In this document: positions 1 through 64,000 of the stretch, piece by piece
Layout: each line of letters starts with the position of its first letter
Position numbering within the stretch: the first letter of the stretch is position 1
Assembly: GCF_001693275.1 (NCBI RefSeq)
Contig: NZ_CP016477.1
Location: 2,294,001 to 2,358,000 of the forward strand
DNA length: 64,000 nucleotides
DNA from: Picosynechococcus sp. PCC 7117
GTDB lineage: Bacteria; Cyanobacteriota; Cyanobacteriia; Cyanobacteriales; MRBY01
Reading direction: 5' to 3'
Translations under genes and position numbers: made by a program
The notes under the pieces: generated by a model
The model's database searches: none
Told to the model about the DNA's origin: nothing
Seen by the model: only the letters and a program-made list of their open reading frames with translations

Positions 1-368
1 CCTTCTTCCCGCAAACCAATCACTTCCTCAAGGGTGTCGTAGGGGGCCCCTGCTACGGCGAGCATTTCATCCCCTGGGCGCAATACCCCATACAAAGCGG
101 CGGCGATCGCATGGGTTCCCGAAACCAACTGCACCCGCACCAGAGCCGCTTCTGCCCCCATCACCTCGGCGTAAACCTGATCGAGGGTATCCCGCCCCAG
201 ATCCCCGTGGCCGTAACCGCTGACACTGCTGAAATGGTGGACGCCCACCCGATAATTTTGAAAAGCTCCCAAAACTCTGCGGAGATTGGTTTGGGTTTGT
301 TTGTCAATGGCTTGGAAGGTAGGGGTCAGGGCGGCGATCGCCCGGCGAACAATCTCAGCAGAATTCAT
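1..368 (-). CDS. Methionine gamma-lyase family (aluminium-resistance-like) PLP enzyme, N-terminal part
   Basis: This is the N-terminal part (about 122 residues) of a PLP-dependent Cys/Met-metabolism enzyme; the rest lies beyond the window edge. The minus-strand frame starts at the ATG at 366-368 (MNSAEIVRRAIAAL) and stays open to base 1. Visible segments are GVHHFSSVSGYGHGDLGRDT and VQLVSGTHAIAAALYGVLRPGD, which I recognise from the Met_gamma_lyase / aluminium-resistance family. In that family the PLP lysine lies further downstream, so it is not seen here. The true substrate in cyanobacteria is not established. Family call is fairly sure; function is inference. Confidence 0.75.
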   Translation of the reverse strand, partial: MNSAEIVRRAIAALTPTFQAIDKQTQTNLRRVLGAFQNYRVGVHHFSSVSGYGHGDLGRDTLDQVYAEVMGAEAALVRVQLVSGTHAIAAALYGVLRPGDEMLAVAGAPYDTLEEVIGLREE

Positions 369-775
369 AAAAAAACGAACAGCAAAAAATTAAGAGCGAG
401 CCAATCATACCAAGCCCCAAACTTCTAACCTAGGGAATGGACGCCCCGATAATTCCGCGCTAAAATTCAGCAAATCTTGATTAAATTCGTAAATAAATGT
501 TAAATTTAAATCTGATTTAACGAAGAAAATACCCGGTTACATCTAAAAGTAAAGTTTAGAAAACACCCAAGCGCTATTTCAGCCCAAAGTTCCGAATTTT
601 CAAGATTTTTGTGCTTCGCTTTGAAAGACTTCTCCGACGATAGGCACCGTCTTTCTAAAGTGTTCTTATCTTCCCTTTGCTGAGCCGTGCTTGTGTTTAT
701 CATGTAGGACAGTGGAAAAAATACGGAGCCTCCGCATACCATGTCCCACAGTACAATTTCCAGAAAGGATATTTC
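369..775. other. Intergenic region between divergent genes, upstream of desC
   Basis: About 400 bases between the divergent lyase-like gene and desC. It is AT-rich around 470-560 and must hold both promoters, but I cannot assign a -35/-10 pair with confidence. Reading frames through it are short and unlike proteins. The desC frame stays open upstream to 677, but that extension shows no conserved sequence. Confidence 0.4.
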
Positions 776-1609
776 ATGACTGTTGCCACTTCCCAAAAAC
801 TCCCCCTAGATTGGACAACGATTATCTACTTCAGCTTGATCCATCTAGTCGCCCTCCTTGCCTTTTTACCCGGTAACTTTAGTTGGCAAGCCGTGGGCGT
901 CTTTTTATTGTTTCACTGGATTACCGGCGGCATTGGAATTACCCTAGGGTTCCATCGCCTCGTGTCCCACCGTAGCTTTGAAGTACCAAAGTGGCTTGAG
1001 TATTTCTTGATTTTCTGTGGCACCCTCGCCTGTCAGGGGGGGCCGATTGACTGGATTGGGCTACACCGCATCCACCACAAACATTCTGACAACACACCCG
1101 ATCCCCATGACTCGAACAAAGGCTTCTGGTGGAGTCACATCGGTTGGATGCTGTTTGAGATTCCCGCTCGTAGTGACATTGATCGCTACATCAAAGATAT
1201 CAAAGACGATCCTTTCTACAATTTTTGCCAAAAATACATGGTTCTCATCCAGGTGGCCTTGGGTTTAGCCCTTTATGCCTGGGGAGAAGCCTGGGTCGGT
1301 AACGGCTGGTCTTTCGTGATTTGGGGCGTGTTTCTCCGCCTTGCCGTGGTTTTCCACTGTACCTGGTTTGTGAATAGTGCCACCCATAAATTTGGCTATA
1401 AAAGCCATGAGTCCAACGACCACTCGAAAAACTGCTGGTGGGTTGCCCTTGTCACCTACGGCGAAGGTTGGCACAACAATCACCATGCCTATCAATATTC
1501 CGCGCGCCATGGCCTCAATTGGTGGGAAATTGATATGACTTGGATGACAATTCGTTTCCTACAAGCCTTGGGATTGGCCAAAAATATTCGTCTCGCTCCG
1601 GCTAAGTAA
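776..1609 (+). CDS. desC: Delta-9 acyl-lipid fatty acid desaturase
   Basis: Membrane di-iron desaturase of 277 residues that places the first double bond in glycerolipid acyl chains, using ferredoxin as electron donor. All three histidine boxes are present: H60-x4-H65 (HRLVSH), H97-x2-HH (HRIHH) and H233-x2-HH (HNNHH). Hydrophobic segments lie around residues 15-55, 75-90 and 155-200. The frame is open from 677, but the ATG at 776 is preferred: it has AAAGGA upstream and begins MTVATSQKLPLDW, giving the usual length. The gene is monocistronic, with a terminator at 1647-1684. Confident as a desaturase and, from family resemblance, as DesC. Confidence 0.9.
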   Translation: MTVATSQKLPLDWTTIIYFSLIHLVALLAFLPGNFSWQAVGVFLLFHWITGGIGITLGFHRLVSHRSFEVPKWLEYFLIFCGTLACQGGPIDWIGLHRIHHKHSDNTPDPHDSNKGFWWSHIGWMLFEIPARSDIDRYIKDIKDDPFYNFCQKYMVLIQVALGLALYAWGEAWVGNGWSFVIWGVFLRLAVVFHCTWFVNSATHKFGYKSHESNDHSKNCWWVALVTYGEGWHNNHHAYQYSARHGLNWWEIDMTWMTIRFLQALGLAKNIRLAPAK

Positions 1610-1646
1610 CAAAAATAACGACCATCCTGGAAAGTTAAGTTGTTGT

Positions 1647-1684
1647 AGATGTCCTTTGAAAAGGGGGCATCTTTTTATTTTTTT
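1647..1684 (+). terminator. Rho-independent terminator of desC
   Basis: A stem of AGATG(T)CC-TTT with AAGGG-GCATCT around a GAAA loop is followed directly by a T-rich tract (CTTTTTATTTTTTT). It lies 38 bases after the desC stop codon. Confidence 0.75.
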
Positions 1685-2008
1685 GGCAAGACTCATTACT
1701 TCTTGGATATTGAAGAATCTATGCCGCCCCAAAGCCTCGCTCCAACGCCGTGAACAGCGGCGTCATTTAGGGGCAAGATCAAGGTAATTTCAAGGGTCTT
1801 AGGGGAGTGAGGGCGGCAAAAATATTTGGCAAAATCAGCCTTTATCCCCTAAGATAGGTTATTAAGAAAGGTAAACTTTTCTCACATTTGTCTAGATTCA
1901 CTATCATTTTTTGCCTAGAACCTAGACGAAAGTAAGGTGTTTCATCAAATAAACACCCGAAATTATATGTAATTTTTTGTTGCTTACTATTTTGGAGACT
2001 TCGTCCTT
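1685..2008 (+). promoter_or_regulatory. psbD upstream region and leader
   Basis: About 320 bases without a gene ahead of psbD. The last 120 bases are AT-rich and end with TTTTGGAGAC as likely ribosome-binding site before the ATG at 2009. A small GC-rich hairpin (CGCCG-tgaaca-GCGGCG, about 1749-1765) is present. psbD genes of this type are light-responsive in other cyanobacteria; I cannot place a promoter reliably. Confidence 0.4.
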
Positions 2009-3067
2009 ATGACTATTGCAGTCGGACGCGCGCCCCAGGAACGAGGCTGGTTTGATGTCCTCGATGACTGGTTGAAGCGAGATCGATTTGTCTTCGTCGG
2101 TTGGTCCGGTATCCTCCTGTTCCCCTGCGCCTTCATGGCTCTCGGTGGCTGGTTGACTGGTACCACCTTCGTTACTTCTTGGTACACCCACGGATTAGCC
2201 TCTTCTTATCTCGAAGGGTGTAACTTCCTGACTGTTGCTGTATCCAGCCCTGCTGACAGCCTCGGTCACTCCCTCCTTTTCCTCTGGGGCCCCGAAGCCA
2301 ACTGGAACTTTGCCCGTTGGTGCCAACTCGGTGGACTCTGGAGCTTTGTTGCCCTCCACGGTGCTTTTGGTCTGATCGGCTTCATGCTGCGTCAGTTTGA
2401 AATTGCCCGTCTGGTGGGTATCCGCCCCTACAATGCGATCGCCTTCTCTGGCCCCATCGCGGTATTCGTCAGTGTATTCCTGATGTACCCCTTGGGTCAG
2501 TCTAGCTGGTTCTTTGCCCCCAGCTTTGGTGTCGCTGGTATCTTCCGTTTCATTCTGTTCTTACAAGGTTTCCACAACTGGACGCTCAACCCCTTCCACA
2601 TGATGGGTGTTGCGGGGATTCTCGGTGGTGCGCTGCTCTGTGCGATCCACGGGGCAACGGTAGAGAACACTCTGTTTGAAGACAGTGACCAAGCGAATAC
2701 CTTCCGAGCGTTTGAGCCGACCCAGGCAGAAGAAACCTACTCGATGGTGACCGCGAACCGTTTCTGGTCTCAGATTTTCGGGATTGCGTTTTCCAACAAG
2801 CGTTGGTTGCACTTCTTCATGCTGTTTGTGCCGGTGACTGGGCTATGGATGAGTTCTGTGGGGATTGTGGGTTTAGCATTGAACCTGCGTGCCTATGACT
2901 TTGTATCCCAGGAAATCCGCGCGGCGGAAGACCCCGAATTTGAAACGTTCTACACGAAGAACATTCTGTTGAACGAAGGTATGCGTGCATGGATGGCACC
3001 GCAAGACCAAATTCACGAACAATTTGTATTCCCTGAAGAAGTTCTACCCCGTGGTAACGCGCTCTAA
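2009..3067 (+). CDS. psbD: Photosystem II D2 reaction-centre protein
   Basis: D2, 352 residues, the usual full length. With D1 it binds P680, pheophytin, QA and the non-haem iron in the thylakoid membrane. Expected residues are in place: Tyr160 (TyrD), His189, His197 (P680 ligand), and His214 and His268 (non-haem iron). Five hydrophobic helices can be followed. No psbC follows; instead a terminator lies at 3102-3126 and the next gene is on the other strand. This is therefore the monocistronic copy (psbDII type), and the psbD-psbC copy is expected elsewhere in the genome. The identification is certain; the copy type is inferred from context. Confidence 0.98.
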
Positions 3068-3101
3068 GAACATTTTTCAAAGATTCAATTGTTTAGCCCT
3101 T

Positions 3102-3126
3102 ACCCTCCAAGTTGGAGGGTTTTTTC
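3102..3126 (+). terminator. Rho-independent terminator of psbD
   Basis: A perfect CCCTCCAA / TTGGAGGG stem is followed by TTTTTT, 34 bases after the psbD stop codon. Confidence 0.85.
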
Positions 3127-3148
3127 TTGGAACTTTTACTTCGGAATT

Positions 3149-4603
3149 TTAAAGAGTGGGCTGCCATTTGCCATGGAAGCTGGGGGGAATAATTTCAGAA
3201 AATTCTAGGATACAAAGGGGTTCAGCCTCCAGGCGATCGCCACCGTAGATTCTGAGTTCACTCCGGTTAGCTGGGGCATTAAAGACAACGGTTAAGAGCC
3301 AGATTTCATCGGGATTCTGGGGATTTTGGACGGGGATGGGTTCAGAGGGATAATGGTTGGCGCCCATATCTGCCATGGTAAAGGTTTCTGTACGGTGGTC
3401 AAAAGCGGCGATCGCATTAATGATCTCGTGACCAATATCTGATTCTCGGCGGTGGACACCCATAAAGGTTTTGGGCCAAGGCTGCCCGGTTTGGGATTCG
3501 AGGGTGATCGGAAATTCACAGGAGCGATCGCAAATTTCGTAGGCTTCAATGACCTTGGCTGTTTTCGGTGCCAGTCGGTAGCGCCAGAGGGTGCCCTTTG
3601 TATAGGTTTGAATTTTACCTTGGGGAATTTCGACGAATTGTTGGTTGCTGGCAAAATCTGGAAACCGCACCATTTCCAGCACAATTTCGCCATGATCATC
3701 AACATAGCCATTGGTAAAGTGCCACTGGAACCAAGCCTCCTGTTGGCAAAAGCTGATCGGTTGGAGGCTGTGGCGATCAATGATCACAATCGTCGTTCCC
3801 AGTTCTGGCCGCCATTGAAGGGCATCGCTAACGGTTTTTAGGCCCAATAGTGTCGGCACCATTTGGAGACGTACCGGCGGAATACAAAACACGAGGTAAT
3901 CTCCGGCCAAGACAAAATCATGCACCAGCGGCAATCCTTTTAAGCCTGGTACAGAAAAATGAGTCTGCTGTGAAATTTCGCCCTGGGGGTTACAACCGTA
4001 AAGCTGGAATGTCGCCTTGGGACCGAAGGTCACGCCAAAATTGTAAATTTCTCCAGTTTCAGGCTGAATTTTGTGGTGAGCCGAAAAGGTATCACTAGAG
4101 TGGGCAAAGCCAAGATCCATCTCTCCCAAGGTTTTAAGAGTCTGGGCATTGAGGCCATAGGGTTTCCCCCCTTCCCACAGGGCTAAAAGGCGATCGCCTA
4201 GGGGCAACACAGAAGTATTGGCCGAATTTTTGGCGGGCTTCCCCCACCGCTGCCAAATTTGTCCCGGCGCGAGGGTGCCATAGTTGGGATAGAGTAAGGT
4301 TTCTGCTGCTGCTTCCTGCTGAAAGTAGGGGGTTTCTACATAGCGATATTGGGCCTGGGCACCTGCTTCTGTAAAGTACACCCCTAGAATGCCACCATCG
4401 CCGTCAAACCAATGGCCCATGGCCTGCCCTCCCCGTGTCAAACGTCCGGGGCCATTGCGAAATAAACTCCCCCGCAATCCTGGTGGAATTGCCCCCTCTA
4501 GAACGGGCAGAGGCGTTAAATCAAACGGTTGGGCGGGGTTCGCAAAAAGTCGTGACCAAGCCGGTTGGGTCGATAGTTGTGGAGAATTTGGCGCAGCAAC
4601 CAT
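3149..4603 (-). CDS. Carotenoid / apocarotenoid cleavage oxygenase
   Basis: Non-haem iron dioxygenase of the RPE65/CCD/ACO family, 484 residues, which cleaves carotenoids or apocarotenals (retinal formation in characterised cyanobacterial members). The four iron-binding histidines are recognisable in FAHSSDTFSAHHK, LVHDFVL, WHFTNGYVDDHGE and the C-terminal FHGKW. Seven-bladed propeller proteins of this family have the same length. The frame extends to a TTG at 4621, but the ATG at 4603 (MVAAPNSPQL) is the better start. It is convergent with psbD and transcribed alone. Substrate cannot be told from sequence. Confidence 0.88.
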   Translation of the reverse strand: MVAAPNSPQLSTQPAWSRLFANPAQPFDLTPLPVLEGAIPPGLRGSLFRNGPGRLTRGGQAMGHWFDGDGGILGVYFTEAGAQAQYRYVETPYFQQEAAAETLLYPNYGTLAPGQIWQRWGKPAKNSANTSVLPLGDRLLALWEGGKPYGLNAQTLKTLGEMDLGFAHSSDTFSAHHKIQPETGEIYNFGVTFGPKATFQLYGCNPQGEISQQTHFSVPGLKGLPLVHDFVLAGDYLVFCIPPVRLQMVPTLLGLKTVSDALQWRPELGTTIVIIDRHSLQPISFCQQEAWFQWHFTNGYVDDHGEIVLEMVRFPDFASNQQFVEIPQGKIQTYTKGTLWRYRLAPKTAKVIEAYEICDRSCEFPITLESQTGQPWPKTFMGVHRRESDIGHEIINAIAAFDHRTETFTMADMGANHYPSEPIPVQNPQNPDEIWLLTVVFNAPANRSELRIYGGDRLEAEPLCILEFSEIIPPSFHGKWQPTL

Positions 4604-4729
4604 AGTCAGTTTTACCCTCAAGCAATGTTAACTATTGTAAATCGCCTTCTCCCCTTTCTTGGGGTTGCATCCTGGGGTTTGTGCATAAAATGAGGGAGAT
4701 TTTAATCTTTTTTTGAAAAAATCTGAACC

Positions 4730-6034
4730 ATGCAAACATCGAAATTTAATTTGGCGATCGCCCTTTCCCTGGTGGCGATCGCAACCTTCACCGGAGCCTG
4801 CCAAGACACCACTGCCCCCACCGATGGCAACGGCGAAACCAGTACAAATACTGGTACTGAGGGCCTGAAGTTAGGCTCCCTGACGCCAACCACTGGCGAC
4901 CTTTCCTCCATTGGGCAAAATATGCCGATCGCCGTAGAACTGGCCGTGGAGACGATTAACGCTTGCGGGGGCGTCAATGAGCAACCCGTTACCCTCATCC
5001 AAGAAGATTCCCAAACAGACCCCACCGCCGGAGGAGCAGCGATGACAAAGCTGGCGGAAGTCGATAGAGTCGCCGGGGTTGTGGGGGCCTTTGCCAGTAG
5101 TGTGTCTAGTGCCGCTGTTGATGTTGCGGTGCGAAACCAAGTGATGCTCGTTTCCCCCGGCAGTACCAGTCCTGTGTTTACAGAACGGGCCGCGAATGGT
5201 GATTTCGATGGCTATTGGGCTAGAACTGCGCCCCCCGACAGCTACCAAGCCCCTGCTTTGGCTGTTTTAGCGCAAAAACAAGGCTTTGAACGGGTTTCTA
5301 CCGTGGTGATTAATAACGATTATGGTGTGGGCTTTGAGCAAGAATTTATCAAAGCCTTTGAAAACCTTGGGGGCACCATTGTCAACAAAGATAATCCGGT
5401 GCGCTATGACCCGAAAGCCGCCACCCTCGATAGTGAAGCGGCAGCCGCTTTTGCCGGGGAACCCGATGCCGTCCTTGGGGTGCTCTACGCAGAGACTGGT
5501 AGTTTATTGCTCAAAGCCGCCTATGAACAGGGCTTGAGCGAAGGGATCACTATTCTATTAACCGATGGCGTCTACAGCGAAGACTTTACCCAACAGGTAG
5601 GTACGACCGCCGCTGGTCAGTCAATTATTGCGGGGGCTCTAGGGACGGTTCCCGGTGCGGATGGCCCGGCCTTAGAAGCTTTTACAGCTCTCTGGCAAGA
5701 AAAAACAGGTAAGGAGGTTACGGCCTATGTGCCCCATTCCTGGGATGCGGCGATCGCCATGATGTTGGCCGCCGAAGCAGCGGATGTAAATACTGGCGAA
5801 GGCATTAAAAATTACCTCCGGGAAGTTACCAGTGGGGACGGCCAAGAAGTGAGTGATCCCTGTGAGGCGATCGCCCTCGTCCGTGAAGGCCAAGCGATTA
5901 ACTACCAAGGTGCCAGCGGGAACGTTGACTTTGATGAAAATGGTGACGTGGCTGGAAACTACGACGTTTGGACCGTTAATGAAGATGCCAGTCTCTCGGT
6001 GATTGATACCGTTAACCCCCTAGAAGCCCTCTAG
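4730..6034 (+). CDS. Branched-chain amino acid ABC transporter substrate-binding lipoprotein (LivJ-like)
   Basis: Type I periplasmic binding protein, 434 residues. It begins with a lipoprotein signal (hydrophobic core LAIALSLVAIATF, lipobox TGAC, lipidated Cys near residue 24) and a Thr/Asn/Gly-rich linker. The mature part starts LKLGSLTPTTGDLSSIGQNM, typical of Leu/Ile/Val or urea/neutral amino-acid binders. NACGGVNEQPVTLI and the region near YVPHSWDA also fit the Peripla_BP_6 fold. No permease or ATPase gene is adjacent, so it must serve a transporter encoded elsewhere or act as a sensor. The ligand is not determinable. Confidence 0.88.
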   Translation: MQTSKFNLAIALSLVAIATFTGACQDTTAPTDGNGETSTNTGTEGLKLGSLTPTTGDLSSIGQNMPIAVELAVETINACGGVNEQPVTLIQEDSQTDPTAGGAAMTKLAEVDRVAGVVGAFASSVSSAAVDVAVRNQVMLVSPGSTSPVFTERAANGDFDGYWARTAPPDSYQAPALAVLAQKQGFERVSTVVINNDYGVGFEQEFIKAFENLGGTIVNKDNPVRYDPKAATLDSEAAAAFAGEPDAVLGVLYAETGSLLLKAAYEQGLSEGITILLTDGVYSEDFTQQVGTTAAGQSIIAGALGTVPGADGPALEAFTALWQEKTGKEVTAYVPHSWDAAIAMMLAAEAADVNTGEGIKNYLREVTSGDGQEVSDPCEAIALVREGQAINYQGASGNVDFDENGDVAGNYDVWTVNEDASLSVIDTVNPLEAL

Positions 6035-6054
6035 GGTTATCTGGAATACAACAC

Positions 6055-6080
6055 AAAAAAAGGGGGAGCATTTCCCCCAG
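6055..6080 (-). terminator. Terminator between convergent genes, best read on the minus strand
   Basis: A GGGGGA / TCCCCC stem has seven A residues on its left side, which become a U-run for minus-strand transcripts. It serves the pentapeptide-repeat gene and may also stop the lipoprotein transcript. Confidence 0.7.
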
Positions 6081-6115
6081 TTTATCCCCATGAAAATCGA
6101 ATGTTCGGGCTTTGA

Positions 6116-6613
6116 TTAACAGCCCAAAGAGTCAGCCGTGGCAATGCCCGTCACCGGATTAACCCCTGTAGCCACCGCACAGAGCTTCTTCTGTTGTGGC
6201 CCGTCTAACACGGCAAAACTAAAATCTGCGCCATCAATCTTGGCATTCTCAAAGGTAGATCGCAGGAGAATTGCCTCCACAAAAATCGCATCGGTCAAAT
6301 CGGCCCCAGTAAACTTGGAGAGATAGGCGATGCCATTGGTAAAATCGGCCCCGTGGAGGTTGGTCGTTTCCAGTAACGTGCTGTTAAAAACAGCTCCCCG
6401 GAGATCACTGCCGCTTAAATCTGCGTTGGTAAGGTTCACCTGGGAAAATTCAACCCCCTGGAGGTTTTGCCCCGCAAAATTGCTGCCGGCGAGATCTTCA
6501 CTGTCGATCGCCGACCGGGATGTGGCCGCAGGACTGGCCCCATAGGCTGGTGTCCCCCAACAAAGCCCGAAAATGACGAAACCCAAAACAACAATGCGCG
6601 CTAAAACCTTCAT
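6116..6613 (-). CDS. Exported pentapeptide-repeat protein (thylakoid lumen / periplasm type)
   Basis: About 165 residues. The N-terminus MKVLARIVVLGFVIFGLCWGTPAYGA is a classical Sec signal peptide ending in an AxA-like site. The mature part holds tandem pentapeptide repeats of the A(D/N)LxX type (SNFAGQNLQGVEFSQVNLTN, ADLSGSDLRG, ADLTDAIF) that would form a right-handed beta-helix. It ends with a short Cys-containing tail (KKLCAVATG, DSLGC) that could form a disulphide. Similar lumenal proteins occur throughout cyanobacteria and in chloroplasts; their role is unknown. An ATG at 6634 is an alternative start, but the chosen ATG puts the signal peptide at the terminus. Confidence 0.8.
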   Translation of the reverse strand: MKVLARIVVLGFVIFGLCWGTPAYGASPAATSRSAIDSEDLAGSNFAGQNLQGVEFSQVNLTNADLSGSDLRGAVFNSTLLETTNLHGADFTNGIAYLSKFTGADLTDAIFVEAILLRSTFENAKIDGADFSFAVLDGPQQKKLCAVATGVNPVTGIATADSLGC

Positions 6614-6735
6614 AACCCTCAACTCGCCTGACATTTAACAAAATTTTTCCAAAGGATATTCTAAAAGATTCTCGGAAAGGGAGGAAATCCGATAGAGTTT
6701 TTGGAAAACCTCTCTAGCACGTTTGCCTCGAATCT

Positions 6736-7770
6736 ATGACAACTCCAAATTGGTCTGCTCTCCTCCAACAACTCATCAATGGCGAATCCCTAAGCCAAAC
6801 CCAAGCCTCTCAACTCATGGAAGGTTGGCTACAAGAGGCGATTTCTCCAGCCCTATCTGGAGCTATACTTGCGGCCCTACAAACAAAGGGGGTTTCGGCT
6901 GATGAGCTGACGGGGATGGCCCAAGTCCTCAAAGCCCAATCCCGACAGCAACAGCTGTTAAGCCATGGGCAACCGGTGATTGATACCTGCGGCACCGGGG
7001 GAGATGGTTCTTCTACCTTTAATATTTCGACGGCGGTGGCCTTCGTGACGGCAGCCGCTGGGGTGAAAGTTGCTAAACATGGTAATCGCTCAGCTTCGAG
7101 CAAAGTCGGCTCTGCGGATGTTTTAGAAGCCCTGGGGGTCAACCTTGGCGCTCCTACAGAAAAAGTCCATGGGGCCCTTGATGCGGTGGGCATTACGTTC
7201 CTGTTTGCCCCTGGCTGGCATCCGGCGATGAAAAGTGTGGCCCCGATCCGCCGCGAACTCAAGATTCGCACGGTGTTTAATCTGTTGGGGCCGTTGGTCA
7301 ATCCCCTCCAGCCCACAGGCCAGATTATTGGTGTTTATGATTCACAATTTATTGAACGGATGGCCCAAGCGCTCAATCAACTGGGAACCCCTAAGGCGAT
7401 GGTGCTCCATGGTCGGGAAGGCTTAGATGAAGCGGGCCTTGGGGATAAAACGGATTTGGCCCTTGTAAATGGTGGTGCAGTCACGACTAGCGTTTTAGAT
7501 CCCGTCACTTTGGGTTTAACGCCTGTTTCCTTGCAAGCGTTGAAGGGCGGCGATGTGCCTGTAAACCAGGAGATTTTAACGAATATTCTCCAGGGGAAAG
7601 GAACCCAGGCCCAACGGGATGCGGTGGCTTTGAATGCGGGGTTGGCGCTCCAGGTGGCGGAAGTGGTGCCTTGGGGGGATCATCTCGCGGGCGTTCAAAA
7701 AGCTCAAACGGTAATGGCTAGCGGGGCAGCTTGGGACAAACTCCAGACCTTAGTCAATTTCTTAAAATAA
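6736..7770 (+). CDS. trpD: Anthranilate phosphoribosyltransferase
   Basis: Second step of tryptophan synthesis: transfer of phosphoribose from PRPP to anthranilate. The protein has 344 residues, full family length. The PRPP-binding [14 protein letters not shown] and the [21 protein letters not shown] and [20 protein letters not shown] blocks are intact. It stands alone, not in a trp operon, as is usual in cyanobacteria. The start [13 protein letters not shown] is the first in-frame ATG after the divergent promoter region. Confidence 0.96.
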
Positions 7771-7892
7771 TTTTTATGGCGATCGCCGCCCTGGAAAATC
7801 TAGTGCCCAATGGTTGTGACTACCACAGCTAAATTTTCACTGGATAAATTTTCACCGAAAAACCATATACCAAGGATGAATCCCCTTTTTTT

Positions 7893-8495
7893 ATGACTGC
7901 CCAAGCCGACATTTTGACCCGTGCTGTTCTTTTGAATTCGCAGCGGCGACCCGCCCCGGAGGCTCTCACGGCACAGTTGCTTGGCCTGGAAAAAACAGCC
8001 AAACGGGAGAAGCGGACTTATCCTTTTGTTGCTCTCTTGGGTACCTGGCAGCTCACCTTTATTACGGGCACCAAAAAAGCCCAAAAACAAGCGGGAAAAG
8101 TGCTGGGTCAGGGACGCTATTTACCCCAGTGGGTCACAGTGGCGATCGCCTATGACGCTCTGACGGATCAAGACTCAACAACGCCCTGGCAGCGGGGCAG
8201 CGTTACTAACAACGTTCACTTGGGGCCACTGCATTTATCCTTAACTGGCCCAGTGAAATTTCATACTCAAAAACGGTTACTCGCCTTTGATTTTACGCAA
8301 ATAACCGTAAGCTTGGGTGGGTTGAGGCTTTATCGAGGCCAAATCCGGGGCGGTGAAACGGCCAGGCAAGATTTCTACGCAACAACCATTGGGAAACAGG
8401 CCTTTTTCAGTTACTTTTACGTCTCCCCCGATGTGATTGCGGCCCGTGGTCGTGGCGGTGGTTTAGCCCTCTGGGTTAAAGCTGAAACGAGTTAG
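7893..8495 (+). CDS. PAP/fibrillin-like (plastid lipid-associated) protein
   Basis: A 200-residue soluble protein. The segment LLGTWQLTFITGTKKAQ (about residues 48-64) and the later LTGPVKFHTQKRLLAFDFTQI and FFSYFYVSPDVIAARGRGGG resemble the lipocalin-like fold of plastid lipid-associated proteins, which in cyanobacteria associate with thylakoids and protect against photo-oxidative stress. I see no signal peptide or membrane helix. A TTG/GTG start further upstream is not excluded. The family assignment is from recalled motif resemblance. Confidence 0.6.
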   Translation: MTAQADILTRAVLLNSQRRPAPEALTAQLLGLEKTAKREKRTYPFVALLGTWQLTFITGTKKAQKQAGKVLGQGRYLPQWVTVAIAYDALTDQDSTTPWQRGSVTNNVHLGPLHLSLTGPVKFHTQKRLLAFDFTQITVSLGGLRLYRGQIRGGETARQDFYATTIGKQAFFSYFYVSPDVIAARGRGGGLALWVKAETS

Positions 8496-8516
8496 ACAGT
8501 TACTTTTACGGCTAAT

Positions 8517-9779
8517 TTAACGGCCCAACTTATTTGGAATTCCCTCGCAGCCCCCAGGAACCGTGGCCCGACTTTTTTCGCCGCACCAAGCACAGCAATA
8601 ATAACGTAGCTCTTCACTCATGCGCTTTACGTTTGTAAAGTCAACATTTTCCACCACAGCCCCCGTATATTCGCCAGTGCGGTAGTTGGGTAACTTTGCT
8701 TTAATGCGGGGACTCGCCGTTTCAAAGGGGCCATAAAAGAAAATTGTGCCTTTCACGTCCGCCAGCCGCAGATTTGCATCCACCAAAATGGTGCGAGAAA
8801 GATTTGCCCGGACTAGGTCGCAGTTTTGTAAGTTCGCCCGGACTAAATTGGCTTCACTGAGCTCTGTCCAGCGCAGATCCATGTTGGCGAGATTTGCCCC
8901 TGCCAGCATTACCCCTAAATCGATCACGCGGACGCCCCATTCTCGGTCTTCGGCATAGCTACCCGTGCCATCGAGGATCGCACGCCCCAAACGACCATCC
9001 CGCTTCAGGGGGGTCAAAAATCGGGATTGGGAAAGAAATCGCAGAATTTTTGCTTTCCCACCAGCATCGACACTGCTCAAAATGGCGGCGGTTCTCCCTT
9101 CGGCGATCGCCCTTTCTTGGGGCCAGTCTTCTAAAAGTCCTTCTTCGTTCAGGGCGAGGTCAGAAATCCCTTGGAAATAGGTGTCAATGGTTTGCTGCTG
9201 GGTAATGCGGTTTTGTTGGATGGTCAAATCACGGGAGATCACGTATTGTTCCCAGGCGACATAAACGGCCAGCACAGCAATCATAATTTGCCCCAAAGCC
9301 CCTACCCAGTCCGCCCAGGAGCCAAATTCATCCCAGACAATCTGGTTGAGCCAATGGCTCACCAATCGATAGAAACCGAGAAATCTCAACAAACTGGCGA
9401 TCGCCACCACAAAAGCCACTACGCCAATGAGGGTGCGACGTTCTTCGGGGGTCAAAAAAGTCCCTAGCCAATTTTTCAGGGAAGGCAAAATAATCCGCAG
9501 CGAGAGTAAGAGGGTGACGAGGGTGCCGGATAGTCCGAGCCAAAGCCAATGGCTTAATAACCCCAAAATCGTCACGGCGATCGCCGTTGAAATGAGCCAA
9601 GGACTACCAGGATCAATTTTGCGCAGATAAAAGTGCCGTGCCGCCAAATCCGAACGGGGTGGTGGAATTTGTATCGGTTGAGATCCCGCCTGCTCCGAGG
9701 CCGTTGTTAATTCAGATTTGGGAGACTTTCCCTCAAGCTCAGTCCCCTCAGATGCTGGATTTGGTTTCCCTTGGCTCAT
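8517..9779 (-). CDS. Membrane pentapeptide-repeat protein
   Basis: A 420-residue protein. Residues 1-50 are a polar, Ser/Pro/Glu-rich tail. Hydrophobic segments follow around 60-80, 83-100, 115-135 and 160-178. A soluble domain comes next, then pentapeptide repeats (LAGANLANMDLRW, ANLVRANLQNCDL, ANLSRTILVDANLRLADV). The C-terminus has a Cys cluster, CCAWCGEKSRATVPGGC, that could bind metal. The architecture of membrane domain, linker helix and pentapeptide repeats recurs in cyanobacteria without assigned function. It is convergent with the fibrillin-like gene (20-base gap). Confidence 0.75.
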   Translation of the reverse strand: MSQGKPNPASEGTELEGKSPKSELTTASEQAGSQPIQIPPPRSDLAARHFYLRKIDPGSPWLISTAIAVTILGLLSHWLWLGLSGTLVTLLLSLRIILPSLKNWLGTFLTPEERRTLIGVVAFVVAIASLLRFLGFYRLVSHWLNQIVWDEFGSWADWVGALGQIMIAVLAVYVAWEQYVISRDLTIQQNRITQQQTIDTYFQGISDLALNEEGLLEDWPQERAIAEGRTAAILSSVDAGGKAKILRFLSQSRFLTPLKRDGRLGRAILDGTGSYAEDREWGVRVIDLGVMLAGANLANMDLRWTELSEANLVRANLQNCDLVRANLSRTILVDANLRLADVKGTIFFYGPFETASPRIKAKLPNYRTGEYTGAVVENVDFTNVKRMSEELRYYCCAWCGEKSRATVPGGCEGIPNKLGR

Positions 9780-9840
9780 AAACCCCTGAAAACAGAATTT
9801 TTAAGCAATTGTAGCGGATTCTTTCTCTAGCAATCCCTAG

Positions 9841-9873
9841 AAAAATTCCCCCTTTCGTGACAGAAAGAGGGAA
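9841..9873 (-). terminator. Rho-independent terminator of hemL
   Basis: Read on the minus strand: stem TTCCCTCTTTC / GAAAGGGGGAA with a 6-base loop, then TTTTT. It lies 36 bases past the hemL stop codon. Confidence 0.8.
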
Positions 9874-9908
9874 CACCATATCTCAAAAATAGAACCGAAA
9901 TTCAGGCT

Positions 9909-11207
9909 TTAGAGATTATTCAAGACCACTTTAGCTGCGGCCAAGGTTTTTTCAATATCTTCATCGGTGTGGGCAAGGGAGGTAAAACCAGCCTCAAACT
10001 GAGAGGGGGCAAGATAAATTCCCTGTTCCAACATCCCACGGTGATAGCGGCTGAACTTGTGTAAGTCCGATTTCTTCGCATCTTCGTAATTACGGACAGG
10101 TTCTCCCGTGAAAAACATGCCGAACATACCACTGATGTTACCACCCGTGACTTCATGACCCGCTTCCCGGGCAATGCTCAACAAGCCATCAATTAACTTT
10201 TTCGTGATGGTTTCCAATTGCCCATACATGCCAGGACGTTGGAGTAACTCAAGGGTTTTAATACCCGCTGTCATCGCCAAGGGGTTCCCTGAGAGAGTGC
10301 CTGCCTGGTACATCGGCCCCGCCGGAGCCACCATGGACATAATGTCTTTGCGGCCACCATAGGCTCCCACAGGCAGCCCGCCACCAATCACTTTACCCAG
10401 GGTGGTGAGATCTGGGGTTACGCCAAATTTTTCTTGGGCACCACCATAGGAAATTCGGAAGCCTGTCATCACCTCATCAAAAACCAGTAAGGCGTCATGT
10501 TCCTTGGTAATTTCCCGCAATCCTTCGAGGAAACCGGCATCGGGAACCACAAACCCAGAATTACCGACTACGGGCTCTAGGATCACCCCGGCAATTTCAC
10601 CGGGGTTTTCTGCGAATAATTTTTTAACCGCTTCAAGGTCATTGTAAGGGGCAGTCAATGTGGCGGCAGTGGTGGTTTTGGGCACACCAGGAGAATCAGG
10701 TAAACCGAGGGTTGCCACCCCAGATCCGGCCTGCACCAGGAACATATCAGCATGGCCATGGTAGCAACCTTCAAATTTGATGATTTTTTCTCGCCCCGTG
10801 AAAGCTCGCATCAAACGTAACACCGACATGCAAGCTTCCGTACCGGAATTCACAAAGCGCACCATTTCAATGCTGGGAACTGCATTGATCACCATTTCAG
10901 CCAAGATATTTTCTTTGAGGCAAGGGGCACCAAAGCTTGTTCCTTTTTCGAGGGTTTCCCGGAGTGCTGCATTAACTTCATCATTGGCATGGCCGCAGAT
11001 GGCTGGCCCCCAAGTGCCCACATAGTCAATGTACTCGTTGCCATCGACATCCCAAACGCGGGAGCCTTTGACGCGATCAAAAACAATGGGCTGTCCGCCA
11101 ACGGATTTAAAGGCCCGCACCGGGGAGCTAACACCACCAGGCATCAGCTTTTGGGCGGCACTAAAAATCTCTTCGGATTTGGTTGTGTTTAAGGCTGTAG
11201 TCACCAA
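9909..11207 (-). CDS. hemL: Glutamate-1-semialdehyde 2,1-aminomutase
   Basis: PLP enzyme, 432 residues, that converts glutamate-1-semialdehyde to 5-aminolevulinate, the committed precursor of haem, chlorophyll and bilins. Seen: [18 protein letters not shown] at the N-terminus, [16 protein letters not shown], the DEVMTGFR aspartate, and PLP lysine K272 in [18 protein letters not shown]. Length and all blocks match the family. It is monocistronic, with its own terminator. It lies in the same region as cpc, pcyA and chlI, which consume or use its product's derivatives, but not in an operon with them. Confidence 0.97.
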
Positions 11208-11433
11208 ACGTTTTCTCCTTGTCGCAAATTTTCTTAAAGCTTATTTTTGTTAAAATGAGTGGCTCTGATGGCTTTGTGGAAAGCATCCCAATGCAGGGAG
11301 CCATTATAACGGATTATCATTTTACGCAGTAACGGTCCCTAAAATGTTTTCCGCTGGAATTCTTGTCGCCTGTGGTTAGTGGGGATTTCCTAGTTTAGTT
11401 TATTGTCTTCAACTCCTGGAGTTTTACGCTTTT

Positions 11434-11676
11434 ATGTCCGCGATCGCCGTTCACTTTATGCCCAATGATGTTACTGTCACCGCCACCGCAGGGGAACCGA
11501 TGATCGAAGTAGCACGGCGGGCTGGGGTGGCGATCCCCACAGGCTGCTTGATGGGCTCATGCCATGCTTGCGAAGTGGAATTAGACGATGGTACAAATCT
11601 CTGTGCTTGCATTAGTGGCATCCCTGGCGATCGCCCTGAGATCACCATTCATCTCTTCAGTGATCCCGTTTGGTAA
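11434..11676 (+). CDS. Short [2Fe-2S] ferredoxin-like protein
   Basis: An 80-residue protein with plant-type ferredoxin features: beta-grasp N-terminus and CLMGSCHACEVEL (C38, C43, C46, spacing C-x4-C-x2-C), then CACISGIPGD with C57 and C59. In ordinary plant-type ferredoxins about 29 residues separate the third and fourth cluster cysteines. Here the gap is only 10 or 12, so the loop is strongly shortened. It may transfer electrons to a partner not encoded nearby. It is divergent from hemL. Start MSAIAVHF is the first ATG. The fold is confident; the partner is unknown. Confidence 0.8.
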   Translation: MSAIAVHFMPNDVTVTATAGEPMIEVARRAGVAIPTGCLMGSCHACEVELDDGTNLCACISGIPGDRPEITIHLFSDPVW

Positions 11677-11764
11677 ATTGCAGCAGTCTTAGAACAGACC
11701 TTCCAAAAAGCCTGTGTTGTAAGGGTTAGAGCTATTCTAATTCTCCCTTTAATCTGTCTGAAGC

Positions 11765-11778
11765 GTATCATTTTATAC
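11765..11778 (+). promoter_or_regulatory. NtcA-binding site upstream of the ammonium transporter gene
   Basis: The sequence GTATCATTTTATAC is an exact match to the NtcA consensus GTA-N8-TAC. A T/A-rich stretch (TAAAAA at 11801) lies 22 bases downstream, the distance expected for the -10 element of an NtcA-activated promoter, although it lacks the final T of TAN3T. Transcription would start near 11812, leaving a leader of about 270 bases. NtcA control of amt genes is established in other cyanobacteria; this site is inferred. Confidence 0.75.
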
Positions 11779-12081
11779 AGAATGTTAGTGGTAAACATTT
11801 TAAAAACCAGGGTGCCTTAGAATAACCGCAATCAGTCCTTAAACTTGCGTTGGGATTTGATTTTTTGAAAACATCTTTGCTCTGAATAAATGTCAGCAAG
11901 TCCTCAATGGTGAAAACCCCAAATCCCATCACCATGAAAACTTTAAGGCCCTTAGGTGCCAGACCGAGCTTGGTGCAGCTTCAGACCATAGATGATTTTT
12001 CGGCAACTTTCGTTGATGGCTTTTCAAAAGGTTACTTCTGCTACCATTAGCGAATTTTGCCTGTGTTATTCCATTGAGTGA

Positions 12082-13680
12082 ATGCCTAAACAACATCTCA
12101 AACTAATGCCTAAGTCAACTTTTCAACAACGTGGATGGGCACGGGAAGACATGCGGTCTCCCCACACAACAGATAACAGTGTGGTGCTTCGTTTTGCCCG
12201 TCAGCTCTCCCGTCATTTCTCCCCTGCCTGGCTTGCCTGTATTCCCTTAGCGGCGATTATCACCGTCGTTTGGGGAACTGCAGCAATGGCACAATCCGAC
12301 GCCGTCGATGCCGCAGGTCAAGTCCAAATTATCCTAGACACGATCTTCCTGTTGATTGCGTCCGTCCTTGTTATTTTCATGAATGCAGGGTTCGGAATGC
12401 TTGAAGCTGGTTTTTGTCGTCAAAAAAATGCGGTCAATATCCTCTCCAAGAACTTGATTGTCTTCGCCGTTGCCACCATTGCTTACTGGGCAGTTGGTTA
12501 TGCCTTTATGTATGGCGATGGAAATACTTTTATCGGTCTGAAGGGCTTTTTCTTCAACGGTAGTAGTATTCCCTACAGTGGAGATGGTAGTGAATGGTAC
12601 ATCGAAGAAGTTATTGATGGTGAAACAGTTCAAATTCTTCAGTTCGTACCGGAAAGTGTCTCCTTCCTGTTCCAGGTTGCCTTCGCCGCCACCGCTGCCA
12701 CCATCGTCTCTGGGGCTGTCGCTGAGAGGATTAAATTCGACGCTTTCTTGATTTTCAGCTTCCTTTTAGTGGCGATTTCCTATCCCATTACAGGTCACTG
12801 GCAGTGGGATGGCGAATGGCTGTCTGCACTCCCTTTCCTCGGTGTGGATGAAGAAGGGGCTGCTTTATTTGGTTTCCATGATTTTGCTGGTTCAACCATT
12901 GTTCACTCCGTTGGTGGTTGGGCTGCCCTTGTGGGTGCTGCAGTAGTCGGGCCTCGCCTCGGCAAATACCGTGATGGTCAAGTCCACGCCATTCCTGGTC
13001 ACAACATGAGTATTGCGACCTTAGGCTGTCTAATTCTTTGGATTGGCTGGTTTGGTTTTAACCCCGGTTCTCAATTGGCAGCAGATGCTGCGGTGCCTTA
13101 CATCGCAATCACTACAAACCTTTCGGCTGCAGCTGGGGGAATCACCGCAACCGCAACCTCTTGGATCAAAGATGGGAAGCCAGACCTGTCTATGATTATT
13201 AACGGTATTTTGGCTGGTCTCGTTGGGATTACAGCCGGTTGTGATGGCGTCAGTTTCTTTTCTGCTGTGATCATCGGGGCGATCGCCGGTGTACTCGTCG
13301 TCTTCTCTGTGGCCTTCTTCGATGCTATTAAAATCGATGACCCCGTTGGTGCGACCTCTGTACACCTCGTCTGCGGTATCTGGGGAACTCTTGCCGTTGG
13401 TCTGTTCAAGATGGATGGAGGTTTATTCACTGGCGGTGGCATCCAACAGCTGATTGCCCAAATCGTCGGTATCCTATCCATTGGTGGCTTTACCGTCGCC
13501 TTTAGCTTTATTGTTTGGTATGCCCTATCGGCAGTCCTTGGTGGAATTCGCGTCGAAAAAGACGAGGAACTCCGGGGTCTCGACATTGGTGAACACGGCA
13601 TGGAAGCTTACAGTGGCTTTGTTAAAGAGTCCGATGTTATCTTCAGAGGGACTGCCACTGGTTCCGAAACCGAAGGATAA
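12082..13680 (+). CDS. amt1: Ammonium transporter (Amt family)
   Basis: Amt/MEP/Rh channel, 532 residues as drawn. After a hydrophobic, signal-like stretch (about residues 48-72, ending TAAMAQ) come eleven or so membrane helices. Family segments include [41 protein letters not shown], the pore region [13 protein letters not shown], and [16 protein letters not shown] with the second pore histidine. The N-terminus before residue 48 is not typical. Starts at 12082, 12106 and 12151 are all possible; 12082 is the first. It is likely induced by nitrogen limitation through the NtcA site at 11765. A terminator follows. Confidence 0.95.
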
Positions 13681-13724
13681 ATCCTCCCAGGAAATCCTTA
13701 AAACAATCTAAAGAAATTTTTCCT

Positions 13725-13752
13725 AACCTTCCTTACCCAAGGGAGGTTTTTT
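13725..13752 (+). terminator. Rho-independent terminator of the ammonium transporter gene
   Basis: A stem AACCTTCCTT / AAGGGAGGTT with a 4-base loop ACCC is followed by TTTT. It lies 44 bases past the stop codon. Confidence 0.85.
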
Positions 13753-14424
13753 ATGTGAGTTCACATTTTGTTACGTTACCCAATCAATACTTAAGCCGCT
13801 CAAAAAGTCTGACCTAGAGAAGGAAAGTCTCTGAGTATATCGACTCATTAATCCGGTCTTTCCACTTGGTTTCCTGAGTTGATTTTCTGCGGAATTTTGG
13901 AAATTCAGAGATCTAACCTTAGGGGGAGTCCACTGAAAAACGGCTCTGCTCAACCCTGCAAATGCCCTACTCTTCTTCTGTCTAGCCCAAGCACTCCCTG
14001 AGAAAATTAGCGGTGATCGCCTATAAACATGAAGTTTTGTGACAGATCTTTTTACAAGATGTAATGTTTAAATGCCGGCAGACGTTGTATAACATTTACC
14101 TAAGATTAAGAGTCACTCGCAGTACTCCTTAGAAACCCCATAGGTTCCAAGGAACTAGCATGAACTTTATCTGGTAACTTTGAGAATCTGAAAAATTCAA
14201 TGAATGTAAAGTTTCTTAAATGCCAAGGTGAAAAACAAGCAAAAATAGCTGACACTCTTAATTGGCTTTGGGGATTAAGTTTCCAACTCGAAAACAAAAC
14301 CTTTTATCGACTCTAGGATTTTGTTTTCAGCAAGAGAGCCCCTCAGCACTTGCTTCACTCTTGTTAGTAAGCAAACCGCACAAAATAAATCCCACTCATC
14401 AAAATATAAGTAGGAGATAAAAAC
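13753..14424 (+). promoter_or_regulatory. Phycocyanin operon upstream region
   Basis: About 670 bases without a gene, holding the strong light- and nutrient-responsive cpc promoter and a long leader. A candidate -10 element, TATAAC, lies at 14088-14093, with only a weak -35 match (TGTTTA at 14065). The cpcB ribosome-binding site TAGGAGAT sits about 8 bases before the ATG at 14425. No NtcA consensus was seen here. The exact transcription start cannot be fixed from sequence alone. Confidence 0.6.
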
Positions 14425-14943
14425 ATGTTTGATATTTTTACCCGGGTTGTTTCTCAGGCTGATGCCCGAGGTGAGTTCATTTCTAGCGACAAGCTCGAAG
14501 CTCTCAAAAAAGTTGTTGCCGAAGGTACCAAGCGTTCTGATGCCGTAAGCCGCATGACCAACAATGCGTCTTCCATCGTTACCAACGCTGCTCGTCAACT
14601 CTTCGCTGACCAGCCCCAACTCATCGCTCCCGGTGGAAATGCTTACACCAACCGTCGCATGGCTGCTTGTCTTCGCGACATGGAAATCATCCTCCGTTAT
14701 GTAACCTACGCAACCTTCACTGGTGATGCGTCTGTACTCAACGACCGCTGCCTCAATGGCCTCCGTGAAACCTACGTTGCGCTTGGTGTTCCCGGTGCTT
14801 CCGTTGCTGCTGGTGTACGTGCAATGGGTAAAGCTGCTGTAGCGATTGTTATGGATCCCGCTGGTGTAACTCCCGGTGACTGCAGCTCTCTCCAACAGGA
14901 AATCGAACTCTACTTCGAAACTGCTGCAAAAGCTGTTGAATAA
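14425..14943 (+). CDS. cpcB: C-phycocyanin beta subunit
   Basis: A 172-residue globin-like phycobiliprotein of phycobilisome rods. Phycocyanobilin attachment cysteines are C82 (in [10 protein letters not shown]) and C153 (in TPGDCSSL); Asn72, methylated in this family, is present in GNAYTN. It pairs with CpcA into alpha-beta monomers and hexamers. First gene of cpcBACDEF; strong AGGAGAT ribosome-binding site. Codon use is highly biased, as expected of a very abundant protein. Confidence 0.99.
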
Positions 14944-15048
14944 TCTTTTTTAATTCAACTCTGACATTTTTCGTTTTAAGTCTTACCGATACTGTAAGGC
15001 GCCCTTTTAAAGAAAATTATTGATAATCCATAGGGAGATAATCTGACA

Positions 15049-15537
15049 ATGAAAACCCCTCTTACCGAAGCAGTAGCACTCGCTGATTCTCAAGGCCGTT
15101 TCCTCAGCAACACTGAGCTCCAGTACCTCTATGGTCGTCTTCGTCAAGGTGCCTTCGCCCTTGAAGCGGCTCAAACGTTGACTGCAAAAGCTGACACCCT
15201 CGTTAATGGTGCTGCTCAAGCGGTTTACAGCAAGTTCCCCTACACCACCAGCACTCCTGGCAACAACTTCGCTGCTGACCAGCGCGGTAAAGACAAGTGT
15301 GCTCGTGACATCGGTTACTACCTCCGCATGGTTACCTACTGCCTAGTTGCTGGTGGTACTGGCCCCATGGATGAGTACCTCATCGCTGGTGTTGACGAAA
15401 TCAACCGTACTTTCGATCTTTCTCCCAGCTGGTATGTTGAAGCTCTCAAGCACATCAAAGCAAACCATGGTTTGACTGGCGATGCTGCTACTGAAACTAA
15501 CAACTACATCGACTACGCAATTAACGCCCTCAGCTAA
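15049..15537 (+). CDS. cpcA: C-phycocyanin alpha subunit
   Basis: A 162-residue phycobiliprotein, partner of CpcB. The single phycocyanobilin cysteine is C84 in [14 protein letters not shown]. Length matches the family exactly. The gene lies 105 bases after cpcB with AGGGAGAT upstream. The chromophore is attached by the CpcE/CpcF lyase encoded downstream in the same operon, and the bilin is made by PcyA encoded at 30.7 kb. Confidence 0.99.
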
Positions 15538-15553
15538 TTTTGCTTAGTCTAGG

Positions 15554-15609
15554 CCCGGATGGGTAAGTGGTTTTCAGCTTAAGTGTTGGGTTCTACTTAC
15601 TTCTCCGGG
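15554..15609 (+). promoter_or_regulatory. cpcA-cpcC intercistronic hairpin
   Basis: A large stem formed by CCCGGA (15554-15559) with TCCGGG (15604-15609), extended by GTAAGT (15563-15568) with ACTTAC (15595-15600). There is no long U-run, so it looks like an attenuating or RNA-stabilising structure. It would explain much higher levels of cpcBA message than of the linker genes. Role is inferred. Confidence 0.6.
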
Positions 15610-15655
15610 TCTTGCTCTATCTAAAAACATTGGTTTAACAAGGAGTATTAGGCAA

Positions 15656-16528
15656 ATGCCAGTTACTGTCGCTGCCTCTCGCTTGGGAACCGCTGCGTTT
15701 GACCAATCACCCGTCGAACTGCGCGCTAACTATTCTCGAGATGATGCACAAACCGTCATCCGCGCCGTTTATCGCCAGGTTTTAGGCAATGACTATGTCA
15801 TGTCTTCTGAGCGTTTAACAGCTGCGGAATCTTTGTTCACGAATGGGTTTATTTCTGTGCGGGATTTTGTCCGTGCTGTGGCCCAGTCTGAGCTATATAA
15901 AGAAAAGTTTTTATACAACAATTTCCAAACCCGTGTGATTGAACTGAACTTCAAGCACTTGTTGGGTCGGGCTCCCTACGATGAAGCGGAGGTGATTGAG
16001 CACCTCGATCGCTATCAAAATGAAGGGTTTGAAGCTGATATCAATTCTTACATTGATAGCGCTGAATATACGGAAAACTTCGGGGACAACATTGTGCCCT
16101 ACATCCGTAGTTATGTTGTTCAAACTGGACATCGTACCGTTGGTTTTACCCGGATGTTTAGTCTGCAACGGGGTTATGCCAACAGCGATCGCGCTCAAAT
16201 TGCGGGGAATGCTTCTCGCTTAGCCCAAGAGCTCGCTCGTAACACTACCTCTGCGGTGGTTGGGCCTTCTGGTGTTAACGAAGGTTGGGCTTTCCGGTCT
16301 GCGGCTGATGATTATCATCCTGGTCAATCCCTTGGTGGTTCCACTGGCTTGAGTGCGGATGACCAAGTTGTTCGGGTTGAAGTTGCTGCGTTGTCTACGC
16401 CCCGTTATCCTCGGATTCGCCGTAGCAGTCGCGTTTTCTTCGTACCGGTCTCTCGTCTGTCTCAGAAGCTGCAAGAAATTCAGCGGATGGGCGGTAGAGT
16501 CGCCAGTATTTCACCTGCTGGCCAGTAA
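15656..16528 (+). CDS. cpcC: Phycobilisome rod linker, phycocyanin-associated
   Basis: A 290-residue rod linker. Residues about 20-150 form the PBS linker domain ([65 protein letters not shown]). Residues about 235-290 are a CpcD-like domain ([41 protein letters not shown]). It joins phycocyanin hexamers in the rod. Basic, Arg-rich C-terminus as usual. AAGGAG ribosome-binding site precedes the ATG. Lies in the cpc operon. Confidence 0.97.
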
Positions 16529-16531
16529 AGG

Positions 16532-16561
16532 TTAGAGGTCTCGTTTTCGCGTGATCTCTAA
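16532..16561 (+). promoter_or_regulatory. Hairpin between cpcC and cpcD
   Basis: TTAGAGGTC pairs with GATCTCTAA (one mismatch) across a 12-base loop directly after the cpcC stop codon. No U-run follows. It is probably an RNA processing or stability element; this is inference. Confidence 0.4.
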
Positions 16562-16706
16562 GTTGTTACCGGAGTGGGTAATTGATGAAAATCAGGGACA
16601 AAATTTGAGAGGGGGTCTAAGCTTCTCGATTTTGTGCCTGGTTTTGGCGACTTTACCTTAAGCGTTTATTGTACATAAATCTTTTACGGAGTTCCAAGAA
16701 AGAACC

Positions 16707-16949
16707 ATGTTGAGTCAATTTGCGAATGGAACGGAAGCGGCTTCGCGTGTTTTTACCTACGAAGTGCAAGGGCTGCGCCAAACAGAAGAAACAGACAATC
16801 AAGAATATGCCTTTCGTCGCAGTGGTAGTGTTTTTATCAATGTGCCCTATGCTCGGATGAATCAAGAGATGCAACGGATTTTGCGTCTAGGCGGCAAGAT
16901 TGTTTCGATTAAACCTTATACGGGTGCGACTGCTTCTGACGAGGAATAA
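16707..16949 (+). CDS. cpcD: Phycobilisome rod-capping linker
   Basis: An 80-residue small linker that caps the distal end of the phycocyanin rod. It matches the C-terminal domain of CpcC: TYEVQGLRQTEETDNQEYAF, then RRSGSVFINVPYARMNQEMQ and RILRLGGKIVSIKPYTG. Start MLSQFANGTEAASRVF has GGAG upstream. Fourth gene of the operon. Confidence 0.96.
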   Translation: MLSQFANGTEAASRVFTYEVQGLRQTEETDNQEYAFRRSGSVFINVPYARMNQEMQRILRLGGKIVSIKPYTGATASDEE

Positions 16950-17085
16950 TTTTGTTGTTTCTTTCTGTCGCTGAATAAGCTTAATAACATTGTTGTTTTG
17001 AATATTTTTTCTAGACGGGGTAGCAGTGCTTTGGTTTCAGTGCTGTTGCTCCGACTTGCTGTGGGGGCTATTTAAAGGAGAATTT

Positions 17086-17892
17086 ATGTCGGACTGGCAG
17101 ATGGCTGAGGCCTGGACCCTAGAGGAGGCGATCGCCAATATCCAACAAACGGAAGATACAGGTAAACGCTATTATGCGGCTTGGTGGTTTGGCAAGTTCC
17201 GGGTGCAGGATGAGCGGGCCGTAAATGCGTTGCTAGCAGCGTTAAAAGATGAGACGGATCGGTCGCCGGATGGAGGTTATCCCCTACGTCGAAACGCAGC
17301 AAAGGCGTTGGGCAAGCTGGGCAATCTGGCAGCGGTGCAACCGTTAATTGAGAGTTTAGAAAGTCCTGATTATTATGTGCGGGAGTCGGCGGCCCAATCG
17401 TTGGAGATGTTGGGAGACCGGCAGGCAATTCCTGCGTTACAAGCGCTACTCGCAGGTGGCGTTGCGGCGGCAGTCAAGGCTGAGGGCAAACCCCATTTAG
17501 TGCAGCCCTATGAAGCGGTGATTGAGGCGTTAGGGACGATTGGTGCCACGACGGCGATCGCCGAGATTGAGCCGTTTTTAGATCATGAATTCGCAAAAAT
17601 TCGCTACGCAGCACTACGGGCCTTATATCAACTGACCCAAGAAGCCCATTATGCTGAACAGTTGATGGAAGCCCTGAACGGAAATCAGTTACAGTTGCGA
17701 CGGTCTGCGCTGTTAGATTTGGGTGCTATCGGCTATGTTCCGGCGGGTCAGGCGATCGCCAAAGCCTATGCCGAAAATAGCTTAAAGTTAATTTCCCTCA
17801 AGGGCATTCTCGAATCCCATTTACAACGGACCGCCGCAACCCTCGATGCGGACAGTTTACAATTGCTCGAATTAATGGATAGTCTGCTCTAG
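17086..17892 (+). CDS. cpcE: Phycocyanobilin lyase subunit CpcE
   Basis: A 268-residue HEAT-repeat (armadillo-like) protein. With CpcF it attaches phycocyanobilin to Cys84 of CpcA. Visible repeats include AVNALLAALKDETDRSPDGG, RRNAAKALGKLGNLAAVQPL and VRESAAQSLEMLGDRQAIPAL. The frame is open from 17026, but the ATG at 17086 has AAAGGAG seven bases upstream and starts MSDWQMAEAWTLEEA, as in homologues. Operon position after cpcD is conserved. Confidence 0.95.
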   Translation: MSDWQMAEAWTLEEAIANIQQTEDTGKRYYAAWWFGKFRVQDERAVNALLAALKDETDRSPDGGYPLRRNAAKALGKLGNLAAVQPLIESLESPDYYVRESAAQSLEMLGDRQAIPALQALLAGGVAAAVKAEGKPHLVQPYEAVIEALGTIGATTAIAEIEPFLDHEFAKIRYAALRALYQLTQEAHYAEQLMEALNGNQLQLRRSALLDLGAIGYVPAGQAIAKAYAENSLKLISLKGILESHLQRTAATLDADSLQLLELMDSLL

Positions 17893-17944
17893 GAACCTTT
17901 AAACCAAATCCCTACATTTTTTGCGATCGCTAACTTCTGAACCC

Positions 17945-18562
17945 ATGACCGTCGACGTTTTAATTCGTGCCGTTAACAACCCCACCTCAGCCCAAGACCT
18001 GGTCAAAAATGTGGCCCAACTCGCCGCAACAAAAGATGAACAAGCTATCCCAACTCTAGTAGAAGTGCTGAAATTTAATAATCCGGGGGCGGCCGTCGCG
18101 GCGGTCAATGGTTTGATCAATATTGGCGAGGCCGTTGTACCCTACCTCCTCGAAAATGTCGATGGCTATAACTACGGGGCGCGGGCATGGATGCTACGAA
18201 TCTTTGCCGGGATTGGTGACCCCAGAGCCTTAGACCTGCTAATTGAGGCGGCGAATAAGGATTTTGCCTTTAGTGTGCGGCGCTCTGCGGCCAAAGGGTT
18301 AGGAAATATTCAGTGGCATAAAGTGCCAGATTCTGAGCGAGAATTGCAGCAGCAAAAGGTCTGTGACTGTCTATTCCTGGCCCTTGAAGACGGAGAATGG
18401 GTGGTTCGCTATGGGGCGATCGCCGGACTAGAGGGTCTGTCGCAAGCCATTCCAGAAGCTAAAAAAATCGTCATCAAAAACAAACTCACCGAATTTCTCA
18501 CCACAGAACCAGAAGCCGCAATCCGTGCCCGAATCCAAAAAGCAATCCTGAGTCTTCCGTGA
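17945..18562 (+). CDS. cpcF: Phycocyanobilin lyase subunit CpcF
   Basis: A 205-residue HEAT-repeat partner of CpcE. Repeats include [21 protein letters not shown] and [19 protein letters not shown]. The ATG at 17945 ([15 protein letters not shown]) is preferred over a TTG at 17921 in the same frame. Its stop codon TGA (18560-18562) lies directly at the conserved end of the IS element that follows, so the stop and perhaps the last residues may be supplied by the insertion. Last gene of the operon. Confidence 0.93.
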
Positions 18563-20000
18563 CATACTCCCGACGCTGAATCAAAGATTACAGCGCGGGC
18601 TTCTTAAATCGCTTTAAGAAATTCCTGCTTCAAAGCCTCCCTACTGGGCGTAGCTCCACAGGATTGAACGGTCTGTCCAACCGCTACACTTCGACATGCT
18701 TCGACAAGCTCAGCAACATGCTCAGTGCTAGCTAGTCCACGATTGCGAATTACTTGACCACTGGCCACATCTCGATTGGTGGTGTAGCCACATTCTGGGC
18801 ATTCATGCCGACGCATGGACAAGTCTTTTTTCACCGCTACACCACAGGATGGGCATTCCTGACTCGTGCCATTAGCAGCAACCTTTTGGAAATGCACACC
18901 ACGCTTAAAGCAGACCCATCTCAATGTCTCGAGGAACTGCCCCCAACCAGCATCCAGACAATGCTTCCCCAGCATTCCTTTTGCCAGTCCTTTTAGGTTC
19001 AACTCCTCCGCAAATATCATCCCTGCTTGGTCGCAGAGATGATGGGCTAACTTACGGTGAAAATCTTTGCGTCGGTTCGCAATTCGTTCATAGAATCTGG
19101 CGACTCGTTGACGAGCTTTTTGCTGGTTCTTTGAACCTTTCTGCTTTCTGGCAACGGCACGGTTCAGCACTTTCAGCCTGTGTTGTGCATCCACAAAGAA
19201 TCGGGGTCTCCCAATCAACTCGCCTTCTGATGTCGCAACAAAATGACTTAACCCCACATCAATCCCAATGGCATAACCACCAATCGGGGGATCTGGAATC
19301 TTTACGTCGCTTTGGATAACTAGCTGGATATACCAACCAGAAGCGCGTTTAACTACCCGTGCTTGTTTCACCTCAAACCCATCAGGGAGCGGGCGGTGCA
19401 TCACGGTCTTAACCCAACCAAATACAGGCAACTTAATTTGATTGTCACCAATTGGGTTTTTGCCCAACTGCGGGAAGTTAAAGCTGCGAAAACGCTTCTT
19501 AAACCGTGGGAATCCGAACCCACTATTCCACAATGCATTAAACGCCTTTTCCAGCCTGCCCATCACATCCTGAAGCACTTGAGAATGCACCGCTTGCAGA
19601 AAAGAATTAGTTTTCCTTGCGGCGGTCAAATTGCGCTTTTGACTGTAATAGGTCGGCTTTTCTGAATCCATTGGGTAAATAAATTCCCGCTGAATACTGC
19701 AAGCATTAATCGGGCACTTACGGGACTGAATCCAATCACGACGCTCCGCCAAGGCGTAGTTATAGACGCGCTTGCACGTGTCCAACCATTCATCCATTTT
19801 GATGGCTTGGTCGGCAGTCGGATAGACTCTGTACTCGTAAGTCAGGTTAATCATACCTGTACCATAGTAAGACTTAGGGAAATCGCACACTTTTTCTAAG
19901 ACGCTTAACTAGGAGTTTGCTGCTTCCCGCTGGTCAGTCGCTCGCTCCTCATCCCGACGTTGATATTTCACATACAACGCGGGGCTTCCCCGCTGTTAAG
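18563..20000 (-). mobile_element. IS200/IS605-type element carrying only tnpB (IS1341-like)
   Basis: A single-gene element between cpcF and the oxidoreductase gene. Both ends carry a subterminal hairpin of the same shape and orientation: CCCG-A-CGCTG / CAGCG-CGGG at 18569-18599, and CCCG-A-CGTTG / CAACG-CGGG at 19953-19983. Each has the same bulged A, as expected for the imperfect palindromes recognised by Y1 transposases. A second perfect hairpin GCGGGG-ctt-CCCCGC lies at 19979-19993. No tnpA is present, so movement would need a transposase supplied in trans. The region 3' of tnpB would encode the guide (omega) RNA. Exact borders are estimated to within about 15 bases. Confidence 0.75.
18604..19854 (-). 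CDS. tnpB: TnpB RNA-guided nuclease, IS1341/IS605 OrfB family
   Basis: A 416-residue protein from the ATG at 19854 (MINLTYEYRVYPTADQ); the frame extends 12 residues further up. It has the N-terminal helix-turn-helix/OrfB domain, then a RuvC-like domain with D199 (GIDVG), E283/E284 (FAEELNLKGL) and D362 (NRDVAS), and a zinc ribbon CPSC...CPEC (C334, C337, C352, C355). All catalytic residues appear intact. TnpB proteins cut DNA next to a short TAM under guidance of an RNA from the element's right end. Activity here is inference. Confidence 0.92.
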   Translation of the reverse strand: MINLTYEYRVYPTADQAIKMDEWLDTCKRVYNYALAERRDWIQSRKCPINACSIQREFIYPMDSEKPTYYSQKRNLTAARKTNSFLQAVHSQVLQDVMGRLEKAFNALWNSGFGFPRFKKRFRSFNFPQLGKNPIGDNQIKLPVFGWVKTVMHRPLPDGFEVKQARVVKRASGWYIQLVIQSDVKIPDPPIGGYAIGIDVGLSHFVATSEGELIGRPRFFVDAQHRLKVLNRAVARKQKGSKNQQKARQRVARFYERIANRRKDFHRKLAHHLCDQAGMIFAEELNLKGLAKGMLGKHCLDAGWGQFLETLRWVCFKRGVHFQKVAANGTSQECPSCGVAVKKDLSMRRHECPECGYTTNRDVASGQVIRNRGLASTEHVAELVEACRSVAVGQTVQSCGATPSREALKQEFLKAI

Positions 20001-20006
20001 CTAAGC

Positions 20007-20035
20007 AAAAAAAATCCCCCTGACCCAGGAGGATT
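20007..20035 (-). terminator. Terminator of the oxidoreductase gene
   Basis: Read on the minus strand: AATCCTCCTG / CAGGGGGATT stem with a 3-base loop followed by eight T residues. It sits 28 bases past the gene's stop codon and just outside the IS element. Confidence 0.85.
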
Positions 20036-20062
20036 TGTGGGAATGTCATTCTCCAAGCGAAA

Positions 20063-21049
20063 CTACTTCACAAATTGGGGCATCATATCCGCCGCTGTGA
20101 AGATGCCTGTTAAACCTTGCTTTTGCAACCAAACCCCCGTTTTGAGATAACCGAAAGCGGGGCCACAAACATTGGCGGCCATGCTAGTTTCATCCCCAAG
20201 GGTAAACGTATGGGTCGCAATCTTGCCTTCAAAGGTACGGCCCGTCAATTGCACATTGGTGCTGAGGGGTTTTTTCGGATTGCGCGTATCTACCACACCG
20301 CCGACACTAACTTGATCACGGGAACAAATCCCGGCCAATTCCAGCATGAGATCATCGGCATGTTCCATATTTTCGAGGGAAATAATGCCATTGGTTTCAT
20401 CCAATAGGGCTTCAACCTCTGCATCGCTCATGGCCCGCGCTTTGTCCACATCATAACCAGGCATGTGGGCAATATCTTCCCGGATGGTCGCCCGGTAAGC
20501 TTCCCAGTTCGCAATACCCACCCCGAAGGTGATTTTAACGCTGTGAACCTCTGCATAGCTTTGGGCCGCGATCGCCGCCGCCGCCGTCAACAAACCAGGC
20601 GTCGCGCCGCAACCCGTCATGTAGGTAATACCTGCATTTTTCACCTCGTCTTTGAGGGAGAGGATTTGTTCCATCGCACTGGTGCGCTTCAGGGCATCCA
20701 CCAACACTCCTTGCCAACCAGAAGCAATAAATTGCCGGGTCACATCAGCCATAAACGTGTTGGGTAAATTCGGCAGAGCGAGAAAAAAACCATCCACTTG
20801 AGCATTAGCGATCAAATCGGCAATACTGTTTTGACTGAGGACGCCATATTCTGGCACATGACCCACGGAACCCTGCTGATTGTAAGTGCTGATGCAGGCT
20901 TGGGTATCAAGGCCTTCAGGATTATAGATATAACCTTTATGGTCGGCAGCGGCGACGAGGCGCATTTCTGATTTTGGAGCTAGTAATCGGGCTGCAGCTT
21001 GACCGAGGCCCCCAAAGCCCAGGACACCCATGCGAATAATATTACTCAT
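20063..21049 (-). CDS. NAD(P)-dependent oxidoreductase, saccharopine/diaminopimelate dehydrogenase-like
   Basis: A 328-residue enzyme with an N-terminal Rossmann fold: [17 protein letters not shown] carries the GxGGxG nucleotide-binding loop, and AAADHKG follows. Another region reads [18 protein letters not shown], a pattern found in saccharopine-dehydrogenase-like proteins conserved in cyanobacteria. The substrate is not known. It is transcribed toward cpcF with its own terminator, separated from cpcF by the IS element. Family call is from fold motifs only. Confidence 0.65.
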
Positions 21050-21122
21050 AGTGATTTTCGATAAACGTCAAAATTTTGTCTGTTAGTCCAGCATAGACTG
21101 TCTATTATCGGCAGAAATGGCC

Positions 21123-21611
21123 TTAAATCCCACGAATTTTCTTGAAGACTTCTTCCACGGCGGGTGGCAATTGGCGCATAATTTTGCCTTTTTCTCGGTC
21201 AACGCTAACCAGGGTCACTTGACCGGTGAAGTACAGTTCTTGCCCGTCTGGGGATTCAATGCGGTAGTCCCACTCCATACGGACGCCTTTCATTTCTTGC
21301 ATGCGGGTTTTGATAATCGCGGTCATCCCCATCTTCAGAAAACTATGGTAGCGGGTTGATAGGGCGATCACGGGTAATTCGCAACCCAGTTGAACCAGAT
21401 CGGCGTAGTCGAGGCCAATGGATTGGAGACAGGCGATCCGGGCTTCCTCTAACCATTTAATGTAAGTGCCGTGCCAAACGACGCCAGCATAATCGGTGTG
21501 ATGAGGATAAACCGTAATTGGATAGTCAAACCAGGGTTCACTGGTGGCATGTAAGGTCGGGGAACGGGCGATCGCCGTTGTGGGGAGTTCTTCTTGTTTA
21601 GGGGCAACCAT
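21123..21611 (-). CDS. Acyl-CoA thioesterase, 4HBT/YbgC hot-dog family
   Basis: A 162-residue hot-dog protein. The catalytic Asp and helix lie in YPHHTDYAGVVWHGTYIKWLEEARI (D about residue 39), the hallmark of 4-hydroxybenzoyl-CoA thioesterase-like enzymes. The first 25 residues are a polar extension. It could hydrolyse acyl-CoA or acyl-ACP; a menaquinone/phylloquinone-pathway role (DHNA-CoA hydrolase) is possible but the N-terminal block differs from the one I recall for that enzyme. Follows the gamma-glutamylcyclotransferase-like gene on the same strand by 42 bases. Confidence 0.8.
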   Translation of the reverse strand: MVAPKQEELPTTAIARSPTLHATSEPWFDYPITVYPHHTDYAGVVWHGTYIKWLEEARIACLQSIGLDYADLVQLGCELPVIALSTRYHSFLKMGMTAIIKTRMQEMKGVRMEWDYRIESPDGQELYFTGQVTLVSVDREKGKIMRQLPPAVEEVFKKIRGI

Positions 21612-21653
21612 AAAATATCAATCCTTCTTCCTAAGCGCACAGCATCAAAAATT

Positions 21654-22214
21654 TTAAAGGGTCTGACCCCGTTGGAGACGTTTCATGTGGTTAAACAATC
21701 GCCAAGAATAGTCGCGGGAAAGGCCAGCGGTCATTGCCCCCCGCATCACAATATAAAAATACCAATCGTCTGGGGGAACTTCCTGGGGCGTTTTATTGAC
21801 GACGACGTAGGTACGCACCGAGGGGAACCGCTGGCCTTGGCATTCAACGGTCACCTGGGTTTGGCGATAACCATTGGTGGGGACTTCCTCCCGCAGATCA
21901 AGCTTTTCACTGACTCGCCAGGGCAAATGGTAGAGAACGCCTTCCACATGACTGCCTGCGTGGGGCACCACATCCAAAACACCACAGCTTTTGCGTTTGG
22001 GAGAAAGACGATTAAACGCCAGACGATAATTTTGTAAAATGCCCCGGCCCACAACGAATTGGTGGGCATCCTCCTCGATGGTGCGGGCCAAATCGACAGG
22101 ACACATACAAGACCCATAGGCGAAATAATAGAAAGCCCTGTCTGTGTGGGTGATGGTGCGGGGTTGGGACGCTGTGTGGGTTTGGAAAGGGGGCGCAGAA
22201 GGGTCAAAGGACAT
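21654..22214 (-). CDS. Gamma-glutamylcyclotransferase-like protein
   Basis: A 186-residue protein. YYFAYGSCMCPVDL (about residues 28-41) is the substrate-binding YGSxM loop of the GGCT/AIG2 fold; a later GVLYHLP and the acidic region LDLREEV supply the other conserved parts, with E in the expected catalytic area. Such enzymes release 5-oxoproline from gamma-glutamyl compounds, but many homologues are uncharacterised. The N-terminal 25 residues are variable and the start could be later. Confidence 0.75.
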   Translation of the reverse strand: MSFDPSAPPFQTHTASQPRTITHTDRAFYYFAYGSCMCPVDLARTIEEDAHQFVVGRGILQNYRLAFNRLSPKRKSCGVLDVVPHAGSHVEGVLYHLPWRVSEKLDLREEVPTNGYRQTQVTVECQGQRFPSVRTYVVVNKTPQEVPPDDWYFYIVMRGAMTAGLSRDYSWRLFNHMKRLQRGQTL

Positions 22215-22263
22215 GGGCCGCTACCTCAAGGGAATAAAAGCCTGGGGTTTACGCTACAAGGAT

Positions 22264-23187
<924 letters not shown>

Positions 23188-23385
23188 ATGACGCCGATCA
23201 CCTACTCAAAATTTATTCACTTCCTGCAAGAAGAACTGGCTATCCCTGGGGAATCTATTTCTGTGATGGAACGCCATCGGAGTAATACCTCTGCCCATCA
23301 TCCTTTACCCATGGTGCTGTGGCAGTATGGCCTGGTGACCCTAGAGCAGTTAGACCGCATTTATGAATGGCTGGAGACAGCGTAA
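23188..23385 (+). CDS. DUF2949 small conserved cyanobacterial protein
   Basis: A 65-residue protein, MTPITYSKFIHFLQEELAIP...PLPMVLWQYGLVTLEQLDRI. The pattern matches DUF2949, widespread in cyanobacteria and of unknown function. No signal or membrane segment. A terminator follows, so it is transcribed alone. Confidence 0.8.
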   Translation: MTPITYSKFIHFLQEELAIPGESISVMERHRSNTSAHHPLPMVLWQYGLVTLEQLDRIYEWLETA

Positions 23386-23437
23386 AAAGAATTCAAGCTG
23401 AATTGGATTGACCCAATCACAACGGATGATACGTGAT

Positions 23438-23470
23438 GCAGGTTCTCGCACGAGTGGGGCCTGCTTTTTA
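23438..23470 (+). terminator. Terminator after the DUF2949 gene
   Basis: GCAGG pairs with CCTGC across a loop that contains a smaller CTCG/CGAG stem, followed by TTTTT. Confidence 0.7.
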
Positions 23471-23578
23471 GTGAAAAAACCCTTGGGGAGATGCTGTTTC
23501 AATTTTGTAACGGCCCAGGGCAGCGGCGGTTAACTGTGGTTAAGCTAGGGGCAAATTAGGTTGAGAATTTAAGGGCCT

Positions 23579-24556
23579 ATGCTTGCTGCACAATCGACCT
23601 CTTCGCCGATCATTGACCAAATGGCGATCGCCACCTTTAATTTGACGAAACAGTTTGACCGACAGGTGGCTGTGAGTGATGTGGAACTTCAGGTACAACC
23701 GGGGGAAGTGTACGGCTTGATTGGCCCTAATGGTGCCGGGAAAACCACATTAATTCGCATGCTGGCCACGGCAGAGGAACCCACCCTCGGCGAAATTTAT
23801 ATCCATGGCGATCGCCTCCTGCGGGACGACAGCAACCCCCACCTCAAGCAGCGCCTCGGCTATCTCCCCGATGATTTCCCCCTCTACGATGACCTCAATG
23901 TTTGGGATTATCTAGACTACTTCGCGCGTCTTTATAATCTCCACCAACCCCGTCGTCGGCGTCGTTTAAGCGAAGTCCTAGAGCTGGTGCAACTTACCCA
24001 CAAGCGAGACGATAAGATCGCCACCCTTTCCCGGGGGATGAAACAACGCCTCAGCCTGGCCCGCACCATTATTCACGAACCGCTGTTATTGCTCCTGGAT
24101 GAGCCGGTGTCGGGTTTAGATCCCATTGCGCGGATGCAGTTTCGTGAAATTATTAAGGTGCTCCAGGAAGCTGGCATGACCATCCTGATCTCCTCCCATG
24201 TCCTCAGTGATTTGGCAGAACTCTGTTCTTCTGTGGGCATTATGGAATTGGGTTATCTCGTCGAGAGTACCTCCCTAGAGGATTTGTATCAGCGGCTTTC
24301 CCGGCAATATTTAGTGGTTAGTACCCTGGATAACCTAGACGGACTCGTGGGGGAACTAAAGCAGCAGCCCCTGGTTCGGGGTTGGGAAAGCTGCGCCCCC
24401 AACCGTTTGCAAGTAGAATTTGCGGGAACTCCCGCAGAAAGCACGGCACTTTTAAAAGATCTCATCGCCGCGGGAATCCCAGTGTCTGAGTTTTATGGCA
24501 AAACGGAGGATCTAGAAAGCATTTTCCTGAAGCTGGGCCACCAACAAACAACCTAG
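23579..24556 (+). CDS. ABC exporter ATP-binding protein
   Basis: A 325-residue ATPase. Walker A GPNGAGKTT (about residues 50-58), signature LSRGMKQRLSLA and Walker B LLLLDEPVSGLDP are intact; the C-terminal 90 residues are a variable domain typical of ABC-2 exporters. The first 15 residues may be dispensable, and MAIATFNL is an alternative start. It is followed by two paralogous permease genes, so the three form one exporter of unknown substrate. Confidence 0.9.
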   Translation: MLAAQSTSSPIIDQMAIATFNLTKQFDRQVAVSDVELQVQPGEVYGLIGPNGAGKTTLIRMLATAEEPTLGEIYIHGDRLLRDDSNPHLKQRLGYLPDDFPLYDDLNVWDYLDYFARLYNLHQPRRRRRLSEVLELVQLTHKRDDKIATLSRGMKQRLSLARTIIHEPLLLLLDEPVSGLDPIARMQFREIIKVLQEAGMTILISSHVLSDLAELCSSVGIMELGYLVESTSLEDLYQRLSRQYLVVSTLDNLDGLVGELKQQPLVRGWESCAPNRLQVEFAGTPAESTALLKDLIAAGIPVSEFYGKTEDLESIFLKLGHQQTT

Positions 24557-24625
24557 TAGTGGTCGCTTAAATTTATGTTTGCCTACATTTTTTAATCGTT
24601 TATTGATCTCCATCTCCAAAACATC

Positions 24626-26320
24626 ATGGTTTTTCATCAATGGCTAGACCGCATCGGTGACTGGAATCCTCAACTTTTTCGGGAGCTAAAAGGCCGACTG
24701 TCTAAAAAAGCCCTCGGTTTAGTGGCGATCGCCTCTTTTTTCACGCAGGGAATATTTTATTTAAGTCTGAGAATCGCCCTCCCCAGTGCTGGGATTAGCA
24801 CCACCAACCATTACTGCATTGGTCGCGCCCCGGCAGACTTTGATTCCAATAGCCATTTAATCCATAGCCAAAACTTTTGTGTGGCTGATGCGACGGGAAA
24901 TTTGAACCTAAATTGGCCCCTGTGGTGGACTGACCTATTTATCACCCTCAGTGTGGTGGGATTTTTCGTGGCGCTGTTGGGGGGCGTTTATTTACTAATC
25001 CAAGATTTGGGCAAAGAGCAAAAGGCAGGCACATTAAACTTCGTCAAATTGAGTCCCCAGTCGGCCCAGGCGATCGCCATTGGCAAGATTTTAGGGGTTC
25101 CCAGTCTCATTTATGTCGGTCTGGCCTTGGTTTTCCCCTTACACTTTTGGGCCGGACTCAGGGGCGGCATTCCGTTGCCATTAATCCTGCTTTTCTACGG
25201 TGTGATCACAGCTAGTTACGGCTTTTTCTACAGTGGTGCGGCGCTGTATAGTTTGGTGAATCCAACCCAACCCGCCCTGAAAGCTTGGTTAGCGACGGGG
25301 GGACTTTTTTACTTGATGATGGGGAGCACGACGTTTCTCCTCCAGGAAAATAGCCACGTCGGCAATCTCATGGATGGCGTCAATTTGTTTAATCCGCTGC
25401 ATATGTTGGTGTATTTGGGTCAAGCCAGTGCCGCTGCGGAACAACTGCTTACGTTTAATTACGATAGCCTCGCCGATGTTTCTTTTTTCCGGGTTTATCT
25501 TTGGGAGAATGGGGCGATCGCCGCTCTGATTTATCTGTTGCTTTACGGAGTAGGGATCTACTGGTTTCTCCAAGCGTTCCGCCGGAAATTTCATTATCTC
25601 AATGGCACCCTTCTTAGCAAGAAACAGAGTTATGGCCTAACGGCGTTGCTTACCATTTTTGGGCTTGGCTTTACGGTGCAATCTCCCCTGGGGGCGATCG
25701 CCAACCACAACGATTGGTTATTTAATTTTCTACTGCTTTCCCTGGCCGGTAGTTGTTACTTATTTGCGCTGATGGCGGTGCTTTCGCCGTCGTTCCAGTC
25801 CCTCCAAGATTGGAGCCGTTACCAAAAAGGAGAATGGCAAGATTGGTTCTTTGGGGAACGAAGTCCTGCCATTGGTGCGGTGATGGTGAATGTTGTCATT
25901 GTCACCGGGGCGATCGCCTTGGCTGTGGCTGTAATTGTCGCTCCCCCTTACAAAATCTCCTTTGCGCTTGGGGTGGTGATGCAGGGCTTAATGGTTGTTC
26001 TGCTTTGTGTTGTGGCCCAGCGGGTACTCCTGAAAAAAGGCAAGCGGCAAGGCATCGGCGCCACGATTCTCGTCACCAGTGGGGTGATTTTGCCCTTCAT
26101 TTTCCTCGGCATTAACGGCGTTAACCCAGAATTGCAGGCGGCCCCTTGGTTCTGGACAATTATTCCGATGGTCGCCACTGAAAACGCCAGTTTAGCCAGC
26201 ATTTTTCTCACCATTTTGGGCCAAATGGGGGCGATCGCCGTGCTGCATCGGGTTGTGGGTCGCCGGATTCAGCAGCTTAGCACCTCAGAGCTAAAGCAAA
26301 CCCTGACCCCAGCAGGTTAA
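24626..26320 (+). CDS. ABC-2 type exporter permease, first paralogue
   Basis: A 564-residue membrane protein with about twelve hydrophobic segments. It starts ...RIGDWNPQLFRELKGRLSKK, the same entry sequence as the next gene, and both share KEQ-GTLxFVxLSPQ...GKxLGVPSLIYVGLA near residues 130-175. That block is the coupling-helix region of ABC-2 permeases. It lies 69 bases after the ATPase gene. It probably pairs with the next gene as a heterodimer. Confidence 0.85.
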   Translation: MVFHQWLDRIGDWNPQLFRELKGRLSKKALGLVAIASFFTQGIFYLSLRIALPSAGISTTNHYCIGRAPADFDSNSHLIHSQNFCVADATGNLNLNWPLWWTDLFITLSVVGFFVALLGGVYLLIQDLGKEQKAGTLNFVKLSPQSAQAIAIGKILGVPSLIYVGLALVFPLHFWAGLRGGIPLPLILLFYGVITASYGFFYSGAALYSLVNPTQPALKAWLATGGLFYLMMGSTTFLLQENSHVGNLMDGVNLFNPLHMLVYLGQASAAAEQLLTFNYDSLADVSFFRVYLWENGAIAALIYLLLYGVGIYWFLQAFRRKFHYLNGTLLSKKQSYGLTALLTIFGLGFTVQSPLGAIANHNDWLFNFLLLSLAGSCYLFALMAVLSPSFQSLQDWSRYQKGEWQDWFFGERSPAIGAVMVNVVIVTGAIALAVAVIVAPPYKISFALGVVMQGLMVVLLCVVAQRVLLKKGKRQGIGATILVTSGVILPFIFLGINGVNPELQAAPWFWTIIPMVATENASLASIFLTILGQMGAIAVLHRVVGRRIQQLSTSELKQTLTPAG

Positions 26321-26395
26321 TCCCTAAATTACCTGAAGTCTCGTCGGCCGAAAATACTTCTCCCTTGCTACGAACCATAATCCCAGGTATCAACC

Positions 26396-28072
26396 ATGGA
26401 TAGAATCCTCAACCTCCTCGGTGATTGGAATCCCCAACTTTTTCGGGAATTAAAAGGCCGCTTCACCCGTAAAAATGTGGCGATCGCCTTTGGTCTTGCT
26501 TGCTTTACCCAATTCCTCCTGTACCTTTTCTACTTGGGAGAATTGCCAAATGCCCTGATTGATCAACCCTACAACCGTTACTGTACCGGCCCGGAAGATG
26601 ACTACTGGCAGTCTACCTATCAATGTTTGAGGGATGGCAACGACTGGCTGATTAACTGGCAATTGTGGCATTTTGATGTGTTTGTGGCCCTGACCCTGAT
26701 CGGCCTGGGGATTCTCTTAGTGGTTGGTAGCCATCTAATTGGGGCCGATGTCGCGAAGGAAGAACAACGGGGCACCCTGGGTTTTGTGCGCCTCAGTCCC
26801 CAACCCGTCTCAAAAATTTTGCTGGGGAAGCTGTTGGGAGTGCCTAGCCTCATTTACGTTGGCCTAGCTTTTGTTCTGCCCTGGCACCTGCGGTTAGGCG
26901 TTCAAGGTGGTGTTTCCCTGGGTTGGCTAATGGTGCTTTATGGGGTGGCGATCGCCGCTAGTTTCACTGCCTTTACGGGGGCGGTTCTATGGAGTTTCGT
27001 GGGGCGCGAACTGTTGGGGGGCTTTCACACCTGGCTCTATAGTGGTGGCCTTGGTCTGTATCTCTTTGGGATGTCTGTGGCTTGCTTTGAGGATAATTTT
27101 CCCAGCTATACCCCCTTTGATTGGGTGCGGCTGTTCTATCCGGGCAATATCTTTTATTACCTCGTTGACCAAAATTCCCTCGCCCCGGAAACCATCGGTT
27201 ATTTCTTGCCCCATAACTGGTTTCAGACCCAATGGTACGGCTCTTCCCTTTGGGTGATCGGGCTGGGGGGCCTTGGGTTTATGGCGATCCATTATGCTCT
27301 TTTAGGGGCCTTGGCTTGGCAAGGGATTCGGCGGCGTTTTTATGATCCCCAGGCCACGATGATCACGAAGGCCATGGGTTGCGGGGTCGCCATTAGCAGC
27401 ACGATTTTTATGACTGGGTTTGTTTGGGCTGGCGATCGCCCCGAACGTCTTTTTGCCAATTTTCAAACCCTACAAGGCTTCTATTGGGTGGTGATGTTGG
27501 GGTTAATTCTTTTGTTAACACCGACCCGGCAGCGGGTACAGGATTGGGCAAGATTTCGGCATCAGGATGTTGCTCGTCGACAGTTTAAATGGGTCTTTTT
27601 CAGAAATGATCGCTCTCCAGCCCTAGGGGCGATCGCCTTGATGTTGCTCCTCACCACGGGCTACCAAATGGCTATTGTCCTCTTGTCCCCCCTGCCCAGC
27701 CAAAAATTGCTCGTGATCGCAGCTTTAGGACTCCAGGGAGGTTGCCTTTTCCTCCTCGCTGCTTTAACCCAATGGATCTTTCTCCGTCGTCAAAAACGAG
27801 CTATTTGGTTCGGCGTTGTCGTTATCGGGCCTAGTGTTGTCCCTTTTATCTTGTTTATGGTCTTCCATGGACGCTTTACCTTGTCCATTACCTTCGGCCT
27901 CTTTTCGGCGTTTCCCCTCAGTGCCGTTGCTCTAGCCATACCCAGCATGGTGATCTGGAGTGCGATCGCCCAGTGGGGCATGATTCTCGGCTGTCTTTGG
28001 GGACTACAACAACAGATCCAACGCCTCGGACAATCCGACCTGAAAACTTTTCAGCCGACCCCTACCGAATGA
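26396..28072 (+). CDS. ABC-2 type exporter permease, second paralogue
   Basis: A 558-residue paralogue of the preceding permease: NLLGDWNPQLFRELKGRFTRK at the start and EQRGTLGFVRLSPQPVSKILLG in the coupling region. About twelve membrane segments. A large extracytoplasmic loop with Cys residues (RYCTGPEDDYWQ, YQCLRDGND) corresponds to a similar Cys-bearing loop in the first paralogue (HYCIGRAP, NFCVAD). Tandem duplication is the simplest origin. Confidence 0.85.
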   Translation: MDRILNLLGDWNPQLFRELKGRFTRKNVAIAFGLACFTQFLLYLFYLGELPNALIDQPYNRYCTGPEDDYWQSTYQCLRDGNDWLINWQLWHFDVFVALTLIGLGILLVVGSHLIGADVAKEEQRGTLGFVRLSPQPVSKILLGKLLGVPSLIYVGLAFVLPWHLRLGVQGGVSLGWLMVLYGVAIAASFTAFTGAVLWSFVGRELLGGFHTWLYSGGLGLYLFGMSVACFEDNFPSYTPFDWVRLFYPGNIFYYLVDQNSLAPETIGYFLPHNWFQTQWYGSSLWVIGLGGLGFMAIHYALLGALAWQGIRRRFYDPQATMITKAMGCGVAISSTIFMTGFVWAGDRPERLFANFQTLQGFYWVVMLGLILLLTPTRQRVQDWARFRHQDVARRQFKWVFFRNDRSPALGAIALMLLLTTGYQMAIVLLSPLPSQKLLVIAALGLQGGCLFLLAALTQWIFLRRQKRAIWFGVVVIGPSVVPFILFMVFHGRFTLSITFGLFSAFPLSAVALAIPSMVIWSAIAQWGMILGCLWGLQQQIQRLGQSDLKTFQPTPTE

Positions 28073-28103
28073 TCTAAAACATGTTATTCTTGTATTCCTG
28101 TAT

Positions 28104-28176
28104 GGGCACGTGGCTCAGTGGATAGAGCATCAGATTCCGGTTCTGAGGGTCGGGGGTTCGAATCCCTCCGTGCTCG
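28104..28176 (+). tRNA. tRNA-Arg(CCG)
   Basis: A 73-base cloverleaf: acceptor GGGCACG / CGTGCTC, D-arm GCTC-AGTGGATA-GAGC, anticodon stem TCAGA / TCTGA with loop TTCCGGT (anticodon CCG), T-arm loop TTCGAAT, discriminator G. CCA is not encoded. Confidence 0.95.
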
Positions 28177-28197
28177 TGAAAAAAAAGAAAAAACATT

Positions 28198-28232
28198 AAC
28201 GACTTGTCTTCCGTAAGGTGCAGGTCGTTTTT
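28198..28232 (+). terminator. Terminator after tRNA-Arg
   Basis: AACGAC...GTCGTT stem (with internal TG/CA pairing) followed by TTTTT-like tract, 22 bases after the tRNA. Confidence 0.7.
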
Positions 28233-28309
28233 CTTAAAGGCCCCCAGGTCTAAGGGAAATTGATATACTGAGGGTCAATCCGCTACTGTGCACCTTTTTC
28301 GCAATTTAT

Positions 28310-28639
28310 ATGGCTGAACCGATTCCGCCGATCACCTTACCACCGATTACTGATCCCGCCATTGAGGGACAATGGTTAGAAAAATCCCTACAGCATTGGC
28401 TTGATACGGAGTTTTTACCAGAACCGGCCAACGAAAAAATTGCCAATCGCGCCCGGGAAATTTACGTGCGTCAACGTCTCGAAGGGGAAAATGACCTTGG
28501 TTCCCTCGTGATTGCTATCGTCACAGAAATGCGATCCTTCAACTTTAAAGAATCGTTTTATGGCGAATTTGCGGTGGCCAATGCCGTGAGTGATTTAATC
28601 CTTGATAGTCTGGGCATTGACCGCTGCTGTGGTAACTAA
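28310..28639 (+). CDS. Conserved hypothetical protein
   Basis: A 109-residue acidic soluble protein: a Pro-rich start (PIPPITLPPITDP), then WLEKSLQHWLDTEFLPEP and a helical part ending in DSLGIDRCCGN. I recognise the pattern as conserved in cyanobacteria but cannot name a function. Good base composition and codon use for the genome, and an isolated transcription unit between tRNA-Arg and the TcmP cassette. Confidence 0.65.
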   Translation: MAEPIPPITLPPITDPAIEGQWLEKSLQHWLDTEFLPEPANEKIANRAREIYVRQRLEGENDLGSLVIAIVTEMRSFNFKESFYGEFAVANAVSDLILDSLGIDRCCGN

Positions 28640-28712
28640 AGCTTCCCATGCTCAGCCCTCAGGGAGCTACAGAGTCACATCTTAAGCTTTATCAGCTTAA
28701 GAAGATCTTCTT

Positions 28713-29669
28713 CTATCTTCCCAGATCCCTTAATCTTTCGTACCGATTAAAGATTTCGTTTGTAATCTTGATAGCTGTGTGATTGTGGCTTGCTAAACAT
28801 AGCGCATACAGCACTGAATTTGTTGAATTGCGCATGAGTACAGGCTTGCTAACATGTGGAAAAAGTGCTTTTAATTGCTGTGTATACAAGCGGGCTAACC
28901 ATTCAGCCTGAATTGCCTCACGATTCGATGTAGATTTTGTTGGATTTCCAAATAAATCTAGTTGAACTCCTGGTGTTTCTCTGTAGATCTCGGTAATCCA
29001 GTTTGTACTACCCATAACCTTACTCAATTGTTCTATCACTTCTGGTTCTGGATTTTGATCCCTAGGGAGTAAACGAGTCACACCCATCACCGAGAAGTTG
29101 ATGAAAATATCACAGGTCTTAGTATCTGCCAATTTTCTTATTGTCTCCCAGTCTATTTGTAAACCATAGGGGTCTAAAAAAACAAATGCTCGTTGTTTTG
29201 ATGCATAGGGAAGTTGTGGAATGATCTCATTACACAAGACCTGATTACAGTTCCCTTTACGTACTTCGATTACACAATTTAAAAATTCTTCACGCAGCCT
29301 TTTCACACGAGCTATACGTTGAGGAGAAACATCTATAAACCAGTATCCATCGAAACGGGGTTCTGTTTGCAAGGCGCGTAAAGGAGAACCATCGATATAG
29401 CGCTGTTCTTCCTCAGTAATAATATGTTTGTTATCTGGTAGTAAAGGCAGTGCTTGCTGATGATTTTTACTATTTTGTTGTCCTTGTTCTCTTGCTAAAG
29501 GTCTAACAGAGCCAGCAAAAGCATCAATATAATAATATGCTTTAAGCCAACTTTTTTTCTGTTCATTCATGATAACCGAGTAAGCTTTGAGGTACTTCCC
29601 CAGTAAATCCAACTTTTCCTCTGACCAACGTCCAATGATATCCTCACCCTCACTTCCAAGACGATTCAT
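28713..29669 (-). CDS. tcmP: Three-Cys-motif partner protein TcmP
   Basis: About 318 residues from the ATG at 29669 (a TTG two codons earlier is possible). KAYYYIDAFAGSVRP resembles motif I of class I methyltransferases. AFVFLDPYGLQIDWETIRKLA with DIFINFSVMGVTRLL resembles the catalytic DPP(Y)-like region, so a nucleic-acid methyltransferase-like fold is likely. It follows the DUF5131 gene by 13 bases on the same strand, the pairing that gave the family its name. The region is AT-richer than its flanks and lacks HIP1 sites, suggesting acquisition. Biological role is unknown. Confidence 0.8.
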   Translation of the reverse strand: MNRLGSEGEDIIGRWSEEKLDLLGKYLKAYSVIMNEQKKSWLKAYYYIDAFAGSVRPLAREQGQQNSKNHQQALPLLPDNKHIITEEEQRYIDGSPLRALQTEPRFDGYWFIDVSPQRIARVKRLREEFLNCVIEVRKGNCNQVLCNEIIPQLPYASKQRAFVFLDPYGLQIDWETIRKLADTKTCDIFINFSVMGVTRLLPRDQNPEPEVIEQLSKVMGSTNWITEIYRETPGVQLDLFGNPTKSTSNREAIQAEWLARLYTQQLKALFPHVSKPVLMRNSTNSVLYALCLASHNHTAIKITNEIFNRYERLRDLGR

Positions 29670-29682
29670 AGTCAAGCTCTCT

Positions 29683-30474
29683 TTATTGTGCAGAAATCAA
29701 ATGTCTTTGTTCTAATTCATCAGATTTAAGATACTTAGAAATCTTTTGTTTTGGCCATTTATCAAGATGTTTATACCAAGCAGATGGCATTTCATCCCAA
29801 ATTTTATTGTCAAGCATTCTACCACCAGCTTTGGAGTGATGTCCCCCCCACTGTTTGAAGAAGAATGCAACATCAGCTTTTCGTGTTTGGTATAAAATAT
29901 TGCGCACCCACTCTGGATTCATAGGGCGATGTTGATGCCCAGACTCGCCACCAACAATTACCCAATTAATCCCTTCTAGATTTAAGCTCAACGAGCCTAA
30001 AAGAGGTTCACACGAAAGAAAGCGTACTTGTGCAGGTACTTGTCTCAAAGCATCAATTCTATGAGTATATTTTTGATTTTCTACGGATACACCAATCCAA
30101 ACATTTTTAGGCCATTCAAGTTGAGATGCTAATTTTGTCAAATTCTGGTCACGTTTAGTCAGGATCTGATACACGTGCCATGGAGTTTCTTTCATCACTG
30201 TGAAAATTTCTTGCAAATAAGAAAAGGGAATATCTTTATGGAAAAGGTCACTCATGGAATTAACAAAAACTCGACTGGGTTTTCGCCACTTTTTTGGCTG
30301 ACTTAATCGTTCTGGATGCAGTGTCAACCTGAAACCTTGTGGAAAGCTCTTAGGAAATCTCCCTGTAAGTGTCTCAGCATAACAGTACTGACAACCCGGA
30401 CTCACCTTATTACATCCAGTCGTGGGATTCCATGTTTTATCCGTCCATTCAATACCAGTGTTAGTACTTGACAT
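29683..30474 (-). CDS. DUF5131 / phage Gp37-Gp68 family three-Cys protein
   Basis: A 263-residue protein starting MSSTNTGIEWTDKTWNPTTG. The three cysteines lie in GCNKVSPGCQYCYAE (C-x6-C-x2-C), a radical-SAM-like iron-sulphur motif. The rest resembles a TIM-barrel-type enzyme (VFVNSMSDLFH, YQILTKR, VWIGVSVENQ, RFLSCEPLLG, WVIVGGESG). The frame extends 13 residues further up without similarity to the family start. It is upstream of tcmP in one operon. Homologues occur in phages and mobile regions. Reaction unknown. Confidence 0.85.
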   Translation of the reverse strand: MSSTNTGIEWTDKTWNPTTGCNKVSPGCQYCYAETLTGRFPKSFPQGFRLTLHPERLSQPKKWRKPSRVFVNSMSDLFHKDIPFSYLQEIFTVMKETPWHVYQILTKRDQNLTKLASQLEWPKNVWIGVSVENQKYTHRIDALRQVPAQVRFLSCEPLLGSLSLNLEGINWVIVGGESGHQHRPMNPEWVRNILYQTRKADVAFFFKQWGGHHSKAGGRMLDNKIWDEMPSAWYKHLDKWPKQKISKYLKSDELEQRHLISAQ

Positions 30475-30660
30475 TGCGCTGATACATACCTCACAAGATT
30501 GGTCACAAATCAAATTATAGAACTTTTGTTTTATCCGATTTTAAGGTTTGATATAGTTTTTAGTACTAGCTATGTATTAGACAGTATTAAGTAACAATAA
30601 ATTGTCTCGTTACAAACTTATCAAAAGGTCGTCTGTAGAGAATTCGATGCTGTATCTATA

Positions 30661-31416
30661 CTATGAGGTTTTACTGGCTTGACCAGAATTAGGAATATCA
30701 AACAGCACCTGACTCATATAGCGCTCGGCCCAGTCAGGGTTAAAAGCCTTTTCTAAAACACGGCGCGTTTTGTCATTCCGCTGCTGTTCTTGGCAATAGT
30801 GCCGTTGTCCAGCCAGATAAATGGCCTGGTCAGTCGCAGAAAGCTTTTCTAAACCCAAGGCCAACTGACAATGAATCGTCAGAAATTCCCGCACCCGTTC
30901 CAAAAACTGCTGTTCTTCGCTGGGATTGCTGGGACGAATAAAGAGGCAAAATTCCGAAAAAATTGCGCCCCATTCCGGGAGATCACGGGGCTGGGAAAAA
31001 TTTAAGTTGTCTTGATTTTGTCGTAGTCGTGTTTGGTAAGCCGTAGACAAAGTTTTATCGGCACTGGTCGGGGATAAATCGGCGATCGCCGCACTGACCC
31101 CACGGGGATTACCGACTAAATCACAGCCAAACATTGGTAGAGCATATTCCGCGCGGGGAAACATCACACAATGGAGAATATCGAGGTTTTCGCCCACTTT
31201 GGCCATTTCCAGGTGCATTTTGCGGAAGTGCTGGCTCTGGTAGCAGGTATTTTCGATGGTGAGCCGTTCCTCTTCTAATTTCCCTTCGATGTAGCCGAGG
31301 CCCTCCGGCAGGGTAAAGGGTTCTAGATCTAAGTGTTGATGCCAGGTTTCGAGGATGACACCAGCGAGCTGTTCGATGAGGGGATAAAATTTTGGCTTGG
31401 TTGCAGGGGCAGTCAT
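30661..31416 (-). CDS. pcyA: Phycocyanobilin:ferredoxin oxidoreductase
   Basis: A 251-residue ferredoxin-dependent bilin reductase that converts biliverdin IXalpha to phycocyanobilin, the chromophore of phycocyanin encoded at 14.4 kb. Family blocks ENTCYQSQHFRKMHLEMA and LHCVMFPRAEYALPMFGCDLVG are intact. By spacing, E70, H82 and D99 correspond to the catalytic Glu76, His88 and Asp105 of the Synechocystis enzyme. Length is normal. It has its own promoter region and is not in the cpc operon. Confidence 0.96.
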   Translation of the reverse strand: MTAPATKPKFYPLIEQLAGVILETWHQHLDLEPFTLPEGLGYIEGKLEEERLTIENTCYQSQHFRKMHLEMAKVGENLDILHCVMFPRAEYALPMFGCDLVGNPRGVSAAIADLSPTSADKTLSTAYQTRLRQNQDNLNFSQPRDLPEWGAIFSEFCLFIRPSNPSEEQQFLERVREFLTIHCQLALGLEKLSATDQAIYLAGQRHYCQEQQRNDKTRRVLEKAFNPDWAERYMSQVLFDIPNSGQASKTS

Positions 31417-31580
31417 GGGCGAAAAAGCAATCTTAAAAGGTGGTTTAAAACAATGTTCTAGATCCCTGTAGGTAACGCGAGCGGTGACCTAGACCCAGAA
31501 TTTAGAACCAAAGATATACTGGAACCGCCGCAAATGCGGCACAATTGTCCCATAAATTAATGTTTGTGAGGGGTACGCCC

Positions 31581-31757
31581 ATGTTCGGCTTAGGTTGGCC
31601 TGAAGTGTTGATTATTTTAGGGGTGGTGGTGTTGATCTTTGGCCCCAAAAAAATCCCTGAAGTGGGCAGTGCCCTAGGAAAAACCCTGCGGGGCTTCAAA
31701 GAAGAAATGGAAACTCCAGAGACAGAAGAGGATTATCTTGACTCCGACCAACGTTAG
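31581..31757 (+). CDS. tatA: Twin-arginine translocase subunit TatA/TatE
   Basis: A 58-residue protein: one membrane helix (PEVLIILGVVVLIFGPKKIPEVG) then an amphipathic helix (ALGKTLRGFKEEM) and an acidic tail. This is the classical TatA pattern. The frame is open 12 residues further up (from 31545), but MFGLGWPEV is the usual start. The ABC gene follows 38 bases later. It forms the pore of the Tat pathway in thylakoid and plasma membranes. Confidence 0.9.
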   Translation: MFGLGWPEVLIILGVVVLIFGPKKIPEVGSALGKTLRGFKEEMETPETEEDYLDSDQR

Positions 31758-31795
31758 GCTTAGTTATTTGGGGTTGGCGAAATTTTAAGTGCACC

Positions 31796-32773
31796 ATGAT
31801 TGAAGTTGAGCAGCTTGGCAAAACCTATGGCCAGACAGAGGCGATCGCCGATCTCAGTTTTCGGGTAGAAACAGGGGAAATTGTCGGTTTTTTGGGGCCA
31901 AATGGCGCAGGGAAAACGACCACGCTCCGGATCCTCAGTGCCTATCTACCAGCGACAACGGGCACGGCGAAAATTGCGAGCTACGATGTCCACACAGAAT
32001 CCATGGCAGTGCGGCGACACCTGGGCTATCTCCCGGAAAATCCGCCCCTCTATCCCAATATGACCGTGGCTGGCTATCTCAATTTTGTCGCACAGCTCAA
32101 GGGGGTCAGTGCTGGCGATCGCCCCCACAAAATCCAAGCTGCCCTCGCCCAGTGCCAATTACAAACCAAAGCCAACCACCACATCCGTAATCTGTCTAAG
32201 GGCTATCGGCAACGGGTCGGCATTGCCCAGGCGATCGTCCATGATCCGCCGGTGATCATTCTTGATGAACCCACCGTTGGTTTAGATCCCGCCCAGATGA
32301 TCGAAGTGCGACACCTGATTAAATCCTTAGGCGGCGATCACACTATTTTGTTATCCACCCATCTCCTATCAGAAGTCAGTCTCACCTGTGACCGGGTGGT
32401 AATGATTAACCAAGGCCACCTCGTCGCCACCGATACCCCCCACAATCTCCAGAATCATTTCCTCAATTACCACGGTTACGAACTAGAGACCGACGGCGAA
32501 CTAGCGCAAATCCAACGTCTCCTCGATCCCTTATCTGGTGTTATTCATATCGAATCTTTGGCACCAATGAATCCCCGTCGTCCCCGCTTCCGACTCACCA
32601 CTGCGGACAATCCCGAATGGGGCAAAGACATTGCCAGAATCCTTGTCAATGCCGGGGTCGGTCTCTATGAAATGCAGCGACTGCGCCCCAGCCTTGAGGA
32701 CGTTTTTTTAGAATTATTAGACGCTGAGGCGGACGATCCGATGTCTGAACAACTCCATGCTGATGCTGAATAA
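31796..32773 (+). CDS. ABC transporter ATPase, GldA-like
   Basis: A 325-residue ATPase with Walker A GPNGAGKTT (residues about 34-42), signature LSKGYRQRVGIAQ and Walker B VIILDEPTVGLDP. The C-terminal region is the extension seen in Gld/Nos-type exporters. The gene overlaps the next by 17 bases, showing translational coupling with the permease. The three-gene set resembles GldA-GldF-GldG clusters, which are widespread in non-gliding bacteria too. Substrate unknown. Confidence 0.9.
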   Translation: MIEVEQLGKTYGQTEAIADLSFRVETGEIVGFLGPNGAGKTTTLRILSAYLPATTGTAKIASYDVHTESMAVRRHLGYLPENPPLYPNMTVAGYLNFVAQLKGVSAGDRPHKIQAALAQCQLQTKANHHIRNLSKGYRQRVGIAQAIVHDPPVIILDEPTVGLDPAQMIEVRHLIKSLGGDHTILLSTHLLSEVSLTCDRVVMINQGHLVATDTPHNLQNHFLNYHGYELETDGELAQIQRLLDPLSGVIHIESLAPMNPRRPRFRLTTADNPEWGKDIARILVNAGVGLYEMQRLRPSLEDVFLELLDAEADDPMSEQLHADAE

Positions 32774-33554
32774 TATTGTGGCGATTTTTCGCCGGGAACT
32801 ACAGAGCTACTTTACGGCTCCCCTTGCCTATATTTTTGCGACGTTGCTGTGGTTTTTGGGGGGATTTTTCTTCCTAACGCTCCTGATCGGCCCCCAGGGG
32901 ATTGTTACCTTTGTCGCGACCCAAGAACAGATGGGCGTTGCCTTACCACCCATTGATGTGGCCACGGAATTTCTCCAGGCTTTTTGGGGCATCCTGGGCA
33001 TTTTAGTGTTGTTTCTGTTGCCGTTGCTCTCCATGGGTCTCTATGCTGAAGAACGCAAACAGGGCACTTTGGAACTTTTAGCGACTTCCCCGGTAACGAA
33101 CTGGGCGGTGGCAGTGGGCAAATTGTTGGGAGTCGTGACCTTTTTTTCGGTATTGTTCTTGCCCATGGTGCTGTGGGAACTGATTGTCTTAGTGAATGCA
33201 GCCCCAGCTTTTCCCCTCAGTCTTTTCCTTTTAGCGCATCTGGGCTTGTTGCTCTTGGTGGCCGCTATTTTATCTTTGGGGATGTTCGTGTCATCTTTAA
33301 CAGACAGTTCTCTGATTGCGGCGGTCTTGACCTTTACCCTAGTGCTGATGTTGTGGCTGTTGGATATGCTGGGCGATCGCCTGTCGGGGCCGTTGGGCAA
33401 TGGCCTCAAACATCTCTCTTTACTAAAACATTACAACAATTTCCTCGAGGGAATTTTCGATAGCAGTAGCCTGGTCTTACTCCTCAGCTATAGCATTCTG
33501 GGGGTTGTCCTCACGGCCCAATCCATTGAAGCTTTGCGCTGGACACGGCGTTGA
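32757..33554 (+). CDS. ABC transporter permease, GldF-like
   Basis: A 265-residue permease with six hydrophobic segments. It starts NIVAIFRRELQSYFTAPLAYIF, the signature entry helix of the GldF/ABC-2 group, and contains SMGLYAEERKQGTLELLATSPVTNW, the coupling motif. Overlaps the ATPase gene by 17 bases. Confidence 0.9.
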   Translation: MLMLNNIVAIFRRELQSYFTAPLAYIFATLLWFLGGFFFLTLLIGPQGIVTFVATQEQMGVALPPIDVATEFLQAFWGILGILVLFLLPLLSMGLYAEERKQGTLELLATSPVTNWAVAVGKLLGVVTFFSVLFLPMVLWELIVLVNAAPAFPLSLFLLAHLGLLLLVAAILSLGMFVSSLTDSSLIAAVLTFTLVLMLWLLDMLGDRLSGPLGNGLKHLSLLKHYNNFLEGIFDSSSLVLLLSYSILGVVLTAQSIEALRWTRR

Positions 33555-33583
33555 TGGTTTCTTGATATTGTTAACAGAGCATC

Positions 33584-35125
33584 ATGTTTCCACAGCAACG
33601 ATTTTCACGATATTTCATTTGGTTAGGCTTGGCTCTGGTGGTCGCGGGCGCTGTTGTCCTGGGGGCCACGGGAGAAGGCTTCGCCTATGGCTTGATTCTG
33701 GTTGGGTTATTGTTGTTGGGTTGGGGGGTCAGTCATTTTCCAGGTCTGGGAACGGGGCTACAACGGTTCTGGCGCAAGCGATCTACCCAGATGGGGACGA
33801 ATGGGGTTGTCGGGGCGATCGCCATTTTGCTCATTTTTTGTCTGACGAATTTTTTAGCTATCCAGATTCCTCTCCGCATTGATCTCACAGAAAACCAAAT
33901 CCACACCCTCTCTAGCCAAACCCAAGGGGTGCTGCAAAATCTATCTCAACCTCTAACCCTGTGGCTCTTTCAGGAAACGGACGATGCGAATTTAAAGCCC
34001 TTTTTAGACAATTATCAACGGCTCAATCCCAATAATTTTCGCTATGTTTTTGTCGATCCAGACCGTAATATCGAGGCGGTACAGCGATTCCAGGTCGAGA
34101 GTCGCGGCGAAGTCCACCTTGAATATGGCGATAAAACCCAACTGCTGAAAGTGCTAGCTCAGGGGGAACCCCTCACAGAAAGCCAACTGACCAATAGCAT
34201 TCTGCAAATCCAAGGCGATCGCCAACCCCACCTCTACGTCCTCCAAGGCCACGGCGAACCGCCCCTCGATCAAATTCCCGGAGGGCTAGGGCAGATGGCC
34301 CAACTTTTGGCCACCCAAGGTTATGCAGTCTCTCCGCTAAATTTCACCCAAACGCCTACGATTCCCCCAGATGCCGATCTGATTGCAGTCATTGGCCCCC
34401 AAACGCCATTTCTCCCAGGAGAAGTTGCCCTCTTGGAAACTGCCCTTGCGAATAACCAAAGTCTCCTCCTTCTGCTTGATCCCCAGACAGACCCCCAGTT
34501 AAATTCGCTTCTGGACAAGTGGGGCCTCAGCCTCGATCAACGGCTCATTCTCGACCAAGGGAACCGGGCGGACTTCCTCGGTTTAGGACAATCGACCCTC
34601 GTATTAAATCAATACGGTGACCATCCGATCACCACGGCCCTTGCTGGACAAAACTCTATCTATCAAGCGGTGCGCCCCATTTTCAGCGACACCACAGAGG
34701 CGATCGCCGCCACCGCAATCCTCAGTACCGATGACCAGGCCTGGGCCGAAAGCCAACCCGAAATCCCGGATCCGACCTTTAACCCCCCAGGCGATCGCCC
34801 CGGCCCCCTGACCTTTGGCTGGGCCCTGGAAAAAATAGATTCCCAAGCTACAATAAAGGCAACTCGCCTTGTGGCAATTGGTAACACCACCTTTGTAACC
34901 AACGGTTGGCTAGAACAATACCTAAACAGCGACCTCTTGCTCAATACCGTAAATTGGCTGGCCCAAACGGAAGAGGCGCCCCTCGCAATCCAACCGAGAA
35001 CCCCCCAAGAGCGACGTCTAAATCTCCGTCGTTGGCAAATTGCAACCCTTGCCTGGTTTGCCCCCATCCTATTTCCCCTTGGTGGTTTAGGCGGCGCAAT
35101 CTTTTGCCTTTGGCGACGCCGTTAG
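33584..35125 (+). CDS. GldG-like auxiliary membrane protein of the ABC cluster
   Basis: A 513-residue protein. Two or three N-terminal hydrophobic segments (residues about 8-60 and 75-95) are followed by RIDLTENQIHTLSSQT, the start of a large extracytoplasmic domain of the ABC_transp_aux family. A C-terminal membrane helix (TLAWFAPILFPLGGLGGAIFCLW) ends in RRR. It lies 29 bases after the permease. Known from gliding-motility-type exporters; here presumably an envelope exporter component. Confidence 0.85.
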   Translation: MFPQQRFSRYFIWLGLALVVAGAVVLGATGEGFAYGLILVGLLLLGWGVSHFPGLGTGLQRFWRKRSTQMGTNGVVGAIAILLIFCLTNFLAIQIPLRIDLTENQIHTLSSQTQGVLQNLSQPLTLWLFQETDDANLKPFLDNYQRLNPNNFRYVFVDPDRNIEAVQRFQVESRGEVHLEYGDKTQLLKVLAQGEPLTESQLTNSILQIQGDRQPHLYVLQGHGEPPLDQIPGGLGQMAQLLATQGYAVSPLNFTQTPTIPPDADLIAVIGPQTPFLPGEVALLETALANNQSLLLLLDPQTDPQLNSLLDKWGLSLDQRLILDQGNRADFLGLGQSTLVLNQYGDHPITTALAGQNSIYQAVRPIFSDTTEAIAATAILSTDDQAWAESQPEIPDPTFNPPGDRPGPLTFGWALEKIDSQATIKATRLVAIGNTTFVTNGWLEQYLNSDLLLNTVNWLAQTEEAPLAIQPRTPQERRLNLRRWQIATLAWFAPILFPLGGLGGAIFCLWRRR

Positions 35126-35282
35126 AAAAATATGTGAGATGACCGATAAATTTACGTAAACTTTGAGAAAACAACATTAAAACATTATTAATTTTCGGGA
35201 ATGATAGTCTAAATTACAGAAAGTGATATTATCGATTTGCATTCCCCCGTACAGACACCCACAATAGAGGAAAGAATTCATC

Positions 35283-36860
35283 ATGGCGAACGCACCTGTA
35301 TCCCCAGTGGTGCTCGTAATCTTAGATGGCTGGGGCTACCGTCAAGAAGCTAACGCAAATGCCATTGCGGCTGCCAATACACCAAATGTCGATGCCTTTT
35401 TCGCTACATACCCTTCGACATTAATCCATACATCCGGAAAAAGGGTGGGGCTGCCAGATGGCCAAATGGGGAATTCTGAAGTCGGTCACTTAAACCTTGG
35501 GGCAGGACGTGTCGTCCCCCAGGAACTGGTGCGTATTTCCGATGCCATTGAAGACGGTTCCTTCCTCCGTAATGACGTCCTCGTTAAAGTTTGCCGAGAA
35601 ACCCGCCAAGCCGGAAAAAAATTACATCTCATTGGTCTTTGCTCAGATGGTGGTGTCCACTCCCATCTCAATCACCTCCTCGGTTTGTTAGACCTAGCCA
35701 AGGTTAACGGCATTGCCGATGTCCATATCCATGCCATCACCGACGGGCGCGACACCAATACCACCGAGGGAATTAATTATCTTCAACAAATCCAAGCGCA
35801 CATCGATAAATTTGGGGTCGGCTCGATCTCGACGATCAGTGGCCGCTACTTTGCCATGGATCGCGATCGCCGCTGGGATCGCGTCAAGCAAGCCTATGAC
35901 GTGATGACCCAAAACGGTAATCTCGACCAACGTTCCTTTGCTGAGATCCTCCAAAGCCACTACGACAACGGTGTGACCGATGAATTTATCCCGCCTGTGC
36001 GTCTTAAAGAAGGCGCCATTGAACCAGGCGATGGGGTGATTTTCTACAATTTCCGACCCGACCGCGCCCGCCAACTCTCCTATGCCCTAGTAGACAAAAA
36101 TTTCCAAGGGTTTGAGCGGGAACTGATTCCGGATCTCAATTTTGTCACCTTTACTCAATACGACGCCAATTTGCCCGTACAGGTCGCTTTTGCACCCCAA
36201 AACCTGACGAAAATCCTTGGGGAAGTGATTGCGGACAATGGCCTGAAGCAATTCCGCACCGCAGAAACAGAAAAATATCCCCATGTTACTTACTTCTTCA
36301 ATGGTGGCTTAGAGGTTGCCTTCGAAGGAGAAGACCGAGAGTTGATTTCTAGCCCCCAGGTGGCGACCTACGACCAAAAGCCGGAAATGTCCGCTAAAGC
36401 AGTGACGGATGCGGCCTGCCAAGCCATCGAAAAAGGTATTTATAGTCTGGTGGTGATTAACTATGCCAATCCGGACATGGTCGGCCATACTGGAAAACTT
36501 GAAGCGGCGGTACAGGCCATTGAGACTGTTGATCATTGTTTAGGCCGTTTGGTAGCAACCATCGGCAAAATGGGCGGCACGACATTAATCACCGCTGATC
36601 ACGGCAATGCAGAATATATGGCCGATGAAAAAGGGAAGTCTTGGACAGCGCACACAACTAACCCTGTGCCATTTATCTTGATTGAAGGGGAACGCCGTAA
36701 GGTGGTAGGTCATGGTGCTGATGTGGTGTTGCGGGAAAATGGCTGTTTAGCAGATGTCGCCCCGACAATCCTCGATATTCTTGGCATTGACAAACCACAG
36801 GAAATGACGGGTCAGTCTCTCATTGCTCCGGCCCCCTATGCCGTGACTCGACGTCGATAA
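35283..36860 (+). CDS. gpmI: 2,3-bisphosphoglycerate-independent phosphoglycerate mutase
   Basis: A 525-residue glycolytic enzyme of the alkaline phosphatase superfamily needing two metal ions. Seen: LVILDGWGYR (metal-binding Asp), catalytic Ser65 in QMGNSEVGHLNLGAG, TDGRDT, and ITADHGNAEYM near the end. Full length. secG follows 59 bases downstream on the same strand, a neighbour seen in other cyanobacteria. Confidence 0.97.
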   Translation: MANAPVSPVVLVILDGWGYRQEANANAIAAANTPNVDAFFATYPSTLIHTSGKRVGLPDGQMGNSEVGHLNLGAGRVVPQELVRISDAIEDGSFLRNDVLVKVCRETRQAGKKLHLIGLCSDGGVHSHLNHLLGLLDLAKVNGIADVHIHAITDGRDTNTTEGINYLQQIQAHIDKFGVGSISTISGRYFAMDRDRRWDRVKQAYDVMTQNGNLDQRSFAEILQSHYDNGVTDEFIPPVRLKEGAIEPGDGVIFYNFRPDRARQLSYALVDKNFQGFERELIPDLNFVTFTQYDANLPVQVAFAPQNLTKILGEVIADNGLKQFRTAETEKYPHVTYFFNGGLEVAFEGEDRELISSPQVATYDQKPEMSAKAVTDAACQAIEKGIYSLVVINYANPDMVGHTGKLEAAVQAIETVDHCLGRLVATIGKMGGTTLITADHGNAEYMADEKGKSWTAHTTNPVPFILIEGERRKVVGHGADVVLRENGCLADVAPTILDILGIDKPQEMTGQSLIAPAPYAVTRRR

Positions 36861-36919
36861 ATCGGTTATCCTAAAGTTTCCCCGCTGAAATCAAACATTT
36901 ATTCGTTCGTCATTGATCT

Positions 36920-37162
36920 ATGTTGGAATCTATTTTGCAAATTGTGTGGATGGTCTCCGCTGTTGGCCTTATTCTGCTGGTCTTACTCCATAGCCCCAAG
37001 GGAGACGGTTTAGGGGGCATTGGCGGTCAGGCGCAGATGTTTACCAGTACAAAAAGTGCCGAAACAGCTCTCAACCGTGCCACTTGGATTTTGTGCATTA
37101 CCTTTATGAGCTTGACAGTCATTCTGAGTGCGGGTTGGTTAACACCAGTCGTTGGTCAATAG
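36920..37162 (+). CDS. secG: Preprotein translocase subunit SecG
   Basis: An 80-residue protein with two membrane helices (QIVWMVSAVGLILLVLLHS and WILCITFMSLTVILSAGWL) around the conserved loop KGDGLGGIGGQAQMFTS. Length and loop are typical. Accessory subunit of SecYEG. Its end overlaps the next reading frame. Confidence 0.93.
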   Translation: MLESILQIVWMVSAVGLILLVLLHSPKGDGLGGIGGQAQMFTSTKSAETALNRATWILCITFMSLTVILSAGWLTPVVGQ

Positions 37163-38003
37163 GATTCCTTTGGCTAGGTTGGACGATATTTTTCGTGCTT
37201 GGCGGCGTCACCTTTGGGGGTGGCGTTTTTGGTTTGGTATCCTTGGGGGCCTGGCGATCGCCTTAGGGATTCAGTGGAGCAGCTATGGTTTAAGCTCAGA
37301 CTTACTCACGCGGTTACCCCAAGCCCAAATTCATCCTTTGCCAGAAGTGCTCCAAGGGACGCCAGACCCGATAACTGCGGCAGATTACTTTGAGGCCGTC
37401 ACCCCTTCCCCCCTGGGTCATTTGATCTGGTCGGAGTTTCCGGTGAAGGTTTATGTGGCTCCCCTTGATCCGGCAGCCAGTCCAGCGGCCCAACAACGTC
37501 AACAGCAATGGCAACGGGCTACTTTTGCGGCGATCGCCCAGTGGCAAGCATACATACCGTTGTTAACTGTAGAAACAATAGAGACTGCGGATATCATCAT
37601 CCAGCGCCAAGCTCCCCCAGTTCAAAGGGAGACCGACCCAGAAACAGGCGAAATTCGTTATTCCTTGGGCCGCAATGCTGAAACTCGCTACGAATTTTAT
37701 ATCGATGACCAAAATATCCTCCGCCACCGCATGACCATCCTGCTGAATGATCACCAAGGGGCGATCGCCACCCAAAACACCGCCTGCCATGAATTGGGCC
37801 ACGCCCTTGGTATCTGGGGTCATAGTCCCAATGCTGTAGATGCGCTTTTCCCAAGACAAATGGGCACCCAAGCAAGGATCTCTGCCGCTGATATCAATAC
37901 CCTCCGCAAAATTTACCAACAACCGACCCGCTTAGGTTGGCCAATGCCCCCTTTTGCCAATAAAAAACTCGCTGATCCCTACAGCCTTAAAGAAGGTCAA
38001 TAA
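37152..38003 (+). CDS. Membrane-anchored matrixin-like zinc metalloprotease
   Basis: About 283 residues. One N-terminal hydrophobic segment (FWFGILGGLAIALGIQW) anchors it; the C-terminal half contains HELGHALGIWGHS (first His about residue 213), the HExxHxxGxxH zinc motif of metzincins/matrixins. The reading frame begins with a TTG at 37152 inside secG; TTGs at 37170 and 37179 are alternative starts and no ATG is suitable, so translation is probably coupled to secG. Substrate unknown. Confidence 0.8.
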   Translation: MVNRIPLARLDDIFRAWRRHLWGWRFWFGILGGLAIALGIQWSSYGLSSDLLTRLPQAQIHPLPEVLQGTPDPITAADYFEAVTPSPLGHLIWSEFPVKVYVAPLDPAASPAAQQRQQQWQRATFAAIAQWQAYIPLLTVETIETADIIIQRQAPPVQRETDPETGEIRYSLGRNAETRYEFYIDDQNILRHRMTILLNDHQGAIATQNTACHELGHALGIWGHSPNAVDALFPRQMGTQARISAADINTLRKIYQQPTRLGWPMPPFANKKLADPYSLKEGQ

Positions 38004-38102
38004 TTTTCTTTTGTGAAGTATTATGAAGGCTTTTTCTGACTTTACAGTGGGCAGATGCCTATCCTATAGTTAAAGGCTAGAGAAAATTTTGAGGCAATCT
38101 AC

Positions 38103-39146
38103 ATGGCAAAAAAGAAACGTAAGACCACTGGCAAAAATGCTGTTACCCTATCCCTTACGTCCCAAGCCATCGATCGCCTTGCAGAAATGGCTCAAAAATC
38201 TGGCTTTTCCCGGTCTGCCTTTGTCGAGAATCTAATGGCGGGTACTGTCTCAATCACGGCACCGGAAGCAGAAAAGAATCTTTTGGTATCCGTTGAAAAC
38301 GAGGCCGAAGACACCGCAAAAGTACAAGTAGATTTGGCCGAAACCACCGCCGCTAATACCAAACCAACGGTCCCTGATCCCGATGCAGAATTAGCAGAAA
38401 AAGTTGCCTCTCAAGCGAAGGTTATTGCTGATCTAGAAGCTAAATTAGCAGAGGCTTCTCCTCCCCTTAAACGGCCAGTGGCTCGTCCCAATACTGTCGA
38501 AAAATCAGCCCCGGCAGTCACCGATCAGTCTCCAAAAATCGCGGCCCTCGAAAAGCAAATTGCTGATCAAAAAAATCAGATTCAAGACTTAACAAAACAG
38601 TTAAATGAATCAGCAAAAAATCTTGGGGCGACCAACGAAAAAAATAAAGCATTGCAACAAGAACTTGACCAAGTCACGACCCAGTTTGAGAAAATTCAAA
38701 GCGAGAACAAAACCCTTGCCCAAACCCTTGAATCTCAGAAAGCAGAGATTGCTCAACTCCAGCAACAGGGGGTAGCGGCACGACAAGCCCAAACTGAACA
38801 AACCCAACTCCAGGAACGCCTTACGGCTCTGCAACAAGAAACAGCAACACTGCAACAGCAACTCCAGGCAGCCAGTACCGCTGAGGCAACGCTACAAAGC
38901 CAAATGACCCAGCAACGCCAGGCGATCGCTCAACTCGAACAGGCGCTACAGTCTAGTCGAGCACAAATAGCCGCCCAAGCTGACCAAGCCCAGGCGATCG
39001 CCAGTCTGAAACAGGCCCATGCGGATTTGCAGCAACAATACAAATTGCAAGGCGATCGCCTCCGCACCTTAGAAGCCCAGACTCACCAAGCGACAGGCGT
39101 TGCCAGCATCGGCGAATTCTATCTCAACCGTTGGCGTAAATACTAA
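38103..39146 (+). CDS. Ribbon-helix-helix plus long coiled-coil protein
   Basis: A 347-residue protein. Residues 1-55 (basic KKKRKTTGKN, then VTLSLTSQAIDRLAEMAQKSGFSRSAFVENLM) look like a ribbon-helix-helix DNA-binding or dimerisation domain. After an acidic linker, residues about 140-330 are a Gln/Ala/Leu-rich coiled coil. The end reads GVASIGEFYLNRWRKY. No family name is known to me. A nucleoid- or structure-associated role is only a guess. A terminator follows. Confidence 0.7.
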   Translation: MAKKKRKTTGKNAVTLSLTSQAIDRLAEMAQKSGFSRSAFVENLMAGTVSITAPEAEKNLLVSVENEAEDTAKVQVDLAETTAANTKPTVPDPDAELAEKVASQAKVIADLEAKLAEASPPLKRPVARPNTVEKSAPAVTDQSPKIAALEKQIADQKNQIQDLTKQLNESAKNLGATNEKNKALQQELDQVTTQFEKIQSENKTLAQTLESQKAEIAQLQQQGVAARQAQTEQTQLQERLTALQQETATLQQQLQAASTAEATLQSQMTQQRQAIAQLEQALQSSRAQIAAQADQAQAIASLKQAHADLQQQYKLQGDRLRTLEAQTHQATGVASIGEFYLNRWRKY

Positions 39147-39184
39147 AATGCGAATTTTTGTCCTTAGATGATCTCAAAATTTCA

Positions 39185-39222
39185 GTTCCCAGTGGATTCA
39201 ATAATCTGCTGGGAACCTTTTT
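39185..39222 (+). terminator. Terminator after the coiled-coil gene
   Basis: GTTCCCAG / CTGGGAAC perfect stem with a 16-base loop, then CTTTTT. Confidence 0.8.
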
Positions 39223-39314
39223 GGGTGTTTGGGGGGCTGATAATTGTTCCAAACTGAATGGAGCAAAACCACTCAATTTTAATCCTGGGAAATAATCTTG
39301 ATTTTCCAAGTCAA

Positions 39315-39386
39315 AGCGGATGATCGGACTCGAACCGACGACATTCAGCTTGGGAAGCTGACGTTCTACCACTGAACTACACCCGC
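39315..39386 (-). tRNA. tRNA-Gly(CCC)
   Basis: A 72-base cloverleaf on the minus strand: acceptor GCGGGTG / CATCCGC, D-arm GTTC...GAAC, anticodon stem TCAGC / GCTGA with loop TTCCCAA (anticodon CCC), T-arm with TTCGAGT, discriminator T. CCA is not encoded. Its first 21 bases overlap the 3' end of the upstream reading frame on the same strand. Confidence 0.93.
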
Positions 39387-40466
39387 GTAATTCGATTTAA
39401 CAGTATATCCTGAACTTTTTCCCGGTAGCAAGCTTTTGACCATGGCGGCGCGAATGGCCTGGGTTTGACCAAAGATGCTGTACATCATTGCTTCGCGATA
39501 AAGACGTTGAGCCGGACTGGTGAGTAAATTTCCTGCTCCCCCGGACCAAGTAAGGGCAATTTGGGCGAAGGTTTGGGCCATTTGGATCACGCTTAGACGC
39601 AACGCTAACTGGGTTTGGAAACTTTCTGTTTGGGGTTCCTCAATAGCACGAAACAATTGATCATGGAGTGTCTGCCAATGATCTTCTAGGGCCGCTAAAT
39701 CATCAAATTCAGCCGTTGCTAACCAATCGAGCACCCCCCGCGCGCAACCGAGGGCGAAAAAGCCATGGTTTAGAATCTGTTGGCGATCGCCTTTGTGAAT
39801 CGTGCCGGGGGGCTGGATCACCAGAACATCTGTGGCAGGAACTAACCAATTTTGGAGTTTGACTGTCACCGTTTGACTCACTCCCATGGCGGCGAGGGGG
39901 AGGGGTTGACTACAAAAAATTTCTCCCTGCTCTGATGGCTGTGATGTTTCGAGGGGAATCAGGCCATACCATTCTGAACCGTCGGGTAATGTGGCTCCGG
40001 CGATCGCCTGTTGAAAAAAACCATAGCCCGTCACCCAAGGAATCGTTCCCGTTAAGCAATAACGATCACCCTGGGGAATTGCCTGTACTGCCGGTTCACC
40101 CCGCCGCCGGAGATGGGAAAAACCCACACCAATCCGCACATCCCCCCTGGCCATTTGGGGTAATAACCGCTGCTGCTCAGAGTTGCCGAACCGGGCAATG
40201 CGACTGGCCGCACTCTGGTGTTGGGTTTGCAGAAAAGCTAAAGTGCCCGAAGCCGCCGCCATTGCCACTGTGGCTTGGTAATATTCCATCGTGCTCAGCC
40301 CAGAACCCCCTAAATTTTCGGGCACCCGGAGCGTCAGGAGGTGGCGATCGCCTAGACCATCAAGGGCTCGACCGAGAGCCAGGGGATCTTGATCCAGCTT
40401 TTCCGCCTGGGGCGCGATCGATAAACGGAGATATTCTGCTAAATTTTCCCAGGTAAACTGACCCAT
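39366..40466 (-). CDS. Acyl-CoA dehydrogenase family protein
   Basis: A 366-residue FAD-dependent acyl-CoA dehydrogenase homologue. Seen: LRVPENLGGSGLSTMEYYQATVAM, a middle beta-domain with GDRYCLTGTIPWVTGYGFF, and a helical C-terminus with QLALRLSVIQMAQ and RLYREAMMYSIFGQTQAIR. The usual catalytic Glu is not obvious. Cyanobacteria of this group lack classical beta-oxidation, so the substrate is unclear. Its last codons lie inside the tRNA-Gly gene, so the annotated C-terminus ...NYAGVVQW is tRNA sequence. Confidence 0.75.
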   Translation of the reverse strand: MGQFTWENLAEYLRLSIAPQAEKLDQDPLALGRALDGLGDRHLLTLRVPENLGGSGLSTMEYYQATVAMAAASGTLAFLQTQHQSAASRIARFGNSEQQRLLPQMARGDVRIGVGFSHLRRRGEPAVQAIPQGDRYCLTGTIPWVTGYGFFQQAIAGATLPDGSEWYGLIPLETSQPSEQGEIFCSQPLPLAAMGVSQTVTVKLQNWLVPATDVLVIQPPGTIHKGDRQQILNHGFFALGCARGVLDWLATAEFDDLAALEDHWQTLHDQLFRAIEEPQTESFQTQLALRLSVIQMAQTFAQIALTWSGGAGNLLTSPAQRLYREAMMYSIFGQTQAIRAAMVKSLLPGKSSGYTVKSNYAGVVQW

Positions 40467-40650
40467 TGATCAAAAATAATTTAACCCTACTTTTTTACAG
40501 AGTCCCTGACCATTAGCATCCTCAATTTTGCGGTTGCCCTAATTCCAAAAGGAAACTAGAAGATGGCGGTACAATAACTAAAAATCTTAACCTAACACCC
40601 TTAACTTCCCCGTCAATCCACTCACCCAACCACCTATTTCCCAGGTTCCT

Positions 40651-41607
40651 ATGGCACTCATCATTAGTACCGTCAACATGAAAGGGGGCGTTGGTAAAAC
40701 CACCCTCACCGTCAACCTCGCCGCCTGCCTTGCCCGTCACCACAAAAAACGCGTACTTGTTGTTGATCTCGACTCCCAGATTAGTGCCACCCTCAGTTTG
40801 ATGCCTCCCCAGGATTTTGCCCGGATCCGCAAAGGCCGCCGTACCATTAGCCATCTCATCGAAATGGCCATCAAGCCGACCCTCAAACAAAGCCTGGACA
40901 TCAACGACATCATTTGCCCTTACATTGCCAACGTCCAGGGCCTAGACCTCCTTCCCGGTGACATTGAGCTTTATGACGAATATCTCGTCTCGGAAATGCT
41001 CCACCAAAAAGCCCATAAAGATCCCAGCCTAGACTTTCAAGCCATCTGGAACAATTTTGAGCTGGTCTTAATTCGTAAGATCCTGGCCCCGGTAATGGAT
41101 AAATATGATTTCATCATTATGGACTGTGCCCCCGGCTATAACCTGGTAACCCGGAGTGGTTTGGCCGCCAGCGATTTTTATATTTTGCCTGCCCGCCCCG
41201 AACCTTTGTCTGTGGTGGGAATTCAACTACTGCAACGGCGAATCCGTGCCCTACGGGATAGCCATCAGGATACTGACCCCAGAAATATCGATCCGATTAA
41301 ATTAGATCTATTGGGCATCGTTTTTATTCTCTCTGGTGGGAGCCTGCTCAATCGCTACTATAACCAAGTGATGAAACGGGTTAGTGATGACTTTACCAGT
41401 ACGCAAATTTTTAAATACAAAATCCCCATGGATGTGAATGTCGCCAAGGCCCTGGATACATTTCAGCCGGTCGTTGTTTCGATGCCAAATACGGCTGGAG
41501 CGAAGGCATTTATGAAACTCACAGAAGAGTTCCTGGCGAAACTCAAGGAAGCAGGGGGCCTCGCAGAGCAGCGTCCTTCTCGAATTAACCTCGCGGACAT
41601 TGAATAG
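40651..41607 (+). CDS. ParA/MinD-family ATPase
   Basis: A 318-residue ParA-type ATPase with the deviant Walker A MKGGVGKTTLTVNLA (residues about 10-24), a Walker A' aspartate in VLVVDLDSQISATLSL, and the Walker B-like FIIMDCAPGYN. No parB follows; instead a 55-codon gene lies 74 bases downstream. Chromosomal solitary ParA proteins often position protein complexes (for example carboxysomes), but that role is not shown here. Confidence 0.88.
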   Translation: MALIISTVNMKGGVGKTTLTVNLAACLARHHKKRVLVVDLDSQISATLSLMPPQDFARIRKGRRTISHLIEMAIKPTLKQSLDINDIICPYIANVQGLDLLPGDIELYDEYLVSEMLHQKAHKDPSLDFQAIWNNFELVLIRKILAPVMDKYDFIIMDCAPGYNLVTRSGLAASDFYILPARPEPLSVVGIQLLQRRIRALRDSHQDTDPRNIDPIKLDLLGIVFILSGGSLLNRYYNQVMKRVSDDFTSTQIFKYKIPMDVNVAKALDTFQPVVVSMPNTAGAKAFMKLTEEFLAKLKEAGGLAEQRPSRINLADIE

Positions 41608-41681
41608 ACCTGGGCAAGCTCCCATTTTTTGGGGTATGGTCTTTAGCGGATGGTATTTATTCCTACAAATCTTGAAGTGCT

Positions 41682-41849
41682 ATGACAGATCTGGCTGTAC
41701 TTAAAACAAAAATTGACGCGATCAAAGGTAAACGAACAGTATTACTCAAGCTGCTTGAAAATCCGAATATTGGCACTCTGCGGCTCGATGTTAACCAAGC
41801 CCTCGAAGAATTAGATGAATTGATTGCGGAGTTGGATCAAACCCTGTAG
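41682..41849 (+). CDS. Small conserved-looking protein of 55 residues
   Basis: A short frame from the ATG at 41682, starting MTDLAVLKTKIDAIKGKR and ending ELDELIAELDQTL. It is entirely helical, charged and coiled-coil-like, with codon use like its neighbours. It lies 74 bases after the parA-type gene and 26 bases before the permease gene on the same strand, so it fits an operon. I do not recognise the family. A partner of the ATPase is possible. Confidence 0.55.
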   Translation: MTDLAVLKTKIDAIKGKRTVLLKLLENPNIGTLRLDVNQALEELDELIAELDQTL

Positions 41850-41875
41850 GCCATGATCGCTAGGCACCTTTACGG

Positions 41876-42649
41876 ATGAAATATTGGTACGAAACGATCG
41901 CCGTTAGCCAGAGAATCTTGCTGGAGTTGTGGCGACGGCGACGGAGCTTAATTTTTTGGATTTTATTTCCAGTTTCTCTGCTGTTCCTCAATGGATTTAT
42001 TTTGGCGGAGCGGGCAGGTTTGAGCTTGGCTGAAGCCATGGAATTTGCCGCCCCCTCAACGCTGGTAGGAGCAGCTTTATTTTTTAGCTGCTTGGGGGGG
42101 AGTATCGCGACGGTCGTTTCGGAACGGGAACAGCACACCCTCAAGCGTTTATTTATTTCTCCGTTGAGTGGGACGGCCTATTTTCTAGGAATTTTCCTAG
42201 CCCATTGTTTGATTGGGATTGGTCAGGCATTACTGGTCTTTGCGATCGCCATTTTTGTGGGGGCGACCTTCACGGGGTCGGTGCTGGTGGGCATTGGGAT
42301 TATTTTCCTAAGCATCATCGCCTATGTGGGGGTTGGCTTTATTCTGGGCACTCAACTGGCGAAACGCACAGAAGATGTGAACGCTTTAGTCGCGACCTTC
42401 GGCGTGCCGTTATTGATCCTTGGCGGTGCTTTTTTACCGACTTCCCTCTTCCCGGAGGCTTTGCTCAATGCGGCCCAATACAATCCGATTTTTCACATGA
42501 ATGAAGCTTTGGTGGGTCTTTGGGCTGAGGGGGAAACTATCGGGGCGATCGCCAATCATCTGTGGTTTTTGAGCATCTTTGCCCTGGCGATGATTGGGGG
42601 CGGCTGGCTGTCCTACCGGCGGATGATCCAAGTGGAGCGGCAATTGTAG
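41876..42649 (+). CDS. ABC-2 type transporter permease
   Basis: A 257-residue membrane protein with six hydrophobic segments. It starts VSQRILLELWRRRRSLIFWILFPVSLLF and has the typical ABC-2 region TVVSEREQHTLKRLFISPLSGTAYFLG and the end segment EALVGLW...WLSYRRMIQ. No ATPase gene is adjacent on this strand, so it must work with one encoded elsewhere. Convergent with the HAD gene (3-base gap). Confidence 0.85.
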   Translation: MKYWYETIAVSQRILLELWRRRRSLIFWILFPVSLLFLNGFILAERAGLSLAEAMEFAAPSTLVGAALFFSCLGGSIATVVSEREQHTLKRLFISPLSGTAYFLGIFLAHCLIGIGQALLVFAIAIFVGATFTGSVLVGIGIIFLSIIAYVGVGFILGTQLAKRTEDVNALVATFGVPLLILGGAFLPTSLFPEALLNAAQYNPIFHMNEALVGLWAEGETIGAIANHLWFLSIFALAMIGGGWLSYRRMIQVERQL

Positions 42650-42652
42650 ACT

Positions 42653-43426
42653 TTAAGAAATTTTTTCAGTGACCGCTTGAACCCATTGGGACAAATTTAC
42701 GACGGGAATCCCCTGCTGTGTGGCGCTAGATCGCTCAGGGGCGGTGTTATAACCCCAGTCCGCGAGAAACAGTTTCAAGGTACTTAATTCAGGTTGCTGT
42801 TGGACTTTTTCTAAGGTTTTGAGGCGATCTTCAATAAATAAAAAAGTCTCTACCTCTGGAGAAAGCAATTGTTTTAAGGTGACGGTTTTGGGCTGTTTCT
42901 GCTCTTTGCCAAAAATCTGGGCCGCCGGGAAATCGACGTTTTGGTGCTGGAGTAACTGTCGCGTAAACCGGGCTTCCTTCGTCGTGATGATGTAAGGTGT
43001 TGCGTCATTTTGCTGCAATAAATTTTGCAGTAAAGCCACCATTCCCGGATAAAAATGATGTCGCCCCAGCCATTGATCTAACTGGGTTTGTAGTTGGCGA
43101 TCGCGCACCTGATCAAGGGCTTCCATTAACTGGGCAGCACTGAGATTTTCCTGCTGTAGAGTTCGTTGAACAATGGCTGACCATGCTTGCCAAAGTTGAA
43201 CCATGGGAATGCCCTGCTGCAGCGCCCGCAAAAGAATAATCATTTCCCAACCTGTTTCGATCAGAGGGCGTAGATCATTGAAACTCCCCTGCAAGGTTGC
43301 CGTTGGGGTTATGGGTTCGTCCGGCCAAATCTTTTGGTAGCCAAGCGAAGCGGAATGGAAATATTCAGGACGCCCGTCACAGATCACCCCATCGAAGTCA
43401 AAGGCGATAATTGTTTTTGCTGCCAT
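42653..43426 (-). CDS. HAD superfamily hydrolase
   Basis: A 257-residue phosphatase-like protein: motif I FDFDGVICDGRPEY (nucleophile Asp about residue 9), motif II in PYIITTKEARFTRQLL, motif III Lys in FGKEQKQPKTVTLKQLL, and motif IV FIEDRLKTLEKV. The substrate is not known. Its start codon overlaps the stop of the upstream DUF1825 gene (TAATG), so the two are translationally coupled. Confidence 0.88.
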   Translation of the reverse strand: MAAKTIIAFDFDGVICDGRPEYFHSASLGYQKIWPDEPITPTATLQGSFNDLRPLIETGWEMIILLRALQQGIPMVQLWQAWSAIVQRTLQQENLSAAQLMEALDQVRDRQLQTQLDQWLGRHHFYPGMVALLQNLLQQNDATPYIITTKEARFTRQLLQHQNVDFPAAQIFGKEQKQPKTVTLKQLLSPEVETFLFIEDRLKTLEKVQQQPELSTLKLFLADWGYNTAPERSSATQQGIPVVNLSQWVQAVTEKIS

Positions 43427-43746
43427 TAGTCAGGGATTTGAGCCTTCATGCGTTCGAGGGTCAGATTCATCTGGTCAAACATTTGTTGGGGGGTCATGCC
43501 AAACTGACCAAGCTGGGTTTTCATCTGCTCAACGGCCATTTGAGCCATAAAGTCATCGGAGAGTTCAAAGCGCTTCATGAAAATTTTGTAGCGATCCATG
43601 ACGCTTTCCATCTGATCGATGTACATTTTTTTGCCTTCTCGGTCGAACTTACCAAAGTCACTGCCGAGTTGGACTAAGTTTTGGTAGTCTTCAAATAACG
43701 TTTTGGCTTCCTGCTGGACAATTTCTGAATCAAAAAATCCCATCAT
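43426..43746 (-). CDS. DUF1825 family protein
   Basis: A 106-residue protein (MMGFFDSEIVQQEAKTLFEDYQNLVQLG...GMTPQQMFDQMN). The sequence matches DUF1825, a helical protein conserved across cyanobacteria, function unknown. The second ATG at 43743 is an equally good start. First gene of a two-gene unit with the HAD hydrolase. Confidence 0.85.
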   Translation of the reverse strand: MMGFFDSEIVQQEAKTLFEDYQNLVQLGSDFGKFDREGKKMYIDQMESVMDRYKIFMKRFELSDDFMAQMAVEQMKTQLGQFGMTPQQMFDQMNLTLERMKAQIPD

Positions 43747-43865
43747 TACTCCTATGCACTGCTGCGGCTTGGATAAGTTGCTCTACCATAGGGGGTGAGT
43801 GTCTTCCTTAAATTTTAGTGGAGGCATTTCCCGTCGCAAAGTATGGTTTTCCACATCTAAATGCC

Positions 43866-44258
43866 ATGAAACAGGCGATCGCCAAATTTTTGACCCAGCC
43901 CAAAGACCGAAAAGTTGCTGTCGGTCTCGCCCTCCTTGGTTCGGTAACGCCCCTCTCCGGCGTCCACAAATTTTATGTCGGGCAACCAGTCTGGGGCGTT
44001 GTGTATATTCTCCTCTGGTCAACGCCGATCCCCCAAATTGCCTGTGCCATCGAAGCGGTCTGGTACCTACTGCAAGATTTTGACTCGTTCCAAGCTCGGT
44101 TTGGTCTAACAAAAGCTCCAGCGTCTGACCAGGCGATCGCCGCTGTCCAACAAACTGCTGCCATTGCCGAAGCGCTCCGGGAACTCGAAAAACTTCGGGT
44201 GGAAGGTTTGATCACCGAATATGAGTTTGAGCAAAAACGCCGCCAGCTCTTGAATTAA
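43866..44258 (+). CDS. TM2-domain protein with SHOCT-like C-terminus
   Basis: About 130 residues from the ATG at 43866 (MKQAIAKFLTQPKDRK); the frame is open to a GTG at 43818. Two hydrophobic segments (VAVGLALLGSVTPLSGVHKFYVGQ and VVYILLWSTPIPQIACAIEAVWYL) with GxHKFYxG form a TM2 domain. The C-terminal LEKLRVEGLITEYEFEQKRRQLL matches the SHOCT motif. Role unknown. Confidence 0.8.
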   Translation: MKQAIAKFLTQPKDRKVAVGLALLGSVTPLSGVHKFYVGQPVWGVVYILLWSTPIPQIACAIEAVWYLLQDFDSFQARFGLTKAPASDQAIAAVQQTAAIAEALRELEKLRVEGLITEYEFEQKRRQLLN

Positions 44259-44347
44259 CAATCTAAACATGGGCGCGGAGAGAGGTGCTTATTGTGTATA
44301 ATACCCAGACGATGGTGACTTAAGCATGGATATAAAGTAGAAAAAAA

Positions 44348-45889
44348 ATGACAAGTTCCCAACAACGGGCCGCCTTGCAACGCCAGATCTGGCAAATCGC
44401 GAATGATGTACGCGGCTCAGTCGATGGCTGGGATTTTAAACAGTATGTGCTGGGGGCGCTGTTCTATCGCTTTATCAGTGAAAACTTTACTGGCTACATC
44501 GAAGCCGGTGACGACAGCATCCATTACGCTGAGCTGCCCGATAGCGTGATCACGCCCGACATTAAAGAAGATGCGATTAAAACGAAGGGCTATTTTATTT
44601 ATCCTAGTCAATTGTTTGCTAATATTGCCGCGAGTGCTAATACAAATGAAAGCCTAAATACTGACCTAACAGCAATTTTTGTGGCGATTGAGAGTTCGGC
44701 GAATGGCTACCCTTCTGAGAGGGATATCAAGGGGCTATTTGCGGATTTTGACACCACTAGCAACCGTCTCGGCAATACGGTTAAGGATAAAAACCTGCGG
44801 TTGGCGGCGGTGCTGAAAGGGGTGGCGGGACTGGATTTCGGGAATTTTGATGCCAGCCATATTGATTTGTTCGGTGATGCCTATGAGTTTTTGATCTCGA
44901 ACTATGCGGCGAATGCAGGGAAATCGGGGGGCGAGTTTTTTACGCCGCAGCATGTGTCACGGTTGATTGCTCAGTTGGCGATGCACGGGCAAACCAGCGT
45001 GAATAAAATTTATGATCCTGCCTGTGGTTCGGGTTCGCTGCTGTTGCAGGCTAAAAAGCATTTTGATGCTCACCTGATTGAAGAAGGTTTTTACGGGCAG
45101 GAGATTAACCACACGACCTATAACTTGGCGCGGATGAATATGTTTTTGCATAACATCAACTACGACAAGTTCAACATTCAGTTGGGTAATACGTTGACTG
45201 ATCCGCATTTTGGGGATGAAAAGCCCTTTGATGCGATTGTTTCTAATCCGCCCTATTCGGTGAAGTGGATCGGTAAGGATGATCCAACGCTAATTAATGA
45301 TGATCGCTTTGCGCCTGCGGGGGTACTTGCGCCAAAGTCTAAGGCTGATTTTGCGTTTGTGTTGCATTGTTTGAGTTATTTATCGAGTAAGGGACGGGCG
45401 GCGATTGTTTGTTTCCCCGGTATTTTTTATCGAGGTGGCGCTGAGAAGAAAATCAGAAAGTATTTGGTCGATAACAACTATGTGGAAACGGTGATCGCCC
45501 TTGCGCCGAATTTGTTTTTTGGGACGACCATCGCGGTGACGATTTTGGTGTTATCGAAGCATAAGCTGGATACTAAAACCCAGTTTATTGATGCGAGTGG
45601 GTTGTTTAAAAAGGAAACGAAAACGAACACCCTGACGGATGAGCATATTGGGAAAATTTTGGGGGTGTTTGAGAGTAAGGAAAATGTTGATTATTTTGCG
45701 AAATCTGTGACCTTTGAGGAGATTACGGCGAATGATTACAATTTGTCGGTGAGTAGTTATGTGGAGCCGGAGGATACGCGGGAGAAAATTGATATAAACG
45801 AGCTTAATGCTGAGTTAAAAACGACGGTAGCGAAGATTGATCGCCTGCGGGCTGAGATTGATGAAATCGTGGCGGAGATTGGGGAATGA
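44348..45889 (+). CDS. hsdM: Type I restriction-modification DNA methyltransferase HsdM
   Basis: A 513-residue N6-adenine methyltransferase. N-terminal HsdM domain ([24 protein letters not shown]), AdoMet-binding [13 protein letters not shown], catalytic NPPY in [14 protein letters not shown], and the linked [15 protein letters not shown]. Complete. Its stop overlaps the hsdS start (ATGA), so they are coupled. The codon use and scarcity of HIP1 sites compared with flanking core genes suggest horizontal origin. Confidence 0.96.
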
Positions 45890-47067
45890 GTGATATGAAT
45901 TTTCTGGAAAGGTTGTTGGATGGGGCGGCGGTGGAGTGGAAGCCATTGGGGAATATAGCAACATTACAGCGCGGTCGAGTAATGTCAAAAGGTTATCTAG
46001 TTAATAATGCAGGAAGCTATCCCGTATTTAGTTCCCAAACTGCAAATAACGGCATAATCGGTAAAATCAATACATTTGATTTTGATGGGGAGTTTATTAG
46101 CTGGACAACTGACGAAGCTAATGCAGGCACTGTTTTTTATCGAAATGGAAAGTTCTCGATTACAAACGTTTGTGGGCTAATAAAAATCAATGACGAATTA
46201 AACCTTAATTATAAGTTTTTATTTTATTGGTTAACAATTGAGGCGCAAAAGCATGTTTACTCCGGCATGGGTAATCCTAAGCTAATGAGTCATCAAGTTG
46301 AAAAAATTCCGATCCCTATACCATGCCCCGATCGCCCCCTTGCCATTCAAGCGGAAATCGTGCGGATTTTGGACACTTTTACAGAACTGACTACAGAACT
46401 GACTGCACGCCGAAAACAATATAACTACTACCGCGATCGCCTGTTGAATTTTAAAGAAGGTGAAGTGGAGTGGAAGACGTTAAAGGAAGTGGCTCTTGAT
46501 TTTGGTCGTGGAAAATCAAAACATCGTCCGAGAAATGATCCGAAATTATATGGTGGAAATATTCCATTTATTCAAACAGGTGATATTAGAAACGCATCTC
46601 ACATTATTCAGACATACAGTCAGACATATAGTGAGATCGGTTTAAAACAAAGTAAATTGTGGCCTAAAGGAACTTTGTGCATTACTATCGCAGCCAATAT
46701 TGCAGAAACCTCAATTCTAGGATTTGATGCTTGTTTCCCTGATAGTGTTATTGGTTTTGTTGCAAATCCAGAGAAAACCACATCAGATTATGTGGAATAT
46801 CTCTTGTCATCCCTTAAAACTAAGCTGGAGAAAAAAGGGCAAGGAAGTGCTCAAAGCAATATAAATTTAGGTACATTTAAAAGTCTTAGATTTCCTTTTC
46901 CTCCCCCTGAAGAACAAGCCCGCATCGTTGCAATCCTCGACAAATTCGACACCCTCACCACCTCCATCAGCGAAGGCTTACCCCGTGAAATTGAACTGCG
47001 GCAAAAGCAATATGAGTATTACCGCGATCTGTTATTAAACTTTCCACCCCCTCTAACTCCCTCTTAA
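45886..47067 (+). CDS. hsdS: Type I restriction-modification specificity subunit HsdS
   Basis: A 393-residue protein with two target-recognition domains (about residues 10-145 and 195-335), each followed by a conserved helical repeat: [18 protein letters not shown]...[12 protein letters not shown] and [18 protein letters not shown]...[12 protein letters not shown]. It therefore would recognise a bipartite site. The last residues, FPPPLTPS, and the stop codon come from the palindromic repeat that follows, not from hsdS proper. Confidence 0.93.
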
Positions 47068-47114
47068 TCGGAGAATCTTGTCCCCTCCCTTCATAGGGGA
47101 GGGCTAGGGAGGGG
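47047..47114 (+). repeat. MITE-like palindromic repeat, copy A
   Basis: A 68-base unit: left part CCCCTCTAACTCCCTCTTAA, then a GAATCTTGTCCCCTCCC core and right part GGGGAGGGCTAGGGAGGGG. Left and right parts are imperfect inverted repeats. It begins inside the last codons of hsdS. A second copy of the same layout lies at 47488-47568. Confidence 0.8.
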
Positions 47115-47139
47115 TAAAACACTCTCAGGACACAGCAAA

Positions 47140-47508
47140 ATGAAGCAAATTTTCAACAAAACCGAATACAAAACCCGCCGCCAAACACTCCGCAACAACA
47201 TGACCGAACCCGAAAAAAAACTATGGCAAATCCTGCGCGGCAAACAAATGGGCGTAAAATTTCGCCGACAGCACGGCATCGGGCACTATATTGCTGATTT
47301 TTATTGCCCCGAATTAAAAATTGTCATCGAAGTCGATGGCGACAGTCATAAATCAGCCGAAGCACAAACCTATGACGCGATCCGCACTGATTTTATGGCT
47401 TCATTAGGTATTACTACTTTACGATTCACCAATGACGAAGTGATACACAATATTGAGGGCGTTCATCAGCAGCTTACGCAATACTTACCCCCTCTAGCTC
47501 CCCCTTAA
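47140..47508 (+). CDS. DUF559 domain endonuclease-like protein
   Basis: A 122-residue protein related to very-short-patch-repair (Vsr) and restriction-endonuclease-like folds. LRNNMTEPEKKLWQILRG, KFRRQHGIGHYIADFYCPELKIVIEVDGDSH shows a PD-(D/E)xK-type site (D...E-V-D). The C-terminus LPPLAPP with its stop is encoded by the flanking repeat. It lies between two copies of that repeat, inside the hsd locus. DNA cleavage is probable from fold; partner and target are unknown. Confidence 0.88.
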   Translation: MKQIFNKTEYKTRRQTLRNNMTEPEKKLWQILRGKQMGVKFRRQHGIGHYIADFYCPELKIVIEVDGDSHKSAEAQTYDAIRTDFMASLGITTLRFTNDEVIHNIEGVHQQLTQYLPPLAPP

Positions 47509-47568
47509 GAAGGGGGAGAACAAGAAAGCTTGTCCCCTACTCTTTTCAGGGGAGGGCTAGGGAGGGGG
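47488..47568 (+). repeat. MITE-like palindromic repeat, copy B
   Basis: An 81-base unit with the same layout as copy A: CCCCTCTAGCTCCCCCTTAA, then AAGCTTGTCCCCTACTC, then GGGGAGGGCTAGGGAGGGGG. It contains a longer central stem (CCCCCTTAAGAAGGGGG) absent in copy A. It begins in the last codons of the DUF559 gene. Confidence 0.8.
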
Positions 47569-47653
47569 TCAAGGCGATCATGCTGGCACAAATAAATAGA
47601 AACTATCCTGAACATCAGCTTTTACAGTTACAGATAACATAAAAATAAAAACG

Positions 47654-47893
47654 ATGATTAATCAATATCAAGTCCGTTTATTTCACAATGGACGCAATCA
47701 AACCCTAAACATTCCCCACGCCTTTGAAATGCCGAGTGATGATGTGGTCATTCGCAAAGAAGGCGAGAAATTGATTATTGAACCTTGTAAGAAAAAGTCC
47801 TTATTAGAATTGTTGGCGACCCTGCCAGACATTGATGAAGACTTTCCAGATATTGATCAAGGCTTACCGCCCCTTGATGATATTCAATTTTAG
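47654..47893 (+). CDS. vapB: Antitoxin of the VapB/AbrB-like type
   Basis: A 79-residue protein: N-terminal AbrB/MazE-like swapped hairpin (YQVRLFHNGRNQTLNIPHAFEMPSDDVVIRKEGEKLIIEP) for DNA binding and an acidic C-terminus (LPDIDEDFPDIDQGLPPLDD) likely to bind the toxin. vapC starts 2 bases after its stop. Confidence 0.9.
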   Translation: MINQYQVRLFHNGRNQTLNIPHAFEMPSDDVVIRKEGEKLIIEPCKKKSLLELLATLPDIDEDFPDIDQGLPPLDDIQF

Positions 47894-47895
47894 CA

Positions 47896-48297
47896 ATGAC
47901 CTATCTCTATCTGTTGGATACAAATATCATTTCAGATTTGGTCAAGCATCCATCTGGAAAAATCGCCCAACGCATTGCCGAAGTTGGCGAGGCGAAGATC
48001 TGCACAAATATCGTTGTTGCCGCAGAGTTACGGTTTGGCGCAGAAAAAAGTGGATCACTCCGTTTAAAACAACAAGTCAATCAAATCCTTGAAGTGATGC
48101 CCGTTTTGCCCCTTGAGTCACCCGTTGAATTTTATTACGCCGAGATTCGCACCTATTTAGAAAGGGAAGGAATACCAATTGGTGCAAATGATTTACTGAT
48201 TGCAGCCCATGGGTTGGCTTTGAATTTAACCGTGGTTACCGCAAATCAACGTGAATTTTCGCGTGTGCCAAATTTGGCTGTGGAAAATTGGCTCTGA
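47896..48297 (+). CDS. vapC: PIN-domain ribonuclease toxin VapC
   Basis: A 133-residue PIN-domain toxin. Acidic site residues D8 (YLLDTNIISDLV), E44 (VVAAELRFG) and D99 (IGANDLLIAAH), with the final TANQREFSRVPNL motif, are all present. VapC proteins cleave tRNA or rRNA and are held in check by VapB. Complete and apparently functional; hsdR follows 36 bases later on the same strand. Confidence 0.93.
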   Translation: MTYLYLLDTNIISDLVKHPSGKIAQRIAEVGEAKICTNIVVAAELRFGAEKSGSLRLKQQVNQILEVMPVLPLESPVEFYYAEIRTYLEREGIPIGANDLLIAAHGLALNLTVVTANQREFSRVPNLAVENWL

Positions 48298-48333
48298 GCC
48301 ATCCAAACATAATTTCATCTAAAAAATCAAATC

Positions 48334-49896
48334 ATGACCGACTATAAGGCGATCGCCGAATCCAATAACTTTATAATTCTCGATAAATACAGCAAAAAAT
48401 TAAGAGTTAAGGAAAGCTACCAAAGCGAATACGATTTAGAGAGCGAATTTATTCAGGATCTAATCCAGCAAGGTTATGAATACCTGCCCAACGTCACCAA
48501 TCCCCAAGCAATGCTAGCCAATGTGCGTGAGCAATTGCAAACACTCAATGATGTGCAGTTTACCGATAGTGAATGGCAACGTTTTGTCGAAACCTATTTA
48601 GATAAACTAAGCGACGGTATCACCGATAAAACTCGCAAAATTCATGATGACTATATCCATGATTTTGTCTTTGATAATGGTCGCATTCAAAACATCTACC
48701 TACTTGATAAAAAGAACCTTGCCCGTAATAAAGTCCAAGTCATCAAGCAAATTCAACAAAAAGGAACCCAAGCCAATCGCTACGATGTAACCATTCTGGT
48801 CAACGGTTTACCGCTAGTACAAATAGAACTAAAAAAACGCGGTGTAGCAATTCGTGAAGCCTTTAACCAAGTCCATCGCTACAGCAAAGAAAGCTTTAAT
48901 ACAGAGCATTCCTTATATAAATATTTACAGCTATTTGTGATTTCTAATGGCACTGATACCCGCTACTTTGCCAATACCACCCAGCGGAATAAAAATAGCT
49001 TTGACTTCACCATGAACTGGGCGAAAGTCGATAATAGCCCGATTAAAGATCTAAAAGACTTTACCGCCACCTTTTTTCAAAAAAACACCTTGCTCAATGT
49101 GCTGTTGCAGTACTCGGTGTTTGATGTGAATAACACTCTACTGGTGATGCGCCCCTACCAAATTGCCGCTACCGAGCGTATTTTATGGAAAATCAACAGC
49201 CCCTATGAAGCCAAAAACTGGAGTAAACCCGAAAGCGGTGGCTATATCTGGCACACCACAGGCTCCGGCAAAACCCTAACCAGCTTCAAAGCGGCACGGC
49301 TGGCGACGGAGTTGGAGTTTATCGATAAGGTGTTTTTTGTAGTTGATCGTAAAGACCTCGACTACCAGACCATGAAGGAATACCAACGCTTTTCCCCCGA
49401 TAGCGTCAATGGTTCTGATAGCACTGCGGGGCTGAAGCGAAATTTGGAAAAGGATGACAACAAAATCATCGTCACCACCATCCAGAAACTCAATAACCTG
49501 ATGAAGTCCGAAAGTGACCTAGCTAGCTATAACCAGCAGGTCGTATTTATTTTTGATGAATGCCACCGCAGCCAGTTTGGGGAAGCCCAGAAGAACTTAC
49601 AGAAAAAATTTAGGCGATTTTATCAGTTTGGATTTACTGGCACGCCGATTTTTCCCAAAAACGCTTTGGGCGCAGACACCACCGCCAGCGTATTCGGGCG
49701 TGAATTACATTCCTATGTGATCACCGATGCAATTCGTGATGAGAAAGTACTGAAGTTCAAGGTGGACTACAACGATGTGCGCCCACAATTTAAAGCCATT
49801 GAAACCGAGCAAGACGAGCAAAAACTGAGCGCCGCCGAAAACAAAGAAGCCCTGTTACACCCAGAGCGTATCCGTGAGATTGTTCAATACATCTGA
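48334..49896 (+). CDS. hsdR: HsdR type I restriction subunit, N-terminal half (frameshifted)
   Basis: First 520 residues of the restriction/translocase subunit. PD-(D/E)xK nuclease core in [21 protein letters not shown], helicase motif [19 protein letters not shown], motif [15 protein letters not shown] and motif [12 protein letters not shown] are intact. Translation stops at a TGA at 49894 in the middle of the helicase domain. The other half continues in another frame at once, so this is one gene broken by an apparent one-base deletion (see the finding). Confidence 0.9.
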
Positions 49897-49922
49897 AGAA
49901 CTTCCGCCAAAAAAACCACCGC

Positions 49923-51431
49923 TTGCAAGCTGGCAGCAAAGGCTTTAACGCGATGTTTGCGGTGAGCAGTGTGGACGCGGCCAAGCTGTATTACGAAACC
50001 TTTAAGCAGTTGCAAAAAGACCGCGATAAACCCCTAAAAATCGCTACTATTTTTTCCTTTGCCGCTAATGAAGAACAGGCAACCGTGGGCGAAATTTTGG
50101 ATGAAAGCTTTAATGTCTCCGCCATGAACAGCAGCGCTAAAGAATTTTTAAGTGCTGCTATTAATGACTATAACGCCCTGTTTAAAACCAATTTCAGCGT
50201 TGATAGCAACGGTTTCCAAAACTACTACCGCGATCTGGCCAAGCAAGTCAAAGCCCAAGAAATCGACCTGCTAATTGTGGTGGGGATGTTCCTGACGGGG
50301 TTTGATGCGCCTACCCTTAACACTTTATTTGTGGACAAAAACCTGCGCTATCACGGTTTGCTGCAAGCCTATTCCCGCACTAACCGGATTTATGATGCTA
50401 CTAAGACCTTTGGCAATATCGTCACCTTCCGCGATTTAGAACAAGCCACCATTGATGCTATTACCCTGTTTGGCGATAAAAATACCAAAAACATGGTGCT
50501 GGAAAAAAGCTATCAGGAATACATGGAAGGCTTTACCGATTTAGTGACGGGTGAAGCACGGCGTGGCTTTGGGTCGGTAGTGGCAGAATTAGAGCAACGT
50601 TTCCCCAACCCTGACGAAATTGTTTTAGAAAAAGACAAAAAAGACTTTGCTAAGTTGTTTGGCGAATACTTGCGCGTTGAAAATGTACTGCAAAACTACG
50701 ATGAATTTGCCAGCCTAAAAGCCTTACAACAGGTCGATATAAATGACCCGGCGGCGGTTGAAGCCTTTAAAGCAGAACACTATTTGAGTGATGAAGACTT
50801 AGTGACCCTGCAAGCTATCAAGGTTCCTGGCGATCGCACCATTCAAGATTATCGCTCCACTTACAACGATATCCGCGACTGGTTACGCCGCGAAAAAGCT
50901 GCTGAAGCCCAACAGAAATCCACTATCGATTGGAATGATGTAGTTTTTGAGGTGGATTTACTGAAATCCCAAGAAATTAACCTGGATTACATCCTGGAGC
51001 TGGTCTTCGACCACAACAAGAAAACCAAGAGCAAAGCTGACCTCGTTGACGAAGTACGCCGAGTTATTCGCGCTAGCCTTGGTAACCGTGCCAAGGAGAG
51101 TCTATTGGTCGATTTTATTAATCAAACTGATCTTGACCAAATTGATGATAAAGCTAGCGTGGTCGAAGCTTTCTATGCTTTTGCCCAAGCTGAGCAGCAA
51201 CAGGAGGCGGCAAAGCTGATTACCGCCGAGAGCCTAAATGTGGAAGCAGCTAGGCGTTACATCACCACCTCTTTAAGGCGGGAGTTTGCTAGCGCACATG
51301 GCACTGAGCTCAACGCCATTCTGCCCAAGATGAGTCCACTGAATCCACAGTATCTGAGCAAAAAGCAAAGCGTGTTCCAGAAAATCGCTGATTTTGTTGA
51401 GAAGTTCAAAGGTGTGGGGGGACAGGTTTAG
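49923..51431 (+). CDS. hsdR: HsdR type I restriction subunit, C-terminal half (frameshifted)
   Basis: About 502 residues: second helicase half ([63 protein letters not shown]) and C-terminal HsdM-contact domain. The frame is open upstream to 49893, reading [14 protein letters not shown] just after the N-terminal half's stop. There is a TTG at 49923 and an ATG at 49953, but neither is likely to be a true start. It ends one base from the stop of the convergent Rieske gene. Confidence 0.88.
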
Positions 51432-51432
51432 G

Positions 51433-52536
51433 CTAATTTTTGACTCCATCTTGGGCGATCGCCTGTTGTTTAATCAAGCGTTGCACCGCCATCAATGCTC
51501 GGTTCAGTTCTACATTTTGGCGTTGGGGATTTTCCAGATAAGCCCTTTGCTCCTGCTCGATCATCAACACATCCTGTTCCACAAGGCCATCGAGTAACCC
51601 CTTTGCCGCATTGAAACAGAGATCCTTTACCCAACGGCGAAACGGCACAGGTAGCTTATGGAGTCGCCAAAAGGCATTGAGGGAAGTGAAATGCAATAGA
51701 TAAGCACGGGTGCGGCTGCTGTGGGTCGGACAAAACAAGCACATAATCTTAAAATCATTCCCCAAGGTCGCGCTCCAGTTGGGATAAACATAGCTCACAT
51801 CCAACGGTTCCGGGTGGAGCTTGCGCAGGGCCGGAAAAAACAATTGGGAGATCGACCAAATCTTATCAATTTTGTAATAGCTCTGGGCTTCGTAGTGGGC
51901 ATCTACCCGCTGCTCAGTCACCTGGATATCCTCTAACTTTGCCGAGGCCCACGCTTGATAATTGTCGTGGAGGTGACCGTGGTACATATCCATCAAGTTT
52001 TCAATGAGATAGGAAAAATGTCCCTCACAGTCAATGGTCGTCACGCTGACAATGTAATTTAAATGCTCCCATTCTGGAATCGGCAACGGTTGAATAGCTT
52101 CGTCGGTTAAACGTTCGGGATCCCCCGGAAAGACCCAAATAAAACCATCCTGTTCCCGCACGGGGAGGGTGCGAATCTTACAAGCGGGCCGCTTTTGATT
52201 TTCCGCGAGATAGGGCACATGGGCACAGGTTCCAGACGCATCAAACTGCCAACCGTGGTAGGCACATTCCAAGTTATCCCCAACCACTTGACCAGAACTG
52301 AGTTTCACTTGGCGGTGGGGACAGCGGTCTTCGAGGGCTTGGACTTGACCAGCTTGATCCCGGTAGAGCACAAAATCTTCATTCCAGAGGGTAAACCCCA
52401 AGGGCTGATCTGTTAACTCGGCGCTGCGGGCGGCCACATACCAATGGTTTTTGTTGATGCCACAGGCGCGCACATCAAGCTTTTGGGGGGTCACAGAACT
52501 CGAACTAACAACGGCTTGGGGGTGGCGATTGTGCAT
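51433..52536 (-). CDS. Rieske [2Fe-2S] oxygenase (ring-hydroxylating type)
   Basis: A 367-residue protein. The Rieske cluster residues are CPHRQVK...ECAYHGWQF (C-x-H...C-x2-H, about residues 72-98). The mononuclear iron motif is in ENLMDMYHGHLHDNY (D-x2-H-x3-H type). This combination is found in chlorophyllide a oxygenase/pheophorbide a oxygenase-like and related enzymes. The C-terminal third is soluble and helical, without an obvious membrane anchor. The substrate is unknown. Start MHNRHPQAVV is the first ATG. Confidence 0.85.
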   Translation of the reverse strand: MHNRHPQAVVSSSSVTPQKLDVRACGINKNHWYVAARSAELTDQPLGFTLWNEDFVLYRDQAGQVQALEDRCPHRQVKLSSGQVVGDNLECAYHGWQFDASGTCAHVPYLAENQKRPACKIRTLPVREQDGFIWVFPGDPERLTDEAIQPLPIPEWEHLNYIVSVTTIDCEGHFSYLIENLMDMYHGHLHDNYQAWASAKLEDIQVTEQRVDAHYEAQSYYKIDKIWSISQLFFPALRKLHPEPLDVSYVYPNWSATLGNDFKIMCLFCPTHSSRTRAYLLHFTSLNAFWRLHKLPVPFRRWVKDLCFNAAKGLLDGLVEQDVLMIEQEQRAYLENPQRQNVELNRALMAVQRLIKQQAIAQDGVKN

Positions 52537-53045
52537 GGGGAAGAGGCGTACCAGAGGATATTTTAATTCTCAAATTTAAACAAAAATCCTGACAAAATTC
52601 ATCTTTCCTCACAAATTTGCAATTCTTATTTTTCCCGCAAAAATTCCCCCAATGATTCCCCATGGTTTCCCCAATCTATTTCATTTTTTCCACAACTTTC
52701 CCCAGGTTTTCCACAGCTCAAAACGATTTTCTTGGGGCTTGGCATTGGTCTGGGGAATTCTCTTTTTGAACCTAAGATCCACACTGCAAGGGCGCACAAA
52801 TGTAAAGAACCGTAAACAAAATGCGCCTGAAACCCTTGATTTTTCGTAGATGACCAAAAGGCGATCGCCTTGGCGTAACATTTTGCAATATTGACAAACC
52901 CACCCCTCCATAGACAACAATAGGGCGACGACAGACGAAACTGAACAAAACGCCAAGACCCTTTTTTAGCAGTTCCGAAATCCGTTCCTTCGTCCCTCGC
53001 TAGTTTGATTTTTCAGTCCCGCAGATTCCGACAGAGCTAAAGTTA
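52537..53045. other. Non-coding region with two DnaA-box-like sites
   Basis: About 510 bases, AT-rich. TTTTCCACA occurs twice, at 52686-52694 and 52707-52715, 21 bases apart (start to start) in the same orientation. TTTTCCACA is the DnaA-box form used in cyanobacteria. Several TTTCCCCA/TTCCCC-like steps precede and separate them at roughly 11-base intervals (from 52643 onward). The divergent Rieske gene and the DUF2811/pth genes flank it. Whether it is an origin, a DnaA-regulated promoter or a titration site is not known. Confidence 0.5.
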
Positions 53046-53279
53046 ATGATGAACCCCACCGTGAGCATTTTGGCCGAAATTCCCGAAGCCCTACATCAAT
53101 CCCTAACCGACTACCTAGAAACCCATCCCAATTGGGATCAAGACCGGGTTTTTGCGGCGGCATTGTCCCAGTTTCTGCTCCAAACCGGGGAAGGACAAAC
53201 CCCACGGGAAGCAGAGAATTACCGTACCTGCGCCAGAGTATACTTAGAAACGCTCTTTGAGCAGTCGAAGTCCTACTAA
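53046..53279 (+). CDS. DUF2811 family protein
   Basis: A 77-residue soluble protein (VSILAEIPEALHQSLTDYLETHPNWDQDRVFAAALSQFLLQTG). Pattern matches DUF2811, a small cyanobacterial family of unknown function. Start is ATG at 53046 or the next ATG. pth follows 15 bases later, so they are probably co-transcribed. Confidence 0.78.
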   Translation: MMNPTVSILAEIPEALHQSLTDYLETHPNWDQDRVFAAALSQFLLQTGEGQTPREAENYRTCARVYLETLFEQSKSY

Positions 53280-53294
53280 GTATTTTGTGAGGTT

Positions 53295-53915
53295 ATGGGT
53301 CAAGACAAACCACTCGTCATTCCCCAGTTGATTGTGGGACTGGGAAATCCAGAACCAAAGTACGATCACACACGCCATAACATTGGTTTTGAATTTGTCG
53401 ATCGCCTCGCCGCAGATTGGGGTGCGACCCTCCAGGACAATCGAAAATTTCAAGGGGTTTGGGCAGAGGTGCGCCGCAACGGCCAGAAACTCGGTTTGCT
53501 CAAACCCACCACCTACATGAACCGTTCTGGGCAGTCTCTACGGGCTGTAATTGATTGGTACAAAATTCCCCCGGAATCGATGCTGGTGGTCTATGACGAT
53601 ATGGATCTCCCCCTAGGGCGACTGCGGTTGCGCCTGCAAGGATCAGCAGGGGGCCACAACGGGATCAAATCCATTATTTCCCACCTCGGCACCCAGAAAT
53701 TTCCCCGCTTACGTATTGGCATCGGCAAAACCCAACTCAAAGGAGACCGACCGACTATTTCCCACGTGCTTGGGAAGTTTGCACCAGCAGAAAAGCCTGT
53801 TTTAAATGATGTCCTAGGGCTTGCGGAAGAAGCATTGGCCCTGAGTCTCCGGGAAGGGGTGGAGAAGGCCATGAGCCTCTATAATGCCCGCAGTGTTGAA
53901 TCGAGTCAGTCATAA
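53295..53915 (+). CDS. pth: Peptidyl-tRNA hydrolase
   Basis: A 206-residue enzyme that frees tRNA from dropped-off peptidyl-tRNA. Seen: LIVGLGNPEPKYDHTRHNIGFEFVD (catalytic His), KPTTYMNRSGQSLRAV, VVYDDMDLPLGRLRLRLQGSAGGHNGIKSII and RLRIGIGKTQ. Complete. The next gene begins inside its last codons (32-base overlap). Confidence 0.97.
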   Translation: MGQDKPLVIPQLIVGLGNPEPKYDHTRHNIGFEFVDRLAADWGATLQDNRKFQGVWAEVRRNGQKLGLLKPTTYMNRSGQSLRAVIDWYKIPPESMLVVYDDMDLPLGRLRLRLQGSAGGHNGIKSIISHLGTQKFPRLRIGIGKTQLKGDRPTISHVLGKFAPAEKPVLNDVLGLAEEALALSLREGVEKAMSLYNARSVESSQS

Positions 53916-54879
53916 GGGTATTGCAAGAATTTTGAAAGAAAAGTTATCGCGGCTCAAGCCCTATTTGCGTTGGTTTATTGTTGGCCTGACGCTCTTTTTT
54001 TTGTTGGCAACCCTCCGGAACCATTGGCAAGAGATAGCCCAAATTCGTCTGGATCGCCGGGGGTGGCTCTTGGTGGGGGCAAGTGTCTTAGTAACGACAG
54101 CATCCCATGTGTGGTCGGCGTTGGTGTGGGGAAGGATTCTCGCTATCTTTCGGGTACCCCTTGGTTATGGGGAGGCGATCGCCTTATATCTGCGGACGAA
54201 TATGGCGAAGTATTTGCCGGGGAATATTTGGCATTTCTACGGGCGAATGACCCGCATTGTGGCGGTGGGTAGCCCCTGGGGCGTAGCGAGTTTAGCGGTG
54301 CTATTGGAACCCCTTCTATTGGCAGCGGCGGCGGCGGTCGCCATGGTCTTAGGGTTGGGGCTTAGCCTCGCGCAACTGGAGCAATTGCCGCTTTTAAAAC
54401 TATTGGTGCCCCTGGGCTTGATTGGTGTCCTCGGTGGCATTCATCCATACTTTTTCAATCCTGTCATCCAAAAAGTTTCCCAAGGGAAAACCCAGGATCA
54501 TGACCCGGTACAGTTGAACATTTATCCCTGGCAACCCCTGCTGGGAGAACTGGTTTTCATTGGCTTACGGGGGACAGGATTTCTCTTAACTTGGTGGGCG
54601 ATCGCCCCCCTGAGTGCTTTCCAGATTCCCCAACTGCTGGGGGTCTTTAGTGGGGCGTGGTTGGCCGGATTTATTATTCCTGGGGCACCGGGGGGATTGG
54701 GGGTATTTGAAGTGGTCGCCCTGGCCCTTTTAGAAACAGTGGGAAATACAAATGTCGGTGTTGGCAGCCTGTTAACCATCGTGGCCTTGATGCGGGGGGT
54801 TAGTATTCTGGCAGAAATTTTGCCCCTGGGGATTTGGGGTTGGCGATCACCCGTCCAAAAGTTGCCCCCAAAGCTTTGA
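53884..54879 (+). CDS. Flippase-like membrane protein (UPF0104/YbhN, lysylphosphatidylglycerol synthase TM family)
   Basis: A 331-residue integral membrane protein with about eight hydrophobic segments. AIALYLRTNMAKYLPGNIWHFYGRM and GFIIPGAPGGLGVFEVVALALL are signatures of the UPF0104/LPG-synthase-TM family, presumed to move lipid-linked molecules. No synthase domain is attached. The ATG at 53884 overlaps pth; a GTG at 53893 or TTG at 53896 is possible instead. Confidence 0.8.
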   Translation: MPAVLNRVSHKGIARILKEKLSRLKPYLRWFIVGLTLFFLLATLRNHWQEIAQIRLDRRGWLLVGASVLVTTASHVWSALVWGRILAIFRVPLGYGEAIALYLRTNMAKYLPGNIWHFYGRMTRIVAVGSPWGVASLAVLLEPLLLAAAAAVAMVLGLGLSLAQLEQLPLLKLLVPLGLIGVLGGIHPYFFNPVIQKVSQGKTQDHDPVQLNIYPWQPLLGELVFIGLRGTGFLLTWWAIAPLSAFQIPQLLGVFSGAWLAGFIIPGAPGGLGVFEVVALALLETVGNTNVGVGSLLTIVALMRGVSILAEILPLGIWGWRSPVQKLPPKL

Positions 54880-54921
54880 TATAGTGAGACCTCAAAGTCT
54901 GCGCAATACTTTTTGATTGTT

Positions 54922-55170
54922 ATGGAACCTTTACCCTTGCCTTCCCACATCCACTACGAAACGATCCTGCAAATTTTGGAGCGCAAAGCCCAACGGGTCG
55001 CTGCCAAAGATCCCATGACCCAGACCCAAATTCAACAATTGATCCTCACCCTGCGCAAGGCTTTTTCTCAACAAAAGCAACTAGAGCGCAGTTGTGACCA
55101 GCTCCGTATCCCCTACGAGTACCATTGGTCCCTCAGCAATCAAACGCCAGACCACAGCCCAGAAGCATAG
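54922..55170 (+). CDS. DUF5340-like conserved protein
   Basis: An 82-residue soluble helical protein (MEPLPLPSHIHYETILQILERKAQRVAAKDPMT...). I recall this as a DUF5340-type cyanobacterial family, but less certainly. Start ATG at 54922 follows a TTG at 54913 in frame. It lies between the flippase-like gene and the RNA helicase on the same strand. Confidence 0.6.
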   Translation: MEPLPLPSHIHYETILQILERKAQRVAAKDPMTQTQIQQLILTLRKAFSQQKQLERSCDQLRIPYEYHWSLSNQTPDHSPEA

Positions 55171-55348
55171 AATCTCAACGCTCCACCGTTTTTTGGGCAA
55201 GCTGGGTTGGCATTTTCCCGCTGGGCCTGGAGGACTCCCCTTTATAATGGATTTTGAACAAAAAATTCATAGCATAAACAGTTTTTTGATTTCGGTAGAC
55301 CGAATTCGTTAGGCCAAAGTACCGGATCAGGAGCAAAGGTGGGTTAGG

Positions 55349-58222
55349 TTGCAAGTAGATTTAAATCAAGTTTTTCCGTTTCAGTTAGATCAATTTCAAA
55401 AACAGGCGATCGCCGCCCTCGATGCCGACAGATCCGTGGTGGTCTGTGCGCCGACTGGCTCCGGTAAAACTGTCATTGGCGAATATGCGATCCACCGGGC
55501 CCTCGCCATGGGTCAACGGGTTTTTTATACCACTCCCCTGAAGGCGCTCTCTAACCAGAAATTCCGGGATTTTGGCGAAACCTTCGGCGAAAAACAAGTG
55601 GGTTTGATCACGGGCGATATCATCATCAATGCCCAGGCGACCATCGTCGTCATGACCACGGAAATTTTCCGAAATATGCTCTACGAAACCCCCATTGGTC
55701 AGGTGGGCACGTCCCTAGAAAATGTTTCAACGGTCGTCTTGGATGAATGCCACTACATTAGCGATCGCGGTCGCGGCACTGTCTGGGAAGAATCAATTAT
55801 TTATTGCCCCTCAGAAATTCAGATTGTTGGCCTGTCGGCGACCATCGGCAACCCAGAAATTTTTACCGCCTGGATTAACAAAACCCGCCAAGCGGCCCAT
55901 GAAGACCACCCCAACAGCAAAGAACACCGCTGCGAATTAGTCGATTCTGACCACCGCCCCGTACCTCTAGAGTTTCTTTACAGCAATAAAAAAGGCTTGT
56001 ACCCGCTTCTGGATCAGGGGGGGAGCAAAATGAATTCGCGTCTGCGATCGCGCACCAATGCCCCCCAAGGTAAGCGCAAAAAACGCCAACGGGAAGATTG
56101 TCCTAGTTTATTTGCCATTGTGCGCCAACTCCGCCAAAAGGATCTCCTGCCCGCGATTTACATTATCTTTAGTCGGCGGGGCTGCGATCGCTCGGTGACC
56201 CAACTCAACGACATCACCCTCGTTTCCCCAGAAGAAGCCAAACTCTTGGAAGCGACCCTGCTGCACTTTTTCTTAGATAACCAAGGGAAGCTCCAGGAAA
56301 AGCTCCTCAATCAATGTGATGACACCCCAGAATTTAAAGCCCTGGTGCTGGATTTCATCGCTAAAAATCCCTTTTCTACCGAAAAGCTAGTGGACTATCT
56401 CCAGGAAAATCTCCCCCTGCGCGAACAGCTTTGGCAATACCTCGCCCAACAGTCAAAATTTGCCCGTCCCGAACAGGTGGAACCTCTACTGCGGGGCATT
56501 GCCGCTCACCATGCGGGGATTCTGCCAGCCTGGAAAGAACTGGTCGAAAAGCTGTTTGAAATGGGCCTCGTGAAATTGGTGTTTGCGACGGCGACTTTGG
56601 CTGCAGGGATCAATATGCCCGCCCGCACCACGGTAATTTCTGCCCTCTCGAAACGTACCGATGAAGGGCACCGGATGTTGACGCCTTCGGAATTTTTGCA
56701 GATGGCGGGTCGCGCGGGTCGTCGGGGCATGGATAAAGTGGGCTATGTGGTCACTGTGGAAACGCCCTTTGAGGGAGCAAAAGAAGCCTCTCGCCTTGCC
56801 CTCTCTAGTGCAGAACCGTTGCGCAGTTGGTTTACGCCTTCCTACGGTATGGTGCTTAATCTGTTGCAGAAACATAGCCTGGAAGAATCGAAGGAACTCT
56901 TATCCCGGAGTTTTGCGGAATATCAGGTACAACAACAACTCAGCCCGGAACAGGAGGCGATCGCCGAACTGACCACGGAAATTGCTCGCCTCGACATTGA
57001 CCTCGCGGCCTTTGATGAACGGCAGTTTGAACGCTACAGCAAACTCAAGGAACGGCTCAAGGAAGAAGAACGGCTATTGGGGATTCTCCGGGAGCAGGCG
57101 GAACTCGAAAACCGTAAACTGCTGGCCCCTTTGTTGGATCAGCTTCCCCTCGGCTCTATTTTGCACCTCAAAGGGAAAAACCTGCGGGTCAAAGAAGCGG
57201 TTCCCGCCGTCCTTGTAGAACAAACTGAGGAACAGCAGTTTCTGTGTTTGGGCACCGATAAGCGTTGGTACCTAATTAAAGAAACGGACGTGGTTGCCCT
57301 CAATGAAGGTCTTTTTCCCGCCGATCAACTGGCGCAAATTCCGTTACCCATTGATCAAAATCTCACCCTTGGGAAAAATGGCAAAATTGATGCTGAAGCT
57401 TTTCCCCTCGTGGCGGCGATCGCCGATTACCTTCTGCCCCTCACCGAAGCCCCTGAAGTAGAAGCCCAAAAACAACGCTTTGCCGCTGTCCAGGCCAAAT
57501 TTGCCGCTTCTCCCCTGAGCCAGCAGGACAAACCCGGCAAACTCCTCAAACGTCACCAGCGACGCAAAGACCTCCGCAAAGAATTAAACCGTCGTCAAAC
57601 CCTCTACCGTCAACATGCCAACAAACGTTCCTATTACTGGCAAGATTTCCTGAACCTGATTGAAGTCTTACAAGAATTTCGTGCCCTCGACGGCTATACG
57701 CCAACGGTTTTAGGGCGTACTGCGGCAACAATTCGTGGGGAAAACGAACTATGGTTGGCGCTGTGTCTGCTTTCGGGCCAATTAGATCACCTCGCGCCGG
57801 AACATTTGGCCGCCGCTATCTGTGCGATCATCAGCGAACCGCCCCGGGGTGATAGTTGGACAGATTATTCTCAACCCAATGCCGTTTTAGAAGTGCTGGG
57901 CATCCGCAAAAAAGACCAAGGCCATAACCCCGTTAGCCTGTGGGAACTGCGTCGGCAACTGTACCAAGTGCAAAAACATTGCGGTGTGACCATGCCCGTT
58001 TGGCTTGAAAGTAAATTTATTGGCCTCGTGGAGCAGTGGGCCTTGGGGGTCGAGTGGACAGAACTCTGTGAAAATACCAGCCTTGATGAGGGAGATATTG
58101 TGCGGATGTTGCGGCGCACGGTCGATGTCCTCTGGCAAATCCCCCAAATTCCGGAGATTAAACCTGTTCTCATGCGCACTGCCAAAGAGGCGATCGCCAA
58201 AATGAAACGCTTCCCCGTTTAA
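55349..58222 (+). CDS. Ski2-like DEAD/DSHCT-domain RNA helicase
   Basis: A 957-residue helicase. Motifs: APTGSGKTVIGEYA (I), TTPLKALSNQKFRDF (Ia), VVLDECHYISDRGRGTVWEE (II, DEVH-like), IVGLSATIGN (III), and QMAGRAGRRGMDKVGYV (VI). The last 150 residues form the DSHCT domain of exosome-associated Mtr4/Ski2 helicases. The start is a TTG at 55349; no ATG or GTG in frame precedes the conserved FPFQLDQFQKQAIAAL. The last 30 bases including the first bases of the stop are copied at 58730. Confidence 0.9.
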   Translation: MQVDLNQVFPFQLDQFQKQAIAALDADRSVVVCAPTGSGKTVIGEYAIHRALAMGQRVFYTTPLKALSNQKFRDFGETFGEKQVGLITGDIIINAQATIVVMTTEIFRNMLYETPIGQVGTSLENVSTVVLDECHYISDRGRGTVWEESIIYCPSEIQIVGLSATIGNPEIFTAWINKTRQAAHEDHPNSKEHRCELVDSDHRPVPLEFLYSNKKGLYPLLDQGGSKMNSRLRSRTNAPQGKRKKRQREDCPSLFAIVRQLRQKDLLPAIYIIFSRRGCDRSVTQLNDITLVSPEEAKLLEATLLHFFLDNQGKLQEKLLNQCDDTPEFKALVLDFIAKNPFSTEKLVDYLQENLPLREQLWQYLAQQSKFARPEQVEPLLRGIAAHHAGILPAWKELVEKLFEMGLVKLVFATATLAAGINMPARTTVISALSKRTDEGHRMLTPSEFLQMAGRAGRRGMDKVGYVVTVETPFEGAKEASRLALSSAEPLRSWFTPSYGMVLNLLQKHSLEESKELLSRSFAEYQVQQQLSPEQEAIAELTTEIARLDIDLAAFDERQFERYSKLKERLKEEERLLGILREQAELENRKLLAPLLDQLPLGSILHLKGKNLRVKEAVPAVLVEQTEEQQFLCLGTDKRWYLIKETDVVALNEGLFPADQLAQIPLPIDQNLTLGKNGKIDAEAFPLVAAIADYLLPLTEAPEVEAQKQRFAAVQAKFAASPLSQQDKPGKLLKRHQRRKDLRKELNRRQTLYRQHANKRSYYWQDFLNLIEVLQEFRALDGYTPTVLGRTAATIRGENELWLALCLLSGQLDHLAPEHLAAAICAIISEPPRGDSWTDYSQPNAVLEVLGIRKKDQGHNPVSLWELRRQLYQVQKHCGVTMPVWLESKFIGLVEQWALGVEWTELCENTSLDEGDIVRMLRRTVDVLWQIPQIPEIKPVLMRTAKEAIAKMKRFPV
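58192..58221 (+). repeat. 30-bp direct repeat, left copy
   Basis: The sequence from GATCGCCAAAATG to CCCCGTTTA spans the last codons of the helicase gene. It recurs without mismatch at 58730-58759. The pair bounds an AT-rich insert of 508 bases. Confidence 0.95.
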
Positions 58223-58223
58223 A

Positions 58224-58610
58224 ATGATAAACAAATCTTTAATTCCAACCATCTTTCCCGTTAGCTTACTTTTCCTGTTGTTTATGGATAAGGCTTGGGC
58301 AGATCTCATGCCTACTGACGGATTAACTAGATATGAAGATTATAGGCAAGAACTTATCACTGTTGGTTGGATACCTAGTCCAGATCCAATCTTAAACAGA
58401 GATGTTGACGGAATGCCAGAAGTAATTTGTGGAACTAAAATTTGTAGTGCAAGCTTTATTTCTGCAGATAAAAAACAAGGCATAAGTATAGTTCTTTGGC
58501 CTGCATATCTTCAAAGTTATAACCAAAGAGCTTTGTATGTGGCACCACAGTTTGAAATATACGATTGTTCTGTAGAAAGTATGTCCGTCGAGAACTTTTA
58601 CTGTGAATGA
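58224..58610 (+). CDS. Small exported protein of unknown function
   Basis: A 128-residue protein with a Sec signal peptide (IPTIFPVSLLFLLFMDKAWA, AxA-like site) and a mature part with four cysteines (VICGTKICSAS, YDCSVE, FYCE) that could form two disulphides. Codon use is AT-rich and unlike its neighbours; there is no HIP1 site. It is the only gene of the insert between two 30-bp repeats. No ribosome-binding site is visible. I do not recognise the family. Confidence 0.65.
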   Translation: MINKSLIPTIFPVSLLFLLFMDKAWADLMPTDGLTRYEDYRQELITVGWIPSPDPILNRDVDGMPEVICGTKICSASFISADKKQGISIVLWPAYLQSYNQRALYVAPQFEIYDCSVESMSVENFYCE

Positions 58611-58729
58611 TTTATGTGCATTATATCGAGCACTTTCCAAAAGATAAGATATGCTAGTTTGACTGTACGTATTGCTTGACTGCTATAACTTCCAGTCCAG
58701 ATAAGTCCTATTTTAGGGAATCTCCAGAT

Positions 58730-58759
58730 GATCGCCAAAATGAAACGCTTCCCCGTTTA
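58730..58759 (+). repeat. 30-bp direct repeat, right copy
   Basis: Perfect copy of 58192-58221. It restores the helicase-terminal sequence ...CCCCGTTTAG, as if the ancestral helicase ended here. Confidence 0.95.
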
Positions 58760-58855
58760 GGTTTCCCCTTGCGGAAGCCAATCATCTGTGAGTAATTGCC
58801 CCAAATGAGAAAGGCCGGAATTTTCCCATTTCTACAAAATGTCTAAAGGGTTGTT

Positions 58856-59323
58856 ATGGTTACGATTCGTCCGTTTCAAACTCAGGATATTCCGGCGATC
58901 GCCCAACTGTTCCACGACACTGTCCATACCATCAATGCCCAGGACTATTCCCCGGCCCAACTGCGAGCCTGGGCACCCGATGACTTGTATTTCCGCGATT
59001 GGGAAACCCGTTGTCATGCTTGCTTTACTTACGTTGCCGAAGAGGATAAACAAATCCTTGGGTTTGCGGAACTTTCGCCAGCGGGTCACATTGGCTGTTT
59101 CTATTGCCACAAAGACCACCAACGGCGGGGTATTGGTCGCCAACTCTATCAGGCACTCCTCGCCCAAGCAGACCAGTTACAACTCAGCACCTTAACCGTC
59201 GAAGCTAGTATTACCGCGAAACCTTTTTTTGCAGCCCTGGGGTTTCGGATTCTCCAAGAGCAACAGGTTCAACGCCACCAACAAACATTAACGAACTACC
59301 GGATGGTCAAGCAGCTTCGTTAA
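58856..59323 (+). CDS. GNAT family N-acetyltransferase
   Basis: A 155-residue acetyltransferase. Acetyl-CoA loop in HKDHQRRGIGRQLYQALL (Q/R-x-x-G-x-G/A type, about residues 87-103); MVTIRPFQTQDIPAIAQLFHDTV is the typical first strand/helix. The C-terminus (ITAKPFFAALGFRILQEQQV) is also typical. Acceptor substrate not known. Confidence 0.88.
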   Translation: MVTIRPFQTQDIPAIAQLFHDTVHTINAQDYSPAQLRAWAPDDLYFRDWETRCHACFTYVAEEDKQILGFAELSPAGHIGCFYCHKDHQRRGIGRQLYQALLAQADQLQLSTLTVEASITAKPFFAALGFRILQEQQVQRHQQTLTNYRMVKQLR

Positions 59324-59333
59324 AATTTTCCAC

Positions 59334-59357
59334 AAAAAAACCCCTAGGAAATAGGGG
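59334..59357 (-). terminator. Terminator of the NRPI-repeat protein gene
   Basis: CCCCTA / TAGGGG stem; on the minus strand it is followed by seven T residues. Confidence 0.8.
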
Positions 59358-59398
59358 AAATGGTTTGGCGATCGCCATTGTTTCGCCACTTTGTAAAG

Positions 59399-59767
59399 TT
59401 AGTCGAGGTAGCCGATCAAAGTCGCCATATCATCGGTTTCGTTGGGGGCCACGGGGCGATTCCCCATAATGACGATGGTGTCGCTGACCTGGAGGTGGCT
59501 GGCCATAATCGGGCGATTCCCGGAAACGGTCATCGTGCTAGAAATATCCATCGTGCCCGCAGTCACAGGGCGATCTGCACCAGAAGAACGAAAGGTACTG
59601 GTGACCTTGAGGTGGCTGGGTTCAATGGGGCGATTATTGGGGAGGCCTAATTTGGTAGGCTCTTTTACAGAGAGAGCAACCACCTCGTCTTTTTTCGCCG
59701 TGCTACGGGAACGGGTGGGACTTTTAGTTGTGCTATCGTTCGTGGAAGTCGAATTTTCGGTGGTCAT
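59399..59767 (-). CDS. NRPI-repeat conserved protein
   Basis: A 122-residue protein. The N-terminal 45 residues are Ser/Thr/Lys-rich and probably disordered. The rest has three or four short repeats: NNRPIEPSHLKVTSTF, ADRPVTAGTMDISSTM, GNRPIMASHLQVSDTI, GNRPVAPNETDDMATL. I recognise such GNRP repeats from other cyanobacteria, but no function is known to me. Own terminator and divergent promoter shared with uvrB. Confidence 0.7.
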   Translation of the reverse strand: MTTENSTSTNDSTTKSPTRSRSTAKKDEVVALSVKEPTKLGLPNNRPIEPSHLKVTSTFRSSGADRPVTAGTMDISSTMTVSGNRPIMASHLQVSDTIVIMGNRPVAPNETDDMATLIGYLD

Positions 59768-59954
59768 GGGATTTCTCCTTGAGGTATCTGAGCCAACACC
59801 TACTGAATCGAAATTTTAAGTAGGATTATGTTTTAAGAAGTTTGTCGTTACTTTAATTATCTCAAATGATGGGACAAAGATTCTTCGCTAATCTTAGACA
59901 CATTTCGTCATAAATCCGCAACATTGTTTCTAAAGTATCTCATTAATTTAAGTT

Positions 59955-61976
59955 ATGTCTAACGGGAGTAATGTTTTGTTTCGTCTCCATGCCCCTTTTG
60001 AACCTACTGGTGATCAACCGCAGGCGATCGCCAAATTGGTGCAATCCTTAGAATCCCAAGCGAAATATCAGACCCTCTTGGGGGCGACGGGTACGGGCAA
60101 AACCTTTACGATGGCGGCGGTGATCGCCCAGATGCAGAAACCCACCCTCGTTTTGGCACACAATAAAACCCTCGCGGCACAGCTTTGTAACGAGTTGCGG
60201 CAATTTTTTCCCTACAACGCCGTGGAATATTTCATTAGTTATTACGACTATTATCAACCGGAAGCCTACATTCCCGTCACCGATACTTATATTGAAAAAA
60301 CCGCTTCGATCAACGACGAAATTGATATGTTGCGCCACTCCGCCACGCGATCGCTGTTTGAACGCAAGGATGTGATTGTGGTGGCTTCCATTAGTTGCAT
60401 TTACGGGTTAGGGATTCCGAGTGAATATTTAAAGGCGGCCCTGTCTCTCAAAGTGGGGGAAGAATTGGATCAGCGGGCGGTACTGCGGCAACTTGTGACC
60501 GTGCAATATAACCGCAATGATACCGATTTAAGTCGCGGCAATTTTCGGGTGAAGGGCGACATTTTAGAAATTGTGCCTGCCTATGAGGATCGGGTAATTC
60601 GCGTCGAATTTTTTGGCGATGAAATTGATGCGATTCGCCTGTTAGATCCTACTACTGGAGAGATTTTACAAAGTCTTGATCAGATTAATATTTATCCAGC
60701 GCGTCACTTTGTTACGCCCCAAGAACAGTTGGCGATCGCCTGCGAACAAATCAAAGCCGAATTAGATAGTCAACTCACAGTTTTAGAAGCAGAAAATAAA
60801 CTCCTCGAAGCCCAGCGTTTAAAGCAGCGAACGAGTTATGATCTCGAACTTTTACAGGAAGTTGGTTATTGTAATGGAGTCGAAAATTATTCCCGTTTCT
60901 TAGCGGGTCGAGAAGCTGGATCACCCCCCGAATGTTTAATTGATTATTTCCCTGAAGATTGGCTGTTAGTGGTTGATGAATCCCATGTCACCGTACCCCA
61001 AATTCGCGGGATGTACAATGGTGATCAAGCCCGCAAAAAAGTCTTAATTGATCATGGATTTCGGTTACCCAGTGCCGCCGATAATCGCCCCCTAAAATCA
61101 GAAGAATTTTGGCAAAAAGTGCATCAATGTGTCTTTGTTTCCGCGACCCCTGGTAATTGGGAAATTGAACAATCAGAAGCACGGGTAATTGAACAAGTCA
61201 TCCGTCCCACAGGCGTTGTCGATCCAGAAATTGATGTGCGCCCCACCGACGGACAAGTGGATGATCTATTAGGGGAAATTCGTAAGCGGGAAAAATTAAA
61301 AGAACGGGTTTTAATTACCACTTTAACAAAACGAATGGCGGAGGATTTAACGGATTATTTCAGTGACCAAGGGGTAGCGGTTCAATATCTCCATTCTGAG
61401 ATTAAATCCATCGAACGAATTGAAATTTTGCAGGCGCTCCGCAAAGGTGAATTTGATGTTTTAATTGGGGTGAATTTACTCCGAGAAGGTTTAGATTTAC
61501 CGGAGGTTTCTCTCGTGGCGATCATGGATGCCGATAAGGAAGGGTTCCTGCGGGCAGAACGGTCTTTAATCCAAACCATTGGGCGGGCTGCCCGCCATGT
61601 AAAGGGTCGAGCCATTCTCTACGCCGATAATCTCACCGATAGTATGGCAAAGGCGATCGCCGAAACAGAACGTCGCCGCGCTATCCAAATCGCCTACAAC
61701 AAAAAACACAACATCACCCCCCAACCGATCAAAAAGCGGGACGAAAATGCAATTTTATCTTTTCTCGATATTTCCCGCCGCTTAAATGCCCAGCAATTAC
61801 AGCAAGTTGTTGAACACATGGAGGAAGTCCCCCTCGAAAAAATTCCCGATGTGATTAAGCAGCTAGAAGAGCAAATGAAAGAAGCCGCCAAAAATCTCGA
61901 ATTTGAACAGGCCGCTCTACTCCGCGATCAAATTAAAAAACTCCGCCATCAACTTTTAGGGAGTCACGATAACTAG
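59955..61976 (+). CDS. uvrB: Excinuclease ABC subunit B
   Basis: A 673-residue nucleotide-excision-repair helicase-like protein. Walker [13 protein letters not shown], the beta-hairpin [12 protein letters not shown] (damage insertion), helicase motifs [26 protein letters not shown] and QTIGRAARH, and the C-terminal UVR domain ([25 protein letters not shown]). Complete. UvrA and UvrC genes are not in the window. Confidence 0.98.
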
Positions 61977-61981
61977 CAAAC

Positions 61982-62008
61982 AAAAAAGCTGGAGAGAATT
62001 TCTCCAGC
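61982..62008 (-). terminator. Terminator of chlI
   Basis: GCTGGAGA / TCTCCAGC stem; on the minus strand it is followed by TTTTTT. The plus-strand uvrB transcript also runs into it. Confidence 0.85.
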
Positions 62009-62043
62009 CCTGAGGATGTAATGTTATGCAATCAAAAAATGGT

Positions 62044-63126
62044 TTACTCGTCTTCTTCTAGACCAAAGACACGGGCGACAATTTTCTGGACTTTGTAACC
62101 AGAATCAATCGACTCGAGGGGATCTTTCCGCAGACGGTGTCGCAGACAGAGGGTAACGACCCGGCGAATATCATCCACGGTCACTTCGGTACGTCCTTCA
62201 TAGGCGGCGAGGGCTTTGGCGGCGCGGTTAGTAACGATATCACCCCGGAGACCATCCACATCCGCTTCGGAACAAACTTCGGAGATCTTCACCTTTAGTT
62301 CTCGATCAATGGTGACCTGGGGTAAAAGTTCCTGGGCGCGGACAAGGCGTTCCTGTTCTGCTTTTTGCTCGGCGTCGTATTGTTGCAGAAATTCTGTGGG
62401 ATTTTGGTCAAAGGCCGAACGACGTTCGACAATTTCAACGCGCTGTTCGGGATTGCGTTCGGTGCGGATCTCAGCGTGCATCCCGAAACGGTCGAGAAGT
62501 TGAGGGCGCAGTTCTCCTTCTTCGGGGTTACCGGAACCAACGAGGACGAAACTGGCAGGGTGACGAATGGAAATCCCTTCCCGTTCAACGGTATTCCAGC
62601 CGCCAGCGGCAGAGTCGAGGAGGACGTCTACGAGGTGATCATCGAGGAGGTTAACTTCATCCACATAGAGGACACCCCGGTTTGCTTTTGCCAACAGGCC
62701 GGGTTCAAAGGCTTTTACCCCTTCGGAGAGGGCTTTTTCGATGTCGATGGTGCCACAAACCCGGTCTTCTGTTGCGCCGAGGGGCAGGTCAATCATCGGC
62801 ACTTTTTTGCGGGCGACTTCGATTGGTTCGTTGTTTTCGAGTTTTTGCCGCACTTCATCGCCCATGAGTTCGGGGTTTGTGGGGTCACTGTTAAAGGGAT
62901 CGTTGGCAACCACTTCGATTTCGGGCAGGAGATCGGCTAAAGCACGGATGGTGGTGGATTTTCCGGTACCGCGATCGCCCATGATCATCACGCCGCCGAT
63001 CTTGGGGTCGATGATGTTGAGTTTGAGGGCCAGTTTCATTTCATCTTGGCCGATTACCGCCGTAAAGGGGAACACCACACGACGTTTTACTTTTTCTTGG
63101 GGAGGAGCTTCAGCCGTTACTGTCAT
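62044..63126 (-). CDS. chlI: Magnesium chelatase ATPase subunit I
   Basis: A 360-residue AAA+ protein of the ChlI-ChlD-ChlH complex, which inserts Mg2+ into protoporphyrin IX. Walker [16 protein letters not shown] (residues about 49-63), Walker [27 protein letters not shown], sensor [19 protein letters not shown]. Complete. Start [21 protein letters not shown] is typical. hemL, pcyA and chlI in this window all serve tetrapyrrole supply. Confidence 0.97.
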
Positions 63127-63180
63127 ATCAATAGAAACTTTTGTAAGGGAACGTAATTTTTTATCTTAAAAATTCACAAT

Positions 63181-63939
63181 TTATGATTGCTGATCACCCA
63201 TCGTAACAGGTGCTGGGACGATAATGTAACCGGAGTGGCGATCGCCAAGGGTTTGGTTTTTCGCCTGGCCCCAGTACCACCAGTAGGCGCCCACATAGGC
63301 ACAAACTAAGGCATCGATGCGGTCTTCGATTTCCTTGAGATCAGTGCCTTTGGCCGTTGGGATCGGTTGAACGAGATCGTCCCAGCGGTGATTTAAGCTC
63401 AATTGCGGGGTAAGAGTCGTCAATACCGCTTCAATCAGACCCACCAAACGTTGTAATTCCTGGCGGCGATCGCCTAACTTTCCTTTTTTGTATTTGATAA
63501 TTCGATCCAGTTGAAATAGACGCACCATCGCCGGGTGGGGAAACACCTCAATCTGGTAACGGCCCGGTTTTCGAGCATCAATTTCTGGGACATGGCCAAA
63601 GCCTAAGGCCTCAAGATCAAAGCCCAATTGGGTGGTACGGGGCGCGAAGGGGCGGTTTAAATTCGCTGGATAACAACCCGCGTGGTATTTCCCAAAATAT
63701 TTGTGGGTGAGGCGATCCGGGAGGCGCGTTCCCGTTTCATTGGGGATAACTGTCGGTGCATCCACCGCAACGAGGCCCATTGTTTCTTTCGGGAGCAGTT
63801 GATCAACCCAAGTGACGATCTCGCGGGGATCAAGAAGCAGGTCAAACTGGGCGATCGCCAATTGCTGATCTTGTATTTCTAAACAACACAAACCACTGGC
63901 ACCGGACGTCCAACCAAAATCAACCCCCAGAAATTTCAC
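63181..63939 (-). CDS. DUF429 domain protein
   Basis: A 252-residue protein with a RNase H-like start (MKFLGVDFGWTSGASGLCCLE, VAVDAPTVIP) that matches DUF429. It begins at a GTG at 63939, directly after the stop of the next gene upstream (TAAGTG), so translation is coupled. Function unknown; related proteins are predicted nucleases. Confidence 0.8.
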   Translation of the reverse strand: MKFLGVDFGWTSGASGLCCLEIQDQQLAIAQFDLLLDPREIVTWVDQLLPKETMGLVAVDAPTVIPNETGTRLPDRLTHKYFGKYHAGCYPANLNRPFAPRTTQLGFDLEALGFGHVPEIDARKPGRYQIEVFPHPAMVRLFQLDRIIKYKKGKLGDRRQELQRLVGLIEAVLTTLTPQLSLNHRWDDLVQPIPTAKGTDLKEIEDRIDALVCAYVGAYWWYWGQAKNQTLGDRHSGYIIVPAPVTMGDQQS

Positions 63940-64000
63940 TTAATTACCCACATCAAGACCTTCGGGGAGAATTGTCCCATCAAAAATCGCGTTGTGGAAA
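63940..64000 (-). CDS. C-terminal end of a gene running off the window
   Basis: The frame reads FHNAIFDGTILPEGLDVGN and stops at TAA (63940-63942). The short sequence looks like pentapeptide repeats (NAIFDGTIL), but too little is visible to name it. It is the upstream member of a unit with DUF429. Confidence 0.5.
   Translation of the reverse strand, partial: FHNAIFDGTILPEGLDVGN

Follow-up and report, generated by a model that had tools for sequence, protein, structure and literature searches.

A duplicated helicase gene end frames an accessory insert beside a HIP1 site in Picosynechococcus sp. PCC 7117

Results

Features of the helicase locus

The window, which is the whole stretch of 64,000 nucleotides that we analysed from Picosynechococcus sp. 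PCC 7117, contains a DEAD-box RNA helicase gene followed by a short insert and then by a second copy of the gene's own tail (Table 1). Pfam DEAD and DSHCT both exceed their cut-offs in the helicase, and its last 93 codons are present in 190 of the 195 genomes of the order. The initial annotation had described a perfect 30-bp repeat made of the last 30 bases of this gene. The copies are indeed identical at 30/30 positions, with 538 bases from start to start and 508 bases between them, but the repeat stops at TTTA, one base before the gene end. Allowing up to three mismatches, we located 26 bases of the tail at two places only in the 3.43-Mb genome, both forward, and a reversed control gave 0; the 30-bp pair is also the sole repeat in the surrounding 464 kb that passes the scan filters given below. 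On these grounds we rejected a chance origin of the repeat. No tRNA was found at the site, and there was no Rfam match at gathering score.

Table 1. Coordinates of the features at the helicase locus, as positions in the window
Feature	Position	Strand	Remark
DEAD-box RNA helicase gene, C-terminal DSHCT domain	55349..58222	+	3′-end is the insertion target
HIP1 decamer GGCGATCGCC in helicase gene	58189..58198		5′ edge of duplicated tail; 21 bases before stop codon
Repeat copy 1, gene-attached	58192..58221	+	next base A gives stop TAA
Foreign insert, 508 bp	58222..58729		36.2% GC; no HIP1
Cargo ORF, 128 aa, four Cys, putative secreted protein	58224..58610	+	begins 2 bases past the repeat; adjoins helicase stop
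Insert/displaced-tail junction GATGATCGCC	58727..58736		HIP1 with outer half changed
Repeat copy 2, read as displaced resident tail	58730..58759	+	next base G gives stop TAG, compare G002, G004, G005
Stretch with no blastn match in fetched G002 sequence	58760..58817		left breakpoint of inversion inside or at edges
GNAT acetyltransferase gene	58856..59323	+	beside helicase because of inversion

The insert is AT-rich, as first annotated, with a GC content of 36.2% against 49.8% in the surrounding 464 kb, and GC3 is 0.28 in the cargo ORF versus 0.56 in the helicase. It was also correctly described as free of HIP1, a palindrome heavily over-represented in many cyanobacterial genomes, but this absence carries little weight by itself because only about 0.9 sites are expected in 508 bp at the measured density. 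At the edge of the duplicated tail HIP1 is exact in the attached copy, and the junction copy reads TGATCGCC, with two changes and without an intact outer half. The open reading frame and four cysteines attributed to the cargo are present as described, and its description as secreted follows from a hydrophobic N-terminus judged by eye.

The cargo ORF occurs in 4 of 386 cyanobacterial genomes, namely this one and three that belong to a single other genus. Identity to these relatives is 41, 41 and 39%, and the relative at 39% has an internal stop. The ORF matched no Pfam family at cut-off and no NCBIfam family, no relatives of it were found in plasmids, phages or viral contigs, and the insert matched nothing in the five congeners. 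A single match to the cargo in the genome contig collection was judged to be chance, as it overlies a dehydrogenase-like gene; a weak match with two stops (E 0.003) was left uncounted, and the right end of the insert partly matches an intergenic stretch elsewhere (E 0.005), probably by chance. A fold predicted for the cargo from one sequence was unusable (mean pLDDT 45), and our searches found no donor in which helicase tail and cargo are joined.

Single tails in relatives and a large inversion

All five congeners have one helicase tail, without another copy in the ~1.5 kb downstream and without the insert; in G001, G002 and G004 the tail is single genome-wide too (up to three mismatches). The stop of the displaced copy in the window, TAG, is that of G002, G004 and G005. 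Together, the single tails and this TAG support the annotated view that an insertion duplicated and kept the gene's 3′-end. A second tail copy was also absent from the other 10 of the 11 helicase loci that were parsed (30 fetched); downstream ORFs were read by eye at 24 helicase loci, where minus-strand loci were not turned and are uninformative.

The right flank has a different history. A convergent glmU-like gene follows the helicase in three of the five congeners, and in the present genome (G000) an inversion of ~443 kb placed the GNAT gene behind the helicase. In G002, the GNAT gene lies ~421 kb away from the helicase on the opposite strand, and homology to G002 picks up again at 58818. 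An empty site with a single tail joined directly to the GNAT gene, which the annotation had proposed to look for, was not found, because the adjacency of helicase and GNAT stems from this inversion. An insertion with long target duplication is recognised by flanking copies that are single in a relative; this is what we see for the tail in the window, and the right flank differs from that of the relatives because of the inversion.

Local duplications with HIP1 at an edge

We scanned 2.49 Mb of the genus for local duplications, excluding repeats confined to one ORF, pairs whose copies both lie deep inside ORFs, and any repeat below 40 bits or 75% identity; these filters were chosen after two looser scans. 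An edge was scored as HIP1 when the exact 8-mer lay at most 4 bp from it. Eleven local duplications remained, and 9 of these have HIP1 at one edge (null about 2.8–2.9%). At seven loci both copies have it, and at two (helicase and MFS) only the gene-attached one does; the other 2 of the 11 have no HIP1 at an edge. In a stricter count, the two argH loci were merged and both the DUF29 locus, which lies inside a larger duplication, and E380226, whose repeat is at least 215 bp, were dropped. HIP1 is then at an edge in 6/8 (p 1.4e-8), or 5/7 without the window locus. Among loci found after the hypothesis was formulated the count is 6/8, or 5/7 without argH and 3/5 (p 2e-4) when counted strictly. The names glmU, argH, hypA, MFS, porin, Uma2 and DUF29, and likewise HicAB, RelE- and PIN-like, ABC permease and formate-dehydrogenase-like, were given by eye from translations, without a profile search.

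Eight inserts together hold 3 HIP1 sites in 11,806 bp versus 20.9 expected, all 3 in one insert. Below the filters, this genome has a 118-bp repeat of 72% identity and a 31-bp argH-tail remnant of 35 bits, each with HIP1 at one edge. When G000 and G002 were compared over ~400 kb, an edge repeat scoring at least 15 was found at 3/37 indel or replacement junctions (two of them gaps of 63 and 69 bases, one argH); most of the accessory DNA in this comparison therefore lacks such a repeat.

Exact empty sites and plasmid cases

At two loci the comparison of G000 with G002 gives an exact empty site: a 45-bp repeat at hypA is filled in G002 and single in G000, and a 128-bp repeat at an MFS-like gene is filled in G000 and single in G002. 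The MFS tails differ from one another at 22/128 positions. Against G002, the displaced copy matches at 123/128 positions and the attached copy at 107/128, with identity in the attached copy dropping to 75% over the 60 bp that begin at HIP1, compared with 88% in the preceding 60 and 90% in the next 60. By these identities, the gene-attached tail is the divergent one, foreign to the resident, whose own tail was pushed downstream. Because the two tails differ and the displaced one is the resident, simple recent copying of host DNA does not account for this pair. The hypA copies match the sister at 43/45 and 42/45, which does not decide on a donor tail, and locus X, with 39/40 for the attached and 37/40 for the displaced tail, leans against one.

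Plasmids provide further examples, including pAQ7 of PCC 7002 as an out-of-sample case. HIP1 is at an edge in 4/6 plasmid loci (p 1.8e-6), and in 2/4 (p 0.002) when a parS-containing locus and one near insertion-sequence genes are removed; other parS-site rows, CRISPR arrays and a palindromic repeat family had been left out by eye. Two plasmid gene-end duplications have no HIP1 at an edge.

Discussion

Capture at a gene end

In the reading that we consider probable, the helicase gene captured the 508-bp segment as accessory DNA at its 3′-end, without a dedicated integrase and with one junction at HIP1, which would make the event a kind of 'insertion with long target duplication'. This reading stands on the repeat, the relatives with a single tail, the displaced copy that ends in TAG, and the recurrence in the genus with HIP1 at an edge. 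Incoming DNA that carried a near-identical helicase tail plus the cargo would have used this tail to recombine with the resident gene, and its far end would have been joined at the resident HIP1 (GGCGATCGCC, 58189–58198), 21 bases before the stop. The helicase gene would have kept a working 3′-end while its old end moved downstream to become copy 2; the HIP1 at the junction may later have decayed to TGATCGCC, and the cargo is probably co-transcribed with the helicase. Natural transformation from a close relative is a plausible route of entry. The joint may resemble homology-facilitated illegitimate recombination or the plasmid recombination at HIP1 reported for PCC 7002. The tails in the window are identical, and the donor origin of copy 1 therefore rests on one base.

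Alternative origins

An element placed by a tyrosine integrase would likewise preserve its target gene and leave direct repeats of that gene's 3′-end; here the helicase 3′-end would be attB, the repeats would be attL and attR, and the integrase would have been lost or would act in trans. Such a remnant or satellite had been suggested for this locus. As the annotation stated, no integrase is present: there is no integrase-sized ORF between the repeats and none near the site. The four Phage_integrase matches in this genome, one of them below cut-off, all lie elsewhere, and an integron integrase gave no match here at E 1e-5. G004 does carry a full integron integrase (TIGR02249, 469.9 bits, cut-off 265), situated within an array of argH-tail copies, and fragments occur in G003 and G005. 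No attP form of the tail turned up: a degenerate 23-mer had 0 matches in viral contigs, and plasmid and phage records (13 and 9) gave only weak, short matches, the best with E 0.4. In addition, the repeats recur with unrelated genes and lengths, sharing only HIP1 by eye. That gene-end duplications with varied genes, lengths and cargos are usually HIP1-edged is easier to reconcile with a general junction mechanism than with a single site-specific integrase. Given the integrase and attP searches, we rejected the integrase reading as unsupported and regard it as distinctly unlikely. The position of the insert at an inversion breakpoint raises another option, in which repair of the ~443-kb inversion copied the helicase tail and inserted filler DNA. 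A staggered-break inversion is expected to place a copy in inverted orientation at its second breakpoint, but the genome has only the two forward matches to the tail and no reverse one; we rejected breakpoint repair for this reason and, with similar units elsewhere at hypA and MFS, it is highly improbable.

The role of HIP1 itself is harder to separate from its abundance. Any microhomology might serve in a generic insertion with long target duplication, through a staggered break or template switch, and HIP1 would then lie at edges only because no other long word is as frequent in the genome. Counted per site pair, HIP1 gave one-armed repeats in 13 of 90,625 against 5 of 63,863 for other frequent octamers (6 loci versus 2, where one HIP1 locus is a coding repeat and one control locus is the other edge of a HIP1-counted locus). 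HIP1 is thus about twice as productive per pair, on few events; it may merely be the commonest microhomology, and we do not claim it as a proven specific site. Some gene-end duplications have no HIP1, the X and hypA copies give no donor signal, and the generic pattern is known from Helicobacter pylori, as far as it is described in the source cited below. The divergent MFS tails, with the displaced one resident, speak against it, since that pair is no plain recent host duplication, and we think the generic explanation rather unlikely. Returning to capture at HIP1, the fact that the insertions mostly end on this word suggests a route of gene pick-up without a mobile-element enzyme. It is possible, if somewhat doubtful on present sequence comparisons, that HIP1 palindromes are joining sites for accessory-gene uptake at gene ends in Picosynechococcus, where units of gene tail plus cargo would join at the end-nearest HIP1, replace the tail and push the old tail downstream.

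Significance and relation to known systems

If HIP1 palindromes are such joining sites, gene capture would be a function of their great abundance, or at the least one of its consequences. Should HIP1 be no more than the commonest microhomology, the pattern would still help to explain where small accessory genes enter these genomes, including toxin-antitoxin pairs. The biological significance of HIP1 was described in a 2015 paper as little known, with hints of site-specific recombination in PCC 7002 (PMC4390886). The insertions reported here may be the natural-genome counterpart to those hints, as they are cited there, and make a function testable through gene-tail units, empty sites and predicted joints. 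The genus also has a laboratory strain that can be transformed.

Several systems are comparable, to the extent that the cited texts describe them. Insertion with long target duplication in H. pylori (Nobusato et al. 2000, described in PMC1643837) likewise places accessory DNA between long direct target repeats and is recognised by comparing related genomes; here, unlike in that account, HIP1 usually forms one edge, the target copied is in most cases the end of a gene, and one attached copy is foreign. The recombination of plasmids at HIP1 reported for Synechococcus PCC 7002 (Akiyama et al. 1998, via PMC4390886 and PMC9239245) shares the genus, the word and the joints at HIP1, but as cited it concerns plasmids, whereas in our cases accessory genes are inserted into chromosomes and natural plasmids. 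In homology-facilitated illegitimate recombination during natural transformation, foreign DNA is helped in by homology and completed by joints of 3–10 bp (PMC6382021); the MFS case fits this and X leans the other way. It differs, so far as that source goes, in that our joint is one particular word, and our case is known from sequence alone. Finally, integron cassette arrays are similar in their small tandem units, and the G004 integron integrase sits within such an array, but this genome has no detected integron integrase and the repeats are gene tails.

The helicase 3′ end is duplicated around an accessory gene

At the 3′ end of the helicase gene, comparison of the window sequence reveals the perfect 30-bp direct repeat that the initial annotation had described: the gene-attached tail (copy 1) and a displaced tail downstream (copy 2) are equal at 30 of 30 bases and separated by 508 bases. 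The annotation had taken the repeat for the last 30 bases of the gene; the tail is indeed duplicated, but the repeat ends one base short of the gene end, and with the following base the stop codon becomes TAA in copy 1 and TAG in copy 2. Also as annotated, the insert is AT-rich (36.2% GC) and contains a gene with four cysteines, a 128-codon ORF whose start adjoins the helicase stop (the cargo ORF). Across the 3.43-Mb genome, a pattern search with 26 tail bases, allowing up to three mismatches, found just these two places.

The cargo ORF was matched in 4 of 386 cyanobacterial genomes, namely PCC 7117 (G000) and three of one other genus in the same order; there was no match in five other genomes of the genus (G001–G005) or among the plasmids, phages and viral contigs searched. 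Two of the three other-genus copies stand ahead of a small two-gene unit resembling a toxin-antitoxin pair, and the third has an internal stop codon and adjoins a transposase-like gene (neighbors judged by eye). The cargo is a patchily distributed accessory gene.

Positions of the features discussed, in window numbering unless a sequence is named
Feature	Position
DEAD-box RNA helicase gene	55349..58222 (+)
Copy 1	58192-58221
Cargo ORF	58224..58610
Copy 2	58730-58759
GNAT acetyltransferase gene	58856..59323 (+)
Type I restriction-modification-like cluster	44348-51431
Split restriction subunit, two ORFs	48334-49896; 49923-51431
Inversion relative to G002	G000:C1:2352222 to 2795662
Integron integrase TIGR02249	G004:C1:531145-532152
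Tandem HicAB-like units	G004:C1:521468-522510
VWA-domain gene-end duplication	pAQ7 (PCC 7002) 40030-40924

An inversion has changed the neighborhood of the site

The helicase is present in all six genus genomes compared, G000 included, and each of G001–G005 carries a single tail, with no second copy within ~1.5 kb downstream. The genome-wide search placed the tail at one place each in G001, G002 and G004; it was not informative for G003 and G005, whose tails are too divergent for the pattern. Downstream of the helicase stands a glmU-like gene in convergent orientation in G002, G004 and G005, and other genes in G001 and G003. In G000 the glmU-like gene lies ~443 kb from the helicase and adjoins X, an ABC-permease-like gene that precedes GNAT in G002 and G005. 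A ~443-kb inversion between G000 and G002, confirmed by ~400 kb colinear with the relative in inverted orientation, has its ends at helicase 3′ end/GNAT and X/glmU-like gene, both within short intergenic stretches. The empty site anticipated by the initial annotation, one tail joined to GNAT, was not found in G001–G005; the helicase-GNAT adjacency is absent there because the inversion placed GNAT beside the helicase in G000.

The helicase stop is TAG in G002, G004 and G005, as in copy 2, and TAA in G001 and G003, as in copy 1. These codons, a matter of one base, are as expected if copy 2 were the resident end and copy 1 had arrived with the insert.

Gene-end duplications recur in the genus, mostly with HIP1 at an edge

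The same anatomy is found in G002 at X, whose last 40 bp are duplicated (38/40) on either side of a 2.8-kb segment that holds toxin-antitoxin-like and Uma2-like genes, and an argH-like gene end occurs in several diverged copies with cargo in between in G002 and G004. The idea that such edges coincide with HIP1, a highly abundant short palindromic word, was written down before a filtered scan of 2.49 Mb (G000, 1.264 Mb; G002, 0.825 Mb; G004, 0.400 Mb). The filters, chosen after two looser scans, kept repeats of 24–200 bp with at least 40 bits, at least 75% identity and spacing of 150–12,000, and dropped repeats inside one ORF and pairs with both copies deep in ORFs. Eleven loci passed, and the listed ORFs place nine of these at a gene end. 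Exact GCGATCGC lies at most 4 bases from an edge at 9 of the 11, where random placement predicts 2.9% (2.8% in a second estimate); seven have the HIP1 edge in both copies and two, helicase and an MFS-like gene, in the attached copy only. The two loci lacking it are a palindromic repeat (C552167) and a gene-end duplication in G004 (D4506).

Merging the argH loci and dropping two longer-duplication loci gives 6/8 with a HIP1 edge, or 5/7 minus the window locus (p 3.6e-7). Among loci found after the idea was recorded, HIP1 is present at 6/8, at 5/7 without argH, and at 3/5 under the stricter rule (p 2e-4). As an out-of-sample test, eight 50-kb plasmid stretches from PCC 7002, PCC 7003 and PCC 73109 were scanned with the same method, and rows judged by eye to be parS sites, CRISPR arrays or members of a palindromic family were excluded. 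HIP1 stood at an edge of 4/6 loci (p 1.8e-6), and of 2/4 (p 0.002) once a parS-containing locus and one near insertion-sequence genes were removed (null 1.9% for both). In the clearest case, on pAQ7, a VWA-domain gene end is duplicated (92 bp, 92%) with its edge at HIP1 and a DUF86/nucleotidyltransferase pair between the repeats; two plasmid gene-end duplications have no HIP1 edge. We place the window mini-insert among recurring, HIP1-edged captures of accessory genes in the genus; the sequences analysed give this pattern good support, and its mechanism is inferred.

Two tandem HicAB-like units in G004 (by eye), ~0.5 kb each, are parted by 33-35-bp repeats starting at HIP1.

Origin of the tails and of the joint

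Two further insertions have an empty counterpart. An insertion of 2,062 bp at the MFS-like gene of G000, carrying a porin-like gene, is missing in G002, which has the 128-bp stretch once. An insertion of 688 bp at the hypA-like gene of G002, carrying Uma2-like cargo, is missing in G000, which has the 45-bp stretch once. Against G002, the attached MFS copy matches at 107/128 and the displaced copy at 123/128; identity of the attached copy drops from 88% over the 60 bp preceding HIP1 to 75% over the 60 bp that start there, and is 90% over the following 60. Here the attached tail thus seems to be the incoming one and the displaced tail the resident, which argues for an incoming unit that would have consisted of donor tail and cargo. 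This signal is not repeated at X, where the attached tail has a slightly closer match to G000 than the displaced one (39 vs 37 of 40) and the two are equal against G004 (38 and 38), or at hypA, whose copies match G000 at 43 and 42 of 45.

The initial annotation had read the duplicated gene end as the mark of a site-specific integrase while noting that none is present. The latter is correct: four Phage_integrase matches in G000, one under the cut-off, are on other contigs or ~580 kb away. G004 has a full-length integron integrase within its argH-like 3′-end array; fragments occur in G003 and G005, and there was no match in G000, G001 or G002. An integrase may have acted at argH. It does not account for the window insert, whose site has just the HIP1 edge in common with argH (by eye). 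HIP1 itself is the commonest octamer (4,397 in 2.49 Mb). Among HIP1 pairs 150-12,000 bp apart, similarity is confined to one flank in 13/90,625, compared with 5/63,863 for the remaining octamers of the top 400 by frequency, or 6 versus 2 by locus. With counts this small and a roughly twofold excess, HIP1 may act as a specific joint or may just be the microhomology that is most readily available. At indel/replacement junctions between G000 and G002, an edge repeat scores at least 15 at 3 of 37, and the edges of a fourth share exactly the HIP1 decamer (score 10; the score does not exceed 11 in 99% of random pairs). As a raw count, HIP1 is near the edges of 11 of the 37.

A 2015 paper (PMC4390886) mentions hints, from 1998 work, of site-specific recombination at HIP1 in PCC 7002, and states that no evidence ties HIP1 to homologous recombination. 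A Synechococcus elongatus strain comparison (PMC9239245) points out HIP1 within two genes that precede an inversion, and suggests plasmid fusion at HIP1. Insertion with long target duplication (PMC1643837) and homology-facilitated illegitimate recombination (PMC6382021) have been described. We found no description of HIP1-edged gene-end duplications in the open-access text available, and a prior report may exist.

Other features of the loci

The G004 argH array also holds toxin-antitoxin-, acetyltransferase- and cupin-like genes, with an attC-like dyad just past argH (by eye). Gene names such as glmU, argH and hypA were read by eye from translations. Elsewhere in the window, the type I restriction-modification-like cluster (by eye) is missing from the corresponding locus of G004, in which the sequences homologous to window positions 44257 and 51450 are nearly contiguous; two ORFs in different frames make up its split restriction subunit.
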